This document shows, piece by piece, positions 1 through 64,000 of a DNA stretch of 64,000 bases. Below the pieces are notes generated by a model. It ran no database searches. It was not told where the DNA came from and saw only the letters and a program-made list of their open reading frames with translations. The position numbers and the translations under genes were made by a program. Source of the DNA: a virus; IMG/VR virus record IMGVR_UViG_3300010885_020795, positions 84,446-148,445 of that record; one strand, 5' to 3'. Within the stretch, counting starts at the first letter, position 1; every line of letters begins with the position of its first letter.

Positions 1-453
1 CAACGCTGGAATGCCACACAGCCATTTAATATAACTGCTGATCGTATTAAGATGCCCGATGATTCTTTGGTAGATAAAATTACTCGTATACAAGAAGATT
101 ATATTGTATACCTTTACAATGATTATGCGGCCGCGGGCAAATATTTTCAACAATCATACTTACTGGCAAATCTATTAGAAAACCTAGGAATAAAATATTT
201 CTTTTTCAATGCGCTGCCAGCTTGGTGGGAATCTGGAGAATTGGAATTTAAAGTTGACGTTGGCAGAGAGTTTAAAGAACAAGTACACTGGCAAGAAACA
301 CACAGTAATTGTCTTAGCAATAGTAATACAATGTATAAGTTTGTTAATGATCACAAATATCCTGTAGCTCCTTGTTTTCATCCCTTAAGTCAAGGACACT
401 TAGCTTGGGCAAATTACCTCAATGAGGTTATGCTGGAAAGAAACATTATATGA
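1..453 (+). CDS. SGNH/GDSL hydrolase-like protein, 3' part
   Basis: The frame is open from the first base of the window, so the gene starts upstream; the ATG at 52 is internal. What remains is the C-terminal 150 residues. Near the end is a HPLSQGHLAWANYL segment, which fits the block V catalytic His region of SGNH hydrolases. The nucleophile block lies outside the window. The stop overlaps the next gene, another SGNH-like protein, so the two probably belong to one sugar or acyl-ester module. Family members commonly remove or transfer acetyl or other acyl groups; the substrate cannot be told. Confidence 0.6.
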   Translation, partial: QRWNATQPFNITADRIKMPDDSLVDKITRIQEDYIVYLYNDYAAAGKYFQQSYLLANLLENLGIKYFFFNALPAWWESGELEFKVDVGREFKEQVHWQETHSNCLSNSNTMYKFVNDHKYPVAPCFHPLSQGHLAWANYLNEVMLERNII

Positions 454-1070
454 AGATTTGGGTCTACGGTTGTAGTTTTAGTGAGCCTTTTCAAATTCAA
501 CAAGGCGGAGCCGAGTGGGACGAGCATGGGTATAGAATAATAACCTCCGACTATTGGGGAACACATCTTGCCAAAAAACTTAATAGAACCTGTGTTACTA
601 GAAGTCTAAGCGGTGTGGGATGGAACTATATAACTGAAAAAATAGACGAAGATATCATGGATTGGAGTAAAGATGATATTATCATTATTAGTCCTAGTTT
701 TTTCAGTAGAGTAACATTTGAAGAATTAATAAAACGTGACAGTCAAAGTGAACTAGCAGGACAATTCTTAGAATGGGATCAAGTTGCCAAATATAATGAA
801 CTACGCTGGGCTAGAAAGGTAGACACGCTACAATATTTCAATTATAATGTCTATACTTGGGTAGTAGATACTCCTAGATTTTCAGCATTGCCAAAGAATT
901 TAATTAAAGCAGAACAACACATTTCTTGGAAATCCTGGATGGATGAGAATAAACAATATTGGCAGGATCCTACTACTAATAAATATCCCCTGGGAGATTG
1001 GCACTTTAACGAACTAGGCCATAGTGCAGTAGCAGAGATAATGTATAATTTTATATGTCAACAGCAATAA
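450..1070 (+). CDS. SGNH hydrolase-like protein
   Basis: A 206-residue protein. It begins MKIWVYGCSFSEPF, where YGCSFS occupies the position of the GDS nucleophile block, and ends with DWHFNELGHSAVAEIM, a good block V with the catalytic His. The Asp of GDS is replaced by Cys, but the Ser is kept. It overlaps the preceding gene by four bases and the next by sixteen, typical of translational coupling. It is likely an esterase or acyltransferase acting on a glycan, judged only from fold motifs and neighbours. No signal peptide is visible. Confidence 0.62.
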   Translation: MKIWVYGCSFSEPFQIQQGGAEWDEHGYRIITSDYWGTHLAKKLNRTCVTRSLSGVGWNYITEKIDEDIMDWSKDDIIIISPSFFSRVTFEELIKRDSQSELAGQFLEWDQVAKYNELRWARKVDTLQYFNYNVYTWVVDTPRFSALPKNLIKAEQHISWKSWMDENKQYWQDPTTNKYPLGDWHFNELGHSAVAEIMYNFICQQQ

Positions 1071-1828
1071 TTGTTTCAGGAACACTACGTCATTTAGTCA
1101 ATGCTAGCAGTAGCTGGACAATTCCCGGCGACTATTTTTTAGTCATTGATCAAAACATTTATACCACACCTGATTTAACAGTGGTAGGGGATAGCCTAGA
1201 TATTATCTCTGAAAATATAAGGCACAGTCACGTTAAATTTAAAAGTATATTCATTTGTGTAGACAGTAACCTGCCCAAAGAAGTAAAACATCATTCCAGC
1301 ATTAACATGATTAATAAATGGAAGTTGGCCTACTATAACATACTTCCGTATAACACTATTAATAACTATGAAAGAATTATTCTTTTACGTCCAGATTTAT
1401 ATCTATACAAACGGGCACCAACATTTAAGATGTTGGAAATAGTTCCTGAAAATAATACTATCTATTCAACTATCGGAATAACAACAACTGAAGTACCCGA
1501 CATAGGCACAAGGGAAATAATGAATGATGTATTGCTGATGTGCAACCTGCAGACATTTTCTATATTGGCCAATGAATTTGGTCCGTATTACCTAGAACGC
1601 TATGCCGAAACTCAAAATGGCGGCTATGAAATACACAGTATGCTGGCAAGATTTGTCAAAGAAAAAGGCATTGCCGTGATGCCACATATCGATAATTATT
1701 TTGAATTCTCAGTATTAAGAAACAACAGCAGTGAATTATTTGTTAATGGAGTATTATTACCCACTGTTGATTATAATACGATCAGAGAAAGATCACGGGA
1801 TTGGTGGAAGCAAGTACATGGAAAATAA
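1055..1828 (+). CDS. Putative glycosyltransferase-like protein
   Basis: A 257-residue protein. The segment ERIILLRPDLYLY near residue 110 resembles the RPD motif of some poorly characterised glycosyltransferase-like families, in which the Asp sits near the sugar-nucleotide site. There is no membrane segment. It lies between SGNH hydrolase genes and upstream of a nucleotidyltransferase, which supports a sugar role. The ATG at 1055 overlaps the previous gene by 16 bases. The call rests on one motif and on context, so a different function is possible. Confidence 0.42.
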   Translation: MSTAIIVSGTLRHLVNASSSWTIPGDYFLVIDQNIYTTPDLTVVGDSLDIISENIRHSHVKFKSIFICVDSNLPKEVKHHSSINMINKWKLAYYNILPYNTINNYERIILLRPDLYLYKRAPTFKMLEIVPENNTIYSTIGITTTEVPDIGTREIMNDVLLMCNLQTFSILANEFGPYYLERYAETQNGGYEIHSMLARFVKEKGIAVMPHIDNYFEFSVLRNNSSELFVNGVLLPTVDYNTIRERSRDWWKQVHGK

Positions 1829-2636
1829 AAAATTAGTTGTCTGCGGCGATAGTTTTGCTGTAGGAATAGGCTGTCATGATCTAGTCAATGAGCCCGTGGG
1901 TAGTTTAGTTGCCCGGGAGCTGAATAAACCTTTGATAAATTTAGCCAAAGGATCTAGTACAAATTTCAGTATATTCTTGCAGATGCAGTATGTTGCGGAT
2001 AAACTTGCCAATGATGTGGACTTAGTTCTAGTGGGTAATACCAGCTATGACAGAGTAGAATGGTTTCCCTTGGACACAGATTTTACCGGAGTCAGTGATA
2101 TTACCAATGAGATGGTCAACTATCATGAATATCCGCCTTACATGGAAAACAGCTATCATGTACACGGAAAAAATATATCACTGCCTAATCCCATGGCCGC
2201 TGACCCTGACTATTCTGGAGAAATGTTCACTGAGAATTACATGGGAGTCATCGACTACTGGGAAACTTATGGTAAAAAGAATCAAATAACCGAATATTAT
2301 AAAAGATTTGAAAACGAACCAAAAGCTCGAATGAACACGCTTTACAATTATGCTACTACTATACATGAAGCACGAATCAATCGCATATATAGTATAGGAG
2401 TATTAGCCATGGGTCATCAACGATTAAAACGACAGGGTATTAATCACTTAATTTTTAGTCAAGAACTTGAAGCCTATGCAAAATATATAGATAGAGAAAA
2501 TCTAGTGGATATTAGTTGGGGGCAACTAAGTTTGGATTACCCAGATGATTTGCCAACTTGGCATACCAATGCAGAAGGGCATTGTGTGGCACGTGATAAA
2601 GTTATGGCAAAGTTAAAAGAAAATGGATGGATATAA
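1818..2636 (+). CDS. SGNH hydrolase-like protein
   Basis: A 272-residue protein. I use the ATG at 1818 because the protein then begins MENKKLVVCGDSFAVG, with the GDS nucleophile block right after the first strand; an upstream in-frame start would lie far inside the previous gene. GSSTN (block II), VLVGNT (block III-like) and HTNAEGH (block V His) follow in the order expected for SGNH hydrolases. It is probably a cytoplasmic acyl-ester hydrolase or transferase. The stop shares its last base with the next start (TAATG). Confidence 0.72.
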   Translation: MENKKLVVCGDSFAVGIGCHDLVNEPVGSLVARELNKPLINLAKGSSTNFSIFLQMQYVADKLANDVDLVLVGNTSYDRVEWFPLDTDFTGVSDITNEMVNYHEYPPYMENSYHVHGKNISLPNPMAADPDYSGEMFTENYMGVIDYWETYGKKNQITEYYKRFENEPKARMNTLYNYATTIHEARINRIYSIGVLAMGHQRLKRQGINHLIFSQELEAYAKYIDRENLVDISWGQLSLDYPDDLPTWHTNAEGHCVARDKVMAKLKENGWI

Positions 2637-3076
2637 TGGAAATTAAAAAAGTCAATAAACACTGGGGCTATGAGTTATGGATTGCCGATGGGGTTAGAAC
2701 ACCCTACGCATCAAAACGCATATTGTTCAAAGCAGGGAATAGAACCAGTTTACAAGTTCATGAACACAAGTTTGAAACTAATTATGTACTCAGCGGCACT
2801 GGCGTTCTGCATCGCAGTAAGGATCCCTTAAACATAGAACAATTTTTGGCAAACGGCATGACATCAACTCAGGTAGAAGAATATGAAGCAACATTCGAAG
2901 TCATTGAATTAAAAGAAGGTGTTGTATTTGATGTGCATCCTGGCTATGTACACAGAGTTATAGCTACCACGGATTTAGAATTCATGGAAACAAGTACAAC
3001 AGAACTTGATGATGTTATTAGACTGCAAGATGATCAAGGTCGCACACACGGAAGAATCAGCTACGAACATGGGTAA
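2636..3076 (+). CDS. Cupin protein, mannose-6-phosphate isomerase type II-like
   Basis: A 146-residue protein. It begins MEIKKVNKHWGYELW, close to the KPWGYE opening of the C-terminal cupin domain of bifunctional GDP-mannose pyrophosphorylase/phosphomannose isomerases. Metal-ligand candidates are VHEHKFE at residues 41-47 and the HPGYVHR segment near the end. The ATG at 2636 overlaps the previous stop; an in-frame ATG at 2627 is the alternative. The nucleotidyltransferase follows directly, so isomerase and pyrophosphorylase activities could be provided by neighbouring genes rather than one fused protein. The substrate is not proven. Confidence 0.65.
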   Translation: MEIKKVNKHWGYELWIADGVRTPYASKRILFKAGNRTSLQVHEHKFETNYVLSGTGVLHRSKDPLNIEQFLANGMTSTQVEEYEATFEVIELKEGVVFDVHPGYVHRVIATTDLEFMETSTTELDDVIRLQDDQGRTHGRISYEHG

Positions 3077-4598
3077 TACTGTTATTATACCCACTGCTGG
3101 TCTGGGCAGTAGAATGGGAAACTATACTAAAAATCTTAATAAAGCATTATTGCCTTACAAGGACAAGCCAGTACTGGCGCATATAATTGACAATTTTCCC
3201 CGAGATAGTAAATTTATTATACCAGTGGGTCATTTAAAAGAACAGATTATAGATTTCTGTGGTGTAGCTTACAGTGACAGGGACATTGAATTTATTCACG
3301 TCGACGACTGGACCAGTGCTAAGTCCGGCACGGGTTATACGTTATTACAATGTAAAGATAAAATAACTTCACCATTTTGGTATGTGCCCTGCGATACATA
3401 CTTTGATCAGCCTATAATAGACAAAGTCAGAGACAAGGACTGTTATTTTGTTAAGTCAGTGCCTGAACAAGACACACATTTATACACGATGTTTGATCAA
3501 AATAATAGTTTCTACGTACACGACATTAAATTTAAAAAAACAACTCCTGAAACATGGCGAGCATTTACTGGCCTAATGTATATCAATGACTATGCTGATT
3601 TCTTCAATAGCCTGGAGCAAAGCAACAGCAATGAGTTTATAGGAATTATTAAACTAGGCAGCGACACAGCTAGCTTGAATACTTGGTTGGACTTTGGTAA
3701 CCCCACAATATATCAAACTGAATTAAGTAAGAGTCAAAAGTTTGATTTTACTAAAAAAGACGAAGTCACTTATATATGTAATAATCGCGTAGTTAAATGG
3801 TGGCTAGACACCACAGTGGCCAAGAAGAAATATGATAAAGTTCTGGCCAATCCCCATGTATTTCCCAATAACTGTACGCACAGCGGCAATTATATGGCCT
3901 ATGATTTCTTTCCGGGTAAAACATTATATGAATTTAATAACCCAGTGGCATTCAATGAATTACTTAATTGGCTGGAAACAAATGTATGGCAGGATGTAGA
4001 TGCTGATATACACACAGCCAGTATTGAATTTTATCGAACAAAAAGTCTAGCACGTATTAATAAGTTTTTAGAAAAGTATCCAGGTTTAAAACCTGTGACT
4101 ATTATAGATGGAGTGGAAGTCAAAGACTACAGTTATTACCTAGATAAAATAGACTGGGAATACTTGGCCACAGTTACTCGCCCTGGATTCCTGCACGGAG
4201 ATCTACAATTTGATAATATTGTTATCAGCGACAGTGGCGAGTTTAAAATCATTGACTGGCGTCATGAGTTTGCAGGCCTAGTCGAATACGGCGATATATA
4301 CTATGACCTAGCTAAAATGGCCGGCGGATTAATTATCAATTATGCTAATATTAAAAATCATAATTTTAACATAGAAATTGATAGTGGCATAGTTACATTA
4401 AGTATACCTAATATTGACCATATTACAGTATATCAAGACAGACTAAAGAAATATATACTAGCCAACAATCTGGACTACAATAAAGTTAGACAGTTAATTC
4501 CTGTTATTTTTTGGAACATGGCACCTTTGCACACAGCACCATTTGATATATTCCTATGGTACCTAGGCATTAAATTATTTGCGGAGTTAGAACAATGA
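3069..4598 (+). CDS. Fused NDP-sugar nucleotidyltransferase and APH/choline-kinase-like phosphotransferase
   Basis: A 509-residue two-domain protein. Residues 1 to about 235 form a nucleotidyltransferase, with the nucleotide-binding signature GLGSRMG followed by K-A-L-L-P at residues 11-29. Residues about 250-509 carry the aminoglycoside-phosphotransferase/choline-kinase fold, with catalytic HGDLQFDN at 376-383 and the metal-binding IIDW about 15 residues later. Such a fusion could phosphorylate a sugar or alcohol and then activate it as an NDP derivative, as in GlmU-like, LicC/LicA-like or FKP-like logic; which sugar is unknown. The ATG at 3069 overlaps the cupin gene by eight bases. Confidence 0.78.
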   Translation: MGNTVIIPTAGLGSRMGNYTKNLNKALLPYKDKPVLAHIIDNFPRDSKFIIPVGHLKEQIIDFCGVAYSDRDIEFIHVDDWTSAKSGTGYTLLQCKDKITSPFWYVPCDTYFDQPIIDKVRDKDCYFVKSVPEQDTHLYTMFDQNNSFYVHDIKFKKTTPETWRAFTGLMYINDYADFFNSLEQSNSNEFIGIIKLGSDTASLNTWLDFGNPTIYQTELSKSQKFDFTKKDEVTYICNNRVVKWWLDTTVAKKKYDKVLANPHVFPNNCTHSGNYMAYDFFPGKTLYEFNNPVAFNELLNWLETNVWQDVDADIHTASIEFYRTKSLARINKFLEKYPGLKPVTIIDGVEVKDYSYYLDKIDWEYLATVTRPGFLHGDLQFDNIVISDSGEFKIIDWRHEFAGLVEYGDIYYDLAKMAGGLIINYANIKNHNFNIEIDSGIVTLSIPNIDHITVYQDRLKKYILANNLDYNKVRQLIPVIFWNMAPLHTAPFDIFLWYLGIKLFAELEQ

Positions 4599-4924
4599 AT
4601 ACTGCTCAACTAGCAATACGTTATTTTAAAGCATTTGCCGAAAAAGATCTAGGTTCCTTGGATGTACTCCTAGCAGACGACATAGTATTAACAGATTGGG
4701 ATGGCCAGGCCATTGGTAAAGAAGCAGTTTTAAAATTCTGCGAGACTTTATTCAAAAGCGTGGGACGGCTAAATGTTGACATTGAAAAAATTGCCATCGG
4801 GCAGGATACTGTCATGGCTGAATTGGGAATAGCCATAAACGGTGCCAATAAAATACATGTTGTCGATGTACTGGACTATGATCAAGACAAAAAAATTAAA
4901 AGAATCAGAGCTTATAAAAGATGA
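4595..4924 (+). CDS. SnoaL/NTF2-like small protein
   Basis: A 109-residue protein with the usual single-domain NTF2-like pattern. It opens with an ALIRYF-like helix and an AEKDLGSLDVLLADDIVLTD stretch, then runs as alternating strands to a VDVLDYD end. Members of this fold act as isomerases, hydrolases, cyclases or binding modules. No clear catalytic residue can be assigned here. Four-base overlaps on both sides tie it to the sugar nucleotidyltransferase and the shikimate-dehydrogenase-like gene. Confidence 0.6.
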   Translation: MNTAQLAIRYFKAFAEKDLGSLDVLLADDIVLTDWDGQAIGKEAVLKFCETLFKSVGRLNVDIEKIAIGQDTVMAELGIAINGANKIHVVDVLDYDQDKKIKRIRAYKR

Positions 4925-5643
4925 AAAAATATATAAGTCTTAGCAAGTATCCCGGCCGGCAGGGCTTATATTATTACACAGAATTCTTTAATAGAATGAA
5001 AATAGATGCTGTTTACCAACCAATTGGCACAGATAATCTCCGAGAAGAACTGCAACGAGCGCGAGACGAAAATGTTGCAGGCATCAGTGTTAGCATGCCA
5101 TTTAAACAAGAAGTAATACAGTATCTGGATCATGCAGATGCCAGCGTGTTAGCATATGAAACTTGTAATACTGTTGTTAATGTAAACAATCAGTGGCATG
5201 GTTATAACTGTGACTACGCAGGCGCACAACGAGTATTGCAGGGAATACTATTAGAAGATAGTGTAACTATACTTGGTGCTGGCAGTATGGGATCAATGAT
5301 TTTTAAAATGATCAAGCATAATGCTAGATTGGTATCTCCTAGATTATCAAATTGGCAAGATCGGCACCAACCTGCCAGTGTAATAATTAATTGTACTAAT
5401 CAAGGCACAGTTAGTACAGCGAGTCCCTTGGATTATATACCAAAAGAATGTCGAATGATCATTGATTTAACTGTCAATGACTGTGAACTAGGTCAGCAAG
5501 CCGCGATTGCAGGTGTTAAATATGTGTCTGGACAAGAATTTTACAAGTATCAATTTATGGATCAGTTTAACAAGTATACAGGTAAAATTATTAATTCCAC
5601 AGATTATGACTTAGTCAGATTGGCGAAAAATGAAAAGATTTAA
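4921..5643 (+). CDS. Shikimate/quinate dehydrogenase-like oxidoreductase
   Basis: A 240-residue protein. GISVSMPFKQE at residues 54-64 matches the substrate-binding SVTxPxK region of AroE with its catalytic Lys. CNTVVN matches the following NT element, and VTILGAGSMGSM is the GxGxxG nucleotide-binding loop. It is slightly shorter than usual AroE (about 270 residues). In this sugar operon it more likely reduces or oxidises a small polyol or cyclitol than makes aromatic amino acids; that is inference from context. Confidence 0.72.
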   Translation: MKKYISLSKYPGRQGLYYYTEFFNRMKIDAVYQPIGTDNLREELQRARDENVAGISVSMPFKQEVIQYLDHADASVLAYETCNTVVNVNNQWHGYNCDYAGAQRVLQGILLEDSVTILGAGSMGSMIFKMIKHNARLVSPRLSNWQDRHQPASVIINCTNQGTVSTASPLDYIPKECRMIIDLTVNDCELGQQAAIAGVKYVSGQEFYKYQFMDQFNKYTGKIINSTDYDLVRLAKNEKI

Positions 5644-6625
5644 ACTGGGCTTTGGCCCAATGAGTTCGGAAATTGTAGACATACTTTGTGGCTACACAGA
5701 AGAAAAAAATTATCCGTTGATGATTATTGCTAGCCGAAATCAAGTTGACTATGATAGCGGCTATGTAAAAAATACTGTTCAGCTCAGTGAGCAGGTACGT
5801 AGTTTTGATAGAAAAAATATATTACTCTGCAGAGATCACTGTGGTCCGTATTTTGCAGATCTAGACAGGGAATTAGATGTATCCGTGGCTGTTACACGTT
5901 GCGAAGAAACTATTTCCTCTGACATACAAGCTGGATTTGATTTAATACACATAGATGTTAGTCGCATCAAAAAAGATCAATTAAAGTGGGCCAAACATTT
6001 AATTGAATTTGCATTAAAATTAGAACCGACTATTAAATTAGAATTCGGCAGTGAAGATAATACAGGGGTCGATGTTAATAGTAGTATTGCACGTATCGAT
6101 GATCAATTAGAGTTTTTAAAGCTATACAAAGATAACATAGTATTCTTTGTCAGCCAAACAGGTAGTCTTACCAAAGACGGACAAATTGGAAAATTTAACA
6201 TAAAACAAAATAAAAAAGTTTCCGAACAATTACATGAACATGGATATTTGTTCAAAGAACATAATGCAGATTATTTTACTCCTGCAGACATTGACAAAAG
6301 AGTCTCGGCAGGCATCGACTCACTTAACATTGCACCTCAACTAGGTAAGATACAAACAGATCTACTAACTGAAATGGCAGGCAACACAGAAGAATATTCT
6401 AAGTTCGCCGACTTAGTTTATAGTAAACCAACTATATGGTCTAGATGGATGAGCAATGGTAATACAGACAAGGCCACAGCAGTCAGTGTCAGCGGTCATT
6501 ATCATTTTGCCAGCAAAGAATATCAACAAGCCGTGGCCATGATAGATGGACAAAAGTTTAACGAAGAACTTAAACAGCGTATATATGCACTAGTGGATAT
6601 GTACAGAACATTTGATCAGGAGTAA
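5630..6625 (+). CDS. GatZ/KbaZ-type aldolase-fold protein
   Basis: A 331-residue TIM-barrel-like protein. ASRNQVDYDSGY near the N-terminus and the following LLCRDHCGPYF segment resemble the ATxNQVxxxGGY and GGDHLGP elements of the non-catalytic subunit family of tagatose-1,6-bisphosphate aldolase (GatZ/KbaZ). Homologues also occur in polysaccharide loci. It overlaps the dehydrogenase-like gene by 14 bases. It could make or stabilise a ketose-phosphate aldolase reaction feeding the glycan pathway; no separate catalytic GatY-like gene is seen in the window. Confidence 0.6.
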   Translation: MKRFKLGFGPMSSEIVDILCGYTEEKNYPLMIIASRNQVDYDSGYVKNTVQLSEQVRSFDRKNILLCRDHCGPYFADLDRELDVSVAVTRCEETISSDIQAGFDLIHIDVSRIKKDQLKWAKHLIEFALKLEPTIKLEFGSEDNTGVDVNSSIARIDDQLEFLKLYKDNIVFFVSQTGSLTKDGQIGKFNIKQNKKVSEQLHEHGYLFKEHNADYFTPADIDKRVSAGIDSLNIAPQLGKIQTDLLTEMAGNTEEYSKFADLVYSKPTIWSRWMSNGNTDKATAVSVSGHYHFASKEYQQAVAMIDGQKFNEELKQRIYALVDMYRTFDQE

Positions 6626-6627
6626 TT

Positions 6628-6819
6628 ATGTCTATATTAGATATGTTTTCTAAAAAAGAAGAACCTAAAAAAGAACAAGATTGGCTTGATAAGCAGGCCG
6701 ACGAATTAACTGAAGCTTTCAATGATCCTCAGCTAACTGAAGAGGAACGTAAACATCAAGAGCTTCTTGCTAAACGGTTAGAAGAACTACGTAAACGAGA
6801 TCCTTTTATCTACAAATGA
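6628..6819 (+). CDS. Small charged hypothetical protein
   Basis: A 63-residue, Lys/Glu-rich, probably helical protein with no recognised domain. A GGAG ribosome site (in gatcaggagtaatt) precedes the ATG. It sits between the aldolase-like and the carbamoyltransferase genes and overlaps the latter by four bases. It may be a small adaptor, but nothing in the sequence shows a function. Confidence 0.55.
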   Translation: MSILDMFSKKEEPKKEQDWLDKQADELTEAFNDPQLTEEERKHQELLAKRLEELRKRDPFIYK

Positions 6820-8288
6820 ATATATGGGGAATTAGTGCCAACAGTCACGACGCGGCCGTCAGCGTTTGGCACGATAAAGAAATACAATTTGCCGCACACA
6901 GTGAACGTTATAGTGGAATAAAAAATGACGGGAATTTATGCGTCGGCGTCATCGAAGAAGCATACACACATGGCAAGCCTGATTTAATTGTTTGGTATGA
7001 AAATCCATTAAAGAAAACAGCTAGACAATTTTATGCAGGTCAAGGTCTACGCTGGAAAGAAAATAATATTAGACAATATCTAGACAGCTATGGTCTAACC
7101 CAAAGAGTTGTCTATGAACAACATCATAGAAGTCATGCGGCCGCAGGTTATTATACCAGTGGATTTAAAGATGCCACAGTGGTTGTCATTGATGCTATTG
7201 GAGAGTTTGAAACATTGACAGTATGGCAAGGCCTAGGCAATGACTTAAAACAAGTTTACAGTCAAGGTTATCCCGACAGCCTGGGACTTTGGTTCAGTGC
7301 TATGACACAGCGTATTGGCTTAAAACCCAACGAAGAAGAATATATTTTAATGGGCATGGCCGCATATGGCGACCCCGAGAAATATAAACAGGATATCTAC
7401 AATGATTTTTTTAAATCTATAGATGGACCTAATATCAAATTTAAACATAATTTACATAGAGGCTGTTTATGGTGGCGCCATGATTTATTAACGGACCAAG
7501 ACTACTTTGACTTAGCGGCCGCGACACAGCGCATATACGAAGAACTATTGCAGGGAATAAGCCATTGGGCGAAAAGAAAATTCTCCAGCAATAATCTAGT
7601 ACTCATGGGTGGCTGTGCTCTTAACTGTGTGGCTAATAGTAATATAACCGGAGACTGGGCCAATGTGTGGATCATGCCCAACCCCGGAGATGCAGGTAGT
7701 GCCATTGGCGCAGTGGCTTCTTATATCAGCGAACATGTTACTTGGCCAGGTGCATACCTTGGCACAAACATGGGCGACAAGTATCCAGTTGATGAAACCA
7801 TTGATATACTTACAAAAGATAAAATTGTAGGTGTTGCCACAGGCTGTGCAGAATTTGGTCCTAGAGCACTGGGGCATCGCAGTTTATTAGCAGATCCACG
7901 CGGACCTGAAATCAAAGATACAGTTAATGCAATTAAACGTAGACAACAGTTTAGACCATTTGCACCGGCAATCCTGGAAGAACACGTACACGAATACTTC
8001 GACATGCCTACGGGAATAACTGCCAGTCCCTTTATGCAGTTTGTGGCCAAGTGTAAAAAACCCACAGAGTTTCCTGCAATCATACATGCAGACGGAACTA
8101 GTAGGGTTCAAACTGTGAGTAAAACAGACAGTCCGGGATTCCGTAAATTGCTGGAAGATTGGCATGCTCTAACAGGATGTCCTATGTTGTTAAACACCAG
8201 CTTGAACATCAAAGGCCAGCCCATGGTTAATAATTTGGCAGATGCGTCTGCATTTACTAGTAAATATAATGTTCCGGTGCTGACCTAA
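6816..8288 (+). CDS. Carbamoyltransferase, NodU/CmcH family
   Basis: A 490-residue protein beginning NIWGISANSHDAAVSV, the typical ASKHA-like start. HHRSHAAAG at residues 103-111 holds the metal and active-site histidines. GGCALNCVANS and FGPRALGHRSLLADPR are the family signatures of the YrdC-like C-terminal part, and LLNTSLNIKGQPMV occurs near the end. Characterised members carbamoylate a hydroxyl of a sugar, Nod factor or antibiotic using carbamoyl phosphate and ATP. Here it probably carbamoylates a sugar made by the surrounding genes. All key motifs are intact. Confidence 0.88.
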   Translation: MNIWGISANSHDAAVSVWHDKEIQFAAHSERYSGIKNDGNLCVGVIEEAYTHGKPDLIVWYENPLKKTARQFYAGQGLRWKENNIRQYLDSYGLTQRVVYEQHHRSHAAAGYYTSGFKDATVVVIDAIGEFETLTVWQGLGNDLKQVYSQGYPDSLGLWFSAMTQRIGLKPNEEEYILMGMAAYGDPEKYKQDIYNDFFKSIDGPNIKFKHNLHRGCLWWRHDLLTDQDYFDLAAATQRIYEELLQGISHWAKRKFSSNNLVLMGGCALNCVANSNITGDWANVWIMPNPGDAGSAIGAVASYISEHVTWPGAYLGTNMGDKYPVDETIDILTKDKIVGVATGCAEFGPRALGHRSLLADPRGPEIKDTVNAIKRRQQFRPFAPAILEEHVHEYFDMPTGITASPFMQFVAKCKKPTEFPAIIHADGTSRVQTVSKTDSPGFRKLLEDWHALTGCPMLLNTSLNIKGQPMVNNLADASAFTSKYNVPVLT

Positions 8289-8307
8289 AACATTAAATAC
8301 TAGTATA

Positions 8308-9045
8308 ATGTTAGATGTATTTTTTCTTAGCTATAACGAACCTTACGCTGATCAAAATTTTCAAAGATTGATTAAGTTTGCACCATTGGCCAAAAGAGTT
8401 AATGGTGTTAAAGGCTTTTATGAAGCACACAAACGCTGTGCCGAATTAAGCATGACCTATAACTTTTATGTTGTGGATTCCGATGCTTGGATTGTAGATG
8501 ATTTCAACTTTGATTTTAAACCCAGCACAGCACCCGGATATTATAAACCCGAAAGCGATTTCCTTTATGTATGGAGCAGTCAAAATCCCATTAATGGATT
8601 GACATATGGCTATGGCGGTGTTAAACTGTTTCCTAAGATGGCCTTGCTTAATAAAAAAATAACCAGCATTGACTTTACCACTGGAGTTGGCCTAGAAACA
8701 AAAATCATGGCACAGGTCAGCAATGTAACTAAATTTAATTTCAATGAATTTTATACATGGCGTGCCGCTTTTAGAGAAGTTGTTAAACTTAGTAGCGGCG
8801 TTATATTAGATTCTATTAAAGATAGATTCACCGAAGAAGAAATAGCAAAGATTAAAAAAGAAAGCGAAGACAGAATACAGTCTTGGTTAACACAATTAGA
8901 TGGTGCAGACTACGGTACATGGGCAGTTCTAGGAGCAGAACAAGCTATTGCTTTTAGCAAAAAATATGACAATGATACACGAGCACTATCTTACATTAAT
9001 GATATAGAATGGTTAAAAAATGAGTTTACTAAACAATATACTTAA
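8308..9045 (+). CDS. GT-A-like DxD protein, first of three tandem paralogues
   Basis: A 245-residue protein. It opens DVFFLSYNEPYAD, followed by RVNGVKGFYEAHKRCA and YVVDSDAWIVDDF, where D57-x-D59 is placed like the metal-binding DxD of GT-A glycosyltransferases. NPINGLTYGYGGVKLF and TWRAAFREVVKLSSG are shared with the next two genes. This is one of the few genes here with an upstream gap (19 bases); its ATG sits inside a TATAATG string. The function is inferred from DxD and context only. Confidence 0.55.
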   Translation: MLDVFFLSYNEPYADQNFQRLIKFAPLAKRVNGVKGFYEAHKRCAELSMTYNFYVVDSDAWIVDDFNFDFKPSTAPGYYKPESDFLYVWSSQNPINGLTYGYGGVKLFPKMALLNKKITSIDFTTGVGLETKIMAQVSNVTKFNFNEFYTWRAAFREVVKLSSGVILDSIKDRFTEEEIAKIKKESEDRIQSWLTQLDGADYGTWAVLGAEQAIAFSKKYDNDTRALSYINDIEWLKNEFTKQYT

Positions 9046-10036
9046 TCAAGTACAAACAAAATCTGATGAATTAAATCTAGGAAAAATACCAGTAGTATTT
9101 TTAAGTTTTGATGAACCCAATGCCGACACGCACTACGAGTTTCTTTATAATAGTCATCCTAGAAAAGACTTGGTTAAACGTGTGCATGGTGTCAAAGGTT
9201 TTGATGCCGCACACAAGGCCTGTGCAGATGCGGCAGGCACTGAAAGATTTTTTACAGTAGACGCAGACTGTTTAGTGGATAAAGCACTATGGAACAAGGC
9301 CTTGGAACTTACTCCCGAGATTAGCAAAGCAACATTTAGCTGGAGTAGCAGAAATGCTGTCAACGGCTTGGTATACGGTAACGGCGGCATTAAATTATGG
9401 TACGCAGAGTATGTTAAGAATATGCAGACACACGAAGCCGCAGATGCAGCCAATGGAAGGGACAATGTAGATTTTTGCTGGGACTTTGAAAATTATAAAC
9501 AAATGAATAACACTTATGGTACTGTATATAATAACAGCACACCATTTCAAGCTTTTAGAGCAGGGTTCCGCGAAGGTATTAAAATGTGTTTAGATCGCGG
9601 AGAAAAGATTGCCACACAAGATTTTAAAACAAAATTCTATCCAGCCAACTATAGTAGATTATTAACATGGATGACAGTGGGCCGTGATGTAGAAAATGGT
9701 ATATGGAGTATGTATGGTGCCAGATTGGCATCAGTTATGTTATACACAGACAGAAAATTTGATCATACATATATTAAAGACTATGATTGGTTTGCTAAGT
9801 TCTGGGAAAGAATTTGGAAAATAACTAGACAGGGTGCTATAGTAGAAGATCAATGCACAGGCCTACAAGGCATGTTGTCTACCGTTTTAGGATTACCTAT
9901 CACTGAACTTAACGCAGAACAAAGTATATTAATTAAACAAATCAGCATAAGTCCTTTGAAGAACAACGATTGGGCTACATTATTAAATGCCAGTAGTTTG
10001 CCATTGTTTGGTTTTACCATGCCCAGATGGAGCTAA
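9020..10036 (+). CDS. GT-A-like DxD protein, second tandem paralogue
   Basis: A 338-residue protein, longer than its two neighbours. It has a 22-residue N-terminal extension and about 70 extra C-terminal residues. It keeps VVFLSFDEPNAD, RVHGVKGFDAAHKACA, VDADCLVD (D81-x-D83), NGLVYGNGGIKLW and AFRAGFREGIKM. It overlaps the first copy by 26 bases and the third by 10. The duplication with divergence suggests three related transferases for successive sugars or acceptors. Confidence 0.55.
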   Translation: MSLLNNILNQVQTKSDELNLGKIPVVFLSFDEPNADTHYEFLYNSHPRKDLVKRVHGVKGFDAAHKACADAAGTERFFTVDADCLVDKALWNKALELTPEISKATFSWSSRNAVNGLVYGNGGIKLWYAEYVKNMQTHEAADAANGRDNVDFCWDFENYKQMNNTYGTVYNNSTPFQAFRAGFREGIKMCLDRGEKIATQDFKTKFYPANYSRLLTWMTVGRDVENGIWSMYGARLASVMLYTDRKFDHTYIKDYDWFAKFWERIWKITRQGAIVEDQCTGLQGMLSTVLGLPITELNAEQSILIKQISISPLKNNDWATLLNASSLPLFGFTMPRWS

Positions 10037-10716
10037 CATTGAGACCCATATACTTTTTATACAACGACGAACTCAATGCAGAAGAAAATTGGCAACGATT
10101 AAAATCATTGACCAAGGGAGATGCCACAGCATTTAAAAGCATAGGCACAATATTTGAAAGCCACAAAGCCATTGCTGATAGTTGTTATGACAGTGAATTT
10201 TATGTAGTAGATGGTGATTGCTGGATACTGGACAACTTTAATTTCGATCAAAAAATTGATTTAAAGCCCAGGAGTGTAGCAGTATTCAGAGCGAAAAATC
10301 CCATCAATGGCTTGGTTTATGGACATGGGGGAATTAAATTATTCAGTAAAGATTGTTTTAGCACGGAAAGGCTAGACAGTCCAGACATGACTACTACACT
10401 AGCAGATGCTTATATCAAAGTAAATGTATTGGCCAGCGAACATAGATTCAATTATACACCCTTTAGTACGTGGCGCACAGCATTCAGAGAAGCTGTTAAA
10501 CTCAGCAGTGGAATTAATAAAAACAACAACGATCAAGAAAGCCAGGATCGGCTAACAATGTGGTGCCAAGCAGGAATAGAAAATAACTACGGATATTTTA
10601 GTTTAATTGGTGCCAGGCAAGGAGTTGCTTATGCAAAGAAATATAAAAATAACTTAGACAAGGTCAATGAGTTTGAATGGCTGGAAGAACAATTCATTAA
10701 ATGGGTCGGCATATAA
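10027..10716 (+). CDS. GT-A-like DxD protein, third tandem paralogue
   Basis: A 229-residue protein, the shortest copy. It carries IYFLYNDELNAEENWQRL, IFESHKAIADS, YVVDGDCWILDNF (D62-x-D64), KNPINGLVYGHGGIKLF and FSTWRTAFREAVKLSSG. It lacks the first copy's extra residues between the N-terminal strand and the DxD region. No transmembrane or signal segment is seen. It is followed by a methyltransferase-like gene, with one base between them. Confidence 0.55.
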   Translation: MELTLRPIYFLYNDELNAEENWQRLKSLTKGDATAFKSIGTIFESHKAIADSCYDSEFYVVDGDCWILDNFNFDQKIDLKPRSVAVFRAKNPINGLVYGHGGIKLFSKDCFSTERLDSPDMTTTLADAYIKVNVLASEHRFNYTPFSTWRTAFREAVKLSSGINKNNNDQESQDRLTMWCQAGIENNYGYFSLIGARQGVAYAKKYKNNLDKVNEFEWLEEQFIKWVGI

Positions 10717-10717
10717 T

Positions 10718-11683
10718 ATGGAACGCAAAGTAGAAGACGAATTTAGTTGGTTGTTCGGACTTAGAAGTTACTTTATGTTTGTCAATGACACGGATAAATT
10801 ACGCATTGTAAAAAATCTAATAGCATTGAAATACGGCAAAGCCGAAGACATGCATCATATTATCAGACGTGTCTGCTTGGAAGATGTTGAGTTTTATACC
10901 AACGATTATCAAATTGAAAATAGAGCAATGAGATATGAAATATACTTTGACTTGCTGAACAAACAAGCTAGTCGCTGGAGCGTTGACGGTATATTATCAT
11001 TGATGAAATTATTGTTCAAAGACAAAATGATTGATAGTCTATCGGAAATAGTAAGAATATACAGTTTAGATACCAGTGTTAAAGATGCATTCAGCAAAGG
11101 ACAAGTTACCAGTAAAGTTTGGCTGGCAGAAACATTACAAAAAGTAATTAACCCAAATAATCGACTTGATAACATTGTTCTTATTGGCGGATGGTACGGA
11201 CACATAACCAAGTACTTAGAAGGTCGTGTAGATTATCGTAAGTTATACAATATAGACCCGCACGAATTTAACAGTTTTATAGGTAAAAAATATTTTAATA
11301 ATATGTCGGATAGATATGTTGCCAGTAGTGTATTAATCGAAGATGTAGACTACATACCCAATCAGGGATATAATATTCCCCAGGGGGAGTACGATGAAAA
11401 TAATGCTTACAAGTTTAACATTAATAAGAATATAATAGTTAATCCGGATTTAATTATCAATACCAGTGCAGAACACATGTCGGACAATTGGTTTAATAGA
11501 ATATCTGTAGATAAAATGGTGGCCATACAAACAAATAATTTATTTGATATTGCACCGGATCACTATAATTGCATTGACTCACAGAGCCAACTCGAAACAA
11601 AATATCCAATGTCTAAGGTACTGTTTCAAGGTGAGCTAGACATAGGCATAGGAAAACGTTTTATGCGGATAGGTATCAAATAA
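10718..11683 (+). CDS. Class I SAM methyltransferase-like protein
   Basis: A 321-residue protein. The ATG at 10718 follows the previous stop at once; upstream in-frame starts would lie inside that gene. In the middle, NIVLIGGWYGHITKYL looks like the glycine-rich strand-loop of a Rossmann methyltransferase, LYNIDPHEFNSF follows as the acidic strand, and DLIINTSAEHMSDNWF would be the motif IV strand. The N-terminal 150 residues are helical and unassigned. Its stop overlaps the first radical-SAM gene (TAATG), so it links the glycan and radical-SAM blocks. Confidence 0.55.
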   Translation: MERKVEDEFSWLFGLRSYFMFVNDTDKLRIVKNLIALKYGKAEDMHHIIRRVCLEDVEFYTNDYQIENRAMRYEIYFDLLNKQASRWSVDGILSLMKLLFKDKMIDSLSEIVRIYSLDTSVKDAFSKGQVTSKVWLAETLQKVINPNNRLDNIVLIGGWYGHITKYLEGRVDYRKLYNIDPHEFNSFIGKKYFNNMSDRYVASSVLIEDVDYIPNQGYNIPQGEYDENNAYKFNINKNIIVNPDLIINTSAEHMSDNWFNRISVDKMVAIQTNNLFDIAPDHYNCIDSQSQLETKYPMSKVLFQGELDIGIGKRFMRIGIK

Positions 11684-12855
11684 TGTATAAATCTTCTGAA
11701 ATTACCACAGTACACTTAGAGCTGTCGGAACTATGTAATGCTAGCTGTCCTCAATGTGCTAGAAATATCAACGGCGGCGAAGAAAATCCGCAGTTACATG
11801 GTGCTGAATTAAGTCTAGAAGATGTGGAGAAAATTTTTAAGCCCGATTTTATTCAACAGTTGAAAAGATTATACATGTGCGGTAACTATGGAGATCCTAT
11901 TACTGCCAAGGATACCAAAGAGATATTTTCTTACATACGCAGTCATAATCCCACTATGCAGTTAAGTATGCATACTAATGCCAGTGCTAAAACTCCGGAG
12001 TGGTGGAGTCAATTACCCCAGGCCATGGGCGCTAATCATTATGTTGTGTTTGGTTTAGATGGATTGGCAGATACTAATCATTTGTATCGTCAAGGCACAA
12101 TATGGTCTAAGATCATGGACAATGCTCGGGCATTTATTGCCGCAGGCGGAAGAGCACGATGGGATTATATTGTGTTTGCACACAACGAGCATCAGGTAGA
12201 AGAAGCCAGAGCATTGGCAAAAGAAATGGGCTTTGAACAATTTAATATTAAAAAGTCTAATAGATTTTTTAGCACTACGCAGGGTGCTGTTAAAATGGCT
12301 CATCAAGCAGGCAATCGTCGAGGACAGGAAACTACGTTGATTGCCATGCCTACTAATCCCGAATATCAAAATACAGCGATCAAGCAAATGGTGGAAATCA
12401 GCAAAGACAAAGGAGAGATTCCTATTAACTTTATGACCACTGTAGCTGACACAGAAGGAAGATTGGGCATACAAAAATTTAATTTTGATCCTGATAAAAA
12501 GAAAGACATGGAAAAGTATTGGGACTCTGTGCCTATAAAATGTAAAGTCTCCGAAGAGAAAAGCATATACATCACAGCAGAAGGTTATTTAATGCCCTGT
12601 TGTTGGACTGCTGGTCAGATGTACATTTGGTATTGGAAACCAAGAGGCGGCCAAATCTGGCAAGCAATACGCCAAGCTGGCTTGGATAATTTAAATGCTA
12701 AGACACGAGATCTGAGATCATTGATAGACGGTGACTTTATACAAAAAATCATTCCCAATAGTTGGAATAAATCTAGTTGTGCAGAAGGTAAACTAGCAGT
12801 CTGCGCCAAAACTTGCGGCAATAAATATGATGCATTTGCGGAACAATTTAAATGA
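11683..12855 (+). CDS. Radical SAM protein with C-terminal SPASM-like cysteines (1 of 9)
   Basis: A 390-residue protein. C18-x3-C22-x2-C25 (in LCNASCPQC) is the 4Fe-4S/SAM motif. The usual GGE element is replaced by YMCGNYGDPITA. Near the C-terminus, KCKVSEEKSIYITAEGYLMPCCW and later Cys residues (SSCAEG, AVCAKTCGN) suggest an auxiliary cluster. The next gene is a close paralogue with the same GDP variant. SPASM proteins commonly modify peptides or alcohols; no precursor peptide is apparent nearby. Confidence 0.85.
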   Translation: MYKSSEITTVHLELSELCNASCPQCARNINGGEENPQLHGAELSLEDVEKIFKPDFIQQLKRLYMCGNYGDPITAKDTKEIFSYIRSHNPTMQLSMHTNASAKTPEWWSQLPQAMGANHYVVFGLDGLADTNHLYRQGTIWSKIMDNARAFIAAGGRARWDYIVFAHNEHQVEEARALAKEMGFEQFNIKKSNRFFSTTQGAVKMAHQAGNRRGQETTLIAMPTNPEYQNTAIKQMVEISKDKGEIPINFMTTVADTEGRLGIQKFNFDPDKKKDMEKYWDSVPIKCKVSEEKSIYITAEGYLMPCCWTAGQMYIWYWKPRGGQIWQAIRQAGLDNLNAKTRDLRSLIDGDFIQKIIPNSWNKSSCAEGKLAVCAKTCGNKYDAFAEQFK

Positions 12856-13937
12856 ACATAGATAATATTAAAAAAATAGAATTAGAAATAACCAGCAACT
12901 GCAATGCCGCTTGTCCTGGTTGTGCAAGAACACAAAATTTAGATTCTCTAGTAGTAGAAGATTTTAGCATTGATGATTTAAAAAGAATATTTCCCGATCA
13001 AAGACATATAAACAACAAACAATTTAAATTTTGCGGAGTACTGGGCGATCCTATTATCAATGAGGATTGCCTGGAGATGATAAAATATTTGGTGGCCCAT
13101 GGAGGTTATTGCCAATTGAGCACCAATGGTAGTCTGCGTAATCGCGCATGGTGGCAAGAATTGGGACAACTTAGTAAAGACACAGGACTAGTCGATGTTA
13201 ATTTTTGCGTGGACGGCCATAAAGAAACTAATCATATCTACAGAGTTAATACAAGTTTTGACATAATTGCTAGAAATATGGAAGCCTATGCTTATGGCGG
13301 CGAAGGCCGTCAACTAGCAACATGGATTTATATTGTATTTGATCATAATGAACATGAATTAGAAGCTGCCAAAGAACACGCAGTTAGATTGGGATTTAAA
13401 TTTGCCACAAGAACTGGCATGCGTAACAGTATGCATGATTGGGTAGCAAAAATTCGTAAAAAGACCAATGGAGTCTTAGTCAAAGAAACAGCGGTTATCA
13501 CTACCACGGGCAGTAAAGAACACAGTAAAAAAGCTCTAGTCAAAGACTTGGACGCATTTATTAATACGTACAAGCCTAAAATGATGACAGGTCCAGTGAC
13601 TATCATTGATAAAAAGACAGAGATTTTAAATACAATGCAATGTAAATTGATTCACGAAGGTGAAATTTTCATAGCAAGTAATCAATCAATGTGGCCCTGC
13701 TGTTTCCTTTGGGACAGCGCATTTATGAATAAAGAAAAAATCCTAGACAAACTTGCTGACTACGGCAACGAATGGAACAGTTTAAAAGTTCACAGTATAG
13801 AAGAAATTTTAGCACATCCTTGGTTCGACAGTATTTTAGCAATGAGTTGGGAACCCGGCCATTCAAAACACCTAACACGCTGTATTAGAACCTGCGCTTA
13901 CAATAAAGCTTATCAAAACGAAATAACGCACCAATAA
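12852..13937 (+). CDS. Radical SAM protein, tandem paralogue of its upstream neighbour (2 of 9)
   Basis: A 361-residue protein. C17-x3-C21-x2-C24 (NCNAACPGC) opens the protein, and FCGVLGDPIINED replaces the GGE motif exactly as in the upstream paralogue. The C-terminal MQCKLIHEGEIFIAS and MWPCCFLW match its putative auxiliary-cluster region. It overlaps the preceding gene by four bases. An AATAAATA late-promoter-like box lies just beyond its end. Confidence 0.84.
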   Translation: MNIDNIKKIELEITSNCNAACPGCARTQNLDSLVVEDFSIDDLKRIFPDQRHINNKQFKFCGVLGDPIINEDCLEMIKYLVAHGGYCQLSTNGSLRNRAWWQELGQLSKDTGLVDVNFCVDGHKETNHIYRVNTSFDIIARNMEAYAYGGEGRQLATWIYIVFDHNEHELEAAKEHAVRLGFKFATRTGMRNSMHDWVAKIRKKTNGVLVKETAVITTTGSKEHSKKALVKDLDAFINTYKPKMMTGPVTIIDKKTEILNTMQCKLIHEGEIFIASNQSMWPCCFLWDSAFMNKEKILDKLADYGNEWNSLKVHSIEEILAHPWFDSILAMSWEPGHSKHLTRCIRTCAYNKAYQNEITHQ

Positions 13938-13940
13938 ATA
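13933..13940 (+). promoter_or_regulatory. Late-promoter-like box AATAAATA at a start codon
   Basis: AATAAATA on the + strand, six bases before the ATG at 13947, without a Shine-Dalgarno. It is one of very few intergenic gaps in the left half. Confidence 0.45.
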
Positions 13941-13946
13941 ATACAT

Positions 13947-15344
13947 ATGAGCGATCCAAGTAAAACATTCTGTATCCTACCCTGGATACATTTAAGTACA
14001 AGACCCAATGGGCACATGCGAGTTTGTTGTACAGCCAATGCCAGTAGCGTGGGCCCGACAAATGATAAAATACACGGCGGTGAAGTCGGCGTGTTAAAAA
14101 ACGAAGATGGTAAACCAGCTAATCTCAATGTAACAGACTTCCTGTCAAGTTGGAATAATACTTACATGAAGAATACACGACTAAAAATGTTGGCAGGAGA
14201 AGAGCCGCCTAGCTGTGTTAAATGTTATAAAGAAGAACGCGAAGGACATAAGAGTAAACGCCAATGGGAAACTGCTTATTGGAAACAGCGTGTCGACCTA
14301 GATCAACTAATAACCAACACACAGGAAGATGGCAGCGTGCCTCCGCATGTTGCTTATATTGACATGCGTTTTGGAACTAAATGTAACCTAGCCTGTGTTA
14401 TGTGCAGTCCACATGATAGTAGCTTATGGGTACCGGAATGGAACGCAATTTATCCTGAAATAAAAAACCCCACTCTCAAAGAAAGTATGGGATGGAATAA
14501 CAAAGGTAAAGAAAATGGTGCCAGCTATAATTGGCACAAGAATAATCCTGAATTTTGGACGCAGTTATGGGATCAGATTCCCAACATGAAGCAACTTTAT
14601 TTTGCCGGTGGCGAACCTTTGATTATTGAGGAACACTATGAAATTTTGGAACAATGTATTAAACGCGGTTATGCCAAAGACATGGAAATCCGATACAACA
14701 GCAACGGAGTCGAATGGAGAGAAGACTTGTTCGACCTATGGAAGCATTTCAAACTCGTACGTTATCACTACAGCGTGGATGCTTTGGGAGAGCGCAATGA
14801 TTATATCCGATACCCCAGTAAGTGGCAACGAAACCTCGAAGCCTTTAGACAACTAGACGAAGAGACTAGCAGTAATGTAGAAGTCACTATTGCCTGTGCA
14901 GTACAGGCACTGAACATTTATTATATTCCTGAATTTTTAAAATGGAAATTGGAACACGGCTTTAAGAAGATTAACATGTGGCCATTCGGCGCAGGCGGCA
15001 TCAACTATCACTTTGTTTACCACCCACCGCATTTAAATGTCAAAGTATTACCAGCTTGGTTTAAAGATGAAATAGAAGCCAAGTATGAAGAGTTTATCCC
15101 ATGGTGGAAAGAAAATTGGCAAAAAGGTGTGCCAGCGTGGCATCAAGGTCGAGTCACTGAAGAACAATGGCTAAATGCAGACTATGGAATTAGTAGACTA
15201 CGCGGCATGGTTAACTTTGCCAAGAGCGAAGACTGGAGCAATCGTTTACCAGAAATGAAAGAATATTTGGAAACATTGGACAAGCATAGAGGCACAGACT
15301 TTTATAAAACATTTCCAGAAATGAAGGATATTTTTAATGGATAA
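13947..15344 (+). CDS. Radical SAM protein with N-terminal twitch-type cysteines (3 of 9)
   Basis: A 465-residue protein. The N-terminal part has C9, C27-C28 and C90-x2-C93 (FCILPW, RVCC, SCVKC), a probable auxiliary Fe-S site ahead of the core. C146-x3-C150-x2-C153 (KCNLACVMC) is the radical-SAM motif and FAGGEPLI the SAM-binding element. SVDALGERNDYIRYP is a conserved late motif shared with the other twitch-type proteins here. No Shine-Dalgarno is seen, but AATAAATA ends six bases before the ATG, so a leaderless transcript is possible. Confidence 0.85.
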   Translation: MSDPSKTFCILPWIHLSTRPNGHMRVCCTANASSVGPTNDKIHGGEVGVLKNEDGKPANLNVTDFLSSWNNTYMKNTRLKMLAGEEPPSCVKCYKEEREGHKSKRQWETAYWKQRVDLDQLITNTQEDGSVPPHVAYIDMRFGTKCNLACVMCSPHDSSLWVPEWNAIYPEIKNPTLKESMGWNNKGKENGASYNWHKNNPEFWTQLWDQIPNMKQLYFAGGEPLIIEEHYEILEQCIKRGYAKDMEIRYNSNGVEWREDLFDLWKHFKLVRYHYSVDALGERNDYIRYPSKWQRNLEAFRQLDEETSSNVEVTIACAVQALNIYYIPEFLKWKLEHGFKKINMWPFGAGGINYHFVYHPPHLNVKVLPAWFKDEIEAKYEEFIPWWKENWQKGVPAWHQGRVTEEQWLNADYGISRLRGMVNFAKSEDWSNRLPEMKEYLETLDKHRGTDFYKTFPEMKDIFNG

Positions 15345-16668
15345 AATTGCTTGTTATTATACACTAGGTGGCATTAATTATAAAAATGGATTTGTAACTA
15401 GTTGCCCACAACAAAGTGATCAGTTACATATCATTGAGAATACACAGGTAATCAAACCCAGTGAAATTATTAATAGTGCTGGATTTAAAAAACATAGACA
15501 AGAAATGATGTCTGGCACTTGGAGTAAAGGCTGTCATTTATGTCAGGAAGTAGAAGAAGCCAACGCAGGTAAAACCATGCGTGATGATCAGCCAGCTGAT
15601 GAAACTTACTACGATGCCGACACAGGCGCAATTAAGTTTGATGGTGTCCATCATGTGGAACTTCGTTTCAGTAATGCTTGTAACATGGCCTGCTTACATT
15701 GCAGTGAAGTGTACAGCAGTGGCTGGATGACCAAGTTAAAACACTACGAAGCAGATCAAGAAGATTGGGATAATAAACTTATACAATTAACAAGAGTCAT
15801 GCATCGTGCTAATCCAGCTGATGATCTGAGTATAGGCATCAGTATAGAACAAATGACTGAAATTGTCACGGATCTAAATGCAAATTTTCCTTTAATAGAA
15901 AAAGTAGACTTTGCAGGCGGCGAAGTACTGTATCAAAAACAGTTTTTCCCCTGTCTAGAACTTCTGGGACAACATCCAAATGCCAAAAATATGACATTGT
16001 GTTTCCACAGTAATTTTAATGCCAAGTTTGATCCAGCAAAGCTCTATGAATTACTACTGCCCTTTGGCAAAGTTACAATCATGATGAGCATTGACAGTGG
16101 TAAAAATATCTATCCTTATTTTAGAACCGGTGACTGGAACGTGTTAAAAACAAACATAGCGGCATTCAAAGCCTTGGACAAGTCCAAGAAATTTGACATG
16201 AACTTGGTTTGTACTACCAGTGCTTATCAAATCATGGACATTGAAGATGTCATGGAAAGCTTCCTAAGCTTGGACATTGATTGGATAAACAGCAGTATTG
16301 TATACACTCCTAGATATCTAAGCCCTGCACTAATGATGCACAATTTTGAAGAACATGTTCGTGCAGACTTGGCCAAGGCAAGACAAGTTATAGACAAAGA
16401 AAAAGAAAAAAGATTTGCAGATTTGGAAACGTATTCCACGCTAAGATCATGGCGTAAAGGCAAACAACATTTTGCCGACATTGACAGCGCATACGAAGCC
16501 CTTGACAACATCGAGGATTACGTGTATAATTTTAAAACAGATATAAAACAATACGAAGCCTTTCTTGTGTACATAAGAAAGACTGATATGATATGGAAGC
16601 AAAGCTTCAATGATCATTTTACAAAATATCAATATATTGATAACAAAATAGTAAGGGTGACCCAATGA
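15337..16668 (+). CDS. Radical SAM protein with N-terminal auxiliary cysteines (4 of 9)
   Basis: A 443-residue protein. C6, C23 and C66-x2-C69 (GCHLC) form an N-terminal set like the twitch-type neighbours, but without the adjacent CC pair. C115-x3-C119-x2-C122 (ACNMACLHC) is the core motif and DFAGGEVLY the GGE element. MSIDSGKNIYPYFRTG corresponds to the SVDALG...IRYP region of the other copies. It overlaps both neighbours by 8 and 4 bases. Confidence 0.84.
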   Translation: MDKIACYYTLGGINYKNGFVTSCPQQSDQLHIIENTQVIKPSEIINSAGFKKHRQEMMSGTWSKGCHLCQEVEEANAGKTMRDDQPADETYYDADTGAIKFDGVHHVELRFSNACNMACLHCSEVYSSGWMTKLKHYEADQEDWDNKLIQLTRVMHRANPADDLSIGISIEQMTEIVTDLNANFPLIEKVDFAGGEVLYQKQFFPCLELLGQHPNAKNMTLCFHSNFNAKFDPAKLYELLLPFGKVTIMMSIDSGKNIYPYFRTGDWNVLKTNIAAFKALDKSKKFDMNLVCTTSAYQIMDIEDVMESFLSLDIDWINSSIVYTPRYLSPALMMHNFEEHVRADLAKARQVIDKEKEKRFADLETYSTLRSWRKGKQHFADIDSAYEALDNIEDYVYNFKTDIKQYEAFLVYIRKTDMIWKQSFNDHFTKYQYIDNKIVRVTQ

Positions 16669-17513
16669 TAGATTTTTCAGCATCAAATAAATTATATGAA
16701 ACTAGAGACCCCAGTATAGAAGTTAATTTGTACAACTTTGATGGCTTGGATATTCCATTTAATCCAGAATGGACCAATATAGGAATTAACCTAAGTGGTG
16801 GTGCAGATAGTAGTTGTCTGCTAATGTTGTTGTCTAAGATAATTACTAGAACCGGCAGTAAGTGTCGCGTTCATGTTATTCAACATCTACGTTGCTGGAG
16901 TATTCGTCCCTGGCAGGGCCCAGTGGCCATGGCAGTATTCAATAAGTTCCAGGAATTATTTCCTAACATTGAATATATTCGTTATAAAAATTTTATACCG
17001 GTTGGCTTAGAATGGGGTGTAATTGGACCAATTACCAAAGATGATAAAGGCAGAGATCGTAGCGGTGATCAAATTATTGTTGACGAGTTTAACAATTATA
17101 TGTTGTACACAGAAAAATTAGATGCTATGTATAACGGCACTAGTAGAAATCCAGATGTAGACTTTGCCAGTAAGATGATGAACAGAGAATTATCCCCCGA
17201 AGAAGGAAATCTCAAAGATATCATGTTTAAGAGATTGGGCGGATTGATTATTCTTCCATTTAAGTTTGTACGCAAGGATTGGATCGTTGCAGAATACTAT
17301 AGACAGGGCATGGAAGAACTTTATAACACCACACGTAGCTGTGAAGGCAACGTTGGCCATGCATCCAGTGCAGATATAATTCCTACCTTAGATGACTATA
17401 AACCAGGACAGTATGTACCTGTTTGCAATGAATGTTTCTGGTGTAACGAACGTAACTGGGCAGATAGCAAGTTAGAGGAAACATTAAAACTTTTAGAGGA
17501 TCAATCTAATTGA
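16665..17513 (+). CDS. PP-loop ATPase, QueC-like
   Basis: A 282-residue protein. NLSGGADSSCLLMLL (SGGADS at residues 44-49) is the PP-loop of N-type ATP pyrophosphatases. The C-terminal C226-x27-C254-x2-C257-x2-C260 resembles the zinc site of QueC (7-cyano-7-deazaguanine synthase), but with a much longer first spacing. It could supply the preQ0 step missing from the 7-deazaguanine genes on the other strand. It could instead activate an acid for amidation or adenylation in the radical-SAM pathway in whose operon it sits; context favours the latter. Confidence 0.72.
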   Translation: MIDFSASNKLYETRDPSIEVNLYNFDGLDIPFNPEWTNIGINLSGGADSSCLLMLLSKIITRTGSKCRVHVIQHLRCWSIRPWQGPVAMAVFNKFQELFPNIEYIRYKNFIPVGLEWGVIGPITKDDKGRDRSGDQIIVDEFNNYMLYTEKLDAMYNGTSRNPDVDFASKMMNRELSPEEGNLKDIMFKRLGGLIILPFKFVRKDWIVAEYYRQGMEELYNTTRSCEGNVGHASSADIIPTLDDYKPGQYVPVCNECFWCNERNWADSKLEETLKLLEDQSN

Positions 17514-18820
17514 CTGCCACGTTTTGTCCTATTCCATGGAATTTCCAAGCAATAAGAGCAAATGGTGACATAAGGATTTGCTGTCAAGCCAACACGACTA
17601 AAAATCAAGGTGTTATACGCAAAGAAGATGGTACAGCATTTAATGCTGGCCGCGACGAGCTGGAACAAGCACGTAATGCCACACTGATGTCGGAAGTTAG
17701 AAAAAACATGCTAGCTGGTCGTTGGAGTGACGAATGTGGACGTTGCCAACGAGAAGAAGAAAATGGTCTAGTCAGCCGTCGTAGCTATGAAAATGAGCAG
17801 TGGAAATTTGACATAGAACGTGCTAGACAATTAACAAAAGATGACGGGAGTATAGACACCAAAGACTTTCCTGTGGTGTACTATGACCTGCGCTTTGGAA
17901 ATTTCTGTAATTTAAAATGTCGTATGTGTGGACCCACAGACAGTAACGCTTGGTATGACGACTGGATTGAATTAACCGGTACAAATAAATTTAAAGATAC
18001 CAGCGGCATGATTACTATTACAAAAGTCTACAAAGGTTACCATGTGCCGGAATTTGAATGGTACAACTATGAACCATTCTGGACACAATTAGAACAAAAT
18101 ATGCAGAACATCGAACATGTATATTTTGCCGGCGGCGAGCCTATGTTAATTGAACGTCATTACGATTTTCTAGAACGTTGTGTAGAAGCAGGTGCTAGTA
18201 AAAACATGATCATTGAATACAACACTAACATGAGTACCTTGCCCAGTCGTGTTGTGAATCTATGGACACAGTTCAAACAAGTACGCATTGGTGCCAGCGT
18301 GGATGGCATGGGCGCAGTCTTAGAATATCAACGTAATCCCGCTAAATGGGAAAAGACTTTGACTAATCTTCAAAGAGTCGACGAACTGCCTCCAAACATT
18401 ATCAGTTGGCTAGCATTTACAGTCACAGCTTATAATGTATTACACATGGTTGATTTTATGAAATGGAAGTTAACTGAAAGCGGATTTAAGAGAATAAACA
18501 GTTCCTATAGAAGACCTATAGTAACATATCATGTTGCTCATCATCCTAAACATTTAAACATTAGAGTGTTGCCCAAAGAATTCAAACAAACAGTGGTCGA
18601 CAAGTATACAGAATTTTTAGCATGGGTGGAGGAACATAAATTCGAACAGTATGTTGTCAAACATGCCAAAGAAATTGTAAACGGTGTTATAAGTTATATG
18701 AACAGTGAAGATTATAATCCTGAGCACTGGGATGAATTCGTTAAGTATACAACAGATTTAGATAAAATACGCAGAGAGAACTTAATAACAGTTGAGCCAG
18801 AATTTAAGAAATATATATGA
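17510..18820 (+). CDS. Radical SAM protein with N-terminal twitch-type cysteines (5 of 9)
   Basis: A 436-residue protein starting at TTG, whose last two bases begin the previous stop; GAGGA lies nine bases upstream. Auxiliary cysteines are C6, C24-C25, C76 and C79 (FCPIPW, RICC, ECGRC). The core motif is C133-x3-C137-x2-C140 (FCNLKCRMC), with YFAGGEPML for SAM and ASVDGMGAVLEYQRNP late in the barrel. It is closest in layout to the 13.9-kb gene, and the two flank the QueC-like ATPase and the 15.3-kb paralogue. Confidence 0.85.
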   Translation: MTATFCPIPWNFQAIRANGDIRICCQANTTKNQGVIRKEDGTAFNAGRDELEQARNATLMSEVRKNMLAGRWSDECGRCQREEENGLVSRRSYENEQWKFDIERARQLTKDDGSIDTKDFPVVYYDLRFGNFCNLKCRMCGPTDSNAWYDDWIELTGTNKFKDTSGMITITKVYKGYHVPEFEWYNYEPFWTQLEQNMQNIEHVYFAGGEPMLIERHYDFLERCVEAGASKNMIIEYNTNMSTLPSRVVNLWTQFKQVRIGASVDGMGAVLEYQRNPAKWEKTLTNLQRVDELPPNIISWLAFTVTAYNVLHMVDFMKWKLTESGFKRINSSYRRPIVTYHVAHHPKHLNIRVLPKEFKQTVVDKYTEFLAWVEEHKFEQYVVKHAKEIVNGVISYMNSEDYNPEHWDEFVKYTTDLDKIRRENLITVEPEFKKYI

Positions 18821-19542
18821 ACAATTTATTACACGAATACGACACATTAGATCTATTAGACGGTAGTGTATTTCAAGTTACATGGGACTTGGGTCGTCGT
18901 TGTAATTACGACTGCTCCTATTGTCCTGTACATAGGCATGATAATCATAGTCCACACGCTACCTTAGAAGAATTAAAAAAGAACGCAGACTTTGTTTTTA
19001 AGTACATTGGCCTGTACATGAAGTATAGGAATTACAAAGAAGCCAGTATTAGTTTTACCGGAGGTGAACCCACTGTTAATCCTAATTTTATTCCCTTTAT
19101 TAAATATCTCAATGAGACTTATCAAGCAAATTATAAAGATGATTATCTGTGTACATTTGCCTTGACCAGCAATGGTGCAATGAGCGAAAAGATGGCCAAG
19201 GCTGTATTAGAAAATTTTAGTCATATCACTATCAGTTATCACACAGAAGCAGATCAAACACTAAAACAACAAGCATTAGATCGTATTGTGCAAATATTCG
19301 AAGGTGGCCCTGCTAACTTATGTACAATTAGTATCAATGTTATGTTTCATGCTCAATACTTCGACGAGTGTATAGAAGTCTGTAACAAATTAGATGCCGC
19401 AGGAGTTACTTATGTGCCGCGTGTTATTGGAGAAGATCCTGATAGTCGTCCTAGTTTTGCCCATAAATATTCTGATGAACAATTAGCTTGGATGAAAGAC
19501 TATTGGGATCGTAAAAATAAGAAAGTAAACGAAAATGTCTGA
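18817..19542 (+). CDS. Radical SAM core protein, N-terminal half of a split gene (6 of 9)
   Basis: A 241-residue protein with C29-x3-C33-x2-C36 (RCNYDCSYC) and FTGGEPTVNP. It stops shortly after the barrel. The next reading frame (+1) carries a Cys-rich domain, and the two together (386 residues) match the single 24.0-kb gene (about 388 residues) in order and spacing of motifs. It therefore looks like one ancestral gene divided in two. The eight-base overlap would allow coupling or a +1 frameshift. Confidence 0.82.
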   Translation: MNNLLHEYDTLDLLDGSVFQVTWDLGRRCNYDCSYCPVHRHDNHSPHATLEELKKNADFVFKYIGLYMKYRNYKEASISFTGGEPTVNPNFIPFIKYLNETYQANYKDDYLCTFALTSNGAMSEKMAKAVLENFSHITISYHTEADQTLKQQALDRIVQIFEGGPANLCTISINVMFHAQYFDECIEVCNKLDAAGVTYVPRVIGEDPDSRPSFAHKYSDEQLAWMKDYWDRKNKKVNENV

Positions 19543-19972
19543 TGAAAAGAAACTAGGTATGAAAATTGGCCGTCCATGTTGTGGCGGCCGCACAATGTGT
19601 TTTAGCAAGGGCGAGGAAAGTATTCGCGGAACCTTTAGTGGCAAGCGCGAATTCAAAGGTTGGCATTGTAGTGTTAACTGGTTTTTCTTTCATATAGAAC
19701 AGCAAACTGACAAAGTGTTTCATCATCAAACATGCCAAGCACAATTTGGAGAGACTCGCGGACCTATAGGTACACTATCGGAAAGCGACAAGATTCTTGA
19801 AGAATTGGAACGTAATCTTAGAGAAGAAACAATGCCAACAATTATCTGTCCAAAAAAGACCTGCGGTTGTGGTATGTGTGCTCCTAAGAGCATGGACAAA
19901 GAAGAATACAAACGTGTATTGTTCCAGCACATAGACAGTAGTCCCTTTAACAATTCATTGTCCTTAAAATGA
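19535..19972 (+). CDS. Cys-rich auxiliary domain protein, C-terminal half of a split radical SAM gene
   Basis: A 145-residue protein with about a dozen cysteines: GRPCCGGRTMC, GWHCSVNW, HHQTCQAQFG, ICPKKTCGCGMCAP. Its WHCSVNWFFFHIE...G.IGTL pattern parallels the C-terminal part of the 24.0-kb radical-SAM protein (WECSSGYRSIIIREPDG and PLGHIETG). It is thus probably the auxiliary Fe-S (SPASM-like) portion working with the preceding protein. The ATG overlaps the upstream stop; its Shine-Dalgarno is weak. Confidence 0.7.
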   Translation: MSDEKKLGMKIGRPCCGGRTMCFSKGEESIRGTFSGKREFKGWHCSVNWFFFHIEQQTDKVFHHQTCQAQFGETRGPIGTLSESDKILEELERNLREETMPTIICPKKTCGCGMCAPKSMDKEEYKRVLFQHIDSSPFNNSLSLK

Positions 19973-21900
19973 AAATAGGCATCTTTGGTGGCGAGTATGT
20001 ACATAAGCATACCGCAGAAAACTTTACACCTAGTTGGGTACAAATACTATCTAAAAAATATGATGTAACACTAATAGGTAGCATAGACATAGACATGTTG
20101 TCTCTGTATACAACATTTGTCGATCGTGCCAGAGATTTTGATCAAGTTATTTTTGTTGCACCTGCTGATAACAAGTTGTCAAACTCAAATTCAGATGCTG
20201 TAAGAGATGCTATAGTGGCATTAGAAAAAGCACATTCAGTGACTATTTCATCAAGCGATTTCATAAAACATTTATTTGAAAAAGAAGCAAATAAGTTTAC
20301 AAGAAAATCTTTGTTAGATTTAATCATAGCTGATATAAAAGATTTTCGCCCTGATACTATAATAATTAATTCTCATTTTTATAATGATAATTTAGGCTTA
20401 AATGCCATTAAAAAATTAGAAGAAAAATCATGGGGTTTAGATCCTTGGCCCGCAGATACAAAATTAGGCCACGATTCTAGGCAATGCTACTTAACTAAAG
20501 AAAACAACGAGATACTGGCCGCAGAAGTAGAGTCTTGGTTAACTGGCACAAAAGTTTTTATAGATATTAACAAGTATGTAGTGCCTACTGTGGAATCTAT
20601 AGAATATTTTTTAACTCACGAAGCAAGAAAACTAAGAAGACAGCAGTATAAGAATTTTGAATCCAGTGCAACATACTGCTATTATCCTTTCAAAGAAATA
20701 GCAATCAAAGAGTACAGGGGTACAGAACTCTTGGCCTTTTGGCCGTGTTGCATGATGGGAAATCAAATCAATGATCGTAAAACATTCAATGTATTAGATG
20801 TAACGAATCCTGGACAATATACGCCACAGGAAATGTACGATCATCCTAGAATGCAACTATTAAGATCGAATAAACTATTAGGCATACGAGATAAAGCCTG
20901 TGAAACATGTTGGGATCAGGAAAATAGAGGATTGGATTCTTTTAGAGTAATGTCAAAAGAACCTGCAGACATTGAAGACGGCCTAACAGAAATCAATGAT
21001 TTGTACATGATAGATATGACTGCCAGTAATATATGCAATCTCAGATGCAGAATGTGTACTCCCAGTGCCAGCAATTTATTAATGATGGACTACAAATATT
21101 TTGAAGAAAACAATCTTATCGAAGATGTTAACAAATCTCTTAGAGGAAGATTCTATCACAGCGTACCATATAAAGCAACTGAAAGCAAACAATGGTCTTG
21201 GCTAATGGAAAATACAGATCGTATACGTGTGCTCAAGGCCAGCGGCGGCGAGCCACTCTATGACGGCAAGGTAATTCAATTATTACAACGTTATATAGAA
21301 ACCGGTTCGGCACAGCAGACTAGATTATCTTTTCATACTAATGCAACTCAATTCAATGACGCTGTCATTGATATATTGAGTAAGTTTAAAAGCAACGAAC
21401 ATACTTTTAGTATAGATGGCGCAGATAAAGTATATGAGTACATTAGATATCCTGCTACCTTTGATGAACTAGAAACTAGTGTAAACAACTATATAACAAA
21501 ACTAGATAACATTGCAAATACCATGCATTTTAATTGTGTGGTTAGTTCTTTGAATGTTCTTAATCTAAACAGTTTATTTGACTGGGCGGAAAAGATTTCT
21601 GATAATCCGTTTGTCAATCTCAGCGAATTGTATCCTCCTGACAGAGGTACAGCAGTAAAACATTTACCAAAGCATTTATTAGAGTTGGCTCGACAACGCC
21701 TTGAACCTTATATAAACACACCAAAGAATATGCCTAACCTAAGTGTTATCAATATGATTACATTATTGAATACTGCTATTGATAACAATCAAGAAAACAA
21801 AGAACTTATGTTAAAAGAAATAACTTTGTTTGATGAATCTAGAAATCAAAATTTTAAAGATTTTCTAGATCCTGCACTAGTGGAGTGGCTATGCAGGTAA
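19969..21900 (+). CDS. Fusion of degenerate SGNH domain and twitch-type radical SAM enzyme (7 of 9)
   Basis: A 643-residue two-domain protein. Residues 1 to about 205 align by eye with the stand-alone SGNH protein encoded next. The nucleophile block reads FGGEY instead of FGDSW, and the block V His is Tyr (DSRQCYLTKENN), so it is probably not an active hydrolase. Residues about 230-643 are a radical-SAM protein: C237, C260-C261 and C311-x2-C314 form the auxiliary set, C356-x3-C360-x2-C363 the core, and KASGGEPLYDG the SAM motif. Confidence 0.82.
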   Translation: MKIGIFGGEYVHKHTAENFTPSWVQILSKKYDVTLIGSIDIDMLSLYTTFVDRARDFDQVIFVAPADNKLSNSNSDAVRDAIVALEKAHSVTISSSDFIKHLFEKEANKFTRKSLLDLIIADIKDFRPDTIIINSHFYNDNLGLNAIKKLEEKSWGLDPWPADTKLGHDSRQCYLTKENNEILAAEVESWLTGTKVFIDINKYVVPTVESIEYFLTHEARKLRRQQYKNFESSATYCYYPFKEIAIKEYRGTELLAFWPCCMMGNQINDRKTFNVLDVTNPGQYTPQEMYDHPRMQLLRSNKLLGIRDKACETCWDQENRGLDSFRVMSKEPADIEDGLTEINDLYMIDMTASNICNLRCRMCTPSASNLLMMDYKYFEENNLIEDVNKSLRGRFYHSVPYKATESKQWSWLMENTDRIRVLKASGGEPLYDGKVIQLLQRYIETGSAQQTRLSFHTNATQFNDAVIDILSKFKSNEHTFSIDGADKVYEYIRYPATFDELETSVNNYITKLDNIANTMHFNCVVSSLNVLNLNSLFDWAEKISDNPFVNLSELYPPDRGTAVKHLPKHLLELARQRLEPYINTPKNMPNLSVINMITLLNTAIDNNQENKELMLKEITLFDESRNQNFKDFLDPALVEWLCR

Positions 21901-22634
21901 TCGGTATTTTTGGAGACAGTTGGGCTAGCCATACCATGCCCAATACACCGGGAATAGGTTGGCAACAAATTGTCAAAGAGCACTACGATGGTCCTGACTA
22001 TTTCGTGGACAACTATGCTCGGCCTGGAAGTAGTTTATATTTTTCTTATGAAAATTTTTTAGTGCATCACCATAAATTTGACAAAATTATTTTTGTTGTA
22101 ACTTCATCCGGAAGATTGCTTCTCCCTTACGGATGTGAAGTATGTAATGATGGTCTTACAGATAATGTTACACGACATGTTAATACATATTTTACTGCTA
22201 ATAGTTTATTAAAAAAGTTGCCCGATGATCCAAAATATGATCGAGATAGAAAAATTCTAGAAGCCGCTGTAGCTTATTTTACATACATATATGATATAAA
22301 CGAACACAGACATTACAGTAAATTAATGATAGAAGAAATAAGAAGAATACGACCAGATGCTCTTATTGTTCCAATCACAGTTGATGAAAGAATACCAGGA
22401 TTTGAACATCCATGCTTGCATGAAATTATCAATGAAGTCGAATTAACCTACTGGGGTATTACCGGCGATGACATAGAATCCATGGTAGAACTTAGAAGCT
22501 GTCATATGAGCAAAGAGAACAACGAAATATTTGCAAAAAAAATAATTACGTGGATTGATACCGGACATTGGACTCCGTTGAGTGTCAATGAGTTTGTAAA
22601 TCCTTTGTTACCATGGAAAGAATATTTTAAATGA
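21891..22634 (+). CDS. SGNH hydrolase, stand-alone partner
   Basis: A 247-residue protein. I start at the ATG at 21891 because GGAG lies five bases upstream; an in-frame GTG at 21885 is less well placed. IGIFGDSWASH holds the nucleophile Ser and RSCHMSKENNEIF the block V His, so this copy keeps the residues that the fused domain upstream has lost. The following gene is a twitch-type radical-SAM protein. The pair therefore repeats, as two genes, the layout of the preceding fusion. Confidence 0.72.
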   Translation: MQVIGIFGDSWASHTMPNTPGIGWQQIVKEHYDGPDYFVDNYARPGSSLYFSYENFLVHHHKFDKIIFVVTSSGRLLLPYGCEVCNDGLTDNVTRHVNTYFTANSLLKKLPDDPKYDRDRKILEAAVAYFTYIYDINEHRHYSKLMIEEIRRIRPDALIVPITVDERIPGFEHPCLHEIINEVELTYWGITGDDIESMVELRSCHMSKENNEIFAKKIITWIDTGHWTPLSVNEFVNPLLPWKEYFK

Positions 22635-23782
22635 AACACTATTGTCCTTTACCTTTTAATCATCTTGCTATTAGACCCAATGGTAATGTGTATCCTTGCT
22701 GTTTTTTCCGTTGGGAAGAAACCCCTGCAGATATGACATTAGACTATCCCGATTTGTTTAATTCGCATCCTTTTATGAAACAGATTAGAGAAGATCTGCG
22801 AGAGGACAAACCCATTGCTGGATGCAGTAAATGCTATGAAGCCGAAGAGCTAACGGGCAAGAGTATGCGATTAGATTACCTAGCTGACACTAAATTAGGA
22901 TTGAGTACAACTCCACCAGAAAAAGAAGAATTAAAGTATGTAGACCTATCATTGAGCAATGTCTGTAATAATAAATGTAGGATGTGTAGTTATGAGCTGA
23001 GTACAAGTTGGTACAGCGACACTAAAAAATTAGGAGTTGAAATTCCACGCGGTTTGATTAAAAACGGTAATCCTTTAGAGGGTTATGATTTATCTAAACT
23101 AACTTATATTAAGATGATTGGCGGTGAGCCTTTAATGGAACAAGAAAAGTTTATCGACATACTCAAACAATGTAATTTGCCTGAATTAACTATTTTAATT
23201 ACTACTAACACTACAGTAAGGCCAAATGCAGAGCTACAGGCTTTGTTAGATCAATGTAAGCGTATAAAGTGGAATTTTAGTGTAGACGCATATGGCACAC
23301 TAAATGATTTCCTACGTAAAGGCAGTAAATGGCAGGAAGTTGCTGATAACCTAGATTGGTATATCAATCGTTATGGCAAGGATACAAACGTGCATGCCGT
23401 GGTCAGCATCTATAATATTAATACTTTTTACGAACTTAATACATATATTAAAACAAGACATCCAAAGAGCTATATCTCATTTGTAACTGCCGATGGGCCG
23501 AGTTGGATGATGATTGCTAATTTGCCTGAACGTGTCAAAGAGACAATAAAAAATAAATTAGAAATAGAAAATGCCAAACTACCTATTCCTAACTTTAATG
23601 TTATCATTGAAGATATGATGAAACCCGGGGATTTTTATTCTTTTGTTCACATGGACAAGCGATTAAATCTAATCAGAGAAGAACATTGGATCGAGCATAA
23701 TCCAGAACTATATGAACTGATCAAAGATGAATTTGATCCATTCTACGCATCAGTGGATCCTACGGAACCTATCTATAAATAA
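22631..23782 (+). CDS. Radical SAM protein with N-terminal twitch-type cysteines (8 of 9)
   Basis: A 383-residue protein. HYCPLPFNHLAIRPNGNVYPCC gives C5 and C23-C24; GCSKC adds C65 and C68. The core is C112-x3-C116-x2-C119 (VCNNKCRMC) and MIGGEPLM the SAM element. FSVDAYGTLNDFLRKGS is the shared late motif. It overlaps the SGNH gene by four bases and is probably its functional partner. Its stop codon overlaps a TATAAATA late-promoter-type box. Confidence 0.85.
   Translation: MKHYCPLPFNHLAIRPNGNVYPCCFFRWEETPADMTLDYPDLFNSHPFMKQIREDLREDKPIAGCSKCYEAEELTGKSMRLDYLADTKLGLSTTPPEKEELKYVDLSLSNVCNNKCRMCSYELSTSWYSDTKKLGVEIPRGLIKNGNPLEGYDLSKLTYIKMIGGEPLMEQEKFIDILKQCNLPELTILITTNTTVRPNAELQALLDQCKRIKWNFSVDAYGTLNDFLRKGSKWQEVADNLDWYINRYGKDTNVHAVVSIYNINTFYELNTYIKTRHPKSYISFVTADGPSWMMIANLPERVKETIKNKLEIENAKLPIPNFNVIIEDMMKPGDFYSFVHMDKRLNLIREEHWIEHNPELYELIKDEFDPFYASVDPTEPIYK
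23774..23781 (+). promoter_or_regulatory. T4-type late promoter TATAAATA at a start codon
   Basis: Exact TATAAATA on the + strand, overlapping the stop of the 22.6-kb gene and ending five bases before the ATG at 23787, without a Shine-Dalgarno. Confidence 0.55.
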
Positions 23783-23786
23783 GTTC

Positions 23787-24017
23787 ATGGACATTAAAGA
23801 TTTACCATTAAGAACATTACAGTTAGAAGCAGCCAGAGTTATCAGCTCTATGGAAGCAACCAACGATAACATACATAAATTTAACAAGGCAAGCAGACAT
23901 AATAGTCAAGGTTGGTACATAGCCGCTGTCGAATGGTACGTAAAAGAATACGGCGGCATGCCCAGCGAAACAGGACCGGGAAAAGACATTAAGTTTGTCT
24001 ATGAACAAGATGAGTGA
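23787..24017 (+). CDS. Small hypothetical protein
   Basis: A 76-residue protein with no recognised domain. I prefer the ATG at 23787 over an upstream in-frame ATG at 23727, since that would overlap the radical-SAM gene by 56 bases. A perfect TATAAATA ends five bases before this ATG and there is no Shine-Dalgarno, consistent with a leaderless late transcript. It overlaps the next radical-SAM gene by eight bases. Confidence 0.5.
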   Translation: MDIKDLPLRTLQLEAARVISSMEATNDNIHKFNKASRHNSQGWYIAAVEWYVKEYGGMPSETGPGKDIKFVYEQDE

Positions 24018-25176
24018 TTTAAAAACCAGTGAATACGACTTTACTAAGATTCCCTACAGTGACTTAGTAAGAGTTGGACAAAGAACAATGCTGTACCGAG
24101 ACATGTTCAGTGTGTCTTGGCTATTAGGACGTTATTGTAATTACCGCTGTAGCTATTGCTGGCCCTATGCTCGCAGTGATACAAAAGATCACAGACCCAC
24201 TCCTTTAATGTTACACACAGTGGATGAAATTAAACGACAAGCTCGCGAGCGCGGATTTAATAGTTTTCACTTTAGCCTAAGTGGCGGAGAGCCTACATTC
24301 CATCCGGCTTACATTGATATTTTAAATCATTTAAACAATGATGTACATAATACAAACTATACCAGCGTACATATGACATCAAACATGAGCCGTCCATTAA
24401 AGTGGTTTGAAACACAGTACGTACCAGCAGTTAAGAACTTTCATCGTGCTAGTATTACTGCCAGTTGTCATCGTGAGCATGTTGACACAGATAAAAAGGT
24501 CGAAGAGTTTGCTGACAAGTTGGTGCTATGTCAAGAATACGACACGCAGATAACTATTAACATGGTCATGGTACCGGAACAGTTCAATGAGATCTATGAC
24601 TTGGCATTATACTTTCATAACAGAGGCATCAACGTAACACTCAAACCGCAGAGCGATCCAACTGCTAGTCGTGTAGTAGATGGTTATACTCCTGAGATGT
24701 TGGCTAAGTTACATAATGGTATGCCACAACGTGCATTCACAGAAGTTAAAGCCGCAAGAGCAGACTTGGTTAAACGTCCCAAGCCTACGTATATGATTGA
24801 CAGAGCAGATCCTGGATTCAAGCAACAAGCAGGTGTTGATGCACACTACCAAGTGGAGTTCATTGACAAAGAAGGCAAGCCGTGGTTCATGGATCAAGCT
24901 GAGCGTTTTAATGCATTTAACTTTAATAACTTTAATCAGTGGGAATGTAGTAGTGGCTATCGAAGTATCATTATTCGTGAACCAGATGGCACAGTAAAGC
25001 GTAGTTATAGCTGTAGCGAAGTTCCATTGGGACACATTGAAACAGGCTTTAAGTTATACGACAAGCCCATGCCCTGCGGTGGAACTAGCTGTGTAAGTAG
25101 TGCTGACAGTAAAATTCCTAAACGTGCGCCTGGAACAAAGTTACCGTTGTTCCCTGGGGATAAAACCTATGAATGA
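24010..25176 (+). CDS. Radical SAM protein with C-terminal Cys-rich domain (9 of 9)
   Basis: About 388 residues from the ATG at 24010 (ATG at 24001 is equally possible; neither has a good ribosome site). C43-x3-C47-x2-C50 (YCNYRCSYC) and SLSGGEPTFHP form the core. The C-terminal part has WECSSGYRSIIIREPDG, YSCSEVPLGHIE and PCGGTSCVSS, a probable auxiliary-cluster region. The split pair at 18.8-20.0 kb has the same order of elements. A histidine-containing SCHREHVDTDK segment lies mid-barrel. Confidence 0.83.
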   Translation: MSDLKTSEYDFTKIPYSDLVRVGQRTMLYRDMFSVSWLLGRYCNYRCSYCWPYARSDTKDHRPTPLMLHTVDEIKRQARERGFNSFHFSLSGGEPTFHPAYIDILNHLNNDVHNTNYTSVHMTSNMSRPLKWFETQYVPAVKNFHRASITASCHREHVDTDKKVEEFADKLVLCQEYDTQITINMVMVPEQFNEIYDLALYFHNRGINVTLKPQSDPTASRVVDGYTPEMLAKLHNGMPQRAFTEVKAARADLVKRPKPTYMIDRADPGFKQQAGVDAHYQVEFIDKEGKPWFMDQAERFNAFNFNNFNQWECSSGYRSIIIREPDGTVKRSYSCSEVPLGHIETGFKLYDKPMPCGGTSCVSSADSKIPKRAPGTKLPLFPGDKTYE

Positions 25177-25801
25177 AATAGAATTATATAACTGTCTAAC
25201 TAGATTTGGTCAACTATATGAATTGAGTATTAAAGACGACGTCTTTGATTTATTAAACAATATAAAAAAATTCGACTCTGATTGGAAAGTTTATAATCCA
25301 AGAAAGAAAATTAATAGACAGGGTCTAAGCATTACCAGCATCGATGGTGGACTGTCTGGTATACCAGACTTGGACAGCGTATATGAATATAATAAAACAA
25401 ACAATTTACTGTTAACAGAAAGTTCTTTTAATAAAAAAACACCGGTGTATCAATACTGTGCTAAGTGGCTGGACTTCTTAGGAGATAACATTGGGCGAAC
25501 ACATCTTATAAGACTAGGGCCCGGTGGCTATTTTCCTATACACCGCGATAACAAAACATTGTCTATAAGTAATTTTCGTTTGTTTGTACCCATTGAAAAT
25601 TGTAACTATCCTAAGATGACTTTTGTTTTAAATAGAGAGATGTTAAATTTTAACCATGGGTCTATGTATTTTATGGATACTTGTTTGGAGCACTATTTGT
25701 TCAATCACGATGCATATGATGATTCTACATTTATGGTAGTCAATGTAAACTTAACTGAAAGTGCAGTTACATCAGTTCTGCAACATTTGAAAGCGGGATG
25801 A
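25169..25801 (+). CDS. 2-oxoglutarate/Fe(II) oxygenase, aspartyl/asparaginyl hydroxylase-like
   Basis: A 210-residue protein. RLGPGGYFPIHRDNKT gives the H125-x-D127 metal pair, and MDTCLEHYLFNH gives H175 as the likely third ligand; NFRLFVPIEN between them fits the double-stranded beta-helix core of aspartyl/asparaginyl beta-hydroxylases. I choose the ATG at 25169, preceded by GGGGA and overlapping the previous stop. At the end of the radical-SAM operon it may hydroxylate the same product or protein target. Confidence 0.68.
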   Translation: MNEIELYNCLTRFGQLYELSIKDDVFDLLNNIKKFDSDWKVYNPRKKINRQGLSITSIDGGLSGIPDLDSVYEYNKTNNLLLTESSFNKKTPVYQYCAKWLDFLGDNIGRTHLIRLGPGGYFPIHRDNKTLSISNFRLFVPIENCNYPKMTFVLNREMLNFNHGSMYFMDTCLEHYLFNHDAYDDSTFMVVNVNLTESAVTSVLQHLKAG

Positions 25802-25802
25802 T

Positions 25803-26354
25803 ATGAAAATTTTAATTGCAGGAAATCCTAGCTACGGCGTAGCACAATCGATTAAAGAAGAACTAAGTATGCACGAACTTGTATTTGCAAGTCGTAGTTC
25901 AGGTTTTGATTTAACAAAAGCAGAAGTTCAGCAACAATTTGCAGATTTATGTGCGGATGCAGACACAGTTATATTATGTAGTGCTTTATGGAAATTTAAT
26001 CAAACTCTATTGTTAGAAGCAGTTTATAAAAAATTAAAAGCATTGAATAAACGAACATTGATTATAGCAATTGGTAGCACCACAGACAGAGTAATGAAAG
26101 CCACTGATTGGTTGTACAATGCCGAAAAGAAAGCATTGCGAGATTATTGTAATAGTTTAGGTATTGCAGGCGTTTGGTCAGCAGGGCCTAGAGTTACTTT
26201 AATCAGTTTTGGCACATTGAGTAATATGCAGGCCAAACATCCTGACAGAAAAACAATGCCAATAAAAAAGGCCGCCGAGTATATTAAATGGATACTCGAA
26301 CAGCCTTCGGATTTACACATTAACGAAATTAGTGTAGATCCCTTACAAGCCTAA
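25803..26354 (+). CDS. SDR-like Rossmann protein
   Basis: A 183-residue short-chain-dehydrogenase-like protein. The start MKILIAGNPSYGVAQSI resembles the nucleotide-binding loop, AIGSTTDRVM sits at the catalytic-Ser position, and WLYNAEKKAL carries a YxxxK-type pair. It is shorter than standard SDRs (about 250). It is the last gene of the long + strand series, and its end overlaps the tail of thyX on the other strand by 12 bases. Confidence 0.62.
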   Translation: MKILIAGNPSYGVAQSIKEELSMHELVFASRSSGFDLTKAEVQQQFADLCADADTVILCSALWKFNQTLLLEAVYKKLKALNKRTLIIAIGSTTDRVMKATDWLYNAEKKALRDYCNSLGIAGVWSAGPRVTLISFGTLSNMQAKHPDRKTMPIKKAAEYIKWILEQPSDLHINEISVDPLQA

Positions 26355-27227
26355 TTTGTCTTTAAATTCTCGTAACTCTCTAGCGCCCAAGCCTGCATCT
26401 AAGCCCAGGGCTTTTTCGTCATTGCCGTATTTTTCAACCAGTGCCTGCCATTTAGACTGACTAATCAAACTCTTAACTAGTTGGTATTCCCCTGCACTTA
26501 GTTTAACTGAATTAACAGCATAGTCTTCAAATGCTTGACATGCCTCTGGGAACAATGGTTTAACTAGGTTATACATGGCACCAGCAAATTCCCGGATCTC
26601 CCACTGTGCATGTGGATCCATACGCAAGCGAGCCATGTGTAAAAAATTCTTCAAGTTAGCTTTCCAATACAATTCTGTATATCCGCCTACTGGAAGCACA
26701 CTTCTAGCCAACTCACGAGCAAGACCACTATCGTCTTTGCCTAGTAAACTTGTATACTCTTTATAAGCATTAAAGAAACTACGTTGGAAGGCATGTTGTA
26801 CTCCACGTTTTTCTTCAAAGCCCCATTCGCTGTCTTCACGGCCTTGTTTATTAGTTGTACTTTGCTTTTGGATTTGTTCTAATTCAGGAATGTAAAACTC
26901 ATCTGTGAGCACACTATATCGAGCACTATATTCGTTCATGCTGGCTGTACGATGACGTACAAGTTGTCGCATAACGAAGATAGGAAGTTTAATATGGAAC
27001 TTTACTTCGCACATTTCAAATGGTGTAGTATGTTCGTGACGCATTAGATAACGAATTAAGTTTCTATCGTCTTGAACTTGTTTTGTACCGGCACCATAGC
27101 TGACACGAGCGGCCTGCACTATTGCGCTGTCACTGCCCATGTGATCAACTAGACCAACGAATCCGTGATCTAGTACTGGAAGATATTTTTTATCTTCCTC
27201 AAAATTAATTTCTGATTTAACTGTCAT
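26343..27227 (-). CDS. thyX: Flavin-dependent thymidylate synthase ThyX
   Basis: A 294-residue protein. RHRTASMNEYSARYS at residues 91-105 is the diagnostic ThyX motif (RHRxxSxNExSxRYS). The enzyme makes dTMP from dUMP with methylenetetrahydrofolate and FAD/NADPH, giving the phage its own thymidylate supply. AAGAAGA precedes the ATG, which overlaps the stop of the upstream gene (ATGA). It is the first gene of the - strand block met from the left and converges with the radical-SAM operon. Confidence 0.95.
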   Translation of the reverse strand: MTVKSEINFEEDKKYLPVLDHGFVGLVDHMGSDSAIVQAARVSYGAGTKQVQDDRNLIRYLMRHEHTTPFEMCEVKFHIKLPIFVMRQLVRHRTASMNEYSARYSVLTDEFYIPELEQIQKQSTTNKQGREDSEWGFEEKRGVQHAFQRSFFNAYKEYTSLLGKDDSGLARELARSVLPVGGYTELYWKANLKNFLHMARLRMDPHAQWEIREFAGAMYNLVKPLFPEACQAFEDYAVNSVKLSAGEYQLVKSLISQSKWQALVEKYGNDEKALGLDAGLGARELREFKDKLGL

Positions 27228-27529
27228 TCTTCTTTGTCGAAATGTTGTTGAAACAATCTACGAGTGTATTTTGTCACATTTGTTTTTAATTTAACGCTGT
27301 CGAGAAAAACCTCAACGTCTAAGACTTCTTCTCTCATATGTTCTAGTCCCTGGCTTTTTAAAACGTCTTTGGCGTCTTTCATTCCTTTAAGATCTTCTTG
27401 AGTAAACTCAAGTACATTCCCATCCTTCATTTTTAAGTGAAGGTGGGTTATGTATTCTGTGGGGACTTCTTCCATGATAATATCTTTGAGAATATCATCG
27501 AAAGAACGGTCTTTTTTTCTAATGGCCAT
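27224..27529 (-). CDS. Conserved hypothetical phage protein
   Basis: A 101-residue acidic/basic mixed protein with no known domain. The start has a strong GGATGAGGA ribosome site. Its stop overlaps the thyX start, so the two are probably translated together. A strand-rich centre (HLHLKMKDGNVLEF) is followed by helices. No function can be assigned. Confidence 0.6.
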   Translation of the reverse strand: MAIRKKDRSFDDILKDIIMEEVPTEYITHLHLKMKDGNVLEFTQEDLKGMKDAKDVLKSQGLEHMREEVLDVEVFLDSVKLKTNVTKYTRRLFQQHFDKEE

Positions 27530-27557
27530 TCCTCATCCTTTGATGTATTATTGTTAT

Positions 27558-28142
27558 TTACTTTTTTTTAGGACGGCCTCTACCACGCTTACCGGAATCA
27601 GCTGTAATAGTTGTAACACTATCTGCTGGTACGGTTGTTGTAGTTTGTGGGTCCAAAGCTTTTGCTTCCTCGATCAAACGCTTAGATTCTTTTAAATAGA
27701 ACGCGGCCTGTGATCTAAGATTGTTAGCAATATCTTTGTCACTTAAAACTCCGGCAGTTTTTTCTTGTTGTTTTTGATCTGCTTGCTCTTTAATATCATT
27801 AAGTTGTTTATTAAGTTCTCTAAGATTAATAGCAATTCCAGGAGCAGGCATCATTTCGATTTGATCTACTTGTTTCTTTTTCAACCAACCAAATTGATGC
27901 ATGGCTTGTAACATATTGTTACCATCGTGGAACACTTCTCTTTGAGCGAAAGAGTAGAAGTCCATTTCGCTTTGGGCTGTTGGACTTTCTACTGATTCGA
28001 TCAACTTATCATGATAATTAGCAGGCAATGCCTCAGTTTCAACAATCAGACAGCTACCTTCGTCACCGGGCAAAGTACGAAACACAACAATACATTTTTT
28101 GTTTGTGTCAATGGTTTGTCCAACGTGTTTAATAAACGGCAT
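27558..28142 (-). CDS. Conserved T4-like marine phage protein with AT-hook-like tail
   Basis: A 194-residue protein. The start MPFIKHVGQTIDTNKKCIVVFRTLPG and the mid-segment DGNNMLQAMHQFGWLKKK resemble a conserved hypothetical family I recall from cyanophages. A Gln/Lys helical region follows, and the C-terminus is GKRGRGRPKKK, an AT-hook-like basic GRP motif that could bind AT-rich DNA. The ribosome site AAGGAAAGGGG is strong. It lies directly downstream of the late-promoter-driven gene at 28.2 kb. Confidence 0.6.
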   Translation of the reverse strand: MPFIKHVGQTIDTNKKCIVVFRTLPGDEGSCLIVETEALPANYHDKLIESVESPTAQSEMDFYSFAQREVFHDGNNMLQAMHQFGWLKKKQVDQIEMMPAPGIAINLRELNKQLNDIKEQADQKQQEKTAGVLSDKDIANNLRSQAAFYLKESKRLIEEAKALDPQTTTTVPADSVTTITADSGKRGRGRPKKK

Positions 28143-28156
28143 AATTGCCCCTTTCC

Positions 28157-28435
28157 TTATTCAGCTACTAGTGCAGTACCGTCAGCTGGTGGAACATCTG
28201 TTGGTGCTTCAGCTATTACTTCTACTGGTGCAGTACCGTCAGCTGGTTGTTCAGCTTGGGCTTGTGCTTCAGCGGCCGCGGCTGCTTCGTCTTGTTGTTT
28301 CTTAGCATCAGCTAAAAAGGCATTCAACTTTGATGCCGCGTCGCCAACGACACCGACTTCTAAAATGCTAAAAGTACCGCGTTTAACTGCTAATTCGATT
28401 GCGGCTAATAGAATTGAAAGATCTTGTAAGTTCAT
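28157..28435 (-). CDS. Conserved small protein with Ala/Pro-rich tail, late-promoter driven
   Basis: A 92-residue protein. The ATG at 28435 has the ribosome site GGAGA; an in-frame ATG at 28453 lies in the leader hairpin. Residues 1-45 (LQDLSILLAAIELAVKRG...) look like a folded helical domain, followed by an Ala/Gln-rich linker and two PADGTA repeats encoded by an exact 20-base duplication. A perfect TATAAATA box lies 36 bases upstream of the ATG. This suggests late expression and a possible virion role. Confidence 0.6.
   Translation of the reverse strand: MNLQDLSILLAAIELAVKRGTFSILEVGVVGDAASKLNAFLADAKKQQDEAAAAAEAQAQAEQPADGTAPVEVIAEAPTDVPPADGTALVAE
28171..28247. repeat. 20-bp direct repeat pair inside the 28.2-kb gene
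   Basis: The string gtgcagtaccgtcagctggt occurs at 28171-28190 and again at 28228-28247, 57 bases apart and in frame. It encodes the PADGTA copies in the Ala/Pro-rich tail. A recent in-frame duplication is likely. Confidence 0.85.
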
Positions 28436-28446
28436 ATTTTCTCCTT

Positions 28447-28466
28447 CGTACATGTCTTTATGTACG
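28447..28466 (-). promoter_or_regulatory. Leader hairpin next to the late promoter
   Basis: Seven-base perfect stem (cgtacat / atgtacg) with a six-base loop. It begins about where a transcript from the TATAAATA box at 28472-28479 would start, so it would be a 5'-terminal mRNA hairpin ahead of the ribosome site. This could protect the message; that role is inferred. Confidence 0.5.
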
Positions 28467-28471
28467 TATTC

Positions 28472-28479
28472 TATTTATA
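28472..28479 (-). promoter_or_regulatory. T4-type late promoter TATAAATA
   Basis: Exact TATAAATA on the - strand, 36 bases before the ATG of the 28.2-kb gene, in an intergenic stretch just downstream of a terminator. In T4 this octamer is read by the gp55 sigma with gp33 and the gp45 clamp. Position and context make this the best late promoter in the window. Confidence 0.75.
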
Positions 28480-28504
28480 GAGTGGTGTCTTATATTTGAC
28501 CTAC

Positions 28505-28530
28505 AAAAAAAGGGCAGTTACCTGCCCTTT
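28505..28530 (-). terminator. Rho-independent terminator
   Basis: On the - strand a nine-base stem (aaagggcag / ctgcccttt) with a four-base loop runs into a T tract of seven. It follows the stop of the DUF2201/VWA gene by 17 bases and separates it from the late-promoter unit. Confidence 0.88.
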
Positions 28531-28547
28531 ATAAAACTTTTTTTAGA

Positions 28548-29744
28548 TTAAACAGTTTCCGGAGTAAATGTGTAATGTGCAGTGACACCAAATGGAGCTT
28601 CAATGGTTTCGTTACCATGTACAACAAATAATGTATCACAATAATTTTCATCACCCCAGCTACCAAAAGGATATCCGTCTGTAAACATGATAAACTGTTT
28701 AGGATTAATATCGTTGTCTTTCATGTATTGGAAACAAGCATCAAAATCTGTACCACCGCCACCCATTGGATCGTAGTCATAGATTTCATCAAAGCCGTCT
28801 TCGGTATATGTAACTGGATTATAGATTTCTGTGTCGAAACTAAACACATGAATGGTATAACTAGTATACATATCCATCATACCTTTAACTTCACTCAAGA
28901 AGTCACGCACCATGTCTTCGGAAATAGATCCTGAAGCATCAATAGCAATAACAACATCTAAGTGTTCTGCTGGCAACATACCTGGCAGTACTGCACCGGT
29001 ATGCCATGCTTTACGACTGGGACGCATAAAGCTATAATTATTCTTCAAATTACTTTCTAATTGAATACGCAACAGATCTTGCCAGCGCATTTTTGGAGCA
29101 GTAAATTGTTGAATTAAACGACGAATGCCTGTGGGTACATTTCCTGCACCTGCGGCCTGAGCACTTTGTAATACCGCTTCTTTAAGCTCGTCTTTAATTT
29201 TCTTTTGCGTCTCGGCATCAATCTTAATACCGCTGGATTTGGATTTGCCGTCACTGCCTTTGCCATCGTCCTTGCCTTCTTCTCCTGATCCGTCCATGTG
29301 CATGTCCAAAGTCATTTGAATTTTGACAGCATTCTTCATCAGCTCGTCATAAATTTCTTCTGTGGTTTTTTCGCGATATTTTGGATCCCACAGGATTGGC
29401 ACTTTGGTAATTTTCTTACCTACGTTATTTTGAATCAACATGTCGTTGATAACATAGTCACCGGCCATGTTCCAAACTTGGGGTTCGCGATCATTGCGGC
29501 GACCCATATGATTATAAATGCAATGACCAACTTCGTGACCAAACAAGAAAACCAATTCGTCGTCGTCAAGACTTTCAATGAACTTGTCGCAATAATAAAA
29601 ATGGCGACCATCTGTTGCGGCAGTACTGCACCAATCGCTGGCTTCGACTAGTTTCAAGCGAGTTGCAAGGTTGCCCCAAAATGGATGCTTGAGCAACATT
29701 TTAACACGAGCTTTAGTTAAGCGATCTTTTGTTGTAAATTTCAT
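28548..29744 (-). CDS. DUF2201-type putative metallopeptidase with VWA-like domain
   Basis: A 398-residue protein. HEVGH at residues 70-74 is a zinc-peptidase-like motif in the N-terminal domain. A charged linker rich in Gly/Asp/Lys at about 150-175 follows. Residues about 263-398 form a VWA-like domain with DASGS at 269-273, a MIDAS-type metal site. This layout is the usual partner of MoxR AAA+ ATPases, and a MoxR gene lies one gene upstream. The pair probably acts as a chaperone or metal-insertion machine; its phage target is unknown. Confidence 0.82.
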   Translation of the reverse strand: MKFTTKDRLTKARVKMLLKHPFWGNLATRLKLVEASDWCSTAATDGRHFYYCDKFIESLDDDELVFLFGHEVGHCIYNHMGRRNDREPQVWNMAGDYVINDMLIQNNVGKKITKVPILWDPKYREKTTEEIYDELMKNAVKIQMTLDMHMDGSGEEGKDDGKGSDGKSKSSGIKIDAETQKKIKDELKEAVLQSAQAAGAGNVPTGIRRLIQQFTAPKMRWQDLLRIQLESNLKNNYSFMRPSRKAWHTGAVLPGMLPAEHLDVVIAIDASGSISEDMVRDFLSEVKGMMDMYTSYTIHVFSFDTEIYNPVTYTEDGFDEIYDYDPMGGGGTDFDACFQYMKDNDINPKQFIMFTDGYPFGSWGDENYCDTLFVVHGNETIEAPFGVTAHYTFTPETV

Positions 29745-29767
29745 CTTCTACTCCAGTTAATATAGTA

Positions 29768-29796
29768 ATTATACTATAAGTGGGAATTATTGTCAA
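29768..29796 (-). promoter_or_regulatory. Sigma70-like promoter of the DUF2201/VWA gene
   Basis: On the - strand TTGACA (29791-29796), 17-base spacer, TATAAT (29768-29773): both hexamers match the consensus exactly. The start codon is about 24 bases downstream of the -10 box. Confidence 0.85.
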
Positions 29797-30156
29797 TTAA
29801 AGGCCGAATTTCAAACGGCATAAGAACGCACTTTCTGCGTCCTTAAACCAAATAGTTTTTGTGCCCAAAGGGGCATAATAATGCAATGGCTTGATTGACA
29901 TTTGCTTACACCATTTAACTATTTCAGTTCTAACCTTTCCCTGAGTGTAATCGATTTCACTCCAAGTCATTTTGGCATTATCAAAATAGTCAATGATAGT
30001 ATCTCTAGTGATAAGATCATTTCCCAACACACTTCTTACATATTCCATATCACCGTAGACTAACTCCAACATTGTAGACCGGAAAGGGACACCTTTTCCC
30101 GTTTCCAGTCTATCGGATTGTAAGTGGGACATGAGTCCCACATCAATATTACTCAC
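29797..30156 (-). CDS. Hypothetical protein downstream of MoxR
   Basis: About 119 residues from a GTG at 30156 that overlaps the end of the MoxR gene; an ATG at 30132 is the alternative. The protein is unrecognised: TWSEIDYTQGKVRTEIVKWCKQMS suggests helices, and the end is basic and aromatic. A perfect seven-base-pair hairpin lies on the ATG at 30132, which favours the upstream start or signals translational control. Confidence 0.55.
   Translation of the reverse strand: MSNIDVGLMSHLQSDRLETGKGVPFRSTMLELVYGDMEYVRSVLGNDLITRDTIIDYFDNAKMTWSEIDYTQGKVRTEIVKWCKQMSIKPLHYYAPLGTKTIWFKDAESAFLCRLKFGL
30124..30141 (-). promoter_or_regulatory. Hairpin over a possible start codon
   Basis: Perfect inverted repeat gtgggac-atga-gtcccac: seven base pairs, four-base loop. 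The ATG candidate at 30132 for the gene downstream of MoxR begins in its loop. It may limit initiation there, or be a chance result of coding for DVGLMSHL. Confidence 0.4.
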
Positions 30157-31264
30157 CAATGTCCACTACCAAGTGAGCATAGCGTTTGAAGAACTCTGGG
30201 AAGTTCTTAAGCTTCTTGTGGTCAAAGGGCAAGTTATAGTTCTTAAGTGCAGTATGAGCACCCATAATAACCATCTCTGCTTCAAAATTATCCATCATAA
30301 ACTGGATAAAGTTTTCGCACATACTATGCCATGTATCCAACTTGCCGGATTTCTTAGCAGTCTCGTAGCCGTCTTTGAGCTCGTAGCACATACCAGTTGT
30401 CAACGAATACATCGCGGACACTTCTTTGGTCTTCAACTCTTTAACTTTGCCTGCCAACACGTCTGTGGGACTTGGCAAGTCTGCGGCAATCTTACGATGT
30501 GCCATAAACTTAATTGCAAGACCTTCGCCAACGCAACCTGCTACCATGTCTGTCTGCTCGTTGTCTGTCATCTCATTGTCAATGAGATCTGACACAAAGC
30601 TCCAGCTACGTGGAGTAGCAAAACTGCGGTCATGTACAGTAGGATCAAAGTTGTACAGGTCTGCCTTTTGGTAGTTCAAATAACCAACCACGTCTTGGTG
30701 GATACGATTCTGCAGAGCCCACTGATTCCAGTCGGTAAAGTCTACACGAAGTTCAAAGTGAACAAATCGGTTAGCCAATGGAGTAGGCATACGATAAGTA
30801 ACACCTTTGTCTGTCATACGGTTACCAGCCGCCATAATAACAACATTATCTGGCAACTCATAAGTACCTACACGACGATTCAAAATAAGCTGATAGGCCG
30901 CGGCCTGTACAGCAGGTGCCGCACCAGCAAGTTCGTCCAAGAACAGGACAACTACAGGATGCTTGTCGGCAAATTCTTTGTTAGGCAATTCGCTGGGTGG
31001 TGCCCACGACATTGTATTTTCTTGAGAATTGTAATAAGGAATACCTTTAATGTCTGTGGGTTCCCACAGATTCAAACGCACATCAATAAGTGCTCCGCCC
31101 ATTTCTTCTGCCAACTGAGCGGCAAGGTCGGACTTACCTACGCCTGGAGGTCCCCAAAGGAACACCGGACGCTTGGCTTTCATAGCGCGGCGTACAAGAC
31201 GCTTTGCTTCACTAATTTTTACGGTGCGACCTTCGCCAATGCCACTTTTGTCTGCTTTTGCCAT
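30149..31264 (-). CDS. MoxR-family AAA+ ATPase
   Basis: A 371-residue protein. FLWGPPGVGKSDLAAQ (Walker A, GPPGVGKS at 38-45) and VVLFLDELAGA (Walker B, near residue 110) are intact. The later AAGNRMTDKGVTYRMPTPLANRF segment contains sensor and arginine-finger-like residues of the MoxR group. A strong AAGGAG site lies before the ATG. It probably forms a ring that works with the DUF2201/VWA protein two genes on. Its own sigma70-like promoter suggests early expression. Confidence 0.9.
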   Translation of the reverse strand: MAKADKSGIGEGRTVKISEAKRLVRRAMKAKRPVFLWGPPGVGKSDLAAQLAEEMGGALIDVRLNLWEPTDIKGIPYYNSQENTMSWAPPSELPNKEFADKHPVVVLFLDELAGAAPAVQAAAYQLILNRRVGTYELPDNVVIMAAGNRMTDKGVTYRMPTPLANRFVHFELRVDFTDWNQWALQNRIHQDVVGYLNYQKADLYNFDPTVHDRSFATPRSWSFVSDLIDNEMTDNEQTDMVAGCVGEGLAIKFMAHRKIAADLPSPTDVLAGKVKELKTKEVSAMYSLTTGMCYELKDGYETAKKSGKLDTWHSMCENFIQFMMDNFEAEMVIMGAHTALKNYNLPFDHKKLKNFPEFFKRYAHLVVDIGE

Positions 31265-31300
31265 ATTGCTTTACTCCTTAAAATGTTTTGCAATGAATGT

Positions 31301-31329
31301 ATTATACAATAGACTGGAATTTCTGTCTA
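31301..31329 (-). promoter_or_regulatory. Sigma70-like promoter of the MoxR gene
   Basis: On the - strand TAGACA (31324-31329), 17-base spacer, TATAAT (31301-31306), in the 76-base gap before the MoxR ATG. Confidence 0.8.
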
Positions 31330-31340
31330 TTAACGATTAA

Positions 31341-31499
31341 TTAAATTTGTGCATCCAAGTACACACGATATGCCTGCATGGTCTTTTCTCCGTAGACCAT
31401 TTTGCCATATTTTTGAATGTCTTGCAAGAGATCGGTAAATTTCAGTCCCAAGAATTGGCATTCTTTTTGTAGAAGTTTAACAGCGGTTGCGAGTTGCAT
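31341..31499 (-). CDS. Small hypothetical early protein
   Basis: A 52-residue protein starting at the ATG at 31499. Longer in-frame starts would lie within the promoter's -10 region, so this internal ATG is the more likely start. The protein is a Leu/Gln-rich helical peptide (LATAVKLLQKECQFLGL...). It has its own strong promoter and no known domain, as is common for early host-takeover genes. Confidence 0.5.
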   Translation of the reverse strand: MQLATAVKLLQKECQFLGLKFTDLLQDIQKYGKMVYGEKTMQAYRVYLDAQI

Positions 31500-31526
31500 T
31501 GTTGCTTTCTTTGTTGCTAAAATTGT

Positions 31527-31555
31527 ATTATACAACCAAAATGAATTTCGGTCAA
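31527..31555 (-). promoter_or_regulatory. Sigma70-like promoter of the 31.4-kb gene
   Basis: On the - strand TTGACC (31550-31555), 17-base spacer, TATAAT (31527-31532). It lies in a 37-base block that recurs at 31840-31876 with two mismatches. Confidence 0.82.
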
Positions 31556-31565
31556 TTATTGATAA

Positions 31566-31814
31566 TTAATCAATTACCACAACACGATAAACGTCTGTAC
31601 GCAACTCGCCGGTTTCTTCGTCGAATTGGTCTTCGTAGTCATCAACCAGTTTATCCATTTGATGATAATCACTACGCTCTATAACACCTTCGGAGACGTT
31701 ACTGACTTTTGGAGCCACTATGGTGCGCCAGTGATCGCCGTAGTTGTAAGCAAAGTGAACATCTGCTTCCTGATCCATGTACTTTAACTGCTCAATGAGA
31801 TCTTTAACTTTCAT
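31566..31814 (-). CDS. Small conserved phage hypothetical protein
   Basis: An 82-residue protein. The start MKVKDLIEQLKYMDQEADVHF at 31814 has a good AAAGGA site; upstream in-frame starts overlap the promoter. The opening and the YHQMDKLVDDYEDQF segment resemble a small family often seen in phages, of unknown role. It is acidic and has its own promoter. Confidence 0.62.
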   Translation of the reverse strand: MKVKDLIEQLKYMDQEADVHFAYNYGDHWRTIVAPKVSNVSEGVIERSDYHQMDKLVDDYEDQFDEETGELRTDVYRVVVID

Positions 31815-31841
31815 TGCTGGTCCTTTTGTTGCAATACAAGT

Positions 31842-31870
31842 ATTATACAACCAAACCGAATTTCGGTCAA
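31842..31870 (-). promoter_or_regulatory. Sigma70-like promoter of the 31.6-kb gene
   Basis: On the - strand TTGACC (31865-31870), 17-base spacer, TATAAT (31842-31847). Confidence 0.82.
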
Positions 31871-32158
31871 TTATTGGGTAATTTTACTACGAGTTTTTTG
31901 CACTTTTTTAGCAGGGCTTCGTTTGGGTTTTTCTACTACTTTAGTAGTAGTTTTAGTAAACTCTTTGGCCACATAGTGGGCAATAAGTTCGCGCTGAATC
32001 ATTGTAATCAAATCGCCATGATCATCATTTACAACAAATCTAACCGGGCATCTACCCCATGCACCCGTTTCGTTAAAATCTGCAAACCAACGTCTATGAT
32101 CCTTATTTTTTGCATCGAAGACCACATAAGGTCTTCCATGTAATTGAAGTCTACTCAC
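31871..32158 (-). CDS. Hypothetical protein with basic tail, GTG start
   Basis: A 95-residue protein. GTG is the start, supported by AGGAGA seven bases upstream. The N-terminal 60 residues look folded (RPYVVFDAKNKDHRRWFADF...). The last 25 are Lys/Thr/Pro-rich (KPKRSPAKKVQKTRSK), a nucleic-acid-binding-type tail. A third small gene with its own promoter in this stretch. Confidence 0.6.
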   Translation of the reverse strand: MSRLQLHGRPYVVFDAKNKDHRRWFADFNETGAWGRCPVRFVVNDDHGDLITMIQRELIAHYVAKEFTKTTTKVVEKPKRSPAKKVQKTRSKITQ

Positions 32159-32194
32159 TGTACATCTCCTAATAGATTGCTAACTAGTCCAAGT

Positions 32195-32223
32195 AGTATA
32201 CTGCAAAATTTATTTAATGTCAA
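32195..32223 (-). promoter_or_regulatory. Sigma70-like promoter of the 31.9-kb gene
   Basis: On the - strand TTGACA (32218-32223), 17-base spacer, TATACT (32195-32200), between a terminator and the GTG start. Confidence 0.78.
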
Positions 32224-32239
32224 TTAAATTGAATTAAAT

Positions 32240-32262
32240 GAAAAAGCCGCTTTATGCGGCTT
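32240..32262 (-). terminator. Rho-independent terminator overlapping a stop codon
   Basis: On the - strand the stem aagccgc / gcggctt (seven base pairs, five-base loop) is followed by TTTTTCATTT. The stop codon of the 32.3-kb gene lies in the loop, so the gene end is part of the terminator. Confidence 0.8.
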
Positions 32263-32539
32263 CTTCGTTCTTTTTCCGATATTTGGCCATGGCCAATTCT
32301 CTAGCTAAGAACAATCTAAATTTAACATAGTCGCTGAGTTCTTCATCGGGATCAGCTTGTACTTTATGTACTTGCCTGCGAGTTTCGACCAAAATGTCTT
32401 CATCATCAAAGTCGATATCACTGGGCTGAGTTCCTTGTTTTATCAGCGATAATCTTAATGGATTACTTCTTAGGAGCTTCGGCTTTTTTATCGCCAGCTT
32501 GGGCCGGTGCGCTTGCAGGCGCGGCACTTTTGCTGGCAT
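32252..32539 (-). CDS. Hypothetical protein with uncertain start
   Basis: Up to 95 residues if it starts at the ATG at 32539. The last 65 residues (QPSDIDFDDEDILVETRRQV... to the Ala/Glu end) look like real coding sequence. The first 25 lie out of frame inside the next gene and look like a shadow of its Lys/Pro-rich code. No ATG, GTG or TTG fits between. It may use a rare start codon or a frameshift from the overlapping gene. Confidence 0.5.
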   Translation of the reverse strand: MPAKVPRLQAHRPKLAIKKPKLLRSNPLRLSLIKQGTQPSDIDFDDEDILVETRRQVHKVQADPDEELSDYVKFRLFLARELAMAKYRKKNEEAA

Positions 32540-32717
32540 CAACTTCTTTCTTCTTCTCTGCCTTAGTCTTTGGCTTTTCTACCTTAGGCATTTCCTTAGG
32601 TGTTGCAGGTGCGGAAGCAACTGCGGCAGGTTTTGCAACAGCTTCAGTTTTAGCTGGCTCAGCGGCAAAAGCGGTTACTGCGAAAAGACTTACGATTAGT
32701 GTGGATAGTAGTTTCAT
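32463..32717 (-). CDS. Small exported Ala/Lys/Pro-rich protein
   Basis: An 84-residue protein. It starts with a clear signal peptide, MKLLSTLIVSLFAVTAFAAE, with a likely AFA cleavage site after about residue 18. The mature part is almost entirely Ala, Pro, Lys and Glu (low complexity) and probably disordered. The ribosome site AAGGAGATC is strong. It may act in the host periplasm, for example at the envelope during infection; no enzymatic motif is visible. Confidence 0.72.
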   Translation of the reverse strand: MKLLSTLIVSLFAVTAFAAEPAKTEAVAKPAAVASAPATPKEMPKVEKPKTKAEKKKEVDASKSAAPASAPAQAGDKKAEAPKK

Positions 32718-32763
32718 ATGATCTCCTTGTGATTTGAAACGTAAGCAAATAAATTACTTGCTT

Positions 32764-32792
32764 ATATATATAACGCCTTAGTTCAGCGTTAA
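32764..32792 (-). promoter_or_regulatory. Weak sigma70-like promoter of the exported small protein
   Basis: On the - strand TTAACG (32787-32792), 16-base spacer, TATATA (32765-32770), in the gap before the exported-protein gene. An AACGC/GCGTT repeat overlaps it. The match is much poorer than for the other promoters. Confidence 0.35.
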
Positions 32793-33493
32793 GTTGACTG
32801 TTCTAGCCAAATATTGTCTACCAATTTTAATTTTTTTACCATTTCTTTGGTAGTTATATGAGTTAACAACGCCCTTCTTTTCAAAGTGGTATTATTCGGC
32901 ATTGTGCTGTGCAAGACTCGTGGGTTGTAGATTAGTACATCACCGATGTTCATTTTTGGTTGTATAACATTGGCTAAAAATTCTTCTGTATAAACTCCCT
33001 TGTAGCTGTCTTTAACAATCCAATTTTTTAAATGGCTTCCTGGATACAAACCAGTACCACCATTGTCTTTGTTAAATTCACATAAGGGTACAATACATTG
33101 TACACCTAATAGGTCAACTTCTTCATGCCATTCATCAAAGCGATAGGGACTATCTATATGTGGTTTTACAAATTGATTACCAGGCTCGTTGGTAATTACA
33201 TCCGATACATACACACAATTATTATCGAACCATGATTGCGTGATGTATAAGAGTTGTTGATTAATGCGATGAACACAGGGCCAATCAACAACTTGTTGAC
33301 TCCACCAAATGGCCAATTCTTCTAGACCAGTTAGATCTTTTTTAGGAAAATATTTTGCAGTAAAATCGTGTCCTCGTTGAGGTTCCAATTTATTTTGAAA
33401 AAAGTTTAAGTGAGCTATAGCAAGAGGATCTATTATGTTTTTTACTACACAATATCCTTGTTGCTTGATTGTTTCTAAAATTTGTTGGCCCAT
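32789..33493 (-). CDS. Phytanoyl-CoA dioxygenase (PhyH)-like 2-oxoglutarate oxygenase
   Basis: A 234-residue protein. KPHIDSP gives H112-x-D114 and PRVLHSTM gives H195, with R207 a likely 2-oxoglutarate ligand. PLCEFNKDNGGTGLYPGSH between them is typical of PhyH-type hydroxylases. The length is normal. Such enzymes hydroxylate small molecules or modified residues. It overlaps the gene upstream; the substrate is unknown. Confidence 0.8.
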   Translation of the reverse strand: MGQQILETIKQQGYCVVKNIIDPLAIAHLNFFQNKLEPQRGHDFTAKYFPKKDLTGLEELAIWWSQQVVDWPCVHRINQQLLYITQSWFDNNCVYVSDVITNEPGNQFVKPHIDSPYRFDEWHEEVDLLGVQCIVPLCEFNKDNGGTGLYPGSHLKNWIVKDSYKGVYTEEFLANVIQPKMNIGDVLIYNPRVLHSTMPNNTTLKRRALLTHITTKEMVKKLKLVDNIWLEQST

Positions 33494-33810
33494 AAGTTTA
33501 TGTCACCTTGATATAGTGTAAACTCGAATGCATCCATTTCGTTGAAAAGAATTAATTGTTTCTTGCTCAAGTAATAAGGCCATATCATTCTGTCATCTAA
33601 CATCAATAAAGTTTTGTTAAGAACTTTATACTTTTCAGGAAGTTTTAATGTATAAGTTTTCCAAAGACCTTTTGCAAGATCCAACCCATTACCAGTAAAT
33701 CTTGTTCCCTTGGCGTTCTTAAAAATTACAAAAAATTCAAAATCACTGTCATAGTGTGATTTTAAATTACTAAGAATAGTTTCACTTATCGGCTTTTTTG
33801 ATAAGCTCAT
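33475..33810 (-). CDS. Hypothetical protein
   Basis: A 111-residue protein with no recognised domain. Predicted mixed alpha/beta, with an aromatic C-terminus (YQGDINLWANKF). It overlaps both neighbours by about 20-30 bases, so expression is probably coupled to the preceding conserved phage gene. Confidence 0.5.
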   Translation of the reverse strand: MSLSKKPISETILSNLKSHYDSDFEFFVIFKNAKGTRFTGNGLDLAKGLWKTYTLKLPEKYKVLNKTLLMLDDRMIWPYYLSKKQLILFNEMDAFEFTLYQGDINLWANKF

Positions 33811-34099
33811 CCTCGTTCACCTGTTTACCATGAGATAATTCTATTACAGTAAAATCCTGGCATTTGAATAAATTGTTTAACTTTTCCATTAAATTAAACG
33901 CATGACCTGGATTCGAGAATGAAACTTTTTTATATTTTGGTCCGGGATAATCTTGTAGACTATTCAGAAAAGTTCGTAGGTTAAAAGGCTTGTTCTTATA
34001 GAACACGGCATAAATTGCCTCGGCATCAAGTACCTCTTCGCTTTTGTATGTTTTTGGATCTACGTATGTTAATAATATCGTTGGTTTAGGTCTTGCCAT
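33782..34099 (-). CDS. Conserved T4-like marine phage protein
   Basis: A 105-residue protein. The start ARPKPTILLTYVDPKTYKSE and PGPKYKKVSFSNPGHAFNL resemble, from memory, a conserved hypothetical of T4-like cyanophages. Rich in beta strands and basic. A GATAAATA box and a GGAAGG ribosome site precede the ATG, suggesting late transcription. Confidence 0.62.
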   Translation of the reverse strand: MARPKPTILLTYVDPKTYKSEEVLDAEAIYAVFYKNKPFNLRTFLNSLQDYPGPKYKKVSFSNPGHAFNLMEKLNNLFKCQDFTVIELSHGKQVNEDELIKKADK

Positions 34100-34120
34100 C
34101 AGTTGCCTTCCTCTCTACTT

Positions 34121-34128
34121 TATTTATC
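34121..34128 (-). promoter_or_regulatory. T4-type late promoter variant GATAAATA
   Basis: GATAAATA on the - strand, 21 bases before the ATG of the 33.8-kb gene, in a 51-base intergenic gap. Cyanomyovirus late promoters are known to allow any base at the first position. Confidence 0.6.
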
Positions 34129-34150
34129 AAGAAAGGCATTAACAGGCTAT

Positions 34151-34360
34151 TTAATTTTTAAAACCACCACCATCTAATTTAGAACTTGCTGTTTTTGATT
34201 GATCTATAGACAATTTTTCTGTTGCGGTGATCAATAACGAATTTATTTCGTGCATTAATGCCACACTTTGATTGTAGTCTAGTGTAATAGACTTTTTACC
34301 TAATTTAGCGGCCTGACTGACTAGACCGCTAAACTCTTTAATCTTCGATAATTCTTGCAT
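34151..34360 (-). CDS. Small helical hypothetical protein
   Basis: A 69-residue protein from the ATG at 34360 (a GTG just upstream is possible). It is largely helical, with a Gly/Lys-poor core and a C-terminal GGGFKN. It overlaps the next upstream gene by 23 bases. No function can be given. Confidence 0.5.
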   Translation of the reverse strand: MQELSKIKEFSGLVSQAAKLGKKSITLDYNQSVALMHEINSLLITATEKLSIDQSKTASSKLDGGGFKN

Positions 34361-34811
34361 CACGTTTTTGTTGCAGTACTAGTTTTAGATCAGTTTGATT
34401 TTTATATGGACCAACTGATTCATAGGACTCAACTGTGGTCAATCTAGGACAAAAACTTTGCACCCAACCATTTTTAAACTTGACGCCATACCAACCAGCG
34501 GCATGTACACTTTTTGTATTTGCCTTTTTAGTAAAGCAGGGATAGTCATTGATCTTTTGTATGTTATAAACATCTTCTTGATCAGTAGGGTAACCCATGA
34601 CAGTCATTTGGCCGCCATGTGATAGATCTCTACCTGCAAATTCAATTTGATGTTTACGAAGCTCTTCGGTATTTGTTAGTACTAAGTCTTGTTTCCTTAG
34701 TTTAATAACATATTGACCATCGTATAAGTTCATCATGCCTACACGCGATCCGCTTTCTTCGAGGATCCAAAATTTTTCTTTAATAACCGGTTTTGCAATA
34801 ATCATATTCAT
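34338..34811 (-). CDS. Hypothetical protein
   Basis: A 157-residue protein with beta-rich segments (FWILEESGSRVGMMNLYDGQYVI; WYGVKFKNGWVQSFCPRL). Its ATG overlaps the stop of the Rnh-like gene (ATGA), so it is probably co-expressed with it. No domain is recognised. Confidence 0.6.
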   Translation of the reverse strand: MNMIIAKPVIKEKFWILEESGSRVGMMNLYDGQYVIKLRKQDLVLTNTEELRKHQIEFAGRDLSHGGQMTVMGYPTDQEDVYNIQKINDYPCFTKKANTKSVHAAGWYGVKFKNGWVQSFCPRLTTVESYESVGPYKNQTDLKLVLQQKRDARIIED

Positions 34812-35797
34812 TTATAAGTTGCTCCTAGATAATCACTGTGCTCTGTCATTTTTTCTGCTACGGTTACTAAATCCCATTTACCGCAAAACTTTACAAAATG
34901 TAATCCTACTTGTGATACTTTCGGCTTGTTAGTCACTTGACTAATAGTTTCGTCTAGAATAATTTTAATATCTTCAGGCTGTTGTGTCAAGTCTATTAGA
35001 GTTTTATTATGCAGATATCTGTCACGAACTCTGTGTTCGACACCATTATGGTCAACCCAACGTTGGAGCATGAGATTGTTCCAATTATATCCTTGTGCTA
35101 ATCGATCTGCAAAGGCTTCACGGAGACCAACCTTATTTTTTGTGCCTTTTTCTCGTACTCCCGGATAAGCAGAGAAGACGTTGTCAGAGGTATCGCCTCG
35201 CATACACTTCTCAAATAGTAGCCACTCGGGGTCGGGAACTTCTTTTGCTTGCTTAGTTTTTTTGTCAATGACAGGACGATTTTTCTCATCAAAGACTCCT
35301 TCGAGTGTAGTTAGTTGTTTGGTAATTCCGTTGAACTGCCTTACATTGTGAGCCAGTAATTGATAAAAATCGCTGTCACTGCTGACAATGACATGTTCGT
35401 CATCGGGATGAGTCTGAATAAAACGTGCAATGAAATCATCAGCTTCGCATCTACCATTCTGTAGTATAGTGCAATTAGATTTCTTTTCAAAGAATTCTTT
35501 GAGCTCGTCAAAGGCCTGCCAAAAGATTCGATCTTCTTCTGCTTCCTTGGGTGTAAGTGCCGCACGGGCGGCCGCACGGTTTGCCTTATAATTGACGTCG
35601 TAGTCTTTGCGCCAGCTACGACCTTCGAGACAGATTACAACATGACTACCTTTAAAATCACGCCATACTTTATTGATACTGTTAAACATGATATGATATG
35701 CCATACCAACTTTAGTTTCTGGATCCTCGCCTCTAACTACGTGCCTAGCACGAAAAAACATATTAGCGGCGTCTACTAGCAAAAATGTTCTAGACAT
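34808..35797 (-). CDS. rnh: T4 Rnh-like 5'-3' exonuclease (FEN/RNase H family)
   Basis: A 329-residue protein, close to T4 Rnh (305). Metal-binding acidic residues are visible: LLVDAANMFF (D9), CEADDF (E118, D120, D121), SSDSDFYQLL at 139-148, and MRGDTSDN later with a nearby PGV of the helix-hairpin-helix-like region. In T4 this enzyme removes RNA primers and 5' flaps on the lagging strand. It overlaps a small gene upstream by eight bases. Confidence 0.88.
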   Translation of the reverse strand: MSRTFLLVDAANMFFRARHVVRGEDPETKVGMAYHIMFNSINKVWRDFKGSHVVICLEGRSWRKDYDVNYKANRAAARAALTPKEAEEDRIFWQAFDELKEFFEKKSNCTILQNGRCEADDFIARFIQTHPDDEHVIVSSDSDFYQLLAHNVRQFNGITKQLTTLEGVFDEKNRPVIDKKTKQAKEVPDPEWLLFEKCMRGDTSDNVFSAYPGVREKGTKNKVGLREAFADRLAQGYNWNNLMLQRWVDHNGVEHRVRDRYLHNKTLIDLTQQPEDIKIILDETISQVTNKPKVSQVGLHFVKFCGKWDLVTVAEKMTEHSDYLGATYK

Positions 35798-35996
35798 TCA
35801 AATAGCTTTCAATTATATTGTTATCGATTTTTTCTTTAAATGCTAAAGAAAATTGTTGTTGTAATTCCATAAAATGTACATATTCTACAACTGTTAGCAG
35901 TATTTCATGGATAGTTTCGCCATTTATAAATTCTAAAAGAATATGGCTGTCGTCGATCCATTTAGTACTAAAAGTCCAATTTACACTTAATGTCAT
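35790..35996 (-). CDS. Small hypothetical early protein
   Basis: A 68-residue protein of mixed hydrophobic and acidic residues, with no known domain. A consensus TATAAT ends five bases before the ATG and there is no Shine-Dalgarno, so translation from a leaderless transcript is likely unless the start is elsewhere. It overlaps the rnh start. Confidence 0.5.
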   Translation of the reverse strand: MTLSVNWTFSTKWIDDSHILLEFINGETIHEILLTVVEYVHFMELQQQFSLAFKEKIDNNIIESYLNV

Positions 35997-36001
35997 CGCT
36001 T

Positions 36002-36030
36002 ATTATATAATAATTGTTATTTCTTGTCAA
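36002..36030 (-). promoter_or_regulatory. Sigma70-like promoter of the 35.8-kb gene and rnh
   Basis: On the - strand TTGACA (36025-36030), 17-base spacer, TATAAT (36002-36007): both boxes are consensus. It overlaps the 3' end of the upstream gene. Confidence 0.82.
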
Positions 36031-36349
36031 CGGTTTTTTTGCTTCGTTTTTTTGGTAAAACTTCAGCATCGGCAACAAATTTTGATTCTTCTACTTGTTG
36101 TTGTGCAATACTTCCGCACAATTCGGTAAACCAAGAATCTACAATTTCTTCTGTGGTTGCACCTGCATATCCATGCGACATCAAAAATTTGACAAACGCA
36201 GGATTCCATTCTAATTCCATAAAGCCCTGTTTTGGATCGCTACTATCCACATTGGTCTTAACAACATTTACCCATGGCACGTTTTCATCTTCGGGCATGG
36301 GATTTGGTAATTCTTTTTTACCAAACAAGTTTTTTATAAAGTTTTTCAT
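36017..36349 (-). CDS. Hypothetical protein
   Basis: A 110-residue protein. The N-terminus MKNFIKNLFGKKELP is basic and amphipathic. VNVVKTNVDSSDPKQGFMELEWNPAFVKFL follows. The C-terminus is Lys-rich (PKKRSKKTVDKK). No domain is known. It is linked by a four-base overlap to the gene upstream. Confidence 0.58.
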   Translation of the reverse strand: MKNFIKNLFGKKELPNPMPEDENVPWVNVVKTNVDSSDPKQGFMELEWNPAFVKFLMSHGYAGATTEEIVDSWFTELCGSIAQQQVEESKFVADAEVLPKKRSKKTVDKK

Positions 36350-36567
36350 ACGATTTTACCTAATCCCAAATAAATCAATTGATCCAATTCAGCTTGGTAG
36401 TCTTTACCTAGCCTGCGTTTTTCGTAGATTGCCTGTAGCACTCCTTGACCGTCGCCATAGTCAGTAGCACCGGCACCGCGACTTTCTAATTCTTCAACGA
36501 GATCATCTGTATCAAATTCTGACAAGTCAACATCTACTTCAACTTCTGTGTAAATTGTTTTATACAT
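36346..36567 (-). CDS. Small acidic hypothetical protein
   Basis: A 73-residue protein, strongly acidic at the N-terminus (EVEVDVDLSEFDTDDLVEELE). Its ATG shares a base with the stop of the 55-residue gene upstream (TAATG). No function is known. Confidence 0.58.
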   Translation of the reverse strand: MYKTIYTEVEVDVDLSEFDTDDLVEELESRGAGATDYGDGQGVLQAIYEKRRLGKDYQAELDQLIYLGLGKIV

Positions 36568-36734
36568 TAAACTATTTCCTCAACAATGCCTAAAATTTCT
36601 GCCATTATCAAACAGAAGCCAGCCATAAGTAAGTTGCCCTGGATCAAACAGCCCCCGGCACCGATACGAATAATACTCTTTACAAGACTCACATAAAAAT
36701 GTCCACGGCTTGTATCTTTAGGTTGTATATCCAT
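36567..36734 (-). CDS. Small membrane protein of 55 residues
   Basis: A short gene filling an otherwise empty 166-base gap. It starts MDIQPKDTSRGHFYVSLVKS and has a hydrophobic stretch from about residue 21 to 50 (IIRIGAGGCLIQGN, then LLMAGFCLIMAEILGI), enough for one or two membrane spans. Both ends use TAATG overlaps with neighbouring genes, strong support for real translation. The role is unknown. Confidence 0.72.
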   Translation of the reverse strand: MDIQPKDTSRGHFYVSLVKSIIRIGAGGCLIQGNLLMAGFCLIMAEILGIVEEIV

Positions 36735-37072
36735 TAAAGTTTCTCCAAATCATTGACTGTAGACTTAATAGTTTCAGCAAGATTTAATGCTGATTGTTTT
36801 TTTAAAATTAAACTATGTTGATCTTCTCTGTAGCCGTGTATCAATATATCCCAGGCCGATTTGATTCTACTAAATCCTTCTTTCCAAAAGGGTGTGGTTG
36901 TATTAACATAAAATGTTAAAGTGATATCTTTAGTTTCATTGTCACCTTCTGCTTCAATCCACATGTGTATCGAATGGTCAGGATCAGTACAATCGCAGGC
37001 TATGGTATATGTTTTGGCATCGACATAGTCTGCATTTAACATTATGCCTTGTGCTGGTTTTTCTGAGGTCAT
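36734..37072 (-). CDS. Conserved hypothetical phage protein
   Basis: A 112-residue protein from the ATG at 37072, which overlaps the previous stop (ATGA); a GTG at 37078 is less likely. YTIACDCTDPDHSIHMWIEAEGD and WDILIHGYREDQ are suggestive of a small beta-sandwich with a Cys-x-Cys near an Asp/His pair. I recall similar proteins in T4-like marine phages, unnamed. Confidence 0.6.
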   Translation of the reverse strand: MTSEKPAQGIMLNADYVDAKTYTIACDCTDPDHSIHMWIEAEGDNETKDITLTFYVNTTTPFWKEGFSRIKSAWDILIHGYREDQHSLILKKQSALNLAETIKSTVNDLEKL

Positions 37073-37278
37073 ACACACGTACTTAAAAAGTTATGCAGTC
37101 TTTCCACTGCTTCATCAAAGTTAACAGCGAATACTTTTGCAGTAATCGTTCCATCGGAAACACTCATGTCAAAAGGAACTAGACCGTTAAATCTAAATTC
37201 ATTGGGTAGTTCGGTTACTACAGTAAATTCTTGTAACATCTTTGCTCTGTTGATAATATCATCTACTATATCATTCAT
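37069..37278 (-). CDS. Small hypothetical protein
   Basis: A 69-residue protein. Alternating strands (EFTVVTELPNEFRFNGLVPF; TITAKVFAVNFDEA) end in a helix. It lies one base after the QueE gene and overlaps the following gene by four bases. No function is assigned. Confidence 0.55.
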   Translation of the reverse strand: MNDIVDDIINRAKMLQEFTVVTELPNEFRFNGLVPFDMSVSDGTITAKVFAVNFDEAVERLHNFLSTCV

Positions 37279-37279
37279 T

Positions 37280-38140
37280 TTATTTTCCCCATCCGTTAGA
37301 CCATATGTCTACATGTAATCGTGGACTATATCTATAACCACGTGCCAGTGCTTCGTCTGCAATATGTTTAGTATTACTAAAATATGCTTGGTCGGTTCCG
37401 CCCACAGGCATAACATATACTTGACCTACAAAACCTGCACGTCTATATTCAGATACTGCTTGATTGACTTCTTCAAAGTCTTCTTGCTTGTCTATGACAA
37501 ATTTTAAATACGCATAACCACGTTGTTGATACTCCATGACAACATCTGGTTTAATAGCATCTTGCCAAGATTCGCCACTGGCACTGAGTTTGGGACTAAC
37601 ACTGAATGTAAGTTGATCTCTGCTTAGATGGTAGTCATTGAGTAAGAAACGTCTAAAGTCGTCGTGTAAATGTTGAGTACCATTTGTTTCAAATGTAAGA
37701 TTACGTAGATCCATCATTCTGGGATGACTTAATAAGCTGGGATAAAGTTGTTGCCAACCTAGCAATGGTTCGCCGCCTGTGACAACAAGATGTACATCAT
37801 TGCCGTTAGTTTGTACCCACTTGTGATTAGGTGTTAGCTTTAACATTTCTTCCACTGCTTCATCGATACTGTAGTATGGACTTAGATGTTTAAAAGATGG
37901 ATGCCAACTAGCATAACTATCACAACCAGTTTGTGATAGTGGCAGATCCATAAAAGTTTTATATAAATGAACACGAGCTCCGATATCATCGGGTTCTGTG
38001 GTCTTTTCACCTGCAGGTAATCCAAAGCCCGCACATTTAAAGTTACAGCCGAATGTACGAAAGAACACACTGGGTACACCAATAAAGCGACCTTCTCCTT
38101 GTGCGCTGTAAAAAATTTCACTTACTTTAATTTTATCCAT
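37280..38140 (-). CDS. queE: 7-carboxy-7-deazaguanine synthase QueE, with an insert in the cysteine motif
   Basis: A 286-residue radical-SAM protein. EIFYSAQGEGRFIGVPSVFFR is the typical QueE opening. The cluster cysteines are C32, C36 and C73, so 36 residues separate the second and third, unlike the short spacing of standard radical-SAM proteins. VTGGEPLLGW, TFETNGTQ and the late VSPKLSASGE fit QueE. It converts 6-carboxytetrahydropterin to CDG, the third step to preQ0. FolE, QueD-like and DpdA-like genes are on the same strand within 10 kb. Confidence 0.88.
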   Translation of the reverse strand: MDKIKVSEIFYSAQGEGRFIGVPSVFFRTFGCNFKCAGFGLPAGEKTTEPDDIGARVHLYKTFMDLPLSQTGCDSYASWHPSFKHLSPYYSIDEAVEEMLKLTPNHKWVQTNGNDVHLVVTGGEPLLGWQQLYPSLLSHPRMMDLRNLTFETNGTQHLHDDFRRFLLNDYHLSRDQLTFSVSPKLSASGESWQDAIKPDVVMEYQQRGYAYLKFVIDKQEDFEEVNQAVSEYRRAGFVGQVYVMPVGGTDQAYFSNTKHIADEALARGYRYSPRLHVDIWSNGWGK

Positions 38141-38369
38141 AATTTAATCCCGATGTATGTCCTTTAAGTTTATTTCCGTATTTTAACACAAGTAAACATT
38201 CTAAGTCAACAGTGATATCACCTTCTATTTTGTACCAATCAGATTCTTCTGGGTCGGAAAATTTATCGTACATACTTTGAATTGTACAGTTAGAAAAATT
38301 ATCTTTTAACCAATATTCTAACTGTTTGTATTCCCAAAAGTTTAGATATATCAACTGCTGACTCTTCAT
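38133..38369 (-). CDS. Small hypothetical protein
   Basis: A 78-residue protein rich in aromatic residues (YLNFWEYKQLEYWLKDNF), with no domain recognised. It overlaps QueE by eight bases downstream and the MazG-like gene by four upstream. Confidence 0.52.
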   Translation of the reverse strand: MKSQQLIYLNFWEYKQLEYWLKDNFSNCTIQSMYDKFSDPEESDWYKIEGDITVDLECLLVLKYGNKLKGHTSGLNYG

Positions 38370-38647
38370 TTGCTTTCTGTGTCAAATATGTTAGACCATT
38401 TTTTAAGTTTTTCTTTCTTTTCGATCTTAGCTTTATTTAGGTCTAGAATATTTAAAACGTTCTGTTCAATTAAGATGTCGATCATAGCAAGAACATCTCC
38501 TACTTCGCGTTCTAACATTTTATTATGTGGTATACCTTCTTTATAATGTAGTGTATCGATGCCAAATCTACGTATCTTACTAACTTCTACAATTACTTCA
38601 GCACATTCTTCTTGTAGAATGCCCAGAGCTTCTTCAATTTTATTCAT
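38366..38647 (-). CDS. MazG-like NTP pyrophosphohydrolase
   Basis: A 93-residue protein from the ATG at 38647, which overlaps the previous stop. ILQEECAEVIVEVSKIRRFG followed by MLEREVGDVLAMIDILIEQ gives the EExxE ... ExxD pattern of all-alpha NTP pyrophosphatases. Phage members are thought to trim dNTPs or alarmones; which nucleotide is used here is unknown. Confidence 0.68.
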   Translation of the reverse strand: MNKIEEALGILQEECAEVIVEVSKIRRFGIDTLHYKEGIPHNKMLEREVGDVLAMIDILIEQNVLNILDLNKAKIEKKEKLKKWSNIFDTESK

Positions 38648-38991
38648 TTCTTTAGTTCTTCCATGAGCCAATCCTGTGCCGCATCTCTGACAAAGGGATA
38701 TTTTTTTGCTACTTCATCATCTTTGGACATTTCCATTATTAGTTTTTTCATTACTTTAACAGTCATCATCCAATCTTCTACTGATATTGTATTGCCGCTA
38801 GCACTTTTAATAGTACCATCAACGTTGAAAATAAGAACTGGGTCGGGATTACCGATTTGTATAGCATTTGTGGGACTGGTTGACCATACCGGCTTAGATC
38901 CATTTGAACTCATGTATAAACCAGATGAACCCACAGCACCTGCAGAATTTACAGGAATAGCACCGTATCCTGGATGTATGTTTGTAGACAT
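38644..38991 (-). CDS. Hypothetical protein, possibly virion-associated
   Basis: A 115-residue protein. The N-terminal half is Gly/Ser/Asn-rich (NSAGAVGSSGLYMSSNGSK), the C-terminal half helical (WMMTVKVMKKLIMEMSKDDE). The composition resembles small phage structural or fibre-attached proteins, but this is weak. Its start overlaps the folE stop (TAATG). Confidence 0.5.
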   Translation of the reverse strand: MSTNIHPGYGAIPVNSAGAVGSSGLYMSSNGSKPVWSTSPTNAIQIGNPDPVLIFNVDGTIKSASGNTISVEDWMMTVKVMKKLIMEMSKDDEVAKKYPFVRDAAQDWLMEELKK

Positions 38992-39755
38992 TATCTAGGA
39001 GCAAATTCTTGTTGCATTTTGATATTGTCAAAGAATTCTTTCTTAGCACCGGGATCAGTTTTAAAGGATCCTTGTAATACTGTGGTCTGTGTTAGACTAG
39101 AGTGTGCCATAATGCCACGATTCTCACAGCACCCGTGTGTGGCTTGAATGTATACACCTAAGTTTTCTGCTCCAGTGGCTTTTTGGATTTCCCTAGCAAT
39201 GTCATTACAAAGTTCCTCTTGGAGTGTACCTCGTCTAGCACACCACTGAGCAATGCGAGTATACTTAGACAAACCAATGAGCTTCTCGGCAGCAATGATT
39301 CCAATGTATGCAACTCCGCTAACTGGTTGATGATGATGGCTACACATACTGCGAAGCTCACTACGGACCACAAGCATACCTTCATAACGATCCGCGCTGT
39401 CATTTGGAAACGCTGTTGCGTCTGGTGCTGGTTCATATCTTCCTGCCATTATTTCATTGAAGTACATCTTGGCAAGTCGTCTTGCTGTGCCTTTACTATT
39501 GGGATCGTTCTCCCTATCAATAAGCAAACGATCTAGCACTAATTCAAATGCTTCTGTTGCTTCGTCGATAAGACGTTCCTTTTGTTCCTCGTCAACGTAT
39601 TCGCTGATATTGTCTCCTGCCCAGAAACGTTTACCTTCACGTTTCATTTTGAAACGTAGATGATCTCCAAGGTATGCTTCTTCGTAGCCTTTGTCATCGT
39701 CGCCCTGCATGTCTGCACCTGCAAGTATATTTTTAAGTGTTAGTGGTTCAGTCAT
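38991..39755 (-). CDS. folE: GTP cyclohydrolase I
   Basis: A 254-residue protein. SMCSHHHQP at 136-144 holds zinc ligands, IGLSKYTRIAQWCARRGTLQEELC and IQATHGCCENRG match the other FolE signatures, and SLTQTTVLQGSFK ends the domain. The first 70 residues are an added acidic segment. It makes dihydroneopterin triphosphate from GTP, the entry to 7-deazaguanine (and folate) synthesis. A sigma70-like promoter lies just upstream. Confidence 0.93.
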   Translation of the reverse strand: MTEPLTLKNILAGADMQGDDDKGYEEAYLGDHLRFKMKREGKRFWAGDNISEYVDEEQKERLIDEATEAFELVLDRLLIDRENDPNSKGTARRLAKMYFNEIMAGRYEPAPDATAFPNDSADRYEGMLVVRSELRSMCSHHHQPVSGVAYIGIIAAEKLIGLSKYTRIAQWCARRGTLQEELCNDIAREIQKATGAENLGVYIQATHGCCENRGIMAHSSLTQTTVLQGSFKTDPGAKKEFFDNIKMQQEFAPR

Positions 39756-39772
39756 TTGTATTCCTTTGTTAT

Positions 39773-39801
39773 ATTGTATAGTGTTATTTAGGTTCTGTCA
39801 A
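39773..39801 (-). promoter_or_regulatory. Sigma70-like promoter of folE
   Basis: On the - strand TTGACA (39796-39801), 17-base spacer, TACAAT (39773-39778), overlapping the end of the nucleotide-sugar dehydrogenase gene. It probably heads the folE-queE operon. Confidence 0.78.
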
Positions 39802-40593
39802 GCGTAAAATAAGGTTGGTTTTAACTGCTGTGTCCAATACTGATAGATCTTTTTCCATCGTTTCTGCATACTTTAATAATGCACTAGTATCTTTTGGAAA
39901 ACACATACCGCCAAAACCAAAACTACCATCAGGTCCTGGAACTCGCATATGACTATCTCCAATACGTGCATCTTGTTTAATTAAATTTGAAACAACATCA
40001 TAGTTCAATCCAGCTTTATTAGCTAATTGATACAGCTCATTCATAAAAATTACTTTGGTAGCTAGGAAACTATTAATAGCATATTTGGCCAATGCGGCAT
40101 CACCGATGCTACAAAATTTAACGGTTTCTAAATTTTTCTGTGACATTCTTATAATACGCTCGGCTTCATGGCGATATGCAGAAACTGCGCCGCCAATGAT
40201 GGCAAACTTACCATTGATATAATCTTCAAAGGCATTGGCCGCTGTTAAGAATTCAGGAGCATGAACTAAGTTAATATATTGTTCTTGCAGTCTTTGATAA
40301 ACATTGGGCGGAGCAGTGACTTTACTGATAATAACTCCGTTAAAGTTGACCTGTGTTAATTTAGCTAATACATTTTCTAAAATACTAGTATCTGCTGTTC
40401 CATCTGGTCCTTGCGGACTAGGCACACATACAAATACTGCATCATAATTTTGAATATCATTATATGATGCCATCCATCCTTTTGCTGTGTCGATTGCTAC
40501 TAAATCAATATTCTGACCAATGTTTAGTTTGATTGATTCGTATATAGTGCCACCAACAAACCCCATACCTATAACTGCTATTTTTGTTGTCAT
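39784..40593 (-). CDS. UDP-glucose/GDP-mannose dehydrogenase family protein
   Basis: A 269-residue protein. KIAVIGMGFVGG at the N-terminus is the NAD-binding loop and GFGGMCFPKDTSALL near residue 231 holds the catalytic Cys. It is much shorter than usual (390-450 residues): the C-terminal nucleotide-sugar-binding domain is missing or minimal. It may still oxidise an NDP-sugar to a uronic acid, or act on another substrate. Linked to the cytidylyltransferase gene by a four-base overlap. Confidence 0.8.
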   Translation of the reverse strand: MTTKIAVIGMGFVGGTIYESIKLNIGQNIDLVAIDTAKGWMASYNDIQNYDAVFVCVPSPQGPDGTADTSILENVLAKLTQVNFNGVIISKVTAPPNVYQRLQEQYINLVHAPEFLTAANAFEDYINGKFAIIGGAVSAYRHEAERIIRMSQKNLETVKFCSIGDAALAKYAINSFLATKVIFMNELYQLANKAGLNYDVVSNLIKQDARIGDSHMRVPGPDGSFGFGGMCFPKDTSALLKYAETMEKDLSVLDTAVKTNLILRLTEPK

Positions 40594-41060
40594 TTTAATT
40601 CTTTAATCATTTCTGCTTGTGCTACACGTTTGCGTAAGTTGCTACTGGAAAACGAATGATCTCTGCCATTGAATACTAATTCAATTCCGCGCATTCCACA
40701 CTCTTCCATGCCTGAAAAGTTTTTCTGTTGGTATTCTACACCCAGTACACGAACGTCAACCGGAAGTATCAATAATAAGTCAATGAGATCTTGTTCTGTT
40801 TGATATACAACAACTTCATCCACATAACGGCAAGCGGCCAACTGTATTTGTCTCTCTACAATACTTTGAACAGGAGGATTTTTACTATCGGGTCTATCAA
40901 TAGTTGGATCTGTTTGCAGGCCTGCAATTAAATAATCACAGTGATTCTTTGCTTCTGCTAACATGGCAATATGACCTGCATGTAGCAAATCAAATGTACT
41001 AAAGGTAATACCTATTTTTTTACCTGCTTCTTTTAACTGTCTTACTTTATTAAATATCAT
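40590..41060 (-). CDS. Cytidylyltransferase-fold protein, TagD/HldE-like
   Basis: A 156-residue protein. GITFSTFDLLHAGHIAML has the HxGH motif (H27, H30). RVLGVEYQQKNFSGMEECG and HSFSSSNLRKRV correspond to later nucleotide-binding elements (the usual ISTT/ISST is SSSN). It would activate a phosphorylated alcohol or sugar with CTP or ATP. With the neighbouring dehydrogenases and glycosyltransferase it forms a second sugar cluster. Confidence 0.8.
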   Translation of the reverse strand: MIFNKVRQLKEAGKKIGITFSTFDLLHAGHIAMLAEAKNHCDYLIAGLQTDPTIDRPDSKNPPVQSIVERQIQLAACRYVDEVVVYQTEQDLIDLLLILPVDVRVLGVEYQQKNFSGMEECGMRGIELVFNGRDHSFSSSNLRKRVAQAEMIKELK

Positions 41061-41443
41061 GGTGAATTAGATTGTAAATTTTGATATTCTTCGGTGCTAT
41101 TATCCTGCCCGGGCCCTGCTTTTACAAGTTCTTTAATAAATGTGTAATGCTTATGCGCCTCGTCTAATGCAGGATATTTACTGCAAAGAATCTTTAGTTC
41201 TTCTTCTTCCTGCATTTTTTTCATTACCCAATGTCCGATAACATTTATATCATAAGCACCGGCATTATGCTGTATTTGTATAGTATTATCTATTCGCTGC
41301 CACCCACCGTTGCCGCCTGTACTAACTTCAAAACACTTATTAGCACCATTCCATTGAACAGCGCCGGTGATACTAGGTAAATTATAGCTAGTGTCCGTTT
41401 GATACCAATTAGGAGAGGTTCCGTAGCTTTGTATTTTAATCAT
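41057..41443 (-). CDS. Conserved T4-like marine phage protein
   Basis: A 128-residue protein. A beta-rich N-terminal part (IQSYGTSPNWYQTD...GAVQWNGANKCFEVSTG) is followed by a helical C-terminus. I recall similar small proteins from cyanophages without a known role. Four-base overlaps link it to the genes on each side. Confidence 0.55.
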   Translation of the reverse strand: MIKIQSYGTSPNWYQTDTSYNLPSITGAVQWNGANKCFEVSTGGNGGWQRIDNTIQIQHNAGAYDINVIGHWVMKKMQEEEELKILCSKYPALDEAHKHYTFIKELVKAGPGQDNSTEEYQNLQSNSP

Positions 41444-42537
41444 TTAATTCTTTCTAACAAGACTTTGGCAGAAAAGAAGTTTTCGGTTAAGTCTTGTGTT
41501 TGTTTTTTGATATATGATAAGCGAGTGTTATAATAATCCATGTGAGTCATAATAGCGCGACATAGATCTAGACGATATACTGTATACGCATCATAACTTT
41601 CAGTCCACTTACTGGGATATTTAAACATGTCTGTGTACATTTCACTATAGCTTAATCTATCTGGGACAAATGGTATAGCATCAACTACCGCACCTTCATA
41701 GCAACTAATGCCTAAAGTTTCTTGTAGATTCGCACTGAACACTAACTTGGCTTGACCTAATAAAGAATGATATTCGTCTTTGGTTAATTGCTTGTCTTGG
41801 CAAACAACAAATTCATACTGCGGTAAGTGTGTAGCTAAGTCTCGAAAAATCTCAACTTGCTTCTCTGGTGCGATGCGATGCGGGAAAAGAATTAGGTCAC
41901 GTTTAACTATGCCTTTATAAGGAGCCAACGTGTCCTGCATATACTCCATAGGCCAACCTGTGCGTACAAATCTAGGATCTTCACCTTTTAAGATTTCATC
42001 TAGATGTTCGCTGAACCAAGGATTTTCTGTAGGATAATCATTTAACAGATTAGTATAAAACATTGTAACGTGAAAGTCAGTGGCAAAGTAATTATGATCA
42101 AACGCCGAAAAGAAACTTTTCTCAGCGTGTCTGACCCAAGGCTTATCTCCGACTAAGCGTCCAAGAAAGTCTTGAGGATCATAACTGCCAGCATGCCATA
42201 AGCCATGTGTAGTTACTGGAATGCCCAGCAACTCGCTCATATACTTTAAGTTTATGATACCTGGATGCCAAGCATCGGTAAAGATAAAATGATCGCCAGC
42301 CTTGACGGATCCTGCACAAAAAAGTCTTCCAAGCTGTTCAACTTGGCTTGCCTTATAGATATTAGTACCCCCAAAATTAAGAAATGCACCAGGAGTAGTG
42401 GCTGTAGGAATATCGCTAGGGCCCGAGATAATTTGAACATTATGTCCTTCTTTCTTTAGTAATTCAGGTACGTGAGTTTTCCACTGCCCTGTATAACGTG
42501 TGTCAACTGCTTCTAAATCAACTAGAAATATTGTCAT
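41440..42537 (-). CDS. GT-B-fold glycosyltransferase
   Basis: A 365-residue protein. I take the ATG at 42537 (MTIFLVDLEAVDTRYTGQW); upstream in-frame starts would lie well inside the previous gene. The N-terminal domain has the strand-helix pattern of GT-B enzymes. In the second domain, LILFPHRIAPEKQ and ETLGISCYEGAVVDAIPFVPD carry the nucleotide-sugar-binding E-x7-E-like region of GT4 enzymes. It probably transfers a sugar to phage DNA, protein or a host glycan. Confidence 0.75.
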   Translation of the reverse strand: MTIFLVDLEAVDTRYTGQWKTHVPELLKKEGHNVQIISGPSDIPTATTPGAFLNFGGTNIYKASQVEQLGRLFCAGSVKAGDHFIFTDAWHPGIINLKYMSELLGIPVTTHGLWHAGSYDPQDFLGRLVGDKPWVRHAEKSFFSAFDHNYFATDFHVTMFYTNLLNDYPTENPWFSEHLDEILKGEDPRFVRTGWPMEYMQDTLAPYKGIVKRDLILFPHRIAPEKQVEIFRDLATHLPQYEFVVCQDKQLTKDEYHSLLGQAKLVFSANLQETLGISCYEGAVVDAIPFVPDRLSYSEMYTDMFKYPSKWTESYDAYTVYRLDLCRAIMTHMDYYNTRLSYIKKQTQDLTENFFSAKVLLERIK

Positions 42538-43054
42538 CGATTTCAGTGTCCTGTGTGTATTGATCCCAATAGGTAAAAGTTTTTGCGGACATAAGATCAT
42601 GTAACTGATGAGTCCATACGCCTGCATTAGTTGCACCCCATGTACGATCATCCAACTTAATTGTAGCATTGTAATTAAATTGATTAATGTAAGGTAATTT
42701 TACACTGATCATAGGAACAAACCTATTGCGTTCGTTTAAGCCACTTTCAAGTAGTCCTTCTGCCTGTGCAACATCTAGATCTAATGTACACCAATAATCT
42801 GCATCGAGACATCCGTAGATCATCAATTCCCATTTGGCCCAATCACCGCCATTATTGACAGTGATGTCGGGGAAACTTTGACTAGTACCAAAATATATAT
42901 GTTGAACTTTGTGTTCTTCGGCTAATTTAAGAATCTCTTGTACTGGCTGAACTCCTACCACGAACAATGTTAGCATACCATAGCAACGAGTATGTTCGAC
43001 TTCATAGCCTGTAAAATATTTAACACCCTGTCGTTCTTCTGTGTTTAATCCCAT
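42518..43054 (-). CDS. Conserved T4-like marine phage protein
   Basis: A 178-residue protein. GLNTEERQGVKYFTGYEVEHT, IYFGTSQSFPD and ISVKLPYINQFNYNATIK resemble, from memory, a well-conserved hypothetical of T4-like cyanophages. No catalytic motif can be named. It overlaps the dehydrogenase gene upstream by ten bases and the glycosyltransferase downstream by twenty. Confidence 0.66.
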   Translation of the reverse strand: MGLNTEERQGVKYFTGYEVEHTRCYGMLTLFVVGVQPVQEILKLAEEHKVQHIYFGTSQSFPDITVNNGGDWAKWELMIYGCLDADYWCTLDLDVAQAEGLLESGLNERNRFVPMISVKLPYINQFNYNATIKLDDRTWGATNAGVWTHQLHDLMSAKTFTYWDQYTQDTEIDDNISS

Positions 43055-43941
43055 TTGATATATCCTCTGCTGTAATTATTTGGACGATTTGCACCATCTG
43101 CAAATGCCTGTTGCCATTCTGAATCTCTATTATAGCCTTTTGTCCAAAAACTGTCAACATCGATATCACCGTTTGTAATCCATTGCTCGGCATCTTTCAT
43201 ACATTGATAAAAGCGATCTGTGCGTGGACTTGGAAAGATCATTGTACAAGCTTTCCAAAGTAAATTACTAAAGTCTGTTGTAACTGTTTTCTGTGCGCCA
43301 AATACTACTAATGCTTCGTTGTTTAAAATGTCTGCATCAAAAATATCTGCACGACTACTTAGATCAATGACAACATCAAAGCGACCATTATAAGCCGGTG
43401 TCGATCTATCTTGCCATAAATCTTTGTTACTGTTACCGACTACTGTGACTTCAAAATCTAGATGATTAAGTTTAATAGTATTATAAGCAACCCATGCTAG
43501 AAAGCCACTGCCGATAATTAGTAGTCGACGACCAGGTCCACTGCGTTCTGCAATTTCACGAATAGGTTGCATTACTACATTCACACCACAGGCCACAGGT
43601 TCTAGGATATAACGAGGATGTGCTTCTGGTACTTTTACATATTCTTTGTTTTTAGCCACATACTGATCTGCGTATGCAGGTTCACCGCGTGTGGCCTCAT
43701 AGTCTCCTGCAACCACATCAATGACTTTAGGACCGGTTCTAATTACTCGGCCTAGACCTTCGTGTCCTTGCATGTGCAATGGTAATGGTCCAAAATTGCC
43801 CATCATCATATCAATGTCACTGCGACATACACCTGTCATCACAGATTGTACAAATATTTCATCTTCTTTTAAAAATGCCGGAACATCATATACGCTCTCG
43901 ACAAACAATCCATTTCCTGTTGTGGCTAATACTCTGTTCAT
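43045..43941 (-). CDS. Zinc-type alcohol dehydrogenase-like (MDR) protein
   Basis: A 298-residue protein from the ATG at 43941, overlapping the previous stop. TGVCRSDIDMMMGNFG and MQGHEGLGRVI are the catalytic zinc and GHE elements. LLIIGSGFLAWVAYN is the nucleotide-binding loop, with GxG but a Trp in the helix start. Structural-zinc cysteines are absent. It probably oxidises or reduces a sugar or polyol in the same pathway as the neighbouring Gfo/Idh protein. Confidence 0.8.
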   Translation of the reverse strand: MNRVLATTGNGLFVESVYDVPAFLKEDEIFVQSVMTGVCRSDIDMMMGNFGPLPLHMQGHEGLGRVIRTGPKVIDVVAGDYEATRGEPAYADQYVAKNKEYVKVPEAHPRYILEPVACGVNVVMQPIREIAERSGPGRRLLIIGSGFLAWVAYNTIKLNHLDFEVTVVGNSNKDLWQDRSTPAYNGRFDVVIDLSSRADIFDADILNNEALVVFGAQKTVTTDFSNLLWKACTMIFPSPRTDRFYQCMKDAEQWITNGDIDVDSFWTKGYNRDSEWQQAFADGANRPNNYSRGYIKWD

Positions 43942-44789
43942 AGGTCTTCTATTAATTGATGGATCCATTGATCTTGTAAAAATTGTTCTTTCCAGAACTT
44001 ATTGTTATTTAGGTTTTCTATCGCATTTTTAATCATGCTAATATAAGGACCAGCTGGGCAACCGCCAAATGCTGTCATATAATCCCCTAGTTCAAACTTG
44101 ATAGTTTTTCCGCTGTTTAGATGAAATTCAATATAAAATTCATCTTGTGTATTATTTTTCCAACTCGCTTGAAACAACCATGTAGTATTGTTAGTAATAC
44201 CAATCTCACAAAAATCATCGATGCCAGTGTTGTTACTATCTTTAACTCTTTTGTATAAAGTTATACCTTTTTTGTATTCTGTTAATGCTGTATACATACT
44301 GAGTAAGTGTGGCATTAAGTCCCTGCTGACTCCACCAAAGGCCTTGGACTTGTCAGTGAACCAAGGACTAGACGGAACACCATCTTTCCTGCTCCAACAA
44401 ACAACCACCTTCTTGCTGAGTTTTACCAAGTCTCGATAACCAGACATTTCTGTGCGGAACTGATTGTTCCTAACCATCATTATTTTAGTGTTAGGATAGT
44501 CGTCGATTAACTTTGTCCATGTAGTAGAATTTTCTACCCCAGGCTTTTCAATAATTAACAAACTAGTATGTTCGGCAACTTCTCTTGCAACAGATTCATG
44601 CGTCCAGTTCGGTGTACCGATATAGACAATTTTAAAATTTTTATGATTGTCTATGGCTTCTTGTACTTGTCGATAGTCGGCCGCTTTATCTGTTGCAGGA
44701 TCTACAGTAACTACTTGGTAATTGAGTTGTTTAAGCCATAAGGCATATTGTTGCCCCATGCCTAAACCTATCACTAAGGCTTTATCCAT
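43938..44789 (-). CDS. Gfo/Idh/MocA-type oxidoreductase
   Basis: A 283-residue protein. ALVIGLGMGQQYALWL is the NAD(P) loop, VYIGTPNWTHESVA and IIEKPGVEN are the family's strand motifs with the EKP catalytic Lys, and GGVSRDLMPHLLSM carries the GG...D..H substrate segment. Shorter than usual (about 330-390). It fits a sugar ketone or aldehyde redox step next to the alcohol-dehydrogenase-like gene. Confidence 0.8.
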   Translation of the reverse strand: MDKALVIGLGMGQQYALWLKQLNYQVVTVDPATDKAADYRQVQEAIDNHKNFKIVYIGTPNWTHESVAREVAEHTSLLIIEKPGVENSTTWTKLIDDYPNTKIMMVRNNQFRTEMSGYRDLVKLSKKVVVCWSRKDGVPSSPWFTDKSKAFGGVSRDLMPHLLSMYTALTEYKKGITLYKRVKDSNNTGIDDFCEIGITNNTTWLFQASWKNNTQDEFYIEFHLNSGKTIKFELGDYMTAFGGCPAGPYISMIKNAIENLNNNKFWKEQFLQDQWIHQLIEDL

Positions 44790-46326
44790 TTTGTGCTTGT
44801 TTTAAAAGATTATCTGCTTCATCTTGATCCCAATCTTCCGCACCTTCTGCATCGTTGTCACTGCCTTTATCTTCATTGGAAAATAACATACTATGCGCGG
44901 CCGCGCTGGTCTTAAGAGTTCTCTTGCCGTTAAAATCTGCTAACAATTTGGCAGCACGATCTAATTCAGTAAATGGTGTTTCACTGGTAAACACACGATT
45001 AACTAGTTCAGTAACATAGATAACATTACGTGGAACCCAGTTACTAAGTTCACCATTCTTACCCTTAGCTGGTGCCCATAGACCTGGATCTGGTTTATGT
45101 AACAAACATGCAGTATCTGTAAGAGCATTAGCACGTTGAACTGATTCAATGTGTTGATAAACATTATGTGCCATCATTAAGAAGTAGCTAAAACTATCCC
45201 ATGATGTTCTGCTTTCTTTGCCTAGTTTGTTCAAGTCGCCGGGTTTGTAATAACAAACATCACCCATGGTCATACGCTCACCAATAGGACTACTCCAAGG
45301 CCAAGCAATACTACTGCCAGCAATACGTCTATCGTCAATAGCCTTGTCCATGATGTAACTAAAACGATTGTTGCGATGTACGTGTTGAGTATAAACTTGA
45401 CCATAGGCAGTTGCTAAGAAAGGGCTGGCACAGTCAAAAGTGACTTTCATGTTAGGATTAACATGCTCGCGTAGGTTACGTTGAACAGCAGTTAGTAAAC
45501 AAGCCAGTTCTAATTTACTTGTACCCAAGAAATGAATAACATCGCGTCCAGGTTCTAGTAATTTTTCATCGCGCATTGTAACCAACCTGCGTAACATCAA
45601 GTCTGCGTCCTTCATGTTATTACCGCCCATGGCCCAACCTTCAAATGGATAATGCTTGACAGCTTCATACCATGTATCAGCATCTTCGTTATTACCACCT
45701 TGCAGTACATTCAAGAATTTAGTTTTACCTTGACGATGTTTTAAGAAGAAATCATTGTTAAACAATGTTCCACGCAGGCAGTCGCCAAAATCTTTAAGAC
45801 CTGTACGTTCGCGATTAATTGGAGCCGCACTCCAAGTAGGCAAGTCCAGTACCATACTATAGTCAGCGGTAAACTCTAGCCAATTAAGAATAGCCATACG
45901 AGTTTTATCCGCGGCGCCTACATAACCAGTATCGCCTTGTTTTTCCCAGAAACGTTGCCAGTCAAAGTTAATAACACCTTTACCGATCTGGAATCCACCA
46001 CTGTCGCCTAGGATAAAACTATCTGGATTAGTTCGGTCACGTTGTTGAATCATTGATTCTTCTACATAACTTTTCTTAATGTCTAACTGTGCATGTCCAG
46101 CAGAATAAAGTGCATCGGGATAATAGAAGTAGGCCTGTTCTTTATTTAAGAAATTAAAGCCTTCCATTCCATTTTCAAACTCTTGGGGAATTCTATTCTT
46201 TGGAACAAATTCTTCTTGTTGTTGTTTACTAACAAAAGTTTGATAAAACCCGCTAATACTTGGCAAAAAGACTGCATAGTCTTTGTTGCGAGTTTTTAAA
46301 TCAACACGGGTTTTATGATCAAGCAT
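44782..46326 (-). CDS. dpdA: DpdA-like tRNA-guanine transglycosylase-fold enzyme for DNA
   Basis: A 514-residue protein. DSGGFQ at 108-113, LNVLQGG at 205-211, LGTSK at 267-271 and TFDCASP at 296-302 match the TGT core; the last aligns with FDCVLPTR of TGT, so D298 is the likely nucleophile. In phages and bacteria, DpdA proteins exchange guanine in DNA for a preQ0-type base. Its folE, queD-like and queE neighbours supply that base. The C-terminus carries an acidic tail after residue about 480. Confidence 0.83.
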   Translation of the reverse strand: MLDHKTRVDLKTRNKDYAVFLPSISGFYQTFVSKQQQEEFVPKNRIPQEFENGMEGFNFLNKEQAYFYYPDALYSAGHAQLDIKKSYVEESMIQQRDRTNPDSFILGDSGGFQIGKGVINFDWQRFWEKQGDTGYVGAADKTRMAILNWLEFTADYSMVLDLPTWSAAPINRERTGLKDFGDCLRGTLFNNDFFLKHRQGKTKFLNVLQGGNNEDADTWYEAVKHYPFEGWAMGGNNMKDADLMLRRLVTMRDEKLLEPGRDVIHFLGTSKLELACLLTAVQRNLREHVNPNMKVTFDCASPFLATAYGQVYTQHVHRNNRFSYIMDKAIDDRRIAGSSIAWPWSSPIGERMTMGDVCYYKPGDLNKLGKESRTSWDSFSYFLMMAHNVYQHIESVQRANALTDTACLLHKPDPGLWAPAKGKNGELSNWVPRNVIYVTELVNRVFTSETPFTELDRAAKLLADFNGKRTLKTSAAAHSMLFSNEDKGSDNDAEGAEDWDQDEADNLLKQAQNG

Positions 46327-46660
46327 TTACATAGCCATTTGATGTATGTTTCATAGTTGGCGCCAGATCCAACCATGGGCTTTTGTATAACCCTACGTGT
46401 ACTTTTAATTTCTTAGGAGTACGATCCCTTGTGATTTGAATGTTCACATCATACGTGAAACTTTGTTCTTTCAAAATGATCTCAGTGATTTGATAATCAT
46501 AGATCCAATTTTGATTACGCATATCATTAAGATATGCATCGAACAAATGAGCAGGTAACTCACCTAGGCCGTCTTGTAACAGGCCGTCATGTACTTCTGC
46601 AATCTTAAGCAGATCATATTTAATATCATTGATATTAATGGGGGCTCTTGAAATATTCAT
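46319..46660 (-). CDS. Conserved hypothetical protein near DpdA
   Basis: A 113-residue protein with AAGGAAT before the ATG, no known domain, alternating beta strands in the second half (TYDVNIQITRDRTPKKLKVHVGLY). It overlaps the dpdA gene by eight bases, so it could be a partner of the modification enzyme. That is context only. Confidence 0.55.
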   Translation of the reverse strand: MNISRAPININDIKYDLLKIAEVHDGLLQDGLGELPAHLFDAYLNDMRNQNWIYDYQITEIILKEQSFTYDVNIQITRDRTPKKLKVHVGLYKSPWLDLAPTMKHTSNGYVNA

Positions 46661-46674
46661 ATTGTTATTCCTTA

Positions 46675-47055
46675 TTAAATTTCATATTCTATGTGGCAAC
46701 CGTTTTCGCCATCTTCAGAGACTTCGATCCAAATTTCTCGATTAGGATACTTCAGCGCGATAACTCCGTATAAGTCGTCTGCAATCATTTCACAACTCTT
46801 ATAGTTAAGTTCTAAAACGGAACCTTGACCATTATACAACGACTCGAGCCATCGTTTGAACTGGATGAACTCGATGTCCCTGTCATCGTGGAACACATCA
46901 ATTGACACCCTGAAATGAAAAATGTGGCGATGAGGACTAGCAAGAAACGATACATCATATTCATCTCCTGTGGCTAGATTAGGGTCTGTTGCCGCCGCGG
47001 GATAGCAGTGAATACCTTCTTTACGAAAGGTAATCCATATTTTCTTTTTAATCAT
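46675..47055 (-). CDS. queD: QueD-like 6-carboxytetrahydropterin synthase family protein
   Basis: A 126-residue protein. SPHRHIFHFRVSIDVFHDD resembles the metal-binding HGHxY strand, DIEFIQFKRWLES the GMVxDF element, LELNYKSCEMIADDL the PTxE helix, and EVSEDGENGC the final strand of PTPS/QueD proteins. An upstream HCYPAA holds a candidate catalytic Cys. The match is partial, and the family in marine phages is divergent. It would turn the FolE product into the QueE substrate. Confidence 0.66.
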   Translation of the reverse strand: MIKKKIWITFRKEGIHCYPAAATDPNLATGDEYDVSFLASPHRHIFHFRVSIDVFHDDRDIEFIQFKRWLESLYNGQGSVLELNYKSCEMIADDLYGVIALKYPNREIWIEVSEDGENGCHIEYEI

Positions 47056-47057
47056 AA

Positions 47058-47255
47058 TTAAGATAAACGTTCGATGCGATCAATACTAGGCAATGATGAT
47101 AACTCGTCGGCTTCGGCCTTAGATGTATCTGCTTTGCCCACATATTTCTGATGGAGTTGCCATAACTTCCAATCAATCGCTTCTAAAATTTCAACCTGTT
47201 TGGACATGAGTTTTAGCATGGCCATTTGTTGTTGTTCTGGTGTTAAGTTGCTCAT
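47058..47255 (-). CDS. Small conserved helical protein
   Basis: A 65-residue protein. The segment EAIDWKLWQLHQKY resembles STDWKMWKIMNVVE of the adjacent gene, so the two may be related or interact. It is helical and charged, with no function assigned. It overlaps the next gene by four bases. Confidence 0.55.
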   Translation of the reverse strand: MSNLTPEQQQMAMLKLMSKQVEILEAIDWKLWQLHQKYVGKADTSKAEADELSSLPSIDRIERLS

Positions 47256-47665
47256 TTGAGATTTTCCTTTTCTTCAATTTCTAAGCTAGGTAGTTCTACA
47301 AAGACATACCCGTTTTCTTTGGCAATCAATTCTACTACGTTCATAATTTTCCACATTTTCCAATCTGTGCTATGAGCCAAGGCGTGAACTTTTTCCATGT
47401 TATTGTGCAATTTTGTAAAATTTGCATTAAGTTCAGCTAACTCGGTAATCAGTGGAGTCAAGTCTGCATTTACTGTTAGTTCAGATTGTTCTGTTAACTT
47501 AGTGCCAGTCTTAGGTGGTTTAACAGATGGCCCGGTGCTGTCGATTGTTTCTACACTAATGCCAGTATCTATGGTAATCGAATCAAGTGCAGATTTATCA
47601 ATAGTGACTTTTTTCTTAGATGCTGGAATAGAAATATCTAATTCTTTTTTTGCTTTAGTTGCCAT
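47252..47665 (-). CDS. Hypothetical protein with coiled-coil-like C-terminal part
   Basis: A 137-residue protein. Lys-rich N-terminus, a Ser/Thr/Pro-rich linker, and a helical part with ELAELNANFTKLHNNMEKVH. TDWKMWKIMN near the end echoes the neighbouring small protein. AAGAGGT precedes the ATG. No known domain. Confidence 0.55.
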   Translation of the reverse strand: MATKAKKELDISIPASKKKVTIDKSALDSITIDTGISVETIDSTGPSVKPPKTGTKLTEQSELTVNADLTPLITELAELNANFTKLHNNMEKVHALAHSTDWKMWKIMNVVELIAKENGYVFVELPSLEIEEKENLK

Positions 47666-47674
47666 ATGTACCTC

Positions 47675-48412
47675 TTACCTTGTGTGACCTGGTAAAATAT
47701 AATTGTATGTGCCAACACCACTGTTGATAGTAATCAAACAAGCAATTTGACAAAATTTTACAGTACATTCACCGCTCATGCCAAGCTTTAAGATTGCCAA
47801 AAATTTATCAATGGGCCAAGCATAACCTTCTTTGATAGAACCAGTTACTCCGCTGGCAAATGTCATACGACCAAAGTGACTGCCACCAACGTCGCTGCCA
47901 AAGATAAAAATAAGGTCATTATTTTCTACAGTAACAGTAAATGTTGGCTCTAGGCCACTGTAAATTCCTGCCTTAGCAGACATTTCGCTGACTTTACTTT
48001 TCTTTGGTTCAAATTCAATTTCCCATTTAGGAACTTTGAAAGAACTTTGTTCAAGTTGTGTGTCAATGATTTCTTTGGTCATTAAACGATACTTGTCGCT
48101 GTTACCATCTGCGTCTTTAAATTGAATGTAGTCGGGTACTGCTACATTATTTTTTGTTGAAGATAAAATTTCAACTTCTGCGCCTTCTTTGTTATAAAGG
48201 CCACTAAGACCATTAAGGAAACTTAAATTTCCCAGGCCTACTTCTCCAATTAAACCCGGATTAGGGTTTGCAAGTTGTGCATCAAGAACTACGTCTCGGT
48301 CTGTGTCACAGGTCCAAATTTCTGTTGCCTCGTCAGTGCCAGTAATTTTTGCCAAGTCAAAGAAGCCTAAACTAGCCGTATGACGCACAATGTCTAAGAT
48401 TGCGTCTTTCAT
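47675..48412 (-). CDS. gp45: DNA polymerase sliding clamp, gp45-like
   Basis: A 245-residue protein, near the size of T4 gp45 (228). The N-terminal half runs through GNLSFLNGLSGLY, matching the DLNxFLSxLSL pattern I know from gp45. The C-terminal half has a KVPKWEIEFEP strand, WPIDKFLAILKLG and an NYILPG ending. In T4, the clamp holds the polymerase and helps fire late promoters. Its own promoter, and position one gene from the polymerase, support the call. Sequence identity is low, so it is moderate. Confidence 0.68.
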   Translation of the reverse strand: MKDAILDIVRHTASLGFFDLAKITGTDEATEIWTCDTDRDVVLDAQLANPNPGLIGEVGLGNLSFLNGLSGLYNKEGAEVEILSSTKNNVAVPDYIQFKDADGNSDKYRLMTKEIIDTQLEQSSFKVPKWEIEFEPKKSKVSEMSAKAGIYSGLEPTFTVTVENNDLIFIFGSDVGGSHFGRMTFASGVTGSIKEGYAWPIDKFLAILKLGMSGECTVKFCQIACLITINSGVGTYNYILPGHTR

Positions 48413-48433
48413 ATATAATCTCTCCTTGTTACT

Positions 48434-48462
48434 ATTGTATAGTATTTAGATTTTTAAGTCAA
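48434..48462 (-). promoter_or_regulatory. Sigma70-like promoter of the sliding clamp gene
   Basis: On the - strand TTGACT (48457-48462), 17-base spacer, TACAAT (48434-48439), then AAGGAGAG before the ATG. Confidence 0.78.
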
Positions 48463-48841
48463 CTGTTTGCCCATTTGCGATCACCAAAATCATTAGTAAT
48501 ATATAGGTCAGTTGATGTATAAACTGGTCGGCACCAAACCAAATCCAGTAATGTTTGTCCTTGTAACTACGAGGGCCAAACTTCATTTTAATCCAATCGA
48601 TGTGATAGTGGACAAAAAAATCCAACGCGGCCAAGATAATTGCCCACAGTGGAATCAAAAATAATACACAGACTATAAACGTACCCATCATATGATGAAA
48701 GGAATGTCTTAATCCTAGGCCATGAAAATATATGCCTTTATTTTCGGCCATCTCACTGGTCTGTAAAACAAAGTCGCAGATGAAATGTTTGAATGTCAGC
48801 AATATTGCCCATTGTAACATATAGTAGTCGTGTGTTGACAT
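48446..48841 (-). CDS. DUF3307-type membrane protein
   Basis: A 131-residue integral membrane protein with about four hydrophobic segments (around residues 8-25, 47-75 and 110-125). FKHFICDFVLQTSEMAENKG and LRHSFHHMMGT match the start of DUF3307 proteins. Its role is unknown; in the membrane it might affect exclusion or lysis timing. It lies between the polymerase and clamp genes. Confidence 0.68.
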   Translation of the reverse strand: MSTHDYYMLQWAILLTFKHFICDFVLQTSEMAENKGIYFHGLGLRHSFHHMMGTFIVCVLFLIPLWAIILAALDFFVHYHIDWIKMKFGPRSYKDKHYWIWFGADQFIHQLTYILLMILVIANGQTVDLKI

Positions 48842-48853
48842 GAATTTATTTAG

Positions 48854-51511
48854 TTAGCTAAACAACAAATCAAAGGCATTTTTTTGATCACTGGCTCTAA
48901 TATCCCACTCAAGTACACCAATCAAGTTATCAATTTTATTATTGATAATTGTTTCTTCCATGGCTTGATGATCAAAGCCCATTTCGTCGGTGAACCAACT
49001 GGGCAGTCTCATTTCATCAATAGGATATGCAATACTGGTAATGCCCATTGGATTATTCTTTAGTTTACAGACAATAACTTTCATGCCGTCTGTTATTTCC
49101 ATACTTCGGTTATCACTATATGCCTTGCGTAAACGATTCCAGTTAATGGCCGCCATGGCATGACCAACACCACACTTGCCAGTCTTATTAAAGACTTCTG
49201 TATGTTTGGTCAAGTTATTAACACGCTTGGGTGTGCCTTTTTCCCAACCTGGTCTATCCTTAAATGCTGTGCGGAATTCATTGATAGCATCAATCACATC
49301 CTGCTTGTCCTGGCCCAGCAGGACCATCATAAGAATTTTTTCCAAAAACTTTTGCATGAACTCAGGAGTGTCTGCTCGTTTCATATCAAGACCCATGGCC
49401 TTGATCTCTCCAGGTTCCCCGTCTTTGTCTTTGCGTTTGCCTTCTTTATCATAGATAAGAACTGCATAGCGTTTCTTGGTAATGTATAGACCTTTTGACG
49501 CAACGACTTCACGACCTGCTTTAATAATTTCCCCTAGGTTAGTGGGAACATTAAACGCAGTATTCATAAACTGTGGGAATGTAGCATTAACTTCTTCGGC
49601 CACAGCATCATATAGTTCAATGACTTTTTCTCTAGACCAATCAACTTCATTACGAGTAATCTGTTCTTGATAAATCGGATAAGCACTAAAGTAACAACTG
49701 TCAGTGTCACCGTAGATAATTGATTTACCTGTATGATCATATTCTCCGGTGAACATGGCATTAACCTGACTGGCCATATGTTTGGCAACCTGCCTGCCAC
49801 TGAGTGTGGTACTCTGTCCTAGTCTGTGATCAAAGAATCTACTACCTGCATTTAACAACGCACCATATGCAGAGTTCAAATTAATTTTCTTAACCAGTTG
49901 TCGCTTGTCCCAATATTCTTCTGCTACTTTGTCGCCTGAATTAATTGCTTCTCTTAATTTCTTTTGTAGTTCTTTACGTTCACTGTACCAACGAGTGAGC
50001 AGGCCTGGAATAATACCCTGCTTTTCGTAGGTAAAGATTGTGCCATTGGCACTGAGCATCCAAGGCTTACCTTGTAGATAAATCAAGTCATGGGCTTCTG
50101 CCGCTGACATTTCTGTGGCAGTACCGTTCTCCCAATCAATGACAAGATCATAGGCCTTGTTCTTGGACATAACTTCATTGTACTCATGAATAGCAAATTT
50201 ACCATCCCAATAGTCAGCAAATGCTTTACCTGAATCTAACCACTGTTTAAGTTCAGATTTAGTTTGTTGTTGACGTACTTGTCCAATGATAGTTTCCGGA
50301 CTCATATTAAGACTACGAATTAAACTAGGATACAGACTGTTCAAGTCCATGCTTCCAATCCAATCGTGTACGCCTTTTTTCGGATAAGCAACATAAGCGC
50401 CAGCGGCCTGCGTTTCACTGGACTCGCTGTGCTTACGGTCAGGTACAATTAAATTTCTGCTGTGTGCTTCGTTGATAACTGCTTGGTCTGTAACTGCCAC
50501 AGCACCCATGGTAGTTGGTAATGTAACAGTATTTGCATGAGCCAATACATTGACAAGATCGATGAACTGTAATTTTTTATCCAGTTTAACCAGCAACATA
50601 GTGTCTTGTCTATTATAAGCAATAAACTTTTCAAAGTCATTGTTATATAATTGGTCCAATGTTCCTTCGTATTGGACTTTGTTTTCGCCTAGCTCATATT
50701 CTCCAACAAAGTCCAAGCGATAGCTGGGCAATTCATGATATGTGTATTTGCGATATAGTTCAAGATAGTCTAAGTGTATGCGTCCAATGAAATCATAGGT
50801 TTCCGACAATTTACCATACTTTTCATATTCACGTTTTCTGGGTTTTGAATCCCATAGACAAAATCTACGACTATGATCAGCGCCAAGTAACTTAATAACA
50901 CGGTTAACAGTATAAGGTACGTCGTAGCCTTCACTGTTCCAACCACTGATAGTGTCAGCATCATCTAGTAGACTAAGAAAGATGTCCAACATTTCTTCTT
51001 CGGTGTTACACAGTATGGTATTCTCAAACCTATTAACAATAGCTTCCGCTTGTTCCAAGCTCATCAGTGTTGGTTTGATACACAAGGTAACTAGCCGTTC
51101 TAACCAACTTAAATAAACAGTGATAGCAGTGATTGGATTAAAAGGATCACTGGGATCCGCAAAACCCTTTACCTTGTCAAATGCAACTTCGATGTCAAAG
51201 AATGCTTTGTTAAGGTTAGGCGCTTCCGCATTTAAATAGTTTTTCTCTAAACAACGATTCAGCGGTTTGATATCGCTTTCGTATAGTTGTTTATGTCCGT
51301 ATACACGTTTTTCTTTTTCAAATGCTTTACGACTTGCTACAGCAACTTTGCTCAGTCTTTTACCGTCAATACTTGTGTATTTGCCTTTGTTATCCTGATA
51401 ATAAAATTCATAGTGCGCTGGAAATTGTTTATACTTTCTCTCACCGTCTATGCGTTCTACTACATTGATAATATCTTTTTCTTTGATGTAAACTGCGTCA
51501 ATATAACTCAT
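48854..51511 (-). CDS. gp43: T4-type family B DNA polymerase
   Basis: An 885-residue protein, close to T4 gp43 (898). Exonuclease motifs: FFDIEVAF at 104-111 (Exo I), NSEGYDVPY at 192-200 (Exo II), YNRQDT at 299-304 (Exo III). Polymerase motifs: DLNSLYPS at 389-396 (motif A), KKINLNSAYG at 541-550 (motif B), YGDTDS at 600-605 (motif C), KKRYAV later. It should have both synthesis and proofreading activity. There is no Shine-Dalgarno; TATAAT lies five bases upstream of the ATG. Confidence 0.97.
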   Translation of the reverse strand: MSYIDAVYIKEKDIINVVERIDGERKYKQFPAHYEFYYQDNKGKYTSIDGKRLSKVAVASRKAFEKEKRVYGHKQLYESDIKPLNRCLEKNYLNAEAPNLNKAFFDIEVAFDKVKGFADPSDPFNPITAITVYLSWLERLVTLCIKPTLMSLEQAEAIVNRFENTILCNTEEEMLDIFLSLLDDADTISGWNSEGYDVPYTVNRVIKLLGADHSRRFCLWDSKPRKREYEKYGKLSETYDFIGRIHLDYLELYRKYTYHELPSYRLDFVGEYELGENKVQYEGTLDQLYNNDFEKFIAYNRQDTMLLVKLDKKLQFIDLVNVLAHANTVTLPTTMGAVAVTDQAVINEAHSRNLIVPDRKHSESSETQAAGAYVAYPKKGVHDWIGSMDLNSLYPSLIRSLNMSPETIIGQVRQQQTKSELKQWLDSGKAFADYWDGKFAIHEYNEVMSKNKAYDLVIDWENGTATEMSAAEAHDLIYLQGKPWMLSANGTIFTYEKQGIIPGLLTRWYSERKELQKKLREAINSGDKVAEEYWDKRQLVKKINLNSAYGALLNAGSRFFDHRLGQSTTLSGRQVAKHMASQVNAMFTGEYDHTGKSIIYGDTDSCYFSAYPIYQEQITRNEVDWSREKVIELYDAVAEEVNATFPQFMNTAFNVPTNLGEIIKAGREVVASKGLYITKKRYAVLIYDKEGKRKDKDGEPGEIKAMGLDMKRADTPEFMQKFLEKILMMVLLGQDKQDVIDAINEFRTAFKDRPGWEKGTPKRVNNLTKHTEVFNKTGKCGVGHAMAAINWNRLRKAYSDNRSMEITDGMKVIVCKLKNNPMGITSIAYPIDEMRLPSWFTDEMGFDHQAMEETIINNKIDNLIGVLEWDIRASDQKNAFDLLFS

Positions 51512-51516
51512 AGGAT

Positions 51517-51522
51517 ATTATA
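51517..51522 (-). promoter_or_regulatory. TATAAT box at the DNA polymerase start
   Basis: A consensus -10 box with no good -35 (CTGTAA at 17 bases). It ends five bases before the ATG, so a transcript would begin at or next to the start codon. An activator-dependent (middle-type) or leaderless promoter is possible. Confidence 0.45.
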
Positions 51523-51541
51523 TATGCCTAACATATGGATT

Positions 51542-51560
51542 ACAGTATTGATAATACTGT
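51542..51560 (-). promoter_or_regulatory. Hairpin upstream of the DNA polymerase gene
   Basis: Perfect inverted repeat acagtatt-gat-aatactgt: eight base pairs, three-base loop, 30 bases before the polymerase ATG, no T tract on the - strand. T4 gp43 represses its own translation through an RNA hairpin, so this is a candidate operator. It could equally be a DNA-binding repressor site. Confidence 0.5.
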
Positions 51561-51576
51561 TGTTTGGAAAAGTCAA

Positions 51577-51834
51577 TCAACGATGTCCTGCAACTTCAAG
51601 AACTTCTTCAACTTCAGTGAAACTGTTTTGTTCTTTCTCAAATTCATTTTTGTAAGCAATTTTAAGAGCTTTCTTGAGAACAGCAGGCTTCATATCAAGC
51701 TCTTCGGCAATGCCTTTGATTGTATCACTGAGACCTTCATTGAGTGCATTGATCTCGCCGAGTACTTGGATTCCTTCGGCAAATAGTTTTTTGATTTTGG
51801 CTTTTTCTTCGCCTGAAAACATGCGCTGTGGCAT
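51577..51834 (-). CDS. DsbA-like small DNA-binding/transcription protein
   Basis: An 85-residue protein. The pattern (KIKKLFAEGIQVLGEINALNEGLSDTIKGIAEELDMKPAVLKKAL) resembles T4 DsbA, a late-transcription-associated double-stranded DNA-binding protein of 89 residues, with a long helix followed by a helix-turn-helix-like end. AAAGGAG precedes the ATG. A gene of this size and place fits early or middle control of late expression. The match is by pattern only. Confidence 0.5.
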   Translation of the reverse strand: MPQRMFSGEEKAKIKKLFAEGIQVLGEINALNEGLSDTIKGIAEELDMKPAVLKKALKIAYKNEFEKEQNSFTEVEEVLEVAGHR

Positions 51835-51860
51835 AGTTAGCTCCTTTAAAGTAAGTACTG

Positions 51861-51889
51861 ATTGTACAGCAATTATCGATAAAGGTCAA
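51861..51889 (-). promoter_or_regulatory. Sigma70-like promoter of the DsbA-like gene
   Basis: On the - strand TTGACC (51884-51889), 17-base spacer, TACAAT (51861-51866), in the gap before the DsbA-like ATG. It may also transcribe the polymerase gene downstream. Confidence 0.76.
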
Positions 51890-51891
51890 TG

Positions 51892-52128
51892 TTATTTGGT
51901 AAACAATTCTGCTTCTCGTTGTCGATTGGACAACATAGTGGGATCTTTTCGTCCATTTCGAACAGCCCATCTAAGAAATTCATCTGCGACATTTAAATCG
52001 TTTTGATTAATTTTTTTAAGTATAGTACTGTTTTGAAAAAGTACTATACCAATGTCATCGGCCAAGCTGGTCAATGCTTGAAGTTGATCAGTTGTCAACT
52101 CTACTTTAATTAAATTTTTTATCTGCAT
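51892..52128 (-). CDS. Small hypothetical protein
   Basis: A 78-residue helical protein with no known domain. Its ATG overlaps the Dps stop (TGATG), so it is probably co-translated with Dps. A TTG just upstream is the alternative start. Confidence 0.55.
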   Translation of the reverse strand: MQIKNLIKVELTTDQLQALTSLADDIGIVLFQNSTILKKINQNDLNVADEFLRWAVRNGRKDPTMLSNRQREAELFTK

Positions 52129-52649
52129 CAAGCTCTATTTAGCTTCAAGGTAGACGTTAACATCCATAGATGTTTGTCATGAGCATCTTGACGATCTGCC
52201 ATTAAGTTAGCAAGGCCATGATTGCCCACTGCTTCAGCAAGTTCGTAACATCTGACCAAGCTGTCTAATACAACACTAGAATCATCTACTAACATCTGTA
52301 TCATAGCACTGGCTGTTGGTATTTCAACTTGATCTTCTATTTCTGCTAGTTGACCGAATCTAGTAAAACTAGCTGGAGCATAAGCACCTAATGTGCGAAC
52401 ACGTTCTGCAATCGTATCTACACTACCATATACTTCTTCATAGATAGTGCTAAACAAAGCATGGTATTGTGGAAAGTTTGGACCTTCTACATTCCAGTGA
52501 AAGTTCTGTGCTTTAAGAGAAAATGCATATTCATTTGCTAAAACTATTTTGAGTGCTTGTACTAATTCATCCATACTAGATTCCTTTGAAATATTTACAT
52601 TATTTAAAGTATTATCTGTGTCATCGGCTTCAACAAAAGTATTATCCAT
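52128..52649 (-). CDS. dps: Dps-family ferritin-like protein
   Basis: A 173-residue protein. AQNFHWNVEGPNFPQYHALF with the following IYEEVYGSVDTIAERVRTLG gives the inter-subunit ferroxidase ligands (H, D, E) of Dps. The N-terminal 25 residues are an acidic Asn/Asp-rich tail. Dps stores iron and shields DNA from peroxide; in a phage it could protect DNA in the infected cell or be packaged. It overlaps the neighbouring large gene by eight bases. Confidence 0.85.
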   Translation of the reverse strand: MDNTFVEADDTDNTLNNVNISKESSMDELVQALKIVLANEYAFSLKAQNFHWNVEGPNFPQYHALFSTIYEEVYGSVDTIAERVRTLGAYAPASFTRFGQLAEIEDQVEIPTASAMIQMLVDDSSVVLDSLVRCYELAEAVGNHGLANLMADRQDAHDKHLWMLTSTLKLNRA

Positions 52650-54105
52650 TGCTTAACTCACGCTCAACTTGTTTAACCCAAGCACTGACATCGCTGGTAC
52701 CTATTTCTTCTACATCACCTACAAAGTCGGCAACACCGTCAATGGCCTGCATAATTCTTTCAGGTCCGTATTTTAATAGTAAATCATGATGGCCGCTTAA
52801 GATACGACGAGTAATAGCACTGACCACTGGATTAACAGCGTCGTTGCTTTCTGGTACTATTTCTTCTTTCTTCAATGCCTGTCTGCCATATTTCAATGAT
52901 GGTAGAACCGAAGGATGCAATTTCTGTTGAATTATAGAAGCAACAAAAGAATTTTTCTTTTCTTTGTTTTCTTTATTGCCTTCCGCCACACCTTGTTCAC
53001 TGTGTCTAATATCAGGATTATCAATTTGTTCTGCCACGCTGTTTAAGTGATCATTGGCCACAGTAATATAACTATACATCCAACCGTCTAGACTAGTACC
53101 TTGTTCTAAAACTTGTTTGATCTTCATTATATTTTCAAGAATAGCATTTACTTCACCATGTGCCATGCCATCAATTTCTTGATCTTCTGTTACACCTTGC
53201 TGTTTGCGACGAGCAAGTTCGCGAGCAACTGCTTTTAACTGTTGAGCAAACACAGGACTTTGACCTTGTTCGTCTTTGTGACTATTCCATAATCTTTGTA
53301 ATTTTTCTGTGGGAACCTTTGACAAGTCCGCATTTTCATAGACACTTTCGTTGTGACTCTTTTTATTTTTATTGTCCAAATAACCACGCTTGTTTAGTGT
53401 AGCCCAAGCAATGTTTTCTGCATCTTTACTGCTGTGGCCTGCTTGTTTTTCGCTTTTTGCAATGTGTCCGGCCATACGGTCTACTTTAGCACCTTCGCTG
53501 ACAGGAGCGCCAGTTAATGACACAGTCCATGTTTTACCAGAACTAGCAGATTTTTTCTCTGCCCATTTTTTCATGTTGTTTAAATAATTACGTTCTTCCG
53601 CACTATCGGCATAACCTTTGCCTATGATAACTTTCCAAGGTCTGCCGTTGATACTAATTTGAATATTATTTTGTTCGTGACCTAGTTCGTGCTGTAGTTC
53701 TTGACGTTTGAAATCTTGTTTTTGTTGTGCGCCTAATTTAGGTGCGTTAGGATCTGCAAAACCATGATTGTAATCTGCTTCATCTAATTCTTCACTGTTA
53801 CTGCTGGTAATCTTTTTAGCTTTGGGATCAACACCTTTGATCATATTTTCTTCTTCATCAGTGTAAGCATAAGCAAATGGTTTGTCGCTGATTTCATCAT
53901 CACTGCCATTGGTTTGTTGTTCACCATCGTGGCCAGCAACATCTTTACCAAACTTATAAAAACCATAGAACTGGTCTCCACTGAGTTCGTGCATGCCTTT
54001 GATCGCGGCCTTATGATCCTTGTGCATGCCTTCGCTCATTGCATGACCTAATCCAGTTTCATTTAGCCATGCATTGTGCTTGTTGGATAGATCATTGATT
54101 TTCAT
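52642..54105 (-). CDS. Large charged protein, possible internal virion protein
   Basis: A 487-residue protein from the ATG at 54105, which overlaps the previous stop (ATGA). It has GHAMSEGMHKDHKAAIKGMH near the N-terminus, then KRQELQHELGHEQNN (an HELGH zinc-peptidase-like string) and segments DRMAGHIAKSEKQAGHSS and IAWATLNKRG. The motifs EQGVAEG and QQGVTED resemble those of other proteins in this region. No family can be named. Packaging is inferred from the shared motifs. Confidence 0.6.
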   Translation of the reverse strand: MKINDLSNKHNAWLNETGLGHAMSEGMHKDHKAAIKGMHELSGDQFYGFYKFGKDVAGHDGEQQTNGSDDEISDKPFAYAYTDEEENMIKGVDPKAKKITSSNSEELDEADYNHGFADPNAPKLGAQQKQDFKRQELQHELGHEQNNIQISINGRPWKVIIGKGYADSAEERNYLNNMKKWAEKKSASSGKTWTVSLTGAPVSEGAKVDRMAGHIAKSEKQAGHSSKDAENIAWATLNKRGYLDNKNKKSHNESVYENADLSKVPTEKLQRLWNSHKDEQGQSPVFAQQLKAVARELARRKQQGVTEDQEIDGMAHGEVNAILENIMKIKQVLEQGTSLDGWMYSYITVANDHLNSVAEQIDNPDIRHSEQGVAEGNKENKEKKNSFVASIIQQKLHPSVLPSLKYGRQALKKEEIVPESNDAVNPVVSAITRRILSGHHDLLLKYGPERIMQAIDGVADFVGDVEEIGTSDVSAWVKQVERELSNG

Positions 54106-55187
54106 TTTTTGGCTCCAGTGTTGATACCACCTTGCCATTTCTTTTCACGATCCCATTTAACTCCCATGGCACGTTCTCTACGATTAGTACCTGCCTTGTC
54201 TAAACGATCGTCATCATGGTCTTTTTCGCTGCCGCCGTAGTTATCTGGATTAGCATGATGCTTTAAACCTGTGGCAGTTGGCTCGATGCGACCTTCTGCA
54301 ATACCGCGTAGGCTGTCAATCCATTCACGAACTTTCTTGGGACGACCACGACCACGTTTTGGTGCATTGGCATCTGGTAGTGCATGTTTACGTGGACGAC
54401 CACGGCCGCGTTTGGTTGCATTAGCATCTGGTTCTGGACGAGTGCGTGGACGACCACGGCCGCGTTTTTCTGTAGCGTCGCTGGCAGGCGCTACACGTTT
54501 TTTCTTTCCAGGCTTTTCGTTGCCCCATTCATCATAGTTGTCTTCGTCATCATTGACTTTGTCACTTCGATAACCGTATTTCTTACCAACGTTGCGTTCG
54601 CTTTCTGGATCTTTGGCATTTTTCTTCATTGCGCCTTGCATACCTTTAAGCAAGTTCATGTCAAGACCTTCGTGCAAACTATCAAAAATTCCATTTAATG
54701 CATTCAGGGAAGTTGCTTCTGCAGGACGATCCATGTCCATGCCTATTTGCATACCACCGCCTAGATGTGCATCTAATTGTTGTGTTACCCATTCGTAGGG
54801 ATCACCTGTACGTGCCTTGGAAATGCCATATGGCATTTCACCATGCAACATGTAATAGTCAAACAATGCTTCATACAAGTCATCGGCTAATTCATCACCC
54901 ATTTTAAAGTCTTTGACTTCTTTGGGGAAACGACTTAAAATGTGTTCCAGTGTTTCTGTAGTTTCGTTGAGTTGGCCTAGTCCCTGTACAAATGCATCAT
55001 GTGTGCCTTGGTCTAAACTGGATTCATATAAACCGTAAACTTCTTTAACTTCCTTGGATTCTAATACTAATAGTTCTGTTCCTGCAAGAATAGTAGCGCC
55101 GGTGTTATAACGATGTGCTTCTACGATTTTTTTAATGTTGACACGCCCTTGGTGTGCATCATTGTCGAACATTTCAAATAGTTTCAT
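54102..55187 (-). CDS. AT-hook protein with 18-residue tandem repeat
   Basis: A 361-residue protein. It starts MKLFEMFDNDAHQGR. Residues about 240-290 hold three AT-hooks, KRGRGRP, in a repeat with period 18 residues (PDANA spacers between them). AT-hooks bind the minor groove of AT-rich DNA. GIAEG follows at the end of this region. An N-terminal half of mixed alpha structure has no known domain. It may be a DNA-associated protein of the virion interior. Confidence 0.68.
   Translation of the reverse strand: MKLFEMFDNDAHQGRVNIKKIVEAHRYNTGATILAGTELLVLESKEVKEVYGLYESSLDQGTHDAFVQGLGQLNETTETLEHILSRFPKEVKDFKMGDELADDLYEALFDYYMLHGEMPYGISKARTGDPYEWVTQQLDAHLGGGMQIGMDMDRPAEATSLNALNGIFDSLHEGLDMNLLKGMQGAMKKNAKDPESERNVGKKYGYRSDKVNDDEDNYDEWGNEKPGKKKRVAPASDATEKRGRGRPRTRPEPDANATKRGRGRPRKHALPDANAPKRGRGRPKKVREWIDSLRGIAEGRIEPTATGLKHHANPDNYGGSEKDHDDDRLDKAGTNRRERAMGVKWDREKKWQGGINTGAKK
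54337..54467. repeat. 54-bp tandem repeat coding the AT-hooks
   Basis: The 23-base core cgtggacgaccacggccgcgttt occurs exactly at 54391-54413 and 54445-54467, 54 bases apart. A diverged third copy starts 54 bases earlier, near 54337. This makes the 18-residue protein period. Confidence 0.85.
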
Positions 55188-55198
55188 AATATTAACCT

Positions 55199-55384
55199 TT
55201 ATTTGTTTTCAAGAACATTCTTTACCATACGAGGTTTACTAATGTCTGTGGATTCTTTTTTGGCCCTTTTGCGGGGCATATTGCGTTTCATAGGTACAGA
55301 AAATATGTTTCCAGCTGGCGCGGCAGCAACAGCACCGCTGGCAGTAATACCCATGTCCTCGGCAATAATTTCTTTTATTTTCAT
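55199..55384 (-). CDS. Small protein with T4-capsid-targeting-like N-terminus
   Basis: A 61-residue protein. It starts MKIKEIIAED, closely similar in pattern to the T4 internal-protein targeting peptide MKTYQEFIAE, which is cut after the Glu. An Ala/Gly stretch and a basic part (RNMPRKRAKKE) follow, suiting a DNA-bound virion peptide. No Shine-Dalgarno; GATAAATA ends five bases upstream of the ATG. Confidence 0.55.
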   Translation of the reverse strand: MKIKEIIAEDMGITASGAVAAAPAGNIFSVPMKRNMPRKRAKKESTDISKPRMVKNVLENK

Positions 55385-55389
55385 AGTAT

Positions 55390-55397
55390 TATTTATC
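55390..55397 (-). promoter_or_regulatory. Late-promoter-like box GATAAATA at a start codon
   Basis: GATAAATA on the - strand, five bases before the ATG at 55384, without a Shine-Dalgarno. It would give a leaderless late transcript for the small targeting-peptide protein. Confidence 0.45.
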
Positions 55398-55419
55398 CAA
55401 TATTAATCAATATTGAAAA

Positions 55420-56733
55420 TTATTCAATGCTGGCCAACTCAGCTAGAACAGGACCTTTTTCAATGTAATTCCTGCGAACTTTGCCGTTGTTTTCTGTTTT
55501 GTGTCTAACAGTGAGGAAAATCTTACCTGAGTTCTTGTCAATGATATCTACTCTTGGATTCTTAGTAGATTCATTGTAGACGCTGTCTAAGTTTATTTGT
55601 TTAAGTTTCTTGGCCAGTTGACTGAATTTAAGAACTTTATAATGACCGCTTTCAAAGCTTACTAGTTCTATGCTGGGGTCATTTAACGTGGCAAAATAAT
55701 CAATGCCATTGATAAATTTACGAACATACATATATTCTTCGTCGTCATAGTCACCACTGAGTAACTGCTTGAGCAACATATCTGCTTGTCTGTAAATAAA
55801 TTCTATGGCAGCATCTGCGCCCTGATCCTGATATATTTCATTGTATTCAGCTTCATAGGAATCTATCAAGATACCAAACTTTGCCCACAGTTCTTTCATT
55901 TTACTAAATTCACTGCCACCCACTTGTCCCATTTGATCGCTGCCTGCTTTTAAGCTGATGTTTAGTTTACGTTTGTCAACACGACCGGTTTTAGGATCTG
56001 TTACATAAACTTCAACGTCTGTTTTACGAGTCTTTTCTCCACTGACTCCATCGCTGACCACATTAATAATGTCGGGTTTACCGTTCATAAAGAAATACTC
56101 GCTGTACTCCTGTGCTCTAGTACTGTTGGCATAGGCCAGCGCACTGGCCAGCAAATCATTTAATAACGGACGTTTTTTTGGATCCATGATGTCTCTATAT
56201 GGAGCCGCTTTTAATCTTAGAGTGAACTGTATTTTATCATTTACCACAGTACGACCTTTGTCTTTTACTTCTATGCTGTAGTTGTCTTCGCCGGTGTTTT
56301 TTAATTGATCTATTACTGCCCATACTTCAGGACCACCAACGTTGCCAATACCACTGCTGACTCTAGCACTTAATTTGGCAAACATTGCCGCACCTAGAAT
56401 ACCTTCTGCAATTTCACCTCTGTTGGCCACTTTATCTGCGGTAAGTCCAGTGCCGCCAAATTCTGCTGTTTTAGCAAAGCTTGACAGTGGTTTAAGTCCC
56501 TTGTTAGTCTGCACACTGATGGCACCGCGTAGTGTACCTTCATCGGCTAGCTGTTGTAGTCTCTCTGCTTCTTCGGGTTTGATCTTTACTTTACTGCCAT
56601 CAACTAATTCAAACGTGCCGTTGTCTGTGATTTTAGCGATAAGAATGCCTAACTTTTCATAGTTACGTTTGGCCAACTCCGCTGGCGACAAATTAGAAGC
56701 TTCTAACAGTGATTTTATTTCAAGTAATCTCAT
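55420..56733 (-). CDS. Large protein with possible PD-(D/E)xK nuclease core
   Basis: A 437-residue protein. RGEIAEGILGAAM (E107, E110) followed by TDVEVYV (D239) and, 20 residues on, NISLKAG (K262) fits the E ... D ... xxK order of PD-(D/E)xK nucleases, although the linking region is long. It begins MRLLEIKSLLEASNLS, like other proteins of this region. The C-terminus is a beta-rich domain (RVDIIDKNSGKIFLTVRHK). A DNase delivered with the phage DNA is one option. Confidence 0.5.
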   Translation of the reverse strand: MRLLEIKSLLEASNLSPAELAKRNYEKLGILIAKITDNGTFELVDGSKVKIKPEEAERLQQLADEGTLRGAISVQTNKGLKPLSSFAKTAEFGGTGLTADKVANRGEIAEGILGAAMFAKLSARVSSGIGNVGGPEVWAVIDQLKNTGEDNYSIEVKDKGRTVVNDKIQFTLRLKAAPYRDIMDPKKRPLLNDLLASALAYANSTRAQEYSEYFFMNGKPDIINVVSDGVSGEKTRKTDVEVYVTDPKTGRVDKRKLNISLKAGSDQMGQVGGSEFSKMKELWAKFGILIDSYEAEYNEIYQDQGADAAIEFIYRQADMLLKQLLSGDYDDEEYMYVRKFINGIDYFATLNDPSIELVSFESGHYKVLKFSQLAKKLKQINLDSVYNESTKNPRVDIIDKNSGKIFLTVRHKTENNGKVRRNYIEKGPVLAELASIE

Positions 56734-57488
56734 AAATCGTAATAATATTCCCTAGGACGATGATCAACCATAACTAAGTTTTTATATTTATCGATACTTC
56801 TGTCCATTAGGTCAATGTATTTATTAACATTTAAGTTAGTATCAAGTGTCAAAATCCATAGTATTTTTTTATATTTTGGATCGTACTCACTGCCATGATA
56901 AGTTCTAACGTTATTCCAAGCAAATGAATTTGTATCATTTAAATCAGGAAAATGCATGGTTTTCCAGGGTGCTTCATCTTCTCGTATCCACAATGTTTCT
57001 CTGGGATTTTCGTCATAGAGTTTAATACGCATGGCCATTGGACAATCTACTAAACTGTCATCATCCCTGTGGTTTAAAATTTTATCAGTGCTGGACCACA
57101 TACGCCATAGGCCTGGTGTTGTCAAAGGAAAATATTCCATTAGTTGATCTTTTAATTCAGGGAATGTACCAAACACATCAACAACATGATTAGTCCATAC
57201 TTCGTCAACTTCTTGTGCGTTAATCGTTTTAAAATGACTGTTATAAACTCCATCTGGATTGGCTATGTTTGCTCTCTTTTTTGTCGCTACAGCACTATTA
57301 TTAAAATACCAATCAACAAACTTTTCATGATCGTCGGCCTTGATGCAAGGAATATCAAAGGGAACATAAAAATACTTTCCGTATGATTTTTCTAATCCTT
57401 CTGCGACCAATGAACCAATAGTTTTTCTAATAGGATCAGCCGATCTTCCCGCTATTACTCTTTCGCGCTGACCTTCATACATAGGCAT
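56730..57488 (-). CDS. Possible 2-oxoglutarate/Fe(II) oxygenase-like protein
   Basis: A 252-residue protein. ILNHRDDDSL gives an H140-x-D142 pair and NVRTYHGSEYD gives H198, placed as in Fe(II)/2-oxoglutarate oxygenases, with a strand (KILWILTLD) after. There is no clear Arg pair for the co-substrate. It overlaps the upstream end of the nuclease-like gene by four bases. The call is tentative. Confidence 0.45.
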   Translation of the reverse strand: MPMYEGQRERVIAGRSADPIRKTIGSLVAEGLEKSYGKYFYVPFDIPCIKADDHEKFVDWYFNNSAVATKKRANIANPDGVYNSHFKTINAQEVDEVWTNHVVDVFGTFPELKDQLMEYFPLTTPGLWRMWSSTDKILNHRDDDSLVDCPMAMRIKLYDENPRETLWIREDEAPWKTMHFPDLNDTNSFAWNNVRTYHGSEYDPKYKKILWILTLDTNLNVNKYIDLMDRSIDKYKNLVMVDHRPREYYYDL

Positions 57489-57491
57489 AAC

Positions 57492-59957
57492 TTAATCTCT
57501 ATGTAAGTCTGGACGGTTGGCACTCAACCAAGCTTTGGCATTAGCTAAATCATCAAATACTTTGCGTGTGACTCCACTGCTGTCAATGACATGATAGCGA
57601 ACTTCTGTGCTGTCGTCTATGCGCTTACGTGTAACACGTTTAATGCCAGGTTCACCTTCCCTAACTGAACGCATACCTTCATCCACGGCATCGACTGCTT
57701 GCCCTAGAGCACTGACACTTTCTTTTTTAGCTGTTTTAGGAAACTGTGTTCTCAGTACCTGTTTTAAAATTGCCTGTGCTTGGGGATTGTTGGCCGGCAA
57801 CATTTCTCTATCTAAAGCATAATATGCCCATGTAGTATAGCTGTTACTTTCCACAGTATTAACACCTGCACTTATATCCACTGATATTAATCTTGCTATA
57901 GATTTTATTTGTGGAACCAAGGTCACAGTATAAAATTTGTCAACGGCTGTATCCTGTGCTTTTTTCTTTCTATCTTCATTTCTAAATTTAGCAACTAATT
58001 TTGTTTTTGCCAAGTTGCTGTTTGTTTCAATATTGCTTACTGTGTACTGTTTGCCAAACTGTTGTTTTACTATATCTTCAACTGTCTTGCTACGTGATAC
58101 ATTCCATATGTAGAATTTAAGCACAGGCAACCCTTTTGTTCTAATAAAATTGGCCGCTGTGCTAGCTGTTGTATCGGATGTAATTTCTGGTTTGTCACCG
58201 GCCAGTTTGACCAATTTGGTTTTATATTCATTGGCGTATAAATTAGGATCGCTGGCAATGATCATAGCACGAATAAAACGACCAGCAGTATTATATATGC
58301 CCGAAAAATCTGCTAGGTAATTGCCGCCGGCATGTCTGAAACTAATGTATTTGCCATTGTAACTGATACTGGCAGTATGTTGACGACTATAAGAAGCCAC
58401 AATACCCTGTAACATTTTTTCATCAACTGTGTTGGTCTGTCTGGGTTTGTCAAATACAGTGGATTGTTTTTTACCTACCTTAGTTTGTATTGCGTTGTCG
58501 TCACTGGTGGCCACTGCCGTGGATAAGTTTTTAGTCACGCTGTCCGCATATCTATTATTCTCACGACCAAAGTAACGTAGTACATACTGATCGCCTAGGA
58601 ATACTGCCAACTTCAATACATCTAACTTTTGTGGTATACTGACGTTGATGTGCAGGCCTGTTGAATTATTAGTGTATAATTTAAGCTCTTGTGCTATAGT
58701 ATAAAACTTTTTAAGAGCGTCGATGGCAGTGGCCGCAGGCAATGGTGGGCTGACAATCTCAGCACTACTTTCTGTTTCTTCATCATTGGGAGATAAACTT
58801 CCATCTGGTTCCACGTACCAATCAGTTAGGTTTTTATCTTCTTCGTGATAGTCATTGAATATGTTTACTTTTGCGCCCATGGCTGCTTGTACTGCTGTGG
58901 CTATTACCTTGGATGCTTTGCTGTAATTTTCATCTTCATCGTAGCTGTCCCAGTAATCGTCATCTTCTTCATCATAGTCATCCAATCTTAATAATTCCCA
59001 TGCAGACTCGGGGTCAGTGTAAGTGAATAAATTATTAAAGTTTCTTTCTACTTGTGCTGGTGTTAATCCCAGTGCAAATCTAAAAAGTTGTGGCCAGCCA
59101 ATGCGGCTTACCATTCTTAGTTCATTTCCAAGCATTTCTAATCTGCTGCCGCCTCTAGAATTAAAATACATTAAACGGCCTAGTCGATTAGCAAATGTTA
59201 GCTGTGTTTCAATACTTTTATTTGTGGGCATCGGGCCATGTTCTTGTTTATATTTTTTTAGGAATTTTTTTCTGTCTTCTTCGGGAATTTTATAATATAC
59301 TTCAAGCACAGAATCTAGAATACCTGAATTCATATATGCCTTAAATGCTTCCTGCATATTTTTATAACCCTTTGAAGTATCTTTTAATTTAAATACTGCA
59401 TCAAAACTCACCGGCTGTAGATTATCAAAGTCTAGATTATCACTGCTGAACGGGCTGTGTTCATCCAAAGCGTCTGCAATTTTCTTAGGAGTCATTCCAG
59501 TATCTTCAGCGTCCTTTTCACTGCCACCCATGTTAACTGTTTCTGCAGGAATACATACTTCAAATTCAAAACCTACTAGCACACCCTTGTCCTGGCCTGT
59601 GCTGATAGCCTTGGCAAATTCTCCAGGATTCATAGGAGCTTCGTCTAGTTCTTCTTCTTTGGTCAATGACTTTAATTTGTTCTGCTTTAACCAACGCTCG
59701 TAGTCTGCTACACTTCTGAATTCTTTCTTCTTAACATTTTGCTTGTCATGTTGATCGAACCAAGATCTCATTTTACTAGTATCTGTTGGATCTTTGGCAT
59801 TTTCATCGCCGGCAAAAAAGTCGCGCATGGTTGCCAAGCTGGCTTCTTCAACTGCTTGTCTTAGTGCAGATCTATGGTCATTGTTATTTTCTACAACAGG
59901 TACCTGAACAGTATCTTCTTTTATTTCTTGCTTGTTTATAAAATTATTAAATCTCAT
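57492..59957 (-). CDS. Amidoligase-like protein, first paralogue
   Basis: An 821-residue protein. GFEFE at 129-133, VEPDGSL, AEIVSPPLP and NNSTGLHINVS occur in the order seen in amidoligase (glutamine-synthetase-fold) proteins. The ATP/metal Glu residues of GFEFE and the His of GLHINVS are the best catalytic candidates. The N-terminal 100 residues are charged and disordered-looking. Family members form amide bonds, sometimes for peptides or cell-wall parts. The other copy is next upstream. Its role may be in the virion. Confidence 0.68.
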   Translation of the reverse strand: MRFNNFINKQEIKEDTVQVPVVENNNDHRSALRQAVEEASLATMRDFFAGDENAKDPTDTSKMRSWFDQHDKQNVKKKEFRSVADYERWLKQNKLKSLTKEEELDEAPMNPGEFAKAISTGQDKGVLVGFEFEVCIPAETVNMGGSEKDAEDTGMTPKKIADALDEHSPFSSDNLDFDNLQPVSFDAVFKLKDTSKGYKNMQEAFKAYMNSGILDSVLEVYYKIPEEDRKKFLKKYKQEHGPMPTNKSIETQLTFANRLGRLMYFNSRGGSRLEMLGNELRMVSRIGWPQLFRFALGLTPAQVERNFNNLFTYTDPESAWELLRLDDYDEEDDDYWDSYDEDENYSKASKVIATAVQAAMGAKVNIFNDYHEEDKNLTDWYVEPDGSLSPNDEETESSAEIVSPPLPAATAIDALKKFYTIAQELKLYTNNSTGLHINVSIPQKLDVLKLAVFLGDQYVLRYFGRENNRYADSVTKNLSTAVATSDDNAIQTKVGKKQSTVFDKPRQTNTVDEKMLQGIVASYSRQHTASISYNGKYISFRHAGGNYLADFSGIYNTAGRFIRAMIIASDPNLYANEYKTKLVKLAGDKPEITSDTTASTAANFIRTKGLPVLKFYIWNVSRSKTVEDIVKQQFGKQYTVSNIETNSNLAKTKLVAKFRNEDRKKKAQDTAVDKFYTVTLVPQIKSIARLISVDISAGVNTVESNSYTTWAYYALDREMLPANNPQAQAILKQVLRTQFPKTAKKESVSALGQAVDAVDEGMRSVREGEPGIKRVTRKRIDDSTEVRYHVIDSSGVTRKVFDDLANAKAWLSANRPDLHRD

Positions 59958-59967
59958 TGTTATTCCA

Positions 59968-62073
59968 TTATGCCATTACTGGATAAACTTCATAGTTACC
60001 ATCGAAGTTATTTTCTCTTGCCCATAGTGCGGCCAATCTGTTGGCATCAGCCTGACTATTACCCACACCACGGAATCTATATACTTCGCGTCCTAGACCA
60101 TCAACCACTCGCCACTGTCCTGTAAAGTTACCGGCCGGGGATGCATTATTATTGGTACTAATAGTTTGATCATTATTACCAACTGTGCCTGCGGGTTGTG
60201 GATTACTTGCAGGAGCTCCGGTTGGTTCAACTGCCTGGCCGCCAACATGCCTAATACCAAACATAGCAGTGGCCTGTCCGTGTTGCAGGAGATGTGGACC
60301 CATTCTAATATAATCCTGTAAATGTTCTAATGCTGTTGCATCGTCACTGACAAATCCAGTCGGCACACGTTCTACACTATTACCAGTTAATTTATTATAA
60401 ATTTCATAGCGTGGCGTATTATCTGCTTGATCGTAGGGTCTAACTGGTTTTGCAGTAATGTTTGTAGCATTAGCCCAGTCTGGATATTCTGCTCGTCCTT
60501 TTTCGATAGCTTCTTCTTTGCTGGTAGCAACAACTTCAACACTGGCACCATAGCCAGGACGTCCCACACTCCACCAATATTTTGTACCTGTTGGACCTTT
60601 CTTTAGTTTACGCTGTAATTGTGCTTGTTTGACAAAACTACGTAGTGCGGCCTGTGGCATTTCACCAGCACTATACTTGGCAAAGTATTGAATTGTATCT
60701 GTTGAATCGTTGCTGGGAGTTAATAATTTATAAAGTTTTTTAGCATATTCTTCTTTGTATTTTGTTTCATCACAGGCGGCATCCAAGGCCACAACAAAAC
60801 GCAACAAGGTATTGGTAATATTTCCTTCGTCGGCAGCATACTCTCCCAGCCAATCTCCGCCAGGACTGCGGAATTCAATATATCCTGTTTTTGTGTTGAT
60901 ACTAGTATATTTGCTGGTAGCTCCACTGTGAATAACTTTGCCAGCCAAGGTCGCTAGACCCTGTTTCATTTTGTCCAGGATAATTGCTACATCATCAGGG
61001 CGTTGAACAATACGTTCTTTGACAATGTCCACAGCACTCTTACAGTATGTATTGCCCAGCCTGCCAAATTTTTCTAGAATGTATTTGTCACCCAACAACA
61101 ATGCTAGTTTCGTATAGTCTAGCTTTTCCATGCTAAAATCAGGAACACTGACGTTGATGTGTAGGCCAGTGCTGTCATTGGTATAACAACCTTTGTTATT
61201 AGCCCAGTTAACAACTTTGTCCAAGTCCGACAACATTTCATCTAGGGGTAAAGGCGGGCTAACAAATTCCAGGCCGCCGTCACTGCTGTCGTCTGGATCT
61301 AAACTGCTGTCTGGTTCTACTACATAGTGTCCTGCTTCTCTGCGGCCGCCGTGATATCTATCGCTGGCATTTACTGGACGTCCTATCTCTCGACTAAATT
61401 CATCTGCTACATCATCAACACTGATACCAGATTCTTGACTATGATAATGCGGCCAATTAATATCATAGTTACTTTCAACATCGGACATATTTTCTATGCC
61501 TTCGTGTTCCAACCAATCACTTTCTAAGTCAGCATTACTATAAAAATCATCACGGAAATCATCTTCGGCATCTTCGTACCATGGACTAATTTGATCTTCT
61601 ATTACTTTGTCCGTGGCCTTGGCAAAATCTTCTTTTGTTGGTTCGGGATACTCGCCGTCTTCATTGTGTTCAAGTTCTAATATACCGGCAATATCTTCGG
61701 CATTGGCGTTTTCTTTTAACCATCGATAAATGACTTCGCTCATGTCCGAATCCCAACGATCGTGTACCTGTTCATCCAGCCATCCATGATAGTCTTCCTG
61801 CATCTTATCGCGAAGACGTTCTACGTCTCTGCGACCATTATAATCACCATCATAGAAAAAATCGTAGGCATCCTGAATACTGCGAATACCTTCGTCGCTG
61901 TCATAGTCTGGCTCAGGATATTCGTCGTTGTCTCCTTGACTGGCACCAGGAACAATCATTTCAAATTCCATGCCAGCACGAGCATCAATGGTAGCGGCTA
62001 TTGTTTTTAAATTAGATGGACTCATGTTGATCTCATCCAAGCGTTGTTCGTTGATAACGTCTAATAATTTCAT
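59968..62073 (-). CDS. Amidoligase-like protein, second paralogue
   Basis: A 701-residue protein from the ATG at 62073, which overlaps the previous stop (ATGA). It begins MKLLDVINEQRLDEI. MEFE at 35-38, VEPDSSL, LEFVSPPLP and NDSTGLHINVS repeat the motifs of its paralogue. An acidic insert rich in Asp/Tyr/Glu lies between. The C-terminal 200 residues add small repeated-looking domains (YWWSVGRPGYGASVEVVAT; QWRVVDGLGREVYRF), not present in the other copy. Confidence 0.68.
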   Translation of the reverse strand: MKLLDVINEQRLDEINMSPSNLKTIAATIDARAGMEFEMIVPGASQGDNDEYPEPDYDSDEGIRSIQDAYDFFYDGDYNGRRDVERLRDKMQEDYHGWLDEQVHDRWDSDMSEVIYRWLKENANAEDIAGILELEHNEDGEYPEPTKEDFAKATDKVIEDQISPWYEDAEDDFRDDFYSNADLESDWLEHEGIENMSDVESNYDINWPHYHSQESGISVDDVADEFSREIGRPVNASDRYHGGRREAGHYVVEPDSSLDPDDSSDGGLEFVSPPLPLDEMLSDLDKVVNWANNKGCYTNDSTGLHINVSVPDFSMEKLDYTKLALLLGDKYILEKFGRLGNTYCKSAVDIVKERIVQRPDDVAIILDKMKQGLATLAGKVIHSGATSKYTSINTKTGYIEFRSPGGDWLGEYAADEGNITNTLLRFVVALDAACDETKYKEEYAKKLYKLLTPSNDSTDTIQYFAKYSAGEMPQAALRSFVKQAQLQRKLKKGPTGTKYWWSVGRPGYGASVEVVATSKEEAIEKGRAEYPDWANATNITAKPVRPYDQADNTPRYEIYNKLTGNSVERVPTGFVSDDATALEHLQDYIRMGPHLLQHGQATAMFGIRHVGGQAVEPTGAPASNPQPAGTVGNNDQTISTNNNASPAGNFTGQWRVVDGLGREVYRFRGVGNSQADANRLAALWARENNFDGNYEVYPVMA

Positions 62074-64000
62074 TGCGGTTTCTTCCAAGCTTTTGCAGGA
62101 ACATTCAGTGTCTTTTCTAAATGTTTAAGCGAAGCATTAATTAATGTATCTGAACTATCGCGTCCCGGTTGCCAGTACCAACGACCACTCTGTGTTTGTC
62201 TTAGTCCCATGGCTTTTAAATCAATGTGACTAAAACTGCCACCGCCACGACCTACATCAAAGAAGTATAGTGTATCAGCAGGATTGCCAGCACTTTCATT
62301 TTTAGGTTTCTTATGATGCTTTTTCATGTTGATGGCTATAGCGGCCTGCTGTGCGGCATTACCTTCTTCTATGCTTTCATTGGGCACACAGTTATTAACT
62401 CCGACACCGCCTTTGATCTTAGTGCCTTCTTTGTGCTTGCCTTTCCAGCACTTGGGATCTAATCTTTGTCGAACACTTTCGGCCATGCTGACATTATTTT
62501 TTAGGTCTTTTGTAATTAACTGTAGTAATTCTTTGGCAGCACCATCGCCCCACTCTAGGCTTTTGATAATAGCGTGTGCGCCTTCCTTGCCTATTTGTTG
62601 AATAATATGCTGTAGTAATTCTCGAGTAACATGTGGTACACCTTTGGCATCACCTTCTGCCTCCGCCACACCCTCGCCTTCGTCTAAGTCCCACACGGTC
62701 CTCAATCCAGATCCGCCGTGATCGCTGAGTAATTCATCAATCATTTCGCTGACATGACTGTCTAATTTATGTTGTGCCGCTAGTCCGGCACGCTCGCCTT
62801 TGGCTATATAAATGCTGGCAACTTTCTTTGCGTTAGCAAAATCTTCGGGTTCATAGCCCAACTCATCGTTTTCAGCTTCATACTCGGGTATATATTTTAA
62901 TATCATTCGACCAATGGTTGGACCAGCATCTGATTCTGCAGTTTTGCCTTGAGCAATATTAGTAATTTGATTTATATCGTCAATTTGATTTGTATTACCA
63001 TTTGCGCCCATGCCTTGCCATACATTGATTTGGTATGCTGGTAGGCCAGTGGCCTGAAGACCGCGATTCATATCGGAAAAATATTTGTTGATGGCTGACA
63101 CGGTTTTAACTATCATAGCAGCCAGTTGCTTTTGATTGTGAGTAGTAAATTCTTTATTGGTATCGAAATACACCTCTGTATAGCCTTGCCCTTGGCCAGG
63201 CTCAACCAAATCCCATCCGTATTTTTGACCAATGACTGTTAATTGTTGTTCAATTCGATCAGGAGTAAATTTTAGGTCTTTTATCAACTGACCTGGATCA
63301 TCGGTGGTAGCAGGCAAGGCTCGGCCATTTACTGTAGCGCCACGAATCCGTTTAGATGGTTGCTCACTGGCATAACTGACTGCAACATATCCACTAACAG
63401 GATCAGGAGTGTTCTTTTGAATAGCACCCATCATTTTTTGGAATTTTGGATCATCGGTTGCGGCTTCCGCCACACCTTGCTGACCAATTTGTACTAACCA
63501 TTCTAATTCATCGTCAGCATCTTTGACATCAAAGAATTTAACATTAGGAATCTTCTTGGCAGCAAACCATTTGTTGGCTACTTTAACCATAAGGGCACGA
63601 TGTTGTGGATCACGAACATCCGGCTCGTAGCCCCCTGTTAAGTTTGCCCATAACGCACTTGGATTACCATTGCGGTCATAACCTAATAGTTCACGCCATT
63701 GTTGTTGTAATTGTTGTGGTACATACTGATCTAACTCTGTGTCACTCATCCACTCTTGACCAATGTCAACACCTTCCGCCACATTTTTTTTACCATACCG
63801 TTGTAGTAAATCTTTACCTGTACTTAATTCAAATGCATCTTTTACATAAGGTCCTAAACGTTCAATAGCACGTTGTTCTATCTTAGGTAAATTTATTTTA
63901 GCATCTTGTATGTTATCATATTCCCCGTATAACACTACTGCACCATCCCAAGCCCATACATAATATTTGCTTGGATCAACATTATACTTACCGCCATTAA
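62070..64000 (-). CDS. Large modular protein with GVAE motifs, 5' end missing
   Basis: The frame is open to the window edge on the - strand, so the gene starts outside; at least 642 residues remain. VAEG, QGVAEA and EGVAEA occur between segments, as if separating domains. The C-terminal part (TLYFFDVGRGGGSFSHIDLKAMG ... GRWYWQPG) is a small folded unit. NPSKYYVWAWDG-like sequence opens the visible part. No family is recognised. Its motifs fit a multi-part virion protein cleaved during maturation. Confidence 0.6.
   Translation of the reverse strand, partial: NGGKYNVDPSKYYVWAWDGAVVLYGEYDNIQDAKINLPKIEQRAIERLGPYVKDAFELSTGKDLLQRYGKKNVAEGVDIGQEWMSDTELDQYVPQQLQQQWRELLGYDRNGNPSALWANLTGGYEPDVRDPQHRALMVKVANKWFAAKKIPNVKFFDVKDADDELEWLVQIGQQGVAEAATDDPKFQKMMGAIQKNTPDPVSGYVAVSYASEQPSKRIRGATVNGRALPATTDDPGQLIKDLKFTPDRIEQQLTVIGQKYGWDLVEPGQGQGYTEVYFDTNKEFTTHNQKQLAAMIVKTVSAINKYFSDMNRGLQATGLPAYQINVWQGMGANGNTNQIDDINQITNIAQGKTAESDAGPTIGRMILKYIPEYEAENDELGYEPEDFANAKKVASIYIAKGERAGLAAQHKLDSHVSEMIDELLSDHGGSGLRTVWDLDEGEGVAEAEGDAKGVPHVTRELLQHIIQQIGKEGAHAIIKSLEWGDGAAKELLQLITKDLKNNVSMAESVRQRLDPKCWKGKHKEGTKIKGGVGVNNCVPNESIEEGNAAQQAAIAINMKKHHKKPKNESAGNPADTLYFFDVGRGGGSFSHIDLKAMGLRQTQSGRWYWQPGRDSSDTLINASLKHLEKTLNVPAKAWKKPQ

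Follow-up and report, generated by a model that had tools for sequence, protein, structure and literature searches.

The internal proteins of bacteriophage T4 (IPI, IPII, IPIII and Alt), which are cut by the head protease gp21, carry a short leader with a basic and an acidic residue, two hydrophobic residues, any residue and Glu; cleavage by gp21 follows L/I-x-E, and for IPIII the ten N-terminal residues are enough for packaging (PMC9026906). In the giant phages phiKZ and SPN3US, ejection proteins are processed at S/A/G-x-E or A-x-E by a protease related to gp21 (PMC5694885). The phage locus described here has the same kind of leader as the T4 internal proteins, and a gp21-type protease and varied, unrelated cargo are common to both (PMC9026906), whereas the locus encodes a larger number of proteins, has exchangeable modules linked into long chains and has a seam at the level of DNA. 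Its inner sites also have Val where the T4 gp21 sites have Leu or Ile, and packaging is judged here by way of relatives. It resembles phiKZ and SPN3US in having many proteins, here only predicted to be packaged and to be processed after Glu by the prohead protease, but its protease and major capsid protein (MCP) are T4-like (phrog_207 and phrog_138), and the description of those phages includes no shuffling of modules at a DNA word (PMC5694885). The virion enzymes of T4-like cyanophages have CW, KKDAC and NMNAT-like modules and T4-like leaders in common with it (PMC10665884, PMC9602691). We saw no QGVAE seam in these cyanophage enzymes, however, and their leaders differ in detail (MKxFxxFLTE). 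In lambdoid phages, short shared boundary sequences lie at module borders, where they seed recombination. Our locus likewise has short conserved DNA bordering exchangeable units; the lambdoid boundaries lie between genes or operons, whereas the seam found here lies within open frames, in a constant frame, and possibly at a protein cut site. A search of the papers covered here found no description of the GVAEG motif or of such shuffling.

The window, meaning the whole stretch of 64,000 bases that was analyzed, covers positions 84446-148445 of a phage record that is 148,445 bases long, and the block of putative internal proteins in it is encoded throughout on the minus strand. For open reading frames (ORFs) we used a simple longest-frame rule. 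A modular protein of 487 aa with one seam (52642..54105) starts, after correction, with MKINDLSNKHNAWLNE/T, the slash here and below marking a presumed cut. The adjacent 361-aa protein (54102..55187) starts with MKLFEMFDND and has three AT-hook-like RGRGRP repeats followed by RGIAE/G, its AT_hook match (16 bits) being under the cut-off of 17.4. A small protein of 61 aa (55199..55384) has the full leader pattern, MKIKEIIAE/D. The 437-aa phrog_3560 protein (55420..56733), called nuclease-like in the initial annotation, has a leader-like start, MRLLEIKSLLE/A (MRLLEIKSLLEAS; leader score 4.08), and no seam; homologues were found in T4-like cyanophages and a Desulfovibrio phage, and no close relatives in IMG/VR. 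The 252-aa protein that follows (56730..57488) has no leader (score -9.6) and a possible cut site, GSLVAE/G, at residues 25-31. Two long proteins are predicted amidoligases, as both lie above the curated Pfam Amidoligase_2 (PF12224) cut-off of 22 bits: one of 821 aa (57492..59957; 32 bits, 1.5e-7) with the leader-like start MRFNNFINKQEIKE/D (leader score 6.36), and one of 701 aa (59968..62073; 42.1 bits, 1.2e-10) with MKLLDVINE/Q (MKLLDVINEQRLDEI, TTG start corrected; leader score 6.34). Neither has a seam. The last, a 642-aa modular protein (62070..63998), has three (G/N)VAE seams and a CW module (RLDPKCWKGKHKEGTK..NNCVPNES), and its 5' end is off the record. The record may or may not close into a circle: the frame stays open across its ends, but the seam present there in relatives is missing. 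An Rfam search of the block gave no match. Adjoining the block on the same strand is a Dps/ferritin-like protein (52128..52649; Pfam Ferritin 8e-25; phrog_3636 7e-31) without a leader (score -4.7), a possible partner in protecting DNA.

The initial annotation had proposed, by likeness to T4, that the N-termini of these proteins target the capsid. All the N-termini that it quoted (MKIKEIIAED, MKLFEMFDND, MRLLEIKSLLEAS and MKLLDVINEQRLDEI) are present where it placed them, and two further ones, MKINDLSNKHNAWLNE and MRFNNFINKQEIKE, can be added, so that six of the eight complete block proteins begin leader-like, the exceptions being the Dps-like and the 252-aa protein. When all 159 ORFs encoded by the genome were ranked with a leader profile that was trained on relatives with the window excluded, six block proteins fell within the top 14 (Mann-Whitney p = 0.0025 versus the remaining ORFs). 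The strict pattern M[KR]xx[DE][FIL][FILV]xE, matched among the complete block proteins by 55199-55384 only, starts 111 of 1362 ORFs when the window is pooled with 160 aquatic viral loci, a rate that is not general because about 80 of the 160 loci were retrieved mainly via a module often found after the leader. It was found in 0 of 347 ORFs in bacterial control contigs and 0 of 61 ORFs in the remainder of the genome of the window phage, and shuffled sequences gave a mean of 0.23. A typical aquatic leader reads MRAxEFITE/A, and the residue after Glu is mostly small. Leader codons show ordinary variation, which indicates that the leader is conserved as protein.

A gp21 homologue, which the initial annotation had suggested looking for elsewhere in the genome, was found (phrog_207, 3e-59) in one cluster with the portal, scaffold and MCP genes, at positions 29114-34969 of the record and outside the window. 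Of 20 large related records, 13 have the gp21-type protease, and the MCP is present in each of these; many related records are fragments, and those without the protease are also without the MCP, except one that is cut near the MCP. In the aligned MCPs of relatives a common N-terminal piece ends at a conserved L-x-E, followed mostly by Ser or Asn, and the MCP of the window phage reads LTE/SVTAG. By analogy with T4, this L-x-E would be the cut site of the MCP pro-piece. The nearest cultured phages by MCP are PA5oct, GAP32, CBB and related jumbo phages, at about 66%. In the virion proteome of CBB, which is nearer by MCP than the cyanophage S-CREM2, the leader was absent from both detected proteins examined.

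The virion proteome of S-CREM2 is published (PMC10665884), and we compared its proteins with the leaders and modules of the aquatic loci. The leader pattern was found in 5 of 42 detected versus 0 of 156 undetected proteins (p = 4e-4), small numbers from a distant relative, with a pattern that was fixed before the S-CREM2 proteins were viewed, but after leaders had been seen in other cyanophages. The detected leader proteins include a cytidylyltransferase (MKNFSSFLTE/A), an APH-like kinase (MKRFDAFLTE/E) and a SAM hydrolase, and one of the five matches, gp17, may be due to chance; the virion Cas9 has RFASFMAE/A at an internal position. Likewise, 5 of the 25 non-structural proteins detected in S-CREM2 virions are homologous to the aquatic leader or module proteins, versus 1 of 132 others (p = 4e-4). 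Virion protein gp160 combines the CW module of the 642-aa protein (HMM, 4e-15) with a KKDACYxKVK module. The CW-module consensus alone matched cyanophages at lax E-values and the HMM confirmed the match, while tblastn of three module queries against cultured phages found no shared module. Many virion-detected S-CREM2 proteins of unknown function are without a leader, and its authors consider co-purification possible (PMC10665884). NMNAT-like proteins have been found in the virions of other cyanophages (PMC9602691).

Capsid targeting is thus supported by the gp21 homologue, the L-x-E of the MCP, the leader enrichment in relatives and the S-CREM2 virion proteins, and by analogy with these relatives the packaging of the block proteins in the window phage is a well-supported prediction. 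We regard it as improbable that they are ordinary, unpackaged intracellular proteins with a chance amphipathic start, in which case the seam would be a place of frequent recombination within accessory genes that evolve fast. Packaging in the window phage is indeed supported by way of relatives, and acetyltransferase, deaminase and cytidylyltransferase domains could act in the cytoplasm, but a chance start does not agree with a leader pattern absent from the controls and the remaining genome, nor an intracellular role with the enrichment of leader and module homologues among the virion-detected proteins of S-CREM2.

The main feature of the block, overlooked in the initial annotation, is that GVAE is fixed in the DNA and forms a seam of module exchange. 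That annotation had described GVAE-type repeats as recurring within the block proteins; five (G/N)(V/I)AE sites were confirmed, each encoded on the minus strand, but they lie in only three proteins, with none in either amidoligase-like protein or in the phrog_3560 protein. The site QGVAE/G at 52979-52992 has the full 16-base seam CAAGGTGTGGCGGAAG (52980..52995). The 642-aa protein has the seams EGVAE/A (GGTGTGGCGGAGGC, 62659..62672), QGVAE/A (GGTGTGGCGGAAGC, 63463..63476) and KNVAE/G (AATGTGGCGGAAGG, 63772..63785), and the RGIAEG site (GGTATTGCAGAAGG, 54292..54305) fits L/I-x-E with codons that differ from those of the seam. A DVAEG in a 1627-aa tail protein (record 22438-27321) belongs to the tail repeat TDDVxEGTTNLYFT and was set aside as unrelated. 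When hexapeptides were counted in the non-redundant proteins of the window and 80 related loci (186,454 residues), QGVAEG was the most frequent once low-complexity and query-module hexapeptides were excluded.

In an unbiased DNA word count over 1.1 Mb of related loci, words of the type AAGGTGTGGCGGAAG were, along with the query module, the most context-diverse repeats. The 16-mer CAAGGTGTGGCGGAAG occurs in at least 119 stretches in IMG/VR, and in the 80 loci 110 of its 112 matches are sense and in frame, reading QGVAE. In bacterial genomes (257 Gb) its frequency is close to chance expectation; each locus has a single copy, and the copies are found in either orientation and in every reading frame. 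At GVAE sites in loci fetched by protein, Gly is encoded by GGT (54/55), Val by GTG (45/55, background 0.135) and Ala by GCG (42/55, background 0.075), and GTG and GCG are rare codons in these loci, yet preferred at GVAE. Four-fold codon agreement in homologous pairs of 50-80% protein identity was 38-43% in the flanks versus 89-93% in GVA.

These codon tests rule out protease recognition as the only cause of GVAE conservation. The copies do encode GVAE in frame, but a protein-level protease site with DNA identity left over from recent common descent of the modules is hardly credible: it is contradicted by the flanking modules of the same pairs, which lost the codon agreement that the word kept, and VAE sites without a preceding Gly have ordinary codons, as do the leaders, which are conserved as protein. 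A translation signal, in which rare Val and Ala codons or Shine-Dalgarno-like AAGG or GGAAGG would slow ribosomes between domains, would account for the rare GTG and GCG and for a word that sits between modules; we consider it very unlikely, since a pause needs no identical 16 letters across different kinds of phages and need not match exchange points to the base. The dispersed, DNA-conserved and many-copied word also recalls a small selfish DNA element inserting in frame, like the Rickettsia palindromic elements. At 16 bases, without a palindrome and almost always sense and in frame, and flanked by unrelated modules rather than by an empty site, it is most improbably such an element.

Comparison of the sequences shows module exchange at the seam. 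In partly redundant IMG/VR contigs, deduplicated by flanks only, 212 junctions were counted: of the left modules that recur, 33 of 37 are joined to two or more different partners, as are 27 of the 29 right modules that recur. In 48 one-sided pairs the DNA identity reaches the end of the word and is down to background one or two bases further on. Most of the word is dictated by the search pattern, which leaves free the edge bases, where the switch appears. Within the window, the KNVAE seam (63772-63785) is such an exchange point relative to the related contig L009, with 198 of 200 bases identical on the left and 12 of 48 on the right, and the EGVAE seam (62659-62672) joins a right-hand module common to contig L007 to an unrelated left-hand module. 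With identity switching at the word and different partners on one side, the seam is, at the level of sequence, a recombination seam. As GVAE is fixed in the DNA and modules are exchanged there, protease recognition alone is insufficient, and the DNA conservation of the word needs a second cause. The simplest would be the exchange itself, through homology at the word; the word may be kept uniform by repeated exchange, or it may be recognized by an enzyme.

The modules are mostly 45-150 residues long, with a spacing from seam to seam of at least 43 residues (median 76), and the seam-joined chains include acetyltransferase, cytidine deaminase and cytidylyltransferase modules. The mean charge of seam-delimited modules was +3.0 per 100 residues, compared to -0.9 in other ORFs, which might be expected for proteins packed with DNA and is no proof of it. 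We also considered whether the junctions are marked as linkers of low hydrophobicity, and found no difference.

Cutting at the VAE and IAE sites, which the initial annotation proposed together with packaging and injection, is possible from motif and context, and we find its overall interpretation partly supported. The leaders and the MCP site mostly fit L/I-x-E, as does GIAE, and GVAE and NVAE have Val. Val three residues before the cut is not documented in the T4 gp21 literature covered (PMC9026906). Away from GVAE and the leaders, [LIV]xE was mildly enriched before a small residue and also before a large one; there is therefore no independent cleavage signal, and this enrichment was dropped as proof of cleavage because it is not specific. 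That the amidoligase-like proteins and the phrog_3560 protein have no seam also speaks against cutting as the full account. It is conceivable, although unlikely, that the proteins are packaged and the seam serves only as a recombination seam and linker, with modules left uncut at VAE. The conservation of the word as DNA exceeds the need of a protein site, exchange maps exactly onto it, and Val falls outside the T4 rule, all of which would suit an uncut linker. An inert linker, however, has no need of hydrophobic-x-Glu, whereas near-copies of the word change mostly at the third positions of Val and Ala or at Gly and seldom at the first or second position of the Glu codon, and the leaders of such proteins end in the same pattern of hydrophobic-x-Glu and a small residue.

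Our preferred reading, to which we assign a probability of about 0.58, is that the block encodes capsid-targeted precursor proteins whose modules are exchangeable and are joined at a DNA seam, which also agrees with the rule of the head protease. The precursors would be bound for the interior of the phage head, and the T4-type leader ending in hydrophobic-x-Glu, present on most of them, would direct entry to the prohead core, so that they could join it and be trimmed by the gp21-type protease. The longer proteins would be chains of modules joined by CAAGGTGTGGCGGAAG, reading QGVAE, and this word would act as the crossover seam for in-frame module swaps between phages. As VAE fits the hydrophobic-x-Glu rule, a cut at the seam probably frees each module as a separate small packaged protein, and the freed modules would presumably be injected along with the DNA to carry out their tasks. 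More tentatively, at a little under even odds, T4-related aquatic phages may share a pool of modules as combinatorial cargo, the 16-base word being both exchange site and protease cut site, so that any swap would yield a correctly processed packaged set.

The leader and the QGVAE seam together give a sequence rule for finding phage-carried proteins across a large set of aquatic viruses that are uncultured, and a case in which the site of DNA exchange and the site of protein cutting may coincide in the same letters. The enzyme modules are candidates for early host takeover or counter-defense, and how T4-like phages acquire new packaged proteins becomes directly testable.

If the phage record is circular, the minus-strand gene that runs off its start (L002:2-838, a stretch of the record outside the window; the product begins MNFEDILKKLNTIVAED..) reads in frame into the 642-aa modular protein at window 62070-63998 on the minus strand. 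In most relatives QGVAE, the reading of the 16-base seam at which modules are exchanged, lies shortly ahead of the module found at the record ends. Because it is absent from that position in this phage, bases may be missing at the record ends. The DVAEG of a 1627-aa tail protein (L003:2438-7321, record 22438-27321) was rejected as a seam, as it belongs to the TDDVxEGTTNLYFTxARAR repeat present there in many copies.

The Dps/ferritin-like gene (window 52128-52649) adjoins the block of putative packaged proteins, and the FHWNVEG peptide of such genes is repeated in about ten non-redundant proteins of related viral loci. Plus-strand genes form a long series in window 1-26500 (record 84446-110800); judged by eye from their N-termini only, they resemble genes for proteins of the radical-SAM/SPASM type (for example CPLPFNHLAIRPNGNVYPCC) and for sugar or glycosyl transfer, in a high number for a phage.

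Seam-bearing proteins of relatives (L119:3-3509, L140:3032-7474 and L071:5285-7444) contain cytidine deaminase, GNAT acetyltransferase and cytidylyltransferase domains. The virion-detected Cas9 of cyanophage S-CREM2 (OR473000.1, 7704-10313) carries close to its start a leader-like site, RFASFMAE|A (bar, putative cut), which may account for its packaging.
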